From positions 16,425,796-16,489,795 of the forward strand of contig NC_049980.1 in NCBI RefSeq assembly GCF_000003815.2: 64,000 nucleotides of DNA. Reading direction: 5' to 3'. Under the pieces are notes generated by a model. That model made no database searches. It had not been told where the DNA came from and saw nothing but the letters and a program-made list of their open reading frames with translations. Position 1 is the stretch's first letter. Each line of letters starts with the position of its first letter. Source of the DNA: Branchiostoma floridae (Eukaryota; Chordata; Leptocardii; Amphioxiformes; Branchiostomatidae). Shown in pieces: positions 1 to 64,000 of this stretch. The translations under genes and the position numbers were made by a program.

Positions 1-240
1 CAAATGATTTTGCTCAAACTTTTAGTTTTTCTTTGAAAAAAGCACTTTCTGAACTTTGCTCTCTTCACCAAAGTTTTATAAAACCGTCAAATGAATATTA
101 CCTGGGTCTTAAGAAAATGTATTGATTTACATGTAATGCTACATTGCATCCTTGCTGTTAAAGGTATGAAAATGGATTGATGGTTATTGTTGATGTTAGA
201 TGTATGATAACACAATTGCAATTTTTTGTTTAATGCAGAC

Positions 241-27517
<27,277 letters not shown>

Positions 27518-27650
27518 CTTCGCCGATCTGTCACACTTCTTTCTTGAGAAACCTTTCCCGATCTTAAAAGATGTTGAGAAAAACCTTTTACGTCTGGGAA
27601 TCGATCCCGGGACGATCGGTTCCTCTTGTGCCAGATAGTGGCGTTTAACA

Positions 27651-27662
27651 GCCCCTTTTATA
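27651..27662 (-). promoter_or_regulatory. TATA box of the mucin gene
   Basis: The minus strand reads TATAAAAGGGGC here, a strong TATA-box match with GC-rich 3' flank, about 135 nt upstream of the predicted ATG at 27517. Start of transcription near 27,625-27,630 would give a 5' UTR of about 110 nt. The position fits a TATA-driven, tissue-restricted secretory gene; that reading is inference. Confidence 0.6.
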
Positions 27663-27663
27663 C

Positions 27664-30600
27664 CCCGTGGTTGTCAATTAACGATGGAAACAGTAAAGAA
27701 AGGTGTGTTTTTGTTACCCAATGTGTTTACTGCAAAAAGTACCCACAAGCGTTGTCATGACGTTTTGGACAAAGAAAGCGTCCAACCAAGAGCTGCAACG
27801 TCATTGTGACGTATGGCGTGTTGTTTGTGTAATACTATAACAAAACTACTTTTAATTGGGACTATTTGCTTACGGCTTAGGTAAGGACAACTCAGCATTT
27901 GTAATTACAAAATGAAGAACAAAGTCAAAAGAAAGAGACAAAGTGACCTTTGGTCTACTTCAATTTTAGTGGGTTCGATTCGACTGTCAGCAACTCATCT
28001 TTCCAGTTTCAATAAAGTAGAATAGATCAAACCAATTGTGCACAGCATAAGCAACCATGGGCGCCCAATCATTGTGACAGGTATAATGTCAGGTTAAGTG
28101 TTGTATCATTATTTCAAGGCGGCTGACTTTTGTCATTAGTCGATGTCTATGAATCTCGAGAATGAGATGCTGTGTGTCTACTAGTACTATTGTGCTACAT
28201 ATGATGATACTCTTAACGGGAAAACCCGTTGAAACTATTTCCAATCTGCAGTGGGAGTAAACCCGCTGGATCAGCAGCACTGCTCCCACTTCCAGCGTTC
28301 CCTTTATTGCTGCCCCACCCTCCCCATCAAATCTCGGCTGTTTTCTTTATAATTACGAACAGGGTGATAAGGCCGGGCACTTGTTGTGACCTCCTGTCAA
28401 TATAAGCCAGAAACGCGAAGTCAGAAACATGACAAACGATACATGGTCGCTTTCTATTACATCTACTTCCGAACCCTGACCGCTATCAATATAAGTGGGT
28501 AAACAAGAATTCAATTGGTCCGCCCTCGGCACGATAAAATGTGAGAGTTGGGAGAAGAACATATCTGAAGTGTGCTGCAGGGAAATGTGACCAAATCCAC
28601 GTTACACACACATGGCGCCTTGCCGCCTTGGTTCGGACCAGCTTATCGCTGTGTCACCACTTTGGCAACACCGCTGTGGTCCGTTGCTCCTCTTGAGTTG
28701 CTTAGCATTCGCTCTCAATTTAGACCGCCCGTTTTTTTTCTCGTACTCAGAAGAATGGGACTTATCTGGAAGTTTATTTAAGATAGGAAATGCATTGTTC
28801 CGATAGAAAAGACGCCTTTGTACCAGGAGATGTCGCGAGATTGCAAAACCATCCATTTCTTACCAGACAAACATTGTGTCGTCTGAAGCCATATTTATCA
28901 CAGGGCTTTTGTCCATAGGGGGGATTCTATGGCTTACTGTTCAGGTTAATCACTTCTATGTACATTCCGTTCATCTGGGTATATCTGCTACCCGCAGACA
29001 AACATCAAGATTGATGTAAGCCTTCACAATAACGGTGCATTAAGTATCGGCCACTCATAGTGATAGTTCAGAAAAGCTTCAGTCCAACTATTAACCTCCC
29101 ACTACCTTCACCTTTCACGTTGTGAAAGAAAACAACAACAACAACAAGAAGTAGATATAATTGCTCACTAAATAGTTACACCCCAGTTTTACCAGCGACT
29201 GTGACCGCTGCGCGATCGCTGAGGCACCAAATATTTGACAGGTCGCTCAACGAATTTCAAAGACTAAGAAGGGTTCTTTTTACGTTTTGCGCTTTTGTAT
29301 TCTAATCATACTTTAACAACGTGCATCATATTCCAATTATAAAAACAGGGGTCATACAAATTCTGCTTTAGTTGCTCAACGGTAGATCCCCAGGCTTGCA
29401 CTCTCACCTGATATGACAACACTTAAGCCAGGGCGTATCTCGCATTCCAGCATGTCTTGAAAGAGGCCAAAAGTTTAAAGGTACATGTATATGTCACAGT
29501 AGAGATCACGATCCAGTAGAATCGGCGATTCTCCTAGGAGAGATCGCGATCGGAGCTGGTCCTAGGGCCAACTCCGATCGGGATCTCTCCTAGGAGAATC
29601 GGCAATTCTACTAGTGTATATTGCGATCGGGGTCTCTCCTAGGGCCAACTCCGATCCAAAGAGTCTCCGATCCAACAGACTCATTTTTTCACCAAACTAA
29701 ATTAAATTTGGCACAAAGGTACACGAACATATCTTCTTTTGAATTAAGTATCTCAGTTTGTTGTTAAGATTTTTATGAGCGACTGCGTTGCCTTCAAAAG
29801 GACCACACCCTTGGAATTCTGTCAGAAGATAAGTTCCTCTACATCTTACCAACTTACAATTACTGTAGGAAGCCGAAATCACACATATATAATGAAAGAT
29901 GTCTTCGTAGGTTGTATGCCAATTTTGATCTGAGCCTCTAACAGTTCCTCTTTTACAGCTGTTAAGATGGCGCGAGATGAGAAATTACAGGCATTTGGAC
30001 TCATAGTCGAATACTAGTATGTGACTCATTCCTTACTCCACAACAGCAACGAAAATAAGCATGTGGCTTATAAAGATATGCTTTTTTGAATATGTACAAT
30101 GTCAGTCTCATACAATAGCTAACAGCTGGTCAGGGATTTTTATTGCACATTAATTGCGCTGGCTCTTTACCCACGCCAGACTTCCAAGGGCTTGGTCAAT
30201 TTGAAATCAACTCAGTCAGTCATAATACTATGGAGAACAGATTGAGATATTTCAGTCTCAAGAAGATATAACGTTATAAAATTTTTTACCTCATTTGATG
30301 AAAACATGAGTTTGTTATAAAATCAATGACATTACGTTCAAGTTGAATGAGTTCATATGGCAGCACTTGACATAAAGAAATACTTCCTATCCCAATCATG
30401 CTGGCTTTGTGGCGTCACCTTAGTGATGGCATTCAACTGATTGGCCGGTGCGTCCCAATCCCTGACTACCGTTACATGCATTAGATCAAATACACTTAAG
30501 CGATAACATAAGTGAGATTTGTTCCTGTGAAACATTGGAGACAGATTGCTGACTGTCACGTGCAGAATGCCAAACCTTCGACAATAGATCAAGGACATTT

Positions 30601-31477
30601 AACTAGAATGAATGGACAGTATTGCACGGATAACAGTTTAACAATTTAAAACAAAGTTCATTCACAGGACATGTGATTCAAAGGTCCTTAATACCCCCTC
30701 GCAGATCGACCGTACTGCGACCAAATTTGGATCAGTGTGACCCTTGATATTGATAATCGGAATGTGATGCAATTGTGTATGATTAAAGGACAGCAAAACA
30801 CTGAAATTAATTTCTAAAAAGTTCTTTATCTTCGAAATTCGTTGAGCGATCTGTCAATTTTTTGTCGCTTAGCGGCCACTGCCTCCGATAGGTAGGGGGC
30901 AAGTTGAATGCATAATTTCATATTTCAGCAGCACATATCATTTATATAATTTATGCTTGATGTAACTTCTCATCACATTCGATTCCTGACAGGACACCCT
31001 TTCCATGAGGGTGGTTACATGATTATTTCCTTTGCACAGCTGGCTATGTGACTAAAAAAAAGTCCGAACAGCAATTTTTGTTACGAAACCATTAGCAAGT
31101 AATGTTGTAGGATCGGTAATCAGAACCTGATGGTTATCTTTCACGGACAAATAGCCAATGTCAACATGCTTCAGGATACGTGACTATGTTGTTTATTTTG
31201 TTACTTTTCGCGTGCACCATTTAATAGAACCGGTGCCATCATACACTCACTCCATCAAGCTTCGTTTTTAAGCGCCGCCTACCGTTTCATCTTGAACTGC
31301 ACTTGTAGGATCCCAATACTACATGACGTCCTTCAAACCGTGCCAAGAGTACAGAGTTCAGAAATACAGAAGTGCGACGTCAACATGTTTTGACGTCCAG
31401 TTGCATGTAACTTCTCTATCAGCACAACTTTCCAATCACTTTCTTTTGCCTTGTCCAAATTACTGCAGCACAAAAAC
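27664..31477. other. Intergenic region between the mucin and NPC2-like genes
   Basis: These 3.8 kb lie between two divergently transcribed genes, so both promoters should be here. No coding region with convincing length or domain pattern is seen. A strong imperfect hairpin at 29515-29613 and a short segment at 30,240-30,280 similar to the MITE at 61.4 kb are the only structures I can point to. Confidence 0.7.
29515..29613. repeat. Imperfect ~42-bp inverted repeat (hairpin), foldback or MITE-like
   Basis: The left arm (about 29515-29556, containing GAATCGGCGATTCTCCTAGG) and the right arm (about 29570-29613, containing CTCCTAGGAGAATCGGC) pair with few mismatches around a loop containing CCTAGGG. 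A third related segment follows at about 29,620-29,655. CCTAGG recurs four times. The dense self-complementarity suggests a foldback or MITE-type repeat. Confidence 0.75.
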
Positions 31478-32655
31478 ATGTCTGCGGTAACATGTCGGTC
31501 TTTTCTGTTCCTGGTTGTGTGGCTGACAGGGGCTAACAGCCACCTGTTGAAATTTGAGGATTGTGGTGAGTTCAGCGGTTGTCAATTCCGTTGGTCCGTG
31601 AAGTGGCAACGTTACATGGTACAGGATTTGATTTTGAATCTAAATCACCTGTAAACTTTACCACGAAATGATATACTGACATTATAATGTGTGAGCTTAT
31701 ATCATTTACAGGTTCCGTGAAGGGAAGAGTTATTCAGGTGGACTTTGTGCCGTGCGGCTACCTCAATATTGAGTTCAGCATGCGTGAGTGCATTTGGTAT
31801 TTGTCAGATAATTTGTCTCACTCATTCTCAAAGAGTAAATGACATGTGTGGTAAACTTCAATACACGTCATATCACTACTGAGGTGAAGATGGAAAATGT
31901 ATAACTCTCGCAAAACTGGAGTCCCCATGTATTATCTAGCAACATCTATTCCTACAGTCGAGACTGTGCAGAACGCCACCATACTGATGAACCAGATTGT
32001 GGAAGGAAAGCCGGAGCCTGCTCCACTACCGTACATCTACGCTTGTAACCAGTACGACTTCTACGGCCTGACGTGTCCTCTTCATACCGGGGGACGGTAC
32101 AACTTCAGTCTGGACCTGGCGCAGGAAGAGCCAGAGGTGTGCATCTCTTTTATTTTATAGTCAATATTTTTTCTCTGGTGATTATCATAAGAGTATTCCC
32201 ATCATCATATTGACATGAAATGGTGCAACTGTGATGATTAATTGTGGCTTGGTGACGTAAATTCCTAAGGTTTGGGTTCAAATCTGTTACGTTGTTGTGC
32301 CTTTTGGACAGACACTTGGCACACCTTTTATCTGGTCAATCAACTCAAATGGAAACGGATTTATTTTGCGTACTTTGCTTCGATTAGGGATGTTCTCATG
32401 GATGGGACGAGAAGCTGGAGGTCCTCTCACTTATTATCGAAAAGAGTAGGGGTCCATACTGGAGGGATTGGATCCAACCATTTATAGTCATTGGTTGAAA
32501 AGATGATAGCAATCTGTTATAACACTCCTGCTACAAATGTGGTAAATGTGTTATCTGATGTTCCCTTCCAGTTCCACCTGAAGGGGAGGTTCACCCTGAA
32601 GGACCTGCCTGGGCATGTCATTTTCTGCAGCCAGTTCAACTTCTGGTTCTGCTGA
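31478..32655 (+). CDS. Secreted ML-domain protein, NPC2-like (lipid/sterol binding)
   Basis: Four exons, 31478-31565, 31712-31783, 31958-32136 and 32572-32655, join in phase (1, 1, 0) to 140 codons and a TGA stop. The protein starts with a signal peptide (SFLFLVVWLTGANS), then FEDCGSVKGRVIQVDFVPCG, matching the start of ML domains (DCGS...PC). It continues with YIYACNQYDFYGLTCPLHTG, the CN...G-x-x-CPL core of NPC2, and ends FTLKDLPGHVIFC. The six-cysteine arrangement and total length fit NPC2 and related ML proteins, which bind sterols or other lipids in lysosomes or outside the cell. The ATG at 31478 was chosen because it directly precedes the signal peptide. Several related ML genes exist in invertebrates, so strict NPC2 orthology is not claimed. 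Confidence 0.85.
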
Positions 32656-33014
32656 GGACAAGCTCGGCTCTATTGTTGCAAAATATCGGCATGAAAGAAT
32701 GTTATATATGGCTAATCATGACTGCTTTCATTAGGCTCTCAGAGCATACAAATTGGAATCTTCATCGTTGTACAAGAATATATTTTTTTGATGTGAGAAA
32801 ATGGACTGTGCATTCACCTTTAATTGCATTAAATACAAGACTAAGTCTTTGCTAATCAAATGTTAACAACTAACCAATTTATTGGTCATTATGCTTTGGT
32901 ACATCTAACATTTGCTTTGTAATTGTTTATCTACCATTTACCACTCTCTAGCCAATAGGTCCCTCAAACTCTGTAAGTATAGAGTTTTTCCACAGCTTTT
33001 TACTCTGTGTATGT

Positions 33015-33020
33015 AATAAA
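33015..33020 (+). terminator. Candidate poly(A) signal of the NPC2-like gene
   Basis: AATAAA lies 360 bp after the stop codon, in an AT-rich stretch. It is the first canonical signal downstream on this strand that I noticed; another occurs near 33,500. Confidence 0.4.
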
Positions 33021-33849
33021 TGTATCATGACAATTTCCTGGTATATCTCAATTCGTCTATTGCAAATCATAATTTGGTCACAATTCCACTTTATTCAAGA
33101 TACATGAATACATGCACTGAAACGGGTAAATTCTTTCATAATAAAGTGACAGTCAAGTGCCTAAAAATCACATTCTAGAGAATGATTTACCCAATCAATG
33201 ACTAAAAATAACATGTCATGGCCATCTATAATGTCCCTGAGAAACTGACTAAGAACTATCATTGGCTCAACCCGGGTTGGTTTGAATTATCAACCATGAT
33301 CTGCTATGAAAAGTATACACATGTTGTATACACTATGTTTACTGTTATTTCTTATGACTTAGTGTAAAAAGCCTATCATCTACTTCAGGCTGATTTGTCA
33401 CATGTAAAATGGAATTTTCTCAAGTTTTGACATTTCCTGAATTATATACACTATTTACACATTTGCCTAAGGTTTTGAAGAATTTTGTATTTGCATAACA
33501 ATAAAATGGCTACTCTTGTCAGTGAATCTGACCAAGTCCTAATACCGCTAACTCCTGTATTTGGTCTCCTGCCTGTGAATTCTCAATCAACTGCAAATCT
33601 GCTACTTTTCACATAAAAAGAAGACACATAAATTGTGCAAAGTTGTCATTATTATCAAATACTCCTATCTAATGTAGTGGAACTATATTTAAAAAACTGC
33701 CTAATACATCATCCACTAGTCATGTCAGTCTATAGCTAGACACAAGTTTGTGTCCAGGATAGAAGGGAATAAACATCTACAACTTGTAACAGCAAGTGCC
33801 CCATGGCTTAGCTTATATAGTCATTTAATTGCAAACACCCCATTTTTCA

Positions 33850-33960
33850 GAGTATTTCATGCAATTATCTAGGTGGTGCAACAATGCCAAGTTATCCAGC
33901 TGGACCGCACCAGTTAGGCATTTTGGGATTCCGTGCAATCAACAGAATTGTGCGTTAATC
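33850..33960. repeat. Dispersed repeat, copy 1 (paired with 54,275-54,375)
   Basis: The phrases TTTCATGCAATTATC, GTGGTGCAACAATGC and GGACCGCACCAGTTAGG recur in the same order at 54.3 kb with point differences. No protein is encoded. It is probably a member of an interspersed non-coding family. Confidence 0.6.
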
Positions 33961-34094
33961 TGTTGAGGAATTATCTGGCTTGTACAGTATGTAATTTATC
34001 GTTCATATTTTAAAGAAAATGTCATTTTGAACAGAAAAGTTGAGATTAATAACACCATGTTACATGTTGGCACTGCTGGAGTGTGATGAGTGAG

Positions 34095-37000
34095 TTAGGA
34101 ATGTCTGCCATCTCTCTCCCCCGTCTGGTCCTCCAGCATGTATGCCGGCCTGTATCTCGTCACTCCAAACTCATCCACGTACTTCAGGTGGGGGTTCTGC
34201 TTGGTGTTGACCATGTTCCCCAGGGAGGTGTACCTGTAGAACCCACACAGATGCACATTTACAAATAGGGAATGTTGAATTTGATAATATTAGTGAGCAA
34301 CTTGCCTGGGAGCCATCCTGACTAGTAACACCTCCTTTCTATTAGAGCCTGCGACCGCAAGTGACTGTAAGATAACCCTTGGTTGTCCATCATGACCGAA
34401 GATTCAACTGATCAGTCAACAAATTTCATAGTTATAACTTTTTTGAAATGATACTCTTGAACCCAGAATCACAAAATATTCTCATTATAAAATAAAGGGA
34501 TATAAATTCAATTTTGGTCACTCAACAGTCACTTAGTAGTTGCTGTGCAATGGAAATTGGGTGCTAAAAGGCCATGGTCTGCTCAGACAGTCCGTACCCA
34601 CCACCAGTGTGCATACAAACTCAACTAAGTTATCAACCTGCATTGGCCAAAGAATGATCAATTAAAATCTTTTAAGTTTTACTGTTTTTTTTAGGAATTA
34701 AGTGTAATTTGGACTACCTCTGAAAACAGCATCACGCACTAACTTTTTCAAAGACAAAAATAATCAACACAAGCCCCTACCATTAACATACATGTGGCTT
34801 GGTATGACAGTTATACTGCAAATTTACCTGTATTTCATTTCAATATTAGACTAAAATTTGTGATGAGTCAATTGACATAATCAGATACATTTGATCATTG
34901 GTATAATAAGATGAGGTTATAATCAAGTTATTATTTGGTGAAGTTTAAATAAACTAAGATGGGTCATGTTGGACTCACCCACTATAAGTTTTGAATGGTC
35001 CACCCCAACATGGAAAGGAAAATTGTAATATTTGAGAGTGAGTTTGACATGCTTATAAAACAAAGAAGGTAACAAAGCAAAAACACACAAAAATGCTTTT
35101 GCCCAAATGGAACTATGCTGTATAAACGATGTAATACATCATGTAAACTGAATACATCTAAACTTGCTAATCTTCACTGCTAAATTAGTGGAAATCGAGA
35201 AATGTTTGTGGTGGTTTTAGTTTTATGCAGTTTGCTGTGACCTCTCTACTTCAAATTTATGACACTGTGACTATGCATTTCCAATGTTTAACTACTCTTC
35301 TACAGAACTGTTTCTACTGCAAACTTAGAACAGCCTGAAAACCTCCCTTCTTTTTCCACAGCAAAACTAAATGAGTTAACAATACTAGTGTTCACCTATA
35401 CATTGGACTGTATGTACCATGTTAAGGGGTCAACCATTAATTATAACTTGGTACTGACTATATGCATTGATTGAGCATCATCATTTTATCCAAGACCAAA
35501 TAAACAAGAATGGGGACAAAATGTGTGATGTGCATAATACTGAAAACAAGGTGTACTTACCCCCTGTCATACAGTATACAGTATGGCAGGTAGAGTGATC
35601 GTAGGAACCCCCACACATCATGGTAGGTGAACTCCTGGCAAGAAAACAGCAAAAAATTATAAATACAAAAATGTACAAGCAAGAAAAAAGTTTTTTTTCT
35701 CTACATTACTGTAGCCTAAGGCAATCTAGTGATTAATTACCAACCCTGCTGTCTAACTTGGGCAAGGGCAAACCATATGGAGCTTGAGACTCCAACCACC
35801 GCAAGGGATTTTGTAGGAGGTCTTCCACTGGAAGCCGCTGAGATATATCCGCAGCTAATTTTTTAAACAACCATTTACAATTCCCTTGCTCCTGTTTGCT
35901 CAACTAACAGATACACAATGAGATTATCTCCAAGCTAGATTATCTTCCAACAGTTTTACACTTATTGTCTACCTAAATTAAAAGCAAAAAATGAACTTTC
36001 CTCTATCGCGTATCGTAATCTATAAACCGCCATACCAGAGGGGTTCACATTGAGTTCCTATCCGGTCTAAAAACTTTCCATCCACCATTTGTATTCGAGA
36101 CTTGCCATGATTAAGCTTGTTAATATTGTAACTATTTGTAAGTTTATATGTTTTCCATATGTACAATATGTATGCTTTAATTTGAACCCTGTAAGACTAG
36201 TAGTATAGCTTGAGGATATTACAATTGATGAAATTGACCAGATTTTTCAATTCTTATTTTTTATTCACCATTGTCAGAATCAGTACAAATCAACATGTTC
36301 AAAGTACACACCAGCATGGGGTTAACCCTCATGTACTGTGGCCATCCTGAGTCTGTCATGCAGAAGGCTGACATGTTGGTGCGTGACACATAAGGGTCTC
36401 CTCTGCGCTGTCCCATCAACACAGCCTGGATCTGGGGCTGGGTCCTCTTCAACTCATGTAAGGCTTCCTTGTAATCTCCTGACAAGGTGTGCATCTTAAG
36501 GTTGTACCTGAAATTGAAACAAAACCTTAAATAATTTTTTCTCGAGTAATGAAAAACTTTGAAGACTGGGTTTCCTGGCAAACAGCTGTTGTAGGGAGAA
36601 AGGGTCTACTGCCTGGCCTGGAACTTGGATAGGCAGCAATTGGTTTTGCACAGAATAATCAAGAAGGCGTTTTTACATACCTCTGAGGACAATTGAATAG
36701 AAAGGGTACATGATGTGGTAATTTTTGAATTGGATTCTTATTTCTTTGATGTACCTTTCTGCAGTTTTGCTGATGAAGTCCTCAGTCTCTGGAAATGGTG
36801 AAGGTCGCTGGATGTAAAGCACCTGTAGCTGTGGGCGCCCTACTGGGTATTTCCTGCAGCAACAACAAATGAGCTTAATGTTCAAGTTTATTGCAAGTTT
36901 GTGCTGTTATAAGTGTTAATTGAAAGTGAACAACAATCAATTTTAGTGTACAATCATAGAGTGAGTGAATATACATGAGACAGACAATGAAGATATTCTA

Positions 37001-38966
37001 TTTTCATGTTACTGAGATGGGATTTGAGTTTTACTTAGGAAGTAATTGAGTGAGCGAGCTATGGTTGAATGTAGTCAATTTTGGTGACAAAAGTACTTGA
37101 ACAAATTGGCAAAATTGCAGACTTGTAAATTCAGAGAACTGAAGGAATCAATAGTGTATCTGTAATTTTCTAAAATTCTTACTTTGCTATAGCAGCATGT
37201 ATAAGATGCAGCAGTGCTGTGCAGTCCTTTCCACCATTGAAGCTCACACAGAACTCTGGGACTTCATACTTCTCCAGACACTCCTCAACTACTGACAAAG
37301 CTGCCTTGACTACAGAAAACAACAACAGAGAAACCAATTTACAGTTAAGTACTAGTAATGTCTTGTTATCAGCATATAAAAAGCTATCATTACTTGTTCA
37401 TCTGGCATCGCATGCCTGCACATGTATGCACAGTATATCATTCAACAAATCACCACACAAGGTAAAGTCATGCATGAAAAAGAATCTTTTAACATAAAAA
37501 TTTCAAGTTGCTGGCTTGGGAACATTCAAATTAAAGAAAGATTTTTCTTACAAGATACGTACAGTCAAGCCAGTGCAAGTGATCCCCTAATTCACATAAA
37601 GACAATGTGATGACTTTTTGGTGGTCCTTTTAGACATGTTTTACCATTGACAAAGGCATTGAAAGTCCTGTCCATCACATAGTGACCACCTGTCAAAATA
37701 ACTTAACAGGGGGTCTCCTAAACTGTAATAAAGACACTACAAGGAGCCTACATTACAAGCTGTAACCTACCCTTGATGCCGAGAGGATCTCCATCTTTGT
37801 GTGCCAGGCCATACACCTCTTGTACTGCCTGTCCTACAGGATCTCTCTCTACATAGTTAACTACTTTATCTGGGGGCAGCAAACTGAGCAGATGTTGATG
37901 GGCTTCCTTCAAGTCCTCTTCCGATTCTGATTCCAGAGTCAGCTTGACTCTGTAGTAATTATTGTACCAGTTTGGATAGGACCCCAGCTGTACCCTACTG
38001 TGGTATTTGGCATCAACGATATTCAGGTATGGTGCAATGGACGTCTCATCAGCACTGACATAAACTTCCTTGAAATGAAAGGTGACATCCTTGTTAGAAA
38101 ACACATTTTCCAACATGGTCAGGGCTTTCTCCATCAGGGCTGGGATGCCAGGAAAGACGAACACGTTGTGCACGTTGATGATGGGGAAGCGAGATTTTTG
38201 CTTGGTTTTCGTGTCGTAACCAAAGAGCAGTTTTGCGCTCTTGGGTACGAGGGCCATCTTCATTCGTGGTGAGGACATATCATTGGCATCTGCACCGAGG
38301 TACTTCTGACACAGTTCCACTAATTCAGGGTTGGGTTCAAGCTTCTCCCCAAAGGCATTGGCAACCCCTTGGAAGGTGAGGTCATCGTGTGTCGGACCTA
38401 TCCCACCAGCTGTAAGGACGTAGGTGTAGCGTTTGGAGAATAGTGCCACTTCATCCGCTATGGTGGGGAGGTCATCTCCGATTCACTGACACACGCTCAA
38501 CTTTCACACCGAGGGAGTGGAGTTTTCTGGAACAAAAAGTTACATATTGTGTTACAACATACAAATCAGACTTCTCGGCATTGAATATAAATGTTATTTA
38601 TTCATTCGTTTTGGGCTTTTCAAAAACAAATGAAGAGGGGAGTTGATGATCACCCCCACCAGTTATAGGCTAGGTTACCCTTCTGTGTCGAAGCTTTAAC
38701 CCCCTCTATCCTGATGTCCTGACATCACCTATCTCCAAGTGTAAATATTTCGGTGTCATCACTCCCATTTTAACAGACCGTTTGACCTGTAACAGTGACA
38801 TTAGCTGAGGACATAACAGGCGGAGGGGGGCAAGACGGCGACGCAAAAGCTATGAAAGCAACATTGCTGCAGATGTCTGACCTGCAGATGAAGTGCGTGT
38901 TGGTGTCCTGTGTGTACCCCTTCAGGATCTCATCCCCGATGATGATGACCCCTGCCGTGGTGTGGT
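34095..38966 (-). pseudogene. FLAD1: FAD synthase (FLAD1), 5' truncated and carrying a frameshift
   Basis: FLAD1 makes FAD from FMN and ATP in cytosol and mitochondria. Minus-strand exons are about 38966-38882 (partial), 38526-37771, 37309-37183, 36853-36755, 36507-36312, 35634-35561 and 34233-34095. The N-terminal molybdopterin-binding-like domain shows [20 protein letters not shown] and LTAGGIGPTHDDLTF. The C-terminal PAPS-reductase-like synthase domain shows [49 protein letters not shown] and a C-terminus RPAYMLEDQ. Exon phases agree throughout except in 37771-38526, where one extra base near 38481-38483 breaks the frame between VERVSV and GDDLPTIADEV. Upstream, coding sequence ends where the mobile element starts, with no splice acceptor visible. 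The gene may be inactivated in this haplotype, or the indel may be a sequence error with the 5' exon displaced by assembly. Confidence 0.88.
38690..38813 (+). pseudogene. Candidate non-LTR reverse-transcriptase remnant in FLAD1 intron
   Basis: In one plus-strand frame the sequence reads [20 protein letters not shown], then TCNSDIS and a stop. K-x-KYLG-v-i...L-T...I is the pattern found near the end of reverse-transcriptase domains of jockey/CR1-like elements. It is a short antisense fragment between FLAD1 exons 38526 and 38882. Confidence 0.35.
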
Positions 38967-39890
38967 GTAATACTCAGCCAAGCCGCGTGGCGGCGCCAAG
39001 ATACACGCACTTTTCGGGCCATTTTCAACAACCTGTTACAGCGCGATGAATAGGCGCATGTGGTTGAAACTTGGTGGAAGTTTTCAACAAACCCTCCTCT
39101 TGCTTTTTTTCTACTTTTAATTGAAATGGTGCCTCTTAAGGTTCCGGGTCGGAGTTTAAATCTGACCGGAGTTGGCGTAAGGGTATGGTAATAGGCCGGA
39201 AGTGCGGTTTGGTTTCCTATGTTTTGGTCCCGATTTCCATAAAATCGTTATAGCTGTGTATGAATCTTTTTATTTTCTGATAAGCCTGTTAGTTGTAGCA
39301 TTTATTGGTGGCGTATTGTTGATTGTGCAGCGAAGACTTTGTGGTACTATTTCGTGCCATCGGCAACGTGACCTTTTCGCCTGATGACCCGGATCGTGCG
39401 TTCTATGTCCGCCACGGGTGGGTTGGGGTCATCGTAGATTGCGGAAAAGTTATCACATGGATTTTTTTTTATTTTCATTTTTCAGATTTATGAAGTAATG
39501 AGCTTTATTGGTTTCTAGGCGGTTTCCCTGGGAAAATTCGTTTTTTTCGCGCAGCCGTGTTTAGAAAATGCGTAAAAATAACACATTTTTTTCAAAAAGT
39601 TACTTTTTTCGTCATTATTTACCCAAAATATTGTAGAAGTAGAAACCATTAAATCAGTGAATCACGAAGCTGCATGACACCACTTTCCATCAGAGTAATG
39701 AAAAATGTCGGCCCATGTTCCTTAGGGAACTCACAGCCCTTTCGGCCGAGGGTGTCAGATTTGCCACGAAATCGTGAAAAAACTCCGGTCCGAGACCTTA
39801 ATAGGACGGGGCTACGTCATAAGTAATGGCGCAATGACATTTTTTTCACTTCTTTAGAAACATTGTGCCGTGGGCTACCAGAAAACTGCC
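38966..39890 (+). repeat. Left direct terminal repeat of the composite element
   Basis: It begins TGTAATACTCAGCC and aligns with the right repeat at a constant offset of 9,016 bp up to 39797. A variable block follows (39798-39826, versus 48814-48839), and then it aligns at offset 9,013 up to CAGAAAACTGCC at 39890. The second half continues into the body of unit A. No protein is convincingly encoded. It abuts FLAD1 coding sequence. Confidence 0.9.
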
Positions 39891-40342
39891 CAAAACCGTG
39901 TTTTTTTTGCTCTTATGATGCCTCCAGGCAGCTTTTATGTATATGCGTCATTTGCCCCCCTCCCCCTTTGTTGCGGCTATGACGTCACCCTGAACCAGAG
40001 CGGGGGTCAAACACCTTTCTCCTTTCACACCTGCCTTTAATCTTCTTTGCCGTTCAGAACTAATAAAAAGAAAGACGCAAGAGTAGGTCTACATCTCTTT
40101 GCACAATCCTACAGTTGTGTGAACCACAGACTTTTTGGTCTTTATTGAAATTTTCTGTGTAATAAAACATGAATTCAAGTTCAATGTTTCCTACTGTTGT
40201 CATTTCATATCATCATATATCATATTGCTTGTTCCGTCTGTCAAAGTAGTATTTTCCTCTATGCGTGCCTTGAAAAGTTGTAAAAAAACGAAGAATTTCG
40301 AGCCTTTATGTGAATTAGCCGACAGGCATCCGGTTGTAATCT

Positions 40343-40753
40343 ATGTTGTTAGAGTCAAAGATGTCTGAATTCTATCTGCATCCACTGTCCGTTGATTATG
40401 CAGAATTCCTCAAACAGAAACTTTTGAACATGTCTGACGCTGCTGACCACAAAGGATGCGTTAAATGGAATCATTGGGTTGACAAAGAAGGATATGGCAG
40501 CACCAAGGTGAGGTCACACTTTGATGACAGACGGTTTACCCTGAATGTCCACCGGCTAATGTACTTTATCCACGCGAGACACATCCTCACCCCCGATCAT
40601 CATACAAGTCACCTCTGTCATCAAAAGCTCTGCATCAACACTGATCATCTGTCCTATGAGCCGGCGGCCGTAAATCTGCAGCGGACAACGTGCAACAGAA
40701 AGGGATACTGTGGCGGACATGACGGATACAAGGACTGCCTTCTCAGACAATAG
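40343..40753 (+). CDS. His-Cys box (I-PpoI-like) endonuclease, copy A
   Basis: This ORF encodes a 136-residue protein with the zinc-binding core of His-Cys box homing endonucleases. From residue 89: SHLCHQKLCIN, then DHL, an E four residues on, N111, R114, C117, C123, H126 and C132. In I-PpoI, as I recall it, the matching block holds the catalytic histidine, the metal-binding asparagine and the zinc-binding Cys/His residues. Thus H90 would be the general base and N111 the metal ligand. Upstream are C39, YGS and VHRLMYFIH, also usual for this family. The predicted activity is a DNA-cleaving nuclease serving the mobile element. The start at 40343 is the first ATG; another in-frame ATG lies at 40361. 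The amino-acid sequence is identical in copy B. It converges with the transposase gene. Confidence 0.85.
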   Translation: MLLESKMSEFYLHPLSVDYAEFLKQKLLNMSDAADHKGCVKWNHWVDKEGYGSTKVRSHFDDRRFTLNVHRLMYFIHARHILTPDHHTSHLCHQKLCINTDHLSYEPAAVNLQRTTCNRKGYCGGHDGYKDCLLRQ

Positions 40754-40808
40754 GTTAGTTGGTCGTTGTTTAGACATTGTTTACGTTTTCGCTGCCCGGT
40801 ACGACACC

Positions 40809-41083
40809 GTAACCCTAACCCTAACTGTAACCCTAACCCTAACTGTAACCCTAACTCTAACTGTAACCCTAACCCTAACCGTAACCCTAACCCTAACTGT
40901 AACCCTAACCCTAACCGTAACCCTAACCCTAACTGTAACCCTAACCCTAACTGTAACCCTAACCCTAACTGTAACCCTAACCCTAACTGTAACCCTAACC
41001 CTAACTGTAACTCCAACCCTAAGTGTAACCCTAACTCTAACCCTAAGTGTAACCCTAACCCTAACTCCAACCCTAACCCTAAT
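40809..41083. repeat. Telomere-like degenerate array, copy A
   Basis: CCCTAA hexamers (the complement of TTAGGG) are interspersed with CTGTAA, CCGTAA, CTCTAA and AAGTGTAA variants. The prevailing higher-order period is 18 bp: two CCCTAA and one CTGTAA. The long ORFs through it (NPNPNC, TLTLTV, VRVRVT) are repeat artefacts. It follows the endonuclease stop codon by about 55 bp. Confidence 0.95.
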
Positions 41084-41225
41084 CATTCATTCATTCATTC
41101 ATTCATTCATTCATTCATTCATTCATTCATTCATTCATTCATTCATTCATCCATCCATCCATCCATCCATCCATCCATCCATCCATCCATCCATTCATTC
41201 ATTCATTCATTCATTCATTCATTCA
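41084..41225. repeat. (ATTC)n-(ATCC)n-(ATTC)n microsatellite, copy A
   Basis: Tandem tetranucleotides switch from ATTC to ATCC and back to ATTC. The block sits between the telomere-like array and the 3' end of the transposase gene. Copy B has the same three-part order with slightly different lengths. Confidence 0.97.
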
Positions 41226-41269
41226 AATGACAACAGAGTCTGTGTTAAGGACCGAATATGACCGAAAGT

Positions 41270-41275
41270 TTTATT
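41270..41275 (-). terminator. Poly(A) signal of transposase copy A
   Basis: The minus strand reads AATAAA just past the transposase stop codon (41283-41285). The same signal is at 45462-45467 in copy B. Confidence 0.6.
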
Positions 41276-41282
41276 AAGTTTG

Positions 41283-43468
41283 TCAATCAATGATACTTTC
41301 CGACTCCTCTGATCTTAAGTAAGCGTGTTCATCAGGATGAAGGACTGGTGGCGAGCTGTCAGACATCAGTTTCTCCACTCGTTTTGACACAGTTTTGAGC
41401 GAGGCCCTGTGCCGACGTGTGCGGTGGTCATCGGACTGTTGGCGACGTTTGTCAGCGTCAGCCTCTCGGTCTAGCTGCAATAACCTCTGAGCCGCTTCCC
41501 CGCCTGGACGTGGTGCGACCCCGAAGTGCTGTCCTAGACGGGCTAGGGATTCCCCCATCCCGCCTGACACAGCGGAGTGCATAGCACTGTAAGCCCTCAT
41601 CTCACCCAGAGTCTTAAAAGTCAAAGACTTGGGCAGAGACTTGTGCATACGTCTGTGCATTGCCTCAACGCTGTTCGTGGACCGCAAGTAGCGCTGCTTC
41701 ATTGCTTTGTCCTCCGACAACTTCGAATCAAGGACTTCAGTTAGCCCGATTCTGTCCTCCCCAGTTAGTAAGAGATATTTCTTTCTGGGGAGGTAGGAAG
41801 GGGTGTGGTCGGAGGCCACAGCTGAACAGGAACACACAAAGGAAAGATCGAAGCACTTTGTGTGGTTGCCGGAAAAGCAGTCAAGGATGTTGTTTTTAGC
41901 TTCCGAAACTGACTCAAGGAATTTAGAGTCGTCGGTGGGGTAGCACCCCCGCGCTCCCTTAAGTTCCCCTGAACAGCGCGAGGCTATGGCTTTCGACAAG
42001 ACAGTACGGAAGGCTTTTTCTGCTTCCTTCACGACCTTGCCGGTAAACCCCACCTGCCCTGTCAGAAGTTGGGAACTTAAGTTCACGCGGAAAACACTGG
42101 ACCGCTGACGACGCGAGGTGTGAACCATGCAATCTTGTTGCTCTATGCTAAAGCCGGGGTGGAGGTTTTGGGTAGCCGATTGTGCGCCTCTGAACATCTG
42201 TCCACACCCGTCAGTAACCAGAGCTTTAAGCAGAAGTGGTGACTCTTTGCAATTATACATCTCTCGGGTAACTTTCTCAGCTAACCATTCTTCTGCATTT
42301 CCATAGGTTGCGATTTTGGATAGGTTGACGCTTCTCCGACCTTTCCAAATTTGTTTGCAAAGCCGAAACCAATCAGCATGTTTTCAGCTGTTTCCTGTTC
42401 CCTAACGGGAAGCGCTACCTGTGTGGATTTCTGGTGGAACCCCTTGTAACAGGGGTTATTGTAGCAACAATCCATTGCTGCGGCTGAGCCCGCTGGCTTG
42501 CCAGCTTCCACCTGATCTCCCCTTAGCTCCATGACTTGCCGCAATCGCCCCCTGTTGTCGGCAAGGGCCTGCTGTGTCAAGGATATGAGTGGACCCGCCA
42601 GCCCAGTCGCCAGGTTGTGCAAGCTACTCTTGGTGGGTCCCGACAGCTCGACGCTGCAGAACAGCGTGTGGAGCGTCGACGGCCCGGCTGGGACTTTCGT
42701 CAATCCAAGCGTGAGCTGCACATTCTTCTTACCGGGCAAGGGGCCTCTCGTGCGGCCAGGAAGACGCTCCGCTTCCTCGTACAGCTTGCGCCTTGGCGTG
42801 GTGAACCCGCACCTACCGCATCGTACGGCCTCCCAGTAACCAAGCCCGAACTTTCTCTCCCTATCCGCTGGGATCTTCACCTTGGGGAGGCAGCAGGGGC
42901 TGGCAATGCTGTGTGAAAGGATGAATTCATCCATTAGCTTCTCTAGGAGAGGAACATTGAAAGTCCTGTCCTCAGTAACACTTGCAGTTGGAGTAGGAGG
43001 CCGAGTAGCCGACGCACCTACCAGGCTCTCTAAAACCGTAGGCGGCCTCTGTCTGGGCCGGAGCCTGCCAGGTGTGTCGTCTACAGACGGACGCCGCGCC
43101 AAACTGCAAATATCACTGTCGACACGCTGATATTTTGTGTAACTATGTTGGTCCTTTACGTCTGTATCTACCGCTTTATTATCATCGTCTACTATGTGAC
43201 CCGTGCTCCTGCGTCGCACTTCATTCCCCACCTCAAACTTTACTACGGGTTTTCGCTTTTTGGGTCTTCCAGCTTTTTTTACTTGTATAATATCACTTGA
43301 TGCGGCTGGCAACACAACGCTTTCTGTGATGACATCGGCGTCGGTTTCGTCGGGGGGATCTTCAATGACTACATCATTACTCTGACTAGCGTCGTATCCG
43401 GTGGAACTGACTTCTATTTCCGCCAGCTGTAACGGGATATACGTGTGTTGCCAAGCCATACTCACCAC
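41283..43468 (-). pseudogene. Transposase-like protein, copy A, one-base deletion
   Basis: This copy aligns with the intact 728-codon gene of copy B but lacks one A near 42302-42304 (CCATAGG versus CCAATAGG). The frame is therefore split: 42281-43468 encodes residues 1 to about 390 plus a short aberrant tail, and 41283-42260 the C-terminal portion starting inside the domain. No other coding difference was noticed. Whether copy A is truly broken or the deletion is a consensus error cannot be decided here. Confidence 0.85.
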
Positions 43469-43762
43469 TCATTTGAATAAATTAACCGTTAACAGATAGT
43501 TCGATTTAGAAATTTGTTATGGAGTTACGTCATCACCAAGGTGAACTTAGCAACGCGACTATTTTGGAACGCAAGGTGATGACGTTCACCTGCGCCGTGG
43601 ATTTGGGGCGCACAGTGCTGCTTTTCCGGCATTTTCTCGTATTGAAAGGGTACTTGAGGCGAAACAATTCATTAAAATTACAGACAGAACAGTTCTGCAC
43701 ATACCAGTGTCTTGTTTAGTTGTTGACATTGTATAAAACGTCTACAAATTGCTTACAAACAT
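43469..43762 (-). promoter_or_regulatory. Upstream region of transposase copy A, with inverted CRE-like motifs
   Basis: This region directly precedes the transposase ATG and is repeated at 47662-47955. It contains CGTCATCACC (43528-43537) and its exact reverse complement GGTGATGACG (43575-43584), each including a CRE-like half site TGACG. A 66-codon plus-strand ORF (43519-43719, conserved at 47712-47912) runs through it, but the identity of the two copies gives no evidence for coding. A promoter is the simplest reading. Confidence 0.45.
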
Positions 43763-44005
43763 TTCGTCATTATTTACCCAAAATATTGTAGAAGTAGAAA
43801 CCATTAAATCAGTGAATCACGAAGCTGCATGTTCGGGCCATTTTCAACAACCTGTTACAGCGCGATGAATAGGCGCATGTGGTTGAAACTTGCTTTCGGC
43901 CGAGGGTGTCAGATTTGCCACGAAATCGTGAAAAAACTCAAATGGTGCCTCTTAAGGTTCCGGGTCGGAGTTTAAATCTGACCGGAGTTGGCGTAAGGGT
44001 ATGGT
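43763..44005. repeat. Scrambled junction between units A and B
   Basis: Four pieces of the terminal repeat lie end to end in altered order: 43763-43831 matches 39608-39676, 43832-43892 matches 39013-39073, 43893-43939 matches 39739-39785, and 43940-44005 matches 39124-39189. From 44006 on the sequence matches 39854 onward without break. All are in direct orientation. A complete terminal repeat is missing between the units. Confidence 0.92.
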
Positions 44006-44494
44006 TTAGAAACATTGTGCCGTGGGCTACCAGAAAACTGCCCAAAACCGTGTTTTTTTTGCTCTTATGATGCCTCCAGGCAGCTTTTATGTATATGCGT
44101 CATTTGCCCCCCTCCCCCTTTGTTGCGGCTATGACGTCACCCTGAACCAGAGCGGGGGTCAAACACCTTTCTCCTTTCACACCTGCCTTTAATCTTCTTT
44201 GCCGTTCAGAACTAATAAAAAGAAAGACGCAAGAGTAGGTCTACATCTCTTTGCACAATCCTACAGTTGTGTGAACCACAGACTTTTTGGTCTTTATTGA
44301 AATTTTCTGTGTAATAAAACATGAATTCAAGTTCAATGTTTCCTACTGTTGTCATTTCATATCATCATATATCATATTGCTTGTTCCGTCTGTCAAAGTA
44401 GTATTTTCCTCTATGCGTGCCTTGAAAAGTTGTAAAAAAACGAAGAATTTCGAGCCTTTATGTGAATTAGCCGACAGGCATCCGGTTGTAATCT

Positions 44495-44905
44495 ATGTTG
44501 TTAGAGTCAAAGATGTCTGAATTCTATCTGCATCCACTGTCCGTTGATTATGCAGAATTCCTCAAACAGAAACTTTTGAACATGTCTGACGCTGCTGACC
44601 ACAAAGGATGCGTTAAATGGAATCATTGGGTTGACAAAGAAGGATATGGCAGCACCAAGGTGAGGTCACACTTTGATGACAGACGGTTTACCCTGAATGT
44701 CCACCGGCTAATGTACTTTATCCACGCGAGACACATCCTCACCCCCGATCATCATACAAGTCACCTCTGTCATCAAAAGCTCTGCATCAACACTGATCAT
44801 CTGTCCTATGAGCCGGCGGCCGTAAATCTGCAGCGGACAACGTGCAACAGAAAGGGATACTGTGGCGGACATGACGGATACAAGGACTGCCTTCTCAGAC
44901 AATAG
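44495..44905 (+). CDS. His-Cys box (I-PpoI-like) endonuclease, copy B
   Basis: This ORF has the same 136-residue sequence as the copy at 40343, at an offset of 4,152 bp, including upstream sequence back to the scrambled junction. Catalytic and zinc-binding candidates are H90, C92, C97, H102, N111, C117, C123, H126 and C132. Because the two copies are identical, one cannot tell from this window whether the protein is under selection. Confidence 0.85.
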   Translation: MLLESKMSEFYLHPLSVDYAEFLKQKLLNMSDAADHKGCVKWNHWVDKEGYGSTKVRSHFDDRRFTLNVHRLMYFIHARHILTPDHHTSHLCHQKLCINTDHLSYEPAAVNLQRTTCNRKGYCGGHDGYKDCLLRQ

Positions 44906-44966
44906 GTTAGTTGGTCGTTGTTTAGACATTGTTTACGTTTTCGCTGCCCGGTACGACATCGTCGCA

Positions 44967-45278
44967 CCTAACTCTAACTGTAACCCTAACCCTAACCGTA
45001 ACCCTAACCCTAACTGTAACCCTAACCCTAACTGTAACCCTAACTCTAACTGTAACCCTAACCCTAACTGTAACCCTAACCCTAACTGTAACCCTAACCC
45101 TAACTGTAACCCTAACCCTAACTGTAACCCTAACCCTAACTGTAACCCTAACCCTAACTGTAACCCTAACTCTAACCCTAAGTGTAACCCTAACCCTAAC
45201 TCTAACTCCAACCCTAAGTGTAACCCTAACTCTAACCCTAAGTGTAACCCTAACCCTAACCCTAAGTGTAACCCTAAT
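44967..45278. repeat. Telomere-like degenerate array, copy B
   Basis: The hexamer types and 18-bp period are the same as in copy A. Together with the neighbouring microsatellite, this array accounts for the 40-bp net length difference between the two units (offset 4,152 before it, 4,192 after it). The variant order differs from copy A, as expected of a fast-evolving tandem repeat. Confidence 0.95.
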
Positions 45279-45415
45279 CATTCATTCATTCATTCATTCA
45301 TTCATTCATTCATTCATTCATTCATTCATTCATTCATTCATCCATCCATCCATCCATCCATCCATCCATCCATCCATCCATCCATTCATTCATTCATTCA
45401 TTCATTCATTCATTC
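45279..45415. repeat. (ATTC)n-(ATCC)n-(ATTC)n microsatellite, copy B
   Basis: It has the same three-part tetranucleotide arrangement as at 41084-41225 and is followed by the 3' end of the intact transposase gene. Confidence 0.97.
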
Positions 45416-45461
45416 AAAATGACAACAGAGTCTGTGTTAAGGACCGAATATGACCGAAAGT

Positions 45462-45467
45462 TTTATT
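45462..45467 (-). terminator. Poly(A) signal of transposase copy B
   Basis: AATAAA on the minus strand about 10 nt downstream of the TGA stop, before the microsatellite. Its closeness to the stop means the 3' UTR would be very short. Confidence 0.6.
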
Positions 45468-45474
45468 AAGTTTG

Positions 45475-47661
45475 TCAATCAATGATACTTTCCGACTCCT
45501 CTGATCTTAAGTAAGCGTGTTCATCAGGATGAAGGACTGGTGGCGAGCTGTCAGACATCAGTTTCTCCACTCGTTTTGACACAGTTTTGAGCGAGGCCCT
45601 GTGCCGACGTGTGCGGTGGTCATCGGACTGTTGGCGACGTTTGTCAGCGTCAGCCTCTCGGTCTAGCTGCAATAACCTCTGAGCCGCTTCCCCGCCTGGA
45701 CGTGGTGCGACCCCGAAGTGCTGTCCTAGACGGGCTAGGGATTCCCCCATCCCGCCTGACACAGCGGAGTGCATAGCACTGTAAGCCCTCATCTCACCCA
45801 GAGTCTTAAAAGTCAAAGACTTGGGCAGAGACTTGTGCATACGTCTGTGCATTGCCTCAACGCTGTTCGTGGACCGCAAGTAGCGCTGCTTCATTGCTTT
45901 GTCCTCCGACAACTTCGAATCAAGGACTTCAGTTAGCCCGATTCTGTCCTCCCCAGTTAGTAAGAGATATTTCTTTCTGGGGAGGTAGGAAGGGGTGTGG
46001 TCGGAGGCCACAGCTGAACAGGAACACACAAAGGAAAGATCGAAGCACTTTGTGTGGTTGCCGGAAAAGCAGTCAAGGATGTTGTTTTTAGCTTCCGAAA
46101 CTGACTCAAGGAATTTAGAGTCGTCGGTGGGGTAGCACCCCCGCGCTCCCTTAAGTTCCCCTGAACAGCGCGAGGCTATGGCTTTCGACAAGACAGTACG
46201 GAAGGCTTTTTCTGCTTCCTTCACGACCTTGCCGGTAAACCCCACCTGCCCTGTCAGAAGTTGGGAACTTAAGTTCACGCGGAAAACACTGGACCGCTGA
46301 CGACGCGAGGTGTGAACCATGCAATCTTGTTGCTCTATGCTAAAGCCGGGGTGGAGGTTTTGGGTAGCCGATTGTGCGCCTCTGAACATCTGTCCACACC
46401 CGTCAGTAACCAGAGCTTTAAGCAGAAGTGGTGACTCTTTGCAATTATACATCTCTCGGGTAACTTTCTCAGCTAACCATTCTTCTGCATTTCCAATAGG
46501 TTGCGATTTTGGATAGGTTGACGCTTCTCCGACCTTTCCAAATTTGTTTGCAAAGCCGAAACCAATCAGCATGTTTTCAGCTGTTTCCTGTTCCCTAACG
46601 GGAAGCGCTACCTGTGTGGATTTCTGGTGGAACCCCTTGTAACAGGGGTTATTGTAGCAACAATCCATTGCTGCGGCTGAGCCCGCTGGCTTGCCAGCTT
46701 CCACCTGATCTCCCCTTAGCTCCATGACTTGCCGCAATCGCCCCCTGTTGTCGGCAAGGGCCTGCTGTGTCAAGGATATGAGTGGACCCGCCAGCCCAGT
46801 CGCCAGGTTGTGCAAGCTACTCTTGGTGGGTCCCGACAGCTCGACGCTGCAGAACAGCGTGTGGAGCGTCGACGGCCCGGCTGGGACTTTCGTCAATCCA
46901 AGCGTGAGCTGCACATTCTTCTTACCGGGCAAGGGGCCTCTCGTGCGGCCAGGAAGACGCTCCGCTTCCTCGTACAGCTTGCGCCTTGGCGTGGTGAACC
47001 CGCACCTACCGCATCGTACGGCCTCCCAGTAACCAAGCCCGAACTTTCTCTCCCTATCCGCTGGGATCTTCACCTTGGGGAGGCAGCAGGGGCTGGCAAT
47101 GCTGTGTGAAAGGATGAATTCATCCATTAGCTTCTCTAGGAGAGGAACATTGAAAGTCCTGTCCTCAGTAACACTTGCAGTTGGAGTAGGAGGCCGAGTA
47201 GCCGACGCACCTACCAGGCTCTCTAAAACCGTAGGCGGCCTCTGTCTGGGCCGGAGCCTGCCAGGTGTGTCGTCTACAGACGGACGCCGCGCCAAACTGC
47301 AAATATCACTGTCGACACGCTGATATTTTGTGTAACTATGTTGGTCCTTTACGTCTGTATCTACCGCTTTATTATCATCGTCTACTATGTGACCCGTGCT
47401 CCTGCGTCGCACTTCATTCCCCACCTCAAACTTTACTACGGGTTTTCGCTTTTTGGGTCTTCCAGCTTTTTTTACTTGTATAATATCACTTGATGCGGCT
47501 GGCAACACAACGCTTTCTGTGATGACATCGGCGTCGGTTTCGTCGGGGGGATCTTCAATGACTACATCATTACTCTGACTAGCGTCGTATCCGGTGGAAC
47601 TGACTTCTATTTCCGCCAGCTGTAACGGGATATACGTGTGTTGCCAAGCCATACTCACCAC
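45475..47661 (-). CDS. Transposase-like protein with AT-hook, copy B (intact, 728 aa)
   Basis: This is a single uninterrupted ORF. Visible features are an AT-hook (GRPKKRK, residues 67-73), a CGRCGF zinc-knuckle-like motif in the middle, the paired-cysteine stretch DCCYNNPCYKGFHQKSTQ, and TDGCGQMF (D420) followed by DCMVHTSRRQR (D446, C447, H450). Towards the C-terminus comes STNSVEAMHRRMH (E602) with LPKSLTF and SAMHSAVSGG. The order D, then C-x-x-H, then a late T-N-x-V-E and PK-x-x-TF resembles Mutator-like/Kolobok-like DDE transposases of invertebrates; this is pattern recall, not a search. D420, D446 and E602 are candidates only. AATAAA follows the stop on this strand (45462-45467). The start is the first ATG; MVSMAW begins just after a short A/T-rich leader. 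Confidence 0.75.
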   Translation of the reverse strand: MVSMAWQHTYIPLQLAEIEVSSTGYDASQSNDVVIEDPPDETDADVITESVVLPAASSDIIQVKKAGRPKKRKPVVKFEVGNEVRRRSTGHIVDDDNKAVDTDVKDQHSYTKYQRVDSDICSLARRPSVDDTPGRLRPRQRPPTVLESLVGASATRPPTPTASVTEDRTFNVPLLEKLMDEFILSHSIASPCCLPKVKIPADRERKFGLGYWEAVRCGRCGFTTPRRKLYEEAERLPGRTRGPLPGKKNVQLTLGLTKVPAGPSTLHTLFCSVELSGPTKSSLHNLATGLAGPLISLTQQALADNRGRLRQVMELRGDQVEAGKPAGSAAAMDCCYNNPCYKGFHQKSTQVALPVREQETAENMLIGFGFANKFGKVGEASTYPKSQPIGNAEEWLAEKVTREMYNCKESPLLLKALVTDGCGQMFRGAQSATQNLHPGFSIEQQDCMVHTSRRQRSSVFRVNLSSQLLTGQVGFTGKVVKEAEKAFRTVLSKAIASRCSGELKGARGCYPTDDSKFLESVSEAKNNILDCFSGNHTKCFDLSFVCSCSAVASDHTPSYLPRKKYLLLTGEDRIGLTEVLDSKLSEDKAMKQRYLRSTNSVEAMHRRMHKSLPKSLTFKTLGEMRAYSAMHSAVSGGMGESLARLGQHFGVAPRPGGEAAQRLLQLDREADADKRRQQSDDHRTRRHRASLKTVSKRVEKLMSDSSPPVLHPDEHAYLRSEESESIID

Positions 47662-47981
47662 TCATTTGAATAAATTAACCGTTAACAGATAGTTCGATTT
47701 AGAAATTTGTTATGGAGTTACGTCATCACCAAGGTGAACTTAGCAACGCGACTATTTTGGAACGCAAGGTGATGACGTTCACCTGCGCCGTGGATTTGGG
47801 GCGCACAGTGCTGCTTTTCCGGCATTTTCTCGTATTGAAAGGGTACTTGAGGCGAAACAATTCATTAAAATTACAGACAGAACAGTTCTGCACATACCAG
47901 TGTCTTGTTTAGTTGTTGACATTGTATAAAACGTCTACAAATTGCTTACAAACATAACCAGTTGTAAAAATGGAACTTACA
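47662..47981 (-). promoter_or_regulatory. Upstream region of transposase copy B
   Basis: It matches 43469-43762 without visible change up to CTTACAAACAT, including the inverted CGTCATCACC/GGTGATGACG pair. It then has about 26 bp (AACCAGTTGTAAAAATGG and following) absent from copy A before the right terminal repeat starts. Confidence 0.45.
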
Positions 47982-48903
47982 TGTAATACTCAGCCAAGCC
48001 GCGTGGCGGCGCCAAGATACACGCACTTTTCGGGCCATTTTCAACAACCTGTTACAGCGCGATGAATAGGCGCATGTGGTTGAAACTTGGTGGAAGTTTT
48101 CAACAAACCCTCCTCTTGCTTTTTTTCTACTTTTAATTGAAATGGTGCCTCTTAAGGTTCCGGGTCGGAGTTTAAATCTGACCGGAGTTGGCGTAAGGGT
48201 ATGGTAATAGGCCGGAAGTGCGGTTTGGTTTCCTATGTTTTGGTCCCGATTTCCATAAAATCGTTATAGCTGTGTATGAATCTTTTTATTTTCTGATAAG
48301 CCTGTTAGTTGTAGCATTTATTGGTGGCGTATTGTTGATTGTGCAGCGAAGACTTTGTGGTACTATTTCGTGCCATCGGCAACGTGACCTTTTCGCCTGA
48401 TGACCCGGATCGTGCGTTCTATGTCCGCCACGGGTGGGTTGGGGTCATCGTAGATTGCGGAAAAGTTATCACATGGATTTTTTTTTATTTTCATTTTTCA
48501 GATTTATGAAGTAATGAGCTTTATTGGTTTCTAGGCGGTTTCCCTGGGAAAATTCGTTTTTTTCGCGCAGCCGTGTTTAGAAAATGCGTAAAAATAACAC
48601 ATTTTTTTCAAAAAGTTACTTTTTTCGTCATTATTTACCCAAAATATTGTAGAAGTAGAAACCATTAAATCAGTGAATCACGAAGCTGCATGACACCACT
48701 TTCCATCAGAGTAATGAAAAATGTCGGCCCATGTTCCTTAGGGAACTCACAGCCCTTTCGGCCGAGGGTGTCAGATTTGCCACGAAATCGTGAAAAAACT
48801 CCGGTCCGAGACCGAAACAACCAGAGGGGCGAGTAGAACTGGCGCAATGACATTTTTTTCACTTCTTTAGAAACATTGTGCCGTGGGCTACCAGAAAACT
48901 GCC
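47982..48903 (+). repeat. Right direct terminal repeat of the composite element
   Basis: It is a complete copy of the left repeat, starting TGTAATACTCAGCC and ending CAGAAAACTGCC. It has its own version of the variable block after GGTCCGAGACC (GAAACAACCAGAGGGGCG). Flanking sequence to the right is unrelated to the left repeat's continuation. Confidence 0.9.
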
Positions 48904-51900
48904 GAATGTAGGGTGCGGCAGATCTTAATTAAAAAAGGTGCTTATCCATGCACTAGATAGATATTGTCAAACACGAAATTGTCAAACTTAACAATTAGGT
49001 ATTGTAATGTGCTGTTTAAAGTAATTATCAAAGCCTACCGGCCCTGGGGTGGTCGATACAATTATCGGCGTGGGAGATTTGGGGTCACCTGAGGGTCAGC
49101 CAGGGTTCATCTGCAGGAGCTCGGCAGAGGTGACAGCTGTCGGGAACAACTTCCTGGTGCCCAGGTGAGTATTTTGGTGCGCACGGACGTGTTCAGAAAG
49201 CGAGGGGCAACATGAACGTCACGTCGGTTAGCCCACACAACACTACTAACTCCAATGTTGGTTCGGAAGAAAAAAAGTCTAACTTCTGTCTTATGTAACA
49301 ACATGATAGCACGTTAGAAAATTCACGGTGAACGTTATCACAAAACGTATTGTGTTCGTGCCATGAAATAGATCATTGATAGAGTTCGAGAACAAATCGA
49401 CACAGATTGGCACAGTTCTACTAAATCCATTTTAACTGAGGATAACAGAATTGTATTTTGGACTTTTGACCCTGAGTGTCTTTCACCATATTTGTCATCA
49501 AGAATAATGTTTCTCTGTAAATCATAACAAACAGGCGAAGTTTTATATGTGAAATAGCTTGTCATCTAGTGCAAAATGGTACTAGTGCACCAGGAAAGTG
49601 CGTGTTTGGGGTGCATTGATTTGGGCACGGAACATGATTCTGTGTATCCTTGCGCAGTGACTGTGCGATGATCAATGGCGCCAGCACCCCGACTACATAA
49701 ACCACGGTGAGCGGGTCGTGAGAATTAAGTATCGAAATTTCCCTCGATTGTATGGATAGTTTCTAATGTGTCATTTGAAATGACATTCTGTTTGTGATAC
49801 ATTAGTGTGATAACCACCACGATTAAAATACATCAATGGCCGCCCAGAAAGGTCTGAGATATTCTTGACATTTGTTTCCTTAAGCTTCGCCAAGAAAGTT
49901 GTGTTTTTAGTATACTAGTACTAGTATAAGTTCGCCCATGGTCACTCAAGGAACTTTGACACCAGCTCGAGCAGACGTCTTCCATTCTACGGGCAGTCCA
50001 ACACAAATCACTTGGCCTTTCACCCATAGTTCGAGAGGAACGTTAATGGATATAAATAATACAGATCATGGCAAATAATAAATGAGAAAGTTGTTTAAGT
50101 GTTAAAAGATGGTATATTCACTAACAAGTGACACATTAGGTTAGGCAAAGGGGAATACCAGCGGGCACAGATTATGACAAGAACTTTATTGCACGCCAAC
50201 TGTACATGGTATTTATGTATGGCAACAACCACTAGTAGTACACAAAGTGCATAATATAGGTATAGAATAAGGGTCCTAATTAACATAGCAATAAGGACTG
50301 ATAAAAATTATTTGATATACTGTTACGATAGAGTGGGCTAATCATTAGTTTCGGTATTCTTTCTAATAACAAAGCAGTCCTTTATATAGTAGCCTTTTTT
50401 CCATTATGGGAGTTGTGGCATCTAAAAGATACAAAATGTGTATACAAATCTGTTTGTAGACGAGTCCCTTGAAATTTGTGAAAGTGAAATTCATCTTCAA
50501 TATGCTTTGGGCAGAATTGACCGAACCTTTGGTTAGGGGCTACATTGTAGTATCTGCCTGTTTCGATATTCAATTCATGGCTACTGATTCTTAATTGAGT
50601 TATTGCTTTACGAGTTTCATTAAGCTTTACGAAGTTATTTATATCAATAAGGAATGTTTCTTGTTCATAACTTTTTTATTTGTTAAGAAAGAGCAGTTTT
50701 GAATTTAACCACTACTGTTTATATATATATTGAGGATATATATATGTATATATAAGCGCAGTTGGTAAGCAATATAATCTACTTCATAAGCCTCAGATTT
50801 CATCCATATTTCTTCAAATCCATGGTAATAAAGATGATCATGCAGTAAATGAATTAAAAAAAGAAAGTAGATACAGTGCTGTATGCATCGCGTAGCAAAG
50901 AGTAAGTTTTGGTATATGATAATGAAACTCTTGTTGTTCCCGTTTTGAGTTTAATTTTCAGTATTTCCCTCACCTTACCGATTGTGGCACCAGGCTGTCT
51001 TGCTCTCAGCTTGCCAATGTTTAGTACTGTCTCAGTCTGTCTGTTTTTAACAAAAAAGCTGTTCTGATTAACAAATGCCTTTGCAGACAGCAAGTTCTTG
51101 CTCGCGATCGTCATTGATAAGAAAAAGACCTTGTGATTTTTTTTTTGCTATGTAACAGTATTTTCCGAAATTGTCGGTTATCATTTATTTCTCTAGTAAA
51201 TGTTGCAAATGGCTATGGACATTCGCACATGTCTCACCAAGTATTTCAGTTGACGTCGTCTGTGCCATGTTGGATCACAGTGTACGCTCGTACAGCAAAC
51301 GAAGATGCCATTGCTTTTAATCATCCAGTTACCGGCCATTATTATATGGACACTGGAGGATTCAAATCATAATTACTATGACGTCAATGAAAAGCCTGTA
51401 TTCCATATACAACAGGTATTTTCAAAGACGGTTGAAAGGGGAATTGTAGAGGCTATTATCTATTTTTTTGTTTGATGTGATATCTCTGATGTGTAAAAGT
51501 AACCTTACTTCGCGATAAGTCGTAAATTGAGGTATCGAAGAAAAGGCACTAGATACAGGGATGAATATTTACATAACACGTGGTACCGCAGCCGCGCCCT
51601 ATCAAACGTCCACGTTGAGTCTGGTGCTGGGGCACACGCCCAGACGTCCCGAACACGTGCGCAGCTGTGTCCTTGTGTTCAATTGGATGGGAATTAGTCT
51701 GTCCCAGATGTCCCCCAGAGTCTCCGTTAGGAATAGATCTAGTTTCAACCATATCAGTGAAACGCCTTGGAAGGAGAAAGTTTTTTTTCGGATTTTCACG
51801 TGATCGGCAATCTTCAGTTTGAACCGTATAACTGAATGGATTAGGAACTGACTTGTTGAATTTGAATGGTGAATACCAATATACAATTAATCTCAGTGTC

Positions 51901-52033
51901 AATCATAAAAATCATTTTGAACACATAAGTTACTCGGCAGGTTCCCGGCCATTCCCGTACAGAATGTCAGCATGCTCCACGGATCGTGAGAGGTCGTGAT
52001 TTTGTCGCATACCGTATCACCACGTCACGCGCC
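48904..52033. other. Intergenic region right of the composite element
   Basis: No gene is supported here. It contains part of a duplicated segment (51,050-51,800) and AT-rich repeats near 50,720-50,760. A plus-strand segment ending at a good donor (CCCAG/GTGAGT, 49161-49162) reads open upstream but has no recognisable domain. A 65-codon minus-strand ORF (49107-49304), rich in Arg and free of most acidic residues, could be read as a presequence but has no further support. Confidence 0.6.
51050..51800. repeat. Duplicated segment, copy 1 (paired with 54,560-55,240)
   Basis: Shared phrases occur in the same order in both copies: CCGAAATTGTCGGTT, AAAGACGGT, TTTTTTTGTTTGAT, ATATTTA(C/T)ATAACACGTG, AAACGTCCA, GTCTGGTGC and GCGTCCCGAAC-like words. 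This copy also has about 130 bp (51,240-51,370), open in one plus-strand frame, that is missing from the other copy. The two copies flank the LRR gene. Confidence 0.65.
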
Positions 52034-53989
52034 CTAAGGTTGCTGTCTGTACAAGTCATGATCAGTGGTGACGGTTTCCTTTTCGTTTGCGCAGCAATTT
52101 GCAGTGGTGTTTCTTGTATGCTCACTACCAGTCGGACTCGTATCTTGTGTGTTTTCCTTTGCTATGGCATAAAGTTTTTTCACCTTTGTCGGACAATAAT
52201 TTGTTGTTGAGCTGCTTGCCTGCACAGTTGTGAGACAGCTATTATTCAGGGCCATGTCTCGTTGGTACAGTGTATTTGCTGCTGCTACTCCGTAAGGCAT
52301 TTCGTCCTTCCCAATTTGCAAAGCAGAATTTTCCGTTACACCTGCCAGAACGTCGGGATTTACAGCGTGAGTTGTATTTTCCCTATAGACCGGTAGAGGG
52401 GGCGGTGCTGCAGAGGCGTATTGGTGATCTTGGCCATCCTCAACTGCACCTGGTACGTCATCGTTGTCGTAGTGATGAACCTGAACTTCTGTAGTACCGA
52501 CGGTGTCCGCTGGGAGCGCTTCTAGAACGCAGTGGAGACTATAATTCGTGTCACCCATTTTCATCCGCGACCAGTGAATTTCTCGCAATGGTCGAAGCGG
52601 AAAGGCATTCAAGTCCGATTCTCCTTCTGTTGAATACTCTGTCAACTCTCGGAGAGTATGGAAAGGGATGCAGACGACCATGGCCTGTACCCCCACATGC
52701 AATGTTGCACTGGTGGTGCTATTTTTTTCTCGAGGTCGATTTGTTCGTTGTTTTCTCCAACAAATTAATGTAGTAAGAAAGAGTGTGATAAGAATGGCGC
52801 TAAGAGCGATGACAGTGATGGATAACACGATTGGTTTTGCTTGTAAGTTGATGTTTCCAACTGTACAGAACATCTGATCAAATGACGATAAAGTTAACCA
52901 GTTGGAACAGCAGGATTGGTTCGTTGAACCCGCACAAATATCTGTGTTGTTTGTACCTGATTGTGAGTTCACGGATTTATGTTCCTTTTTCTCATTTGGT
53001 CGCCGGTTAAGACACAGCAGCAGATCAAAATGATAGGTTTTCGTGCTTCCATACCTTTTCAGTTCACTGGTGTATATGCCCGAGTCTTCCTCGGTGAAGT
53101 CTTTAACCACGAACGCTTCGGTGAGAAACTCAACCTTGTGGCGCCCTGTCGGTGTGTTCCAGAAGTAGGGCTGAACGTGACGCTTGACTCCGCTCACCAA
53201 CGGTAGACGAATAGAACCATGCTCACTTACGAAAAAGGTGTGGGGACAAACACCAAAGTATTTATGCCGACTTTTGATGAAGGAAGTCCTTGCGATGAAA
53301 GAGCGGTTATGTTTAGTGTCGATGGTGTAAGCTGGTATTCTGGGCCACACTTCTATGTGCTCATCGGTAATCATATAATCACGGCTGAGTTGTTCAACAT
53401 CAGGACAGCGCAAAGGGTTCCCCTGTAACTGATACGAAACGTTCGGGTGTGCTGATTTTATATCGTTGGGTATTTGTCTGATCTTGTTGACCATGAGCAA
53501 TACTAACAAGAGTTCTTTACTCGGAATCAGCCTGATGGCCTGCATGGGAAACACAGAAAGTCTATTCGCGGAAAGCTCCAGGAACTCCAGACTTGCTAGA
53601 CCGTGAAAGGTGCGTTCTGATACGGCAGAAATGAGGTTGTTTGAGAGGAACAGATCCGAAAGCGCAGCGAGGTCGGAAAAAATGAAGTCGCGAAGGGAAA
53701 CGATGTCGTTTCTGTCCAGATCTAGAACCCGAAGTTTGCACAGCCCTTGGAAGGTTTGCGGAGACAAGTCGTTTACCCTGTTGTTGTCGATAAACAGATA
53801 CCGTATGTATGGGGTTGTTTTGAAAGAGCCCAGGTGAGATATTCTGTTGTGTGACAGCTTGACAGTGTAGGCGTCAGACTTGATGGAGTCGATGGGGACG
53901 TGCGTTAGGTTAAGGCCCGTGTAATGAACGGTCCTCCCAGTAGTAATGATCAGCGAGGTCAACATAAACAAGGCAGTCGCGGATCCCAT
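52034..53989 (-). CDS. LRR-Ig single-pass membrane receptor, single exon
   Basis: This ORF encodes 651 residues in one exon. The signal peptide (about 1-18) is followed by five or so leucine-rich repeats (about 43-190: LFIDNNRVNDLSPQTF, VLDLDRNDIVSL, LFLSNNLISAV, FLELSANRLSVFP). A truncated LRR cap, NPLRCPDVEQL, lacks the usual C-x-C. An Ig-like domain (about 248-326) has C248, W277, DSGIY (302-306) and C326. A transmembrane helix spans about 386-410, then WRKQR and a cytoplasmic tail of about 240 residues with a Pro-rich PPPLPVY stretch and several tyrosines. The architecture matches LRRIG-type cell-surface proteins, which are numerous in lancelets and used in adhesion or immune and neural signalling; the ligand cannot be predicted. 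No TIR domain was found. The first ATG directly starts the signal peptide. Confidence 0.88.
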   Translation of the reverse strand: MGSATALFMLTSLIITTGRTVHYTGLNLTHVPIDSIKSDAYTVKLSHNRISHLGSFKTTPYIRYLFIDNNRVNDLSPQTFQGLCKLRVLDLDRNDIVSLRDFIFSDLAALSDLFLSNNLISAVSERTFHGLASLEFLELSANRLSVFPMQAIRLIPSKELLLVLLMVNKIRQIPNDIKSAHPNVSYQLQGNPLRCPDVEQLSRDYMITDEHIEVWPRIPAYTIDTKHNRSFIARTSFIKSRHKYFGVCPHTFFVSEHGSIRLPLVSGVKRHVQPYFWNTPTGRHKVEFLTEAFVVKDFTEEDSGIYTSELKRYGSTKTYHFDLLLCLNRRPNEKKEHKSVNSQSGTNNTDICAGSTNQSCCSNWLTLSSFDQMFCTVGNINLQAKPIVLSITVIALSAILITLFLTTLICWRKQRTNRPREKNSTTSATLHVGVQAMVVCIPFHTLRELTEYSTEGESDLNAFPLRPLREIHWSRMKMGDTNYSLHCVLEALPADTVGTTEVQVHHYDNDDVPGAVEDGQDHQYASAAPPPLPVYRENTTHAVNPDVLAGVTENSALQIGKDEMPYGVAAANTLYQRDMALNNSCLTTVQASSSTTNYCPTKVKKLYAIAKENTQDTSPTGSEHTRNTTANCCANEKETVTTDHDLYRQQP

Positions 53990-54274
53990 TTTCTATCTAC
54001 TCAGTGTACTCGGCAGACAAAGGCTTGCTATGATAACAAAGAAATAACACAAACAATAAATATATAGACGTCTAAGTGTGTCTATCCAGTCCTGATAACA
54101 AGCATATTGTACAGATTATAACATTCCTTATGTTAACAAAGTGTCCCGACCCAAAAGGCCATAACCGGGACCAGCCATCATAAAATGTGCCTTATATGAC
54201 GATATATTTTACTCTACTACTTGAAGGTGGAGATATACAGTAGAAGCCGTTTGATTGTACACCCAATTTGCCAG

Positions 54275-54375
54275 CATACTAGTATTTCGTACAATTATCC
54301 AGATGGTGCAATAATGCGAAGTTATACAACTGGACTGCACCAGTTTGGGATTTGGGGATTCAGTGCAATGCAGAA
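54275..54375. repeat. Dispersed repeat, copy 2 (paired with 33,850-33,960)
   Basis: It contains TTTCGTACAATTATCC, ATGGTGCAATAATGC and GGACTGCACCAGTTTGGG, matching the copy at 33.9 kb in order and spacing with scattered differences. Confidence 0.6.
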
Positions 54376-54559
54376 CAGAAGTATGTGGTCATCCGTCGTG
54401 CTTTTCAGTATTATTTCTCTCAGTAATCTAACGTTAACTCATCTACACCTACCAATTGTGCAGGGTTAGGCTGACTTGATTCGCAGCTCTCATTCAGCTT
54501 GCAGTGTGCGTTTCCGTCTCGGTCTGGCAGAAAATAGCTGACCTAATTTACATATTAGG

Positions 54560-55240
54560 ATGCATTTGCAGGCAGCAAGGTCTTTCCTACAACCGTCATT
54601 GGTCAGAAAAGATCGTGTGATGTTTTTACTATGGAAAAGTTTCTCCGAAATTGTCGGTTCTTATGTATTTTTCATGAGCAATGTTGCAACTGCAACTGGG
54701 TCATGGACACTTTAACGTGTCTCAGCCACTATGCCGCATACAAGAAGTGTTTCAAAAGACGGTCTAAATAGTAGAAACTCTACTATCATCAAACTTTTTT
54801 TGTTTGATATGCATGTTATGTGAATAACCAGAATAACTAAGCTTGCTTTTCGATTGGTCATAAATTGGCATATCGAAGAAAAGAACAAAAAGAACGAAAA
54901 GCTACCGTGCATATACGGTGATGTATATTTATATAACACGTGTATTGGTACTGCATCCGAGACCAATTAAACGTCCATCTTCAGTCTGGTGCAGGGACAC
55001 GGATATCGCACAGGCGTCCCGAACGTTGTTAACACGTGCACCACATGTGCATAACACATGCACAACCATCACAATTAGCCACACAACCAATTATACCATG
55101 GTAATTAGCGATTCAACCAATGAGAGATTGTAGTCTCTTTCCCATGTGTCCAAAACCTTCAAGCTTGCAAGACTTTCCAGCGGAAGGATCAAGTAGGTCC
55201 AGTTTCAAACATTACCGTCACTCCTCGTAAGGAGAAACGT
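54560..55240. repeat. Duplicated segment, copy 2 (paired with 51,050-51,800)
   Basis: It carries the phrases listed for copy 1 in the same order and orientation (CCGAAATTGTCGGTT at about 54,648, ATATAACACGTG at about 54,932). It is diverged by substitutions and indels, so it is an older duplication than the mobile-element units. Confidence 0.65.
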
Positions 55241-55345
55241 ATGTTTGAGACTAGAGAGAAAGTCTATAATTTTAGCGTTACTTTAGTCCCAAGTTGGCAT
55301 TTTATTGTATTTGTTGGTCTGGAAGGAATGAAAAAGGACTTTGAT

Positions 55346-55391
55346 GGTTGGATCAAGGACGTTATATCTGATATAACGTCCTTGGTTGGAT
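55346..55391. repeat. Palindrome flanked by perfect 8-bp direct repeats
   Basis: GGTTGGAT (55346-55353) and GGTTGGAT (55384-55391) flank CAAGGACGTTATATC-T-GATATAACGTCCTT. The arms are 15 bp and perfect when the first G of the right direct repeat is included. This is the footprint expected from insertion of a very small hairpin with an 8-bp target-site duplication. Confidence 0.8.
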
Positions 55392-55717
55392 GGAATTTCA
55401 ATGAAAAGAAAGTACCAAAAATGTTACCTTATAAACATCTAACATTATTTTAGTTTGTTTTGTGACCCCGGGCCCTCACATAGGCAACCGTGGTGCTCGA
55501 TCCATGAATGTGCCATCAAAGAAAGCGATGTACTGTTGTAATTATTAATTACTGTATTAGCTTTACAGTGGTATACAGTACAGTTCAAAGGTATTGATTA
55601 AGCAGCAACGGAGATATGATCAACTGAAGCCAAGTTTGACTAAGACTTGAACATCGAATCTATTATAGAGATGTATTGTTTCTGATTATTGTTATTGTTC
55701 ATTGCAGGACAACCATA

Positions 55718-57604
55718 ATGGCAGCGGAGGATTCGGAGTTCAGCGTTATTGGCTACGCCACCTTCCTTCATAAGACTCGAGAACTGAGGCTTTACCAGGG
55801 AGGGCGTGTCGTCTTGCTGGGTGCTCTGTGCACGGAGATAAAAGCTAACCAGTCGCCTCGGCTAAAAAAGACTTGCAAGTTGGGTGAAGCCGGTTTCCAA
55901 TGGCAGTGCGCAGGCCTCAACATCCGGCATGAGCAACATGGTGATGACGTCGACACGTACAACATCAGGTGGAGTAGCACCTCGGATCCAAACTTCCGGC
56001 TGCAGGACCAGTTTGAGATGGCGGGAGCGCACTGGTACGGCTGTGGCACCGTGCACCAACAGCTCTGGCCCATCGAGAAATGGCAAAAGGACATCTCCCC
56101 GTTTGTTTCACCTTTTGGTTACATGATTGAGCGTTATTGGTTATCCTCGTCGGGCGTGGCAATAGTGGTTGGTAACGAGGTTCCGTTATTTGTAGGCATG
56201 AACAGCCAGGGCAATGGGAAGTTGTCGTTCTTAGCTCAGTTTAATGATTCCCCGTACAATAATCCTAAAGGGCGCAGGCCGTCTCTGGAGTACACCATCA
56301 TCTCGGGCCCGAGTCCGTTAGTTGTGCAGAAGTTCGTCATGAAGAAGTTCTTCTCTCTTCCTCGCGGTATACCCGACGAGCGCATGTTCCGTTCGCCCGT
56401 GTGGTCCACCTGGGCGCGCTACAAGGTCCACGTCAGCCAGGGCAGCGTGCTGGACTACGCCAGGGAGATTTCTTCCCACGGATTCAGCAACAGTCAGATA
56501 GAGATAGACGACGACTTCACTACGAAGTATGGCGATCTCACGTTCAACCCAAACAAATTCCCCGACGCTAAAGGGATGGTGGACCAGCTGAAGGCTGATC
56601 ATTTTCGTGTCACGTTGTGGGTTCATCCTTTCTCAAACTTAGACTCGCAGTCTTTCGCTGAAGGTCGTGAGAAGGGGTTCTTCCTGGGTTCTCACGATGA
56701 GGCAGACGGTGGAGTGAAAGCCGTGGAATGGTGGAACGGATCGGGAGCGGTCGTCGACGTGACCAATCCGAAAGCGCGGGAATGGTATTGTGGCCGCCTC
56801 CGCCACCTGCAGCAAGAATCTGGAATCGATTCCTTCAAATTTGATGCTGGAGAGAACCTTTATCTACCGCCACACCTCTCCGCACACCAACCCATGCTCA
56901 ACCCTTCTGACTTCACCACAAAATACGTTCAGACGGTCGCTTCATTCGGTGCCATGGTAGAAGTGCGGGTAGGATACCGCAACCAAGATTTGCCCATCTT
57001 CGTCCGTATGATGGACAAAGACTCGAACTGGGGTTACGATAACGGTCTGCGGACCATCATCCCCTCCGCGTTGACGCTCGGTATCCTGGGATATCCCTTC
57101 ATCCTCCCTGATATGATTGGCGGGAACGCGTACGAAGCAGGCTTCCACGAGACGCGGCTGCCCGACAGGGAGTTGTACCTCCGCTGGGTACAGGTCACTG
57201 CATTCCTGCCGGCTATGCAGTTTTCCATCGCTCCATGGCAATACGATGAAGAAGTCGTCCAAATCTCAAAACGGTATGTCGACCTACACGAGAACTTCGT
57301 GACGCCCCTCATCCTGAAGTTCGCACTCGAGGCGGTGGAAGACGGCAGTCCGATCATACGGCCTCTGTGGTGGCTGGCCCCGAGCGACGAACAGTCACAG
57401 ATTGAAGACTCGGAGTTCTTGATCGGAGACGAGGTTCTTGTGGCACCAATATTGGACCAGGGAAGGACCTTCCGTGACGTGTACCTTCCGCCTGGCGGAG
57501 CGTGGCAGGATTGCAGGGACGGTGCCGTCTATGACGGAGGGCAATTATTGAAAGACGTGTCTGTGCCTTTGGGAGATGTGGCATACTACACAAAGAAAGG
57601 GTAG
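55718..57604 (+). CDS. GH31 family glycosidase, MYORG-like
   Basis: The ORF codes for 628 residues from the ATG at 55718 (MAAEDSEF) to TAG. A splice-acceptor-like CATTGCAG lies just before it at about 55708, so upstream exons are possible. The GH31 barrel is clear: FRSPVWSTWARYKVHVSQG, QIEIDDDFTTKYGDL, VTLWVHPFSN, SFKFDAGENLYLPP, and RMMDKDSNWGYDNGL with LPDMIGGN. The predicted nucleophile is D376 (KFDAGE) and the acid/base D433 (MMDKD). Their 57-residue spacing equals that I recall for human MYORG (D463, D520), an alpha-galactosidase-type enzyme of the secretory pathway. Unlike MYORG, which is a type II membrane protein, no membrane anchor is seen, either because it lies in an upstream exon or is absent. 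The substrate is inferred, not shown. Confidence 0.88.
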   Translation: MAAEDSEFSVIGYATFLHKTRELRLYQGGRVVLLGALCTEIKANQSPRLKKTCKLGEAGFQWQCAGLNIRHEQHGDDVDTYNIRWSSTSDPNFRLQDQFEMAGAHWYGCGTVHQQLWPIEKWQKDISPFVSPFGYMIERYWLSSSGVAIVVGNEVPLFVGMNSQGNGKLSFLAQFNDSPYNNPKGRRPSLEYTIISGPSPLVVQKFVMKKFFSLPRGIPDERMFRSPVWSTWARYKVHVSQGSVLDYAREISSHGFSNSQIEIDDDFTTKYGDLTFNPNKFPDAKGMVDQLKADHFRVTLWVHPFSNLDSQSFAEGREKGFFLGSHDEADGGVKAVEWWNGSGAVVDVTNPKAREWYCGRLRHLQQESGIDSFKFDAGENLYLPPHLSAHQPMLNPSDFTTKYVQTVASFGAMVEVRVGYRNQDLPIFVRMMDKDSNWGYDNGLRTIIPSALTLGILGYPFILPDMIGGNAYEAGFHETRLPDRELYLRWVQVTAFLPAMQFSIAPWQYDEEVVQISKRYVDLHENFVTPLILKFALEAVEDGSPIIRPLWWLAPSDEQSQIEDSEFLIGDEVLVAPILDQGRTFRDVYLPPGGAWQDCRDGAVYDGGQLLKDVSVPLGDVAYYTKKG

Positions 57605-59520
57605 CAAAATAGGTTTACACAAAGTTACTGTAATTATCAGCCCCAACACCGAGCTCTGAAAGTTTTGATAATGACAGTCTACATGTGCAAACCTTGATAG
57701 GGTAACATGCCACATATCAACAGCTTCTATCGCTTTGCTTCATCCTTTTATTTTAGGCTAGGTTATATTTAGAAGTGAATTCAATTTTGGCAGACGTATA
57801 GTTGTTTCTAAAATAAATTTAGATCAGGACGGGTTGTGCCGTAAAACATGTGCTTTCAAGTACTGACAGAACAATTTAGGAATCAACTCCGAGACGCAAA
57901 ACTCGAACCGGTCAACCTAACCATTCAAAGGAGACAATTGTTAAGTTATGGTTAATTATAATCGGAGCTACGGTATTTTGTTGTCAGCGCCTGACATTGC
58001 CTTTTGACCCACAGTACTTGAAAAATAGGGACAAAGTTCACGTCCTTCCTAGTTCACCTTTCACCCACTTCTGACGCGGAAATACCCCGAATGAACATAC
58101 AATATCTGATACTCCTGCTACCTGCTACCAACCGAAGAGTGCTTTGTGAGTATAGTTACGATGTATATACCGTATATGTATGTACACATATCTCTATATA
58201 TGTATGCAGAATATTTCTTATAGTTATTTTAGTCAGCAGGCAATGGCCTTAATTCCCCTGTTATTGTAGACCAGGTGAAATGAGCGCCGGGATTAGTGCA
58301 CTCTTTTACATGTTTGTTACTTCAGCCCTGTGACACTACCTGTAACAGCTGACTAAAATTATAATTTACAACGGAACCAGTTTATTGCTGACAACGCTGT
58401 CTGCTTGACTTCATTACGTGGTAAGATATTTCGCTTCATGTTTGGTTGTGAATCAACGTCGTCGATTAATTAGGTAGAACAAGTTTTTAGTATTTGGACT
58501 GTGCGTGTCAAATGCATACTTGCTCCACCTGGCTACGATGACACTATTAGTTGACTGAGAGCCCGTATGTGCTTGTAATTCTATGAATACCAAAGGAGGC
58601 GGATGCATCTTTGAAAAGTCGTAACTGGCTAACCTATGCATTACAAAGAGAGCTCCGACCACCTGATTTTTGTATTTGCCATATTTATCTAATCCACAAG
58701 ACTTGAATAAGCAAATCTGTAATAGAGCATATCCAGTGTTACGCGTGGTTGATCATATGAGTGAACAGAATGTTTAAAGTATAAGTAATTGCTCCTGCCG
58801 TCGTTTGCAGTAAGTTAATCATATGCATACTGCTTGCTTCACAAAGTACCACACCAGCGATAGGTGAACAGAATGCTGGCTTACAACACTCAAGGACGTT
58901 GCTGAAAAGCTAGGGTAAACAGGCGATGTTACACAAACACACGACCGTGTTATATGTGGCAAAGGTGGATTGTGTACAAAAGCCCTTGACGCCCTAATGA
59001 CTAAAGTACAATGCTTTACATGTCACATTGACACCATGCATTTATTTGACCGGCTGGCGTCTTTTGGTAATGAAGTTCTCTCCAATGTCAGTGCAGGTGC
59101 TGCATTTCTACCCCTAGCGATAGCGTACTGCCGGAGACGCCCTTGTCTATCTGTTTATAAGGAATATTAACTTATTGATGCTGGGAAAATTGAAAAACTA
59201 ATAAGTTGCCGTCGTTCAAGGCCAGTCATATGTGTATGTTTCTTTATTGGAAGATTGATGATTTTTATGTGACGTTGGAAACATCGCATCACCAGAATGA
59301 TTCGGAACTATCATACTTGGCTCATGATTTGCCGTGTATATGACGAGAGATAGTAGCTGCTATCGGAAACACCAGCTCCTTACAAAACTCACCCAGCCAC
59401 TTGAGTAACTTTGTGCACCTGCACACCTGCATGTAAACCACATCGCCGAATTCATCTATGATTATGAATCGTTCTGTAGTCAACGTGTCTTATTCATGTG
59501 TAAGTATTTGCAGTTCCAAC
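57605..59520. other. Intergenic region between GH31 and sulfatase genes
   Basis: Both genes are on the plus strand. The 1.9 kb between them should contain the GH31 3' UTR and the sulfatase promoter. I found no coding sequence with recognisable features. Short ATG ORFs near 58,450-59,170 have no family pattern. Confidence 0.6.
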
Positions 59521-62500
59521 ATGGCAGAAGGGGGTATGGAATCGTCCCCGGCAGTCTGCTGTGTTTCTGTACGGAGTTCTCTGCTCTTCCTGCTGTTGTG
59601 TCCATCAGTCCTCTCCCAGCAGGACGTCAGGCCTAACTTCCTACTGTTCATGGTGGATGATTTGGGCTACGGAGACGTCGGCTGTTTCGGGAATGACACG
59701 ATCAGGTTTGCCAAAAAACGTTTCAAGCGTTGGTTGTGGTCGGGTAGTGGCCGCCATTTCTTTCGCCTTACTCCATCCCTCCATCCCTCTGCAGTGTTCG
59801 GCAGACGAAAGAAATCGCGGCCACTACCCCACCATAACCTCTTGCTTGGGGAATAATTAAAACGTATGTTGACACGCACATGCATGTGTAACGTTACATA
59901 TATAAGAGGACTTTGAAGCGTTATTGACTTACCCGTACGGTCACAAGGCCTGTTGACATATTACCCAGATAGATGGCGACAGTTGAGCGGCCCAAACTGG
60001 ATTTGCATGATCTATGTATGGTTAATGGAATGAATGTGACCCTTGATGTAAAAGTATGATTTGAAATACAAATCTTAAAAATATTGTAAGCTTGAACTGT
60101 TCGAGAATATCCCACCTCCCCGGCCTATTGCACAACACAAGCACGGATACGTGCTGATATAGGTAGTACAGTAGCACATGAGAGATTTTTCACTTTGGCA
60201 ATGTTGATTTGATTATATGGATGACATCCTCTGGGAACCCCAAAACTGATGCGAGCGTGCGAACAAAACAAACATTTGGCCAAGAAAAGTTGCCTTCATT
60301 ACGAAATATCTATTAGTGGTCAGCAAGTTTTAACAAATGAATATACACACAGAGTATGGTATCCTTGATGTCAGTGATGATAGTCTTTGAAATAACTTTT
60401 TGGCATCAGTATCCATTTCCCGACATTATTTTGCAGTCTACTGTATATATTTGCTCATTTTACAGCTGCTTTGTATTATTAACAGTATGGTTGAAAAGTT
60501 TTTTTTTTCTTTGGGAACGGCCGAAAATTGATGCGCGCGCGGATGTCATCCATAATCAAATCAACATGGCCTTAGTTGGCGATTGCGCTGCGATCTGGCT
60601 GCGACCTAAGTTGAATCTGTGCTTCCCCTGTCCTTGATTTTATATTTATTGGAGTATGGTCGCCGCCTCAGTGGAAATAAAGAATTGCCATACAGGAATT
60701 ACCCGTACTATAAAACTCACTAAAGCACAGTATGATACAATTCACATAACTGCTACAGGACACCAAACATTGACCGGATTGCCTCTGAAGGAGCAAAGCT
60801 GACACACCACCTAGCGGCAGCGTCCATGTGTACACCTAGTAGGGCGGCATTCCTGACTGGACGGTACCCCGTCAGAAGTGGTCAGTGTTTCCCAATACTT
60901 TGGCCATTCATCGATATAGACCGAATACCACAATGCATCTGTTTCTGTTGTTTCTAGTGTTGTCAAAGTAGTGTGCATACGTACATGACCAATCATCGAC
61001 TATGAACTATAATACAGATAATAAAGCAATGTTTAACAATTAACATTCTAACGTTAAATTTCAAAATATGCCATCAGCAGCCTTGCCATTCTAGCTAACC
61101 TGTGACTGATGCGTAATATGATTCGTACGAGGAGTGACGTGGCGCGGAGTGACGGACCAACACTGATAAACGAAGGGATCTCCTCGAATGTGTGGGGCTA
61201 GTACAATGTACCTCCCCTAGCTTGGCTTAGACTGCACCAGGTTGCACCAGACATTAACAAATTGGCCTTTTAATGGGCGTTCATTGGTTCATTGTGGTGC
61301 ACTGAACCGTACGGTAATATCATAAAAACGTCTATGAGGATGAGTCAAAAGGTAATGTAAGTGTTGTCGTAACAAGCTGTCATCTTGTCATCAACACTCA
61401 GTCGTTCATAAAAAAACTGAACAACAAATAAATTGAGATATTTCAGTTTCAAGAAGATACGTGACCTTTTGTGCCAAATTTCAACACATTCGATGTAAAA
61501 TGGGCCTGTTACGAAGCCACTTGCATTACTTTTTGACTCATCCTGGTAGGTATTCTCATTCCCTGTAGGTATGGCAGCTCACCACGGGATAAGGTATTTA
61601 CCTAACATCGCCAGCACCGGCGGCTTACCTCCCAATGAAACAACGTTTGCAACTCTGCTCAAGCAGGCTGGATACGCCACTGCATTGATAGGTGGGTGGC
61701 GTTAATCAAATCATGATGCTAGAATTTATACAATGTTGGCATTCCGCTTAAGTACATAGTGTCATTAGCATTAACATAAAGCCATTTTTTCATCATACCC
61801 AATAAGTACATGATAAAGTTCTTTTTACCTCCGTGAAAATTTAAGGTATTGCTTCAGGTCTGCGCCTTTGTTTGTTTGTTTCGTGTGCACTCCCAGTTAT
61901 CTGGATATTGTAGAGAGACTGCTACAGTAAGTCTGAGATGGTGTAACCGGAGTCTCTCAGGGTGGGCACGATTGCTTGGCTCGGTTCCAAAGTTGCTCCC
62001 CACGATGGGGAGGTGGGCTTATCCAGGGTCGGAAGTGGCATGCATAGGAACGAAAGTGAATAGACAGAATTAGCGAGAAAATCACGACTGAAAGAAAACA
62101 AGTAATTCACAAAAACCTACGGAGGTATGACTTCTTTGATTACTTGTTGCATCTGTCCACATTTCATCACAGGAAAATGGCATCTCGGTCTGCACTGCGC
62201 ATCTACCGGTGGACTGTGTCACCATCCTAATAACCACGGCTTCGACTATTTCTACGGCACGCCGATCACTAACTTCCGAGAATGTGGTGAAGATGGCGAG
62301 AGCATTTACTACATGAGCCATCTTTACGCAATATACAAACAGATCTGCTGGGCGTACCTAGCCGGAGCCGCATCTTTGCTTCTCATGAAGTTTCTCGGTA
62401 AAATACACGTTCGCTGGCTGCCGTTGTTGACATTAGTGACGTTATGTACATTAGTTATAGCCTTTCCAAAAGTCTTCTTGGTTCAGCTTCGGCCGTGGAA

Positions 62501-63786
62501 CTGTCTTCTCATGGAAAACGAAAAAGTAGCGGAGCAGCCGTACAGTCTGAGAGATCTCACGCCAAATCTTGTGAACAAATCGTTGAAGTTCATAGATGAG
62601 AACGCGGGCAGGCCGTTTTTCCTCTTCCACTCCTTTCTCAAAGTCCACACCGCTCTCTTTGCTACCAAAGAATTTGAAGGGAGAAGCCTACACGGTCGCT
62701 ATGGCGACAATATCGAGGAAATGGACTGGGCAGTTGGTCGTATTTTGGATGCTCTTGATCAAAAAGGTCTGTCTCACAAAACGTTTGTGTACCTCACGTC
62801 TGATAACGGCGGTCATGTCGAGGAAATCTCCGTGAAAGACGGACAAAGGGAAGGAGGCCACAACGGAATACTAAGAGGTACGCAGTTTGATGAGCTTTCT
62901 TACAATGAGTTGCTTGTACAAGCTGTAACAAGCCACAATCCTAACGCAATTAATTGCACTGCATCTTGTCAGAGCGTATTTTCTTTGCAAGTGTGCGTTA
63001 AGTCTCAATTACGTGTAAGTTGTTAGGAATTCTAATGAGAAAATTGTAAATTGAATATTCCTGCATTCAAGTCTCTATCAGCTAATCAAACTGTGTAGGT
63101 GTGTTGTACTCCTTGTAACAGGACAGCTAAATTGAGATGACCTCTTGGTGCACTTCTTACGGTAATTTTGTACTTCAATTCAGGAGGAAAAGGCATGGCA
63201 GGATGGGACGGAGGAATCAGGATGCCAACCGTCCTGCGCTGGCCCAAGTAAGTCATACAAGAAATTGTTAGAGTGCTGAAACATGTACTCTGTTAGGCTG
63301 AGCACAGTGAATGTTTGTACCTTAGCGTGTTTCTGGTCGAGAAAGGTAGACCATACCAACAATCATTCAAACTTCCAACGGCTCCTGATTTGTAGAAGGT
63401 TACAGAATGTATACGTTGATGTCAAGTTGATGTCACTATACCTTCCTATAATACTACTGGCTAGTTACAATAGGGCAATACAATCTACAAGTTGATTCTA
63501 AGCTAGACAATATTGATATTAAGTTATAGAGAGCGCTATTCGATATATTATTATCTCCTATGTAGAGACATCCGGCCCGGCACGGTTGTGGATGAACCCA
63601 CCAGTCAGATGGACGTGTTCCCCACGGTTCTGCGCTTGGCCCAGCTGAACACCCCCGCGGACCGGGTGATAGACGGCCGTGACCTCATGCCTCTCCTGAC
63701 AGGAACCAAAAACCTGACAGACCACCGGTTCCTCATCCACTACTGTGGGAGCAGGATACATGCCGCCCGCTACAGGCCACCTACAG
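59521..63786 (+). CDS. Steryl-sulfatase-like arylsulfatase, 3' end outside window
   Basis: Six exons join in phase: 59521-59705, 60759-60880, 61569-61691, 62173-62877, 63184-63247 and 63566-63786 (1,420 nt, about 473 codons), with a donor at the end (ACAG/GTAACC). A signal peptide ([13 protein letters not shown]) precedes the sulfatase fold: metal-binding [10 protein letters not shown] (D46, D47), the C-T-P-S-R signature at C86 that is converted to formylglycine, [20 protein letters not shown] and SDNGGHVEE. Between GKWHLG and the C-terminal half are two hydrophobic helices ([16 protein letters not shown] and [17 protein letters not shown]), the membrane hairpin typical of steryl sulfatase and its relatives. 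It should hydrolyse sulfate esters in the ER or lysosome. The ATG at 59521 was chosen over 59458 because it places the signal peptide closer to the N-terminus; the upstream ATG is in frame and remains possible. Remaining C-terminal exons lie beyond 64,000. Confidence 0.9.
59733..59838. repeat. Hairpin with 33-bp arms just inside sulfatase intron 1
   Basis: The left arm 59733-59765 (contains GGGTAGTGGCCGCCATTTC) and right arm 59806-59838 are reverse complements with three mismatches, separated by 40 nt of pyrimidine-rich sequence. It starts only 27 nt after the exon 1 donor. It is a foldback or MITE-like insertion. Confidence 0.85.
60197..60571. mobile_element. MITE-like element with ~30-bp terminal inverted repeats, sulfatase intron 1
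   Basis: ATGTTGATTTGATTATATGG (from about 60201) at the left is matched, inverted, by CCATAATCAAATCAACATGG at the right, with a 2-nt difference. The enclosed sequence (about 375 bp in all) has no ORF. Inner inverted words (CTGATGCGAGCGTGCG near the left, TTGATGCGCGCGCGG near the right) are direct rather than inverted, so the inside is not a simple hairpin. Confidence 0.7.
61335..61546. mobile_element. Mariner-type MITE with TA target-site duplication, sulfatase intron 2
   Basis: The left terminus starts TGAGGATGAGTCAAAAGG after TA (61333-61334); the right terminus, read on the other strand, starts CCAGGATGAGTCAAAAAG with TA at 61547-61548. The inverted repeats are about 28 bp with few mismatches, and the whole element is 212 bp with no ORF. 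The TA duplication and end sequence fit a Tc1/mariner-derived MITE. Confidence 0.85.
61827..62127. mobile_element. Short-TIR element flanked by TA, sulfatase intron 3
   Basis: TACCTCCGTGAAAA at the left and CCTACGGAGGTA at the right form a terminal inverted CCTCCGT motif flanked by TA, spanning about 300 bp without an ORF. The related word TACCTCCATGAAAAATGGAG occurs in mucin intron 19 (about 14,658), which suggests a common family. Confidence 0.55.
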
Positions 63787-64000
63787 GTAACCATGGTCAC
63801 ACTCTCTACAGACTTACTATCGTTATATCACTGTCACACAGGCAGAGAGCTTCTGCTGAATGTGTTGATCACCAGAACGTCACCGAATTTAAAAATCACC
63901 AAAGAATCAAGTGTATTTTTCACCAGCCTTGAAAATCTACCCCCATCCCATTAGATGCGACTCGGGGATATGCGAAAATCGGCCGATCTCTAAAAATCAC
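63787..64000 (+). other. Sulfatase intron 6, cut by the window edge
   Basis: It begins with GTAACC after exon 6. No further exon is visible before base 64,000. Confidence 0.6.

Follow-up and report, generated by a model that had tools for sequence, protein, structure and literature searches.

The locus studied here raises the question whether a homing-type endonuclease gene and a DDE transposase gene that lie side by side belong to one mobile element, and if so, to which class. It was found in a window of 64,000 nucleotides (C2:16425796-16489795) of the Branchiostoma floridae genome (513 Mb in 431 contigs). A preliminary description, made from the letters of the window, had proposed a composite element that carries both genes in each of two units. 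Our independent reading confirms the stable combination of two enzymes, a homing endonuclease and a transposase, within a single element of an animal. The gene pairing is not accidental and the observation is real; the class as such has been in print since 2022 (PMC9587614).

Structure of the element

By sequence comparison within the window, the element has the structure LTDR-INT-INT-LTDR and spans about 9.7 kb. The two outer LTDRs, at 39140-39797 and 48156-48813, are identical direct repeats of 658 bp and are assigned to the minus strand, which is that of the transposase. The first has the ends GGTTCCGGGTCGGAGTTT and AAACTCCGGTCCGAGACC, and related solitary copies occur elsewhere. The inverted ends of the LTDR, GGTTCCGGGTCGGAGTTT and GGTCTCGGACCGGAGTTT, are alike in 14 of 18 positions by hand count and follow the pattern GG...CC.

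INT copy 1 (39798-43951, minus strand) starts with TTAATAGG and is a mosaic in its last 190 bases. INT copy 2 occupies 44006-48151 on the same strand, and the mosaic covers approximately its first 50 bases. The middle junction between the copies (43762-44005) contains no full LTDR; the INT end, the LTDR end and the LTDR start alternate there before the INT start. Of the compared blocks of the two unit copies, one is identical in all 953 columns and the other in 2527 of 2528, the sole difference being a gap, and the duplication of the unit at this locus is not due to chance.

The element limits proposed earlier, 38966 and 48903, did not hold, as the LTDRs end at 39140 and 48813. Outside the first LTDR lies a copy of the INT end (38966-39139, identical to 47982-48155). 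Outside the last one lies a copy of the INT start (48840-48903), preceded by 26 non-INT bases (48814-48839). An interpretation of 38966-39893 and 47982-48906 as a single repeat of 0.92 kb was rejected after the genome search, in which only the core of this repeat recurs on its own; the core is therefore the LTDR. The preliminary description had mentioned neither these LTDRs nor the mosaic of the middle junction. A search of the region 38700-49200 against Rfam yielded 0 matches at E values of up to 1.

The nuclease and the transposase

As proposed earlier, each of the two units contains an I-PpoI-like His-Cys box nuclease gene convergent with a transposase gene, and a telomere-like array between the two; the open reading frames and the Pfam matches PF05551 and PF20700 agree with this. 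The 18-bp arrays, at 40809-41082 in copy 1 and 44967-45277 in copy 2, differ in length and are followed by (TCAT)n up to 41225 and 45416, respectively.

The nuclease genes are located at 40343-40753 and 44495-44905 on the plus strand and encode the same 136-aa sequence. Pfam places it in the zf-His_Me_endon family (PF05551), with 1.1e-10 for copy 2. In an alignment with I-PpoI (1evw), 46 residues of the copy 2 product are matched without gaps and S97, H98, H110, E114 and N119 are retained, the roles of these positions being those given in PMC9587614; the match taken alone is weak (E 0.23). A fold predicted from the single sequence was discarded (mean pLDDT 43.8). The window nuclease shares the Pfam zinc-loop family of I-PpoI and other His-Cys box homing endonucleases, but its gene is carried by a DNA transposon and not by a group I intron.

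The transposase gene of copy 2 (45475-47652, minus strand) has an intact frame. Its length had been given as 728 aa, which is the length of the frame from stop to stop; from the ATG the protein has 725 aa. In copy 1 (41283-43459, minus strand) a one-base difference shifts the frame and leaves two parts of 392 aa (42281-43459) and 325 aa (41283-42260). The earlier mention of intact frames is thus correct for copy 2 only, which is the intact copy of the unit at this locus.

The transposase matches the Mutator-like Pfam family PF20700 (6.9e-62), and a search against PDB gave no sequence match up to E 1. Residues D330, D417, C444xxH447 and E599 are invariant in an alignment with two other transposases of this genome, from loci L069 and L070 (43% and 41% identity to the copy 2 protein); we assigned their roles from the signature in PMC9587614. 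The CCHC motif that follows the first catalytic D in L069 and L070 is absent from the window transposase. A GRP motif, noticed when the sequence was read by eye, is a candidate AT-hook.

Assignment to KolobokP

To judge from its sequence, the element is almost certainly a KolobokP DNA transposon of the type with LTDRs of approximately 660 bp, in the form of a dimer whose middle LTDR either has been lost or is missing from the assembly. The class is already known: KolobokP was described in 2022 from several animal groups, with three Branchiostoma species among the hosts, 228 families in the supplement, and families submitted to Repbase (Kojima and Bao, Mob DNA 13:24, PMC9587614). The preliminary description knew of no characterised class with a nuclease and a transposase, which was wrong, and held that a named repeat family would count against its proposal; the class is in print under the name KolobokP.

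KolobokP elements have two direct repeats, the LTDRs, of about 450 or 660 bp, each with inverted ends of its own of up to 18 bp (5'-RR...YY-3'), and produce target duplications of 3-5 bp (PMC9587614). They occur as solitary LTDRs, as (LTDR-INT)n-LTDR, and as LTDR-(INT)n-LTDR, the last form leaving one 4-bp spacer between the INTs (PMC9587614). The window element agrees with this in its paired identical LTDRs of the 660-bp class, in their short inverted GG...CC ends, in the DDE transposase with a His-Me nuclease downstream on the opposite strand, and in the single 4-bp spacer at the INT-INT junction. Solitary LTDRs and multimers are also present in this genome.

There are two differences. Firstly, no CCHC motif follows the first D of the window transposase. 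This motif is assigned to KolobokP and to a few lineages besides, although the name of KolobokP refers to its paired ends and not to the motif (PMC9587614). Secondly, a telomere-like array lies between the window genes, whereas the main text of PMC9587614 contains no word beginning with "telomer-". With Mutator (MuDR), the element has in common the DDE transposase domain model PF20700 and the C/DxxH signature, shared by Mutator and Kolobok according to PMC9587614. It differs from MuDR in having paired LTDRs.

The middle junction and the assembly

One alternative is that the element is indeed KolobokP, and the dimer is a product of assembly. It could have arisen by collapse of the middle LTDR in a real (LTDR-INT)2-LTDR element, or by joining of two haplotype copies of the form LTDR-INT-LTDR. 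The Branchiostoma floridae assembly comes from shotgun data and was haplomerged (PMC7269912), and the different lengths of the two telomere-like arrays fit such an origin, as does the mosaic itself. INT stretches also adjoin the outer LTDRs and a further copy on C11. The C11 copy stops at a 100-N gap, and a fragment on C3 begins at that very base; therefore the two may be one locus.

On the other hand, all pieces of the mosaic take their register from one TTAA (43952-43955), with deviations of at most 3 bases, whereas a false overlap could fall anywhere. Moreover, INT-TTAA-INT junctions have been reported in clams and mussels (PMC9587614). An assembly product is thus a realistic possibility, although not the reading we favour. 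With a KolobokP dimer lacking the middle LTDR, the mosaic is probably an assembly error over an INT-TTAA-INT junction. We read the INT stretches beside the outer LTDRs as consensus errors, in which reads of other copies would have been placed over unique flanks; the INT-end copy at 38966-39139 was probably laid over the true flank. As the same errors may inflate the near-identity of the two copies, this identity leaves the insertion undated.

Solitary LTDRs and target sites

Relatives of the window LTDR stand alone on C6, C15 and C4 (86-93% identity), and a fourth copy, on C13, is split. The C6 copy is flanked by a GTAT duplication; there is none at the copies on C15 and C13, and the left end of the C4 copy is worn. 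The LTDR-end pattern, whose first position does not admit an A in the flank, has 267 matches in the genome, compared with 0 for the reversed control. Among the first 100 listed of these 267 ends, 12 solitary LTDRs were seen with both ends, and 10 of them have perfect 4-bp target duplications. Repeats of this type are therefore mobile units in their own right, with relaxed TTAA-like targets. The length of 4 bp is another difference from MuDR, whose target duplication is 8-9 bp. At the window element itself a duplication of 3-5 bp is unreadable, because INT sequence adjoins both outer LTDRs from outside.

The nuclease had been suggested to open target sites; in this alternative, genomic sites would be opened and the transposase would use the resulting breaks. 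The cut of I-PpoI leaves TTAA overhangs (PMC9587614), Kolobok targets are TTAA-like, and among the matches listed 17 of the 67 LTDR flanks away from the INT-LTDR seam are TTAA. However, the other 50 are not TTAA, and the perfect duplications among these matches include TAAA, AGAA, TGAA and TTTT; the division into seam-side and other flanks is circular, because it was made with the seam motif itself. The text of PMC9587614 also reports no strong target preference. Since the flanks are varied and strong specificity is not reported there, it is very unlikely that the nuclease chooses the target sites.

Recurrence of the gene pair

The genome search yielded at least 36 nuclease matches and at least 52 transposase matches. 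Among the matches listed, 15 of the 36 nuclease matches have a transposase match within 3 kb, and all 15 pairs are convergent, with 166-576 bp between the genes. A simple estimate gives 0.02 such pairs expected by chance. The window family accounts for three of these pairs, and the paired transposases diverge down to 23-26% identity. The earlier proposal that a homing-type nuclease and a DDE transposase are parts of one mobile element is thus correct, and the check proposed with it, whether the two genes are found together again in the same orientation, had a positive outcome. Accidental landing of a nuclease from an unrelated homing element near a Mutator-like transposon, followed by local duplication of the pair, could account for the 21 of the 36 listed nuclease matches that have no transposase match within 3 kb and for the L070 transposase without a nuclease match in 6.5 kb, but it is refuted by the recurrence of the convergent pair at such divergence and by the same arrangement in the published lineage (PMC9587614), and we consider it extremely improbable.

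Several of the other loci are similar to the window element in structure. L069 is a second complete monomer, with two 483-bp repeats (counted with TTAA) that are 100% identical, and outer flanks TTAA on both sides. Its two genes are convergent; the nuclease has 127 aa (44% identity), the transposase 639 aa (43% identity). Both genes are enclosed by paired repeats in L072 (474 bp, 100% identity) and L074 (470 bp, 99.8% identity). L071 is a 3.95-kb tandem that includes both genes. L073 also contains both, but the sequence between its N gaps yielded no pair of repeats; no repeats were found in the 6.5 kb of L070. Finally, there is a nonautonomous family, which forms arrays of 1.8-kb LTDR-INT units (LTDR 662 bp, INT 1125 bp).

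Probable mechanism

Probably, the transposase acts on the LTDRs at their inverted ends, moving whole elements or single LTDRs and generating a target duplication of 4 bp. The part of the His-Cys box nuclease would be to introduce a sequence-specific break within an LTDR or at its edge. Repair of this break against another LTDR could lead to gain or loss of LTDR-INT units, and hence to multimers and solitary LTDRs. We infer all enzymatic steps of this scheme; the anatomy, the convergent pair, the duplications at solitary LTDRs and the tandem arrays were observed in the sequences. Kojima and Bao proposed nuclease-induced unequal crossover in addition to transposition, and describe the crossover model as untested (PMC9587614). 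A drive-like role of the nuclease is only a model, both in that paper and here.

Candidate cleavage site at the INT-LTDR seam

Kojima and Bao suggest that the nuclease may cut inside the LTDRs or at their abutted ends, and the text of PMC9587614 names no sequence. The seams of the window element are GCCTC-TTAA-GGTTCC and, reversed, TCCTA-TTAA-GGTCTC. Those of the nonautonomous 1.8-kb family are CCCTC-TTAA-GGTTCC and CCCTA-TTAA-GGTATC. At the two ends of the window INT (603 bases at its start, 503 at its end), alignment to the nonautonomous INT is limited to stretches of at most 23 bases. Both seams in the 660-bp lineage nevertheless contain CCT[C/A]-TTAA-GGT, which has the same register as CTCTC-TTAA-GGTAGC, the site of I-PpoI; this site is given as CTCTCTTAAGGTAGC in PMC6294500.

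Compared with the I-PpoI site, the seams score 11 and 10 of 15 in the window element, 12 and 12 in the nonautonomous family, and 8 and 8 in L069. Outside TTAA, at least 7 of 11 matches have P 0.008 and at least 8 of 11 have P 0.001, the scores having been made after the motif had been seen. The I-PpoI-like seam fails in the three other families with definable repeats: in L069, and in L072 and L074, where the repeat edges have no TTAA-GGT seam. In L071 and L073 there were no repeat edges to compare.

It is conceivable, although we consider it doubtful, that the seam is the cleavage site of the nuclease itself. If so, a captured homing enzyme would cut the internal seams and spare the outer ends of the element. 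Such cutting would explain both the precise loss of an LTDR that leaves one TTAA, and the gain of units driven by LTDRs. The unequal-crossover model of KolobokP would then gain a concrete DNA substrate to assay. The I-PpoI-like seam is in this respect a lead beyond the text of PMC9587614. Against it, scores of at least 11 of 15 also arise elsewhere by chance. When the element was scanned, six places scored 11 of 15; two of them are seams, and the other four are accounted for by two sites that each copy contains. A host site in the window reaches 13 of 15.

Related loci in the host genome

The His-Cys box nuclease and transposase genes also occur together at locus L071 (G000:C10:11448800-11456800), in a tandem duplication of 3.95 kb with 99% identity across 4.05 kb. 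The nuclease match at this locus contains one stop codon. In the transposase of the window element (45475-47652, minus strand), the first D is not followed by the CCHC motif that the transposases at loci L069 and L070 retain. The telomere-like arrays between the convergent genes of the window element (40809-41082 and 44967-45277) are degenerate, consisting of CCCTAA with TGTAAC variants; such an array is also present in the C11 copy.

Nonautonomous KolobokP-like tandem arrays were found at L037 (G000:C2:16614500-16624400) and L038 (G000:C1:15936500-15946400), both built from a unit of a 662-bp long terminal direct repeat and a 1125-bp internal part. The former lies on the same chromosome as the window, approximately 125 kb past it, and is partly inverted.

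Host sequence around the element

The left flank carries a FLAD1-like gene (37748-38965, minus strand; FLAD1_M, 2.4e-28; MoCF_biosynth, 2.1e-12). An upstream piece of the gene (15 residues) ends exactly at position 38966, where sequence of the internal part sets in, so that the gene is adjoined by the insertion or by the assembly error.

A 13/15 match to the I-PpoI site at position 2954 (minus strand), in host sequence, is taken as a chance occurrence. Thr-rich mucin-like frames span 1883-9841, with Mucin2_WxxW in the first frame, the one covered by the domain scan. The other host genes encode a leucine-rich repeat protein (52034-53992), a family 31 glycosidase (55640-57604) and a sulfatase (62106-63026).
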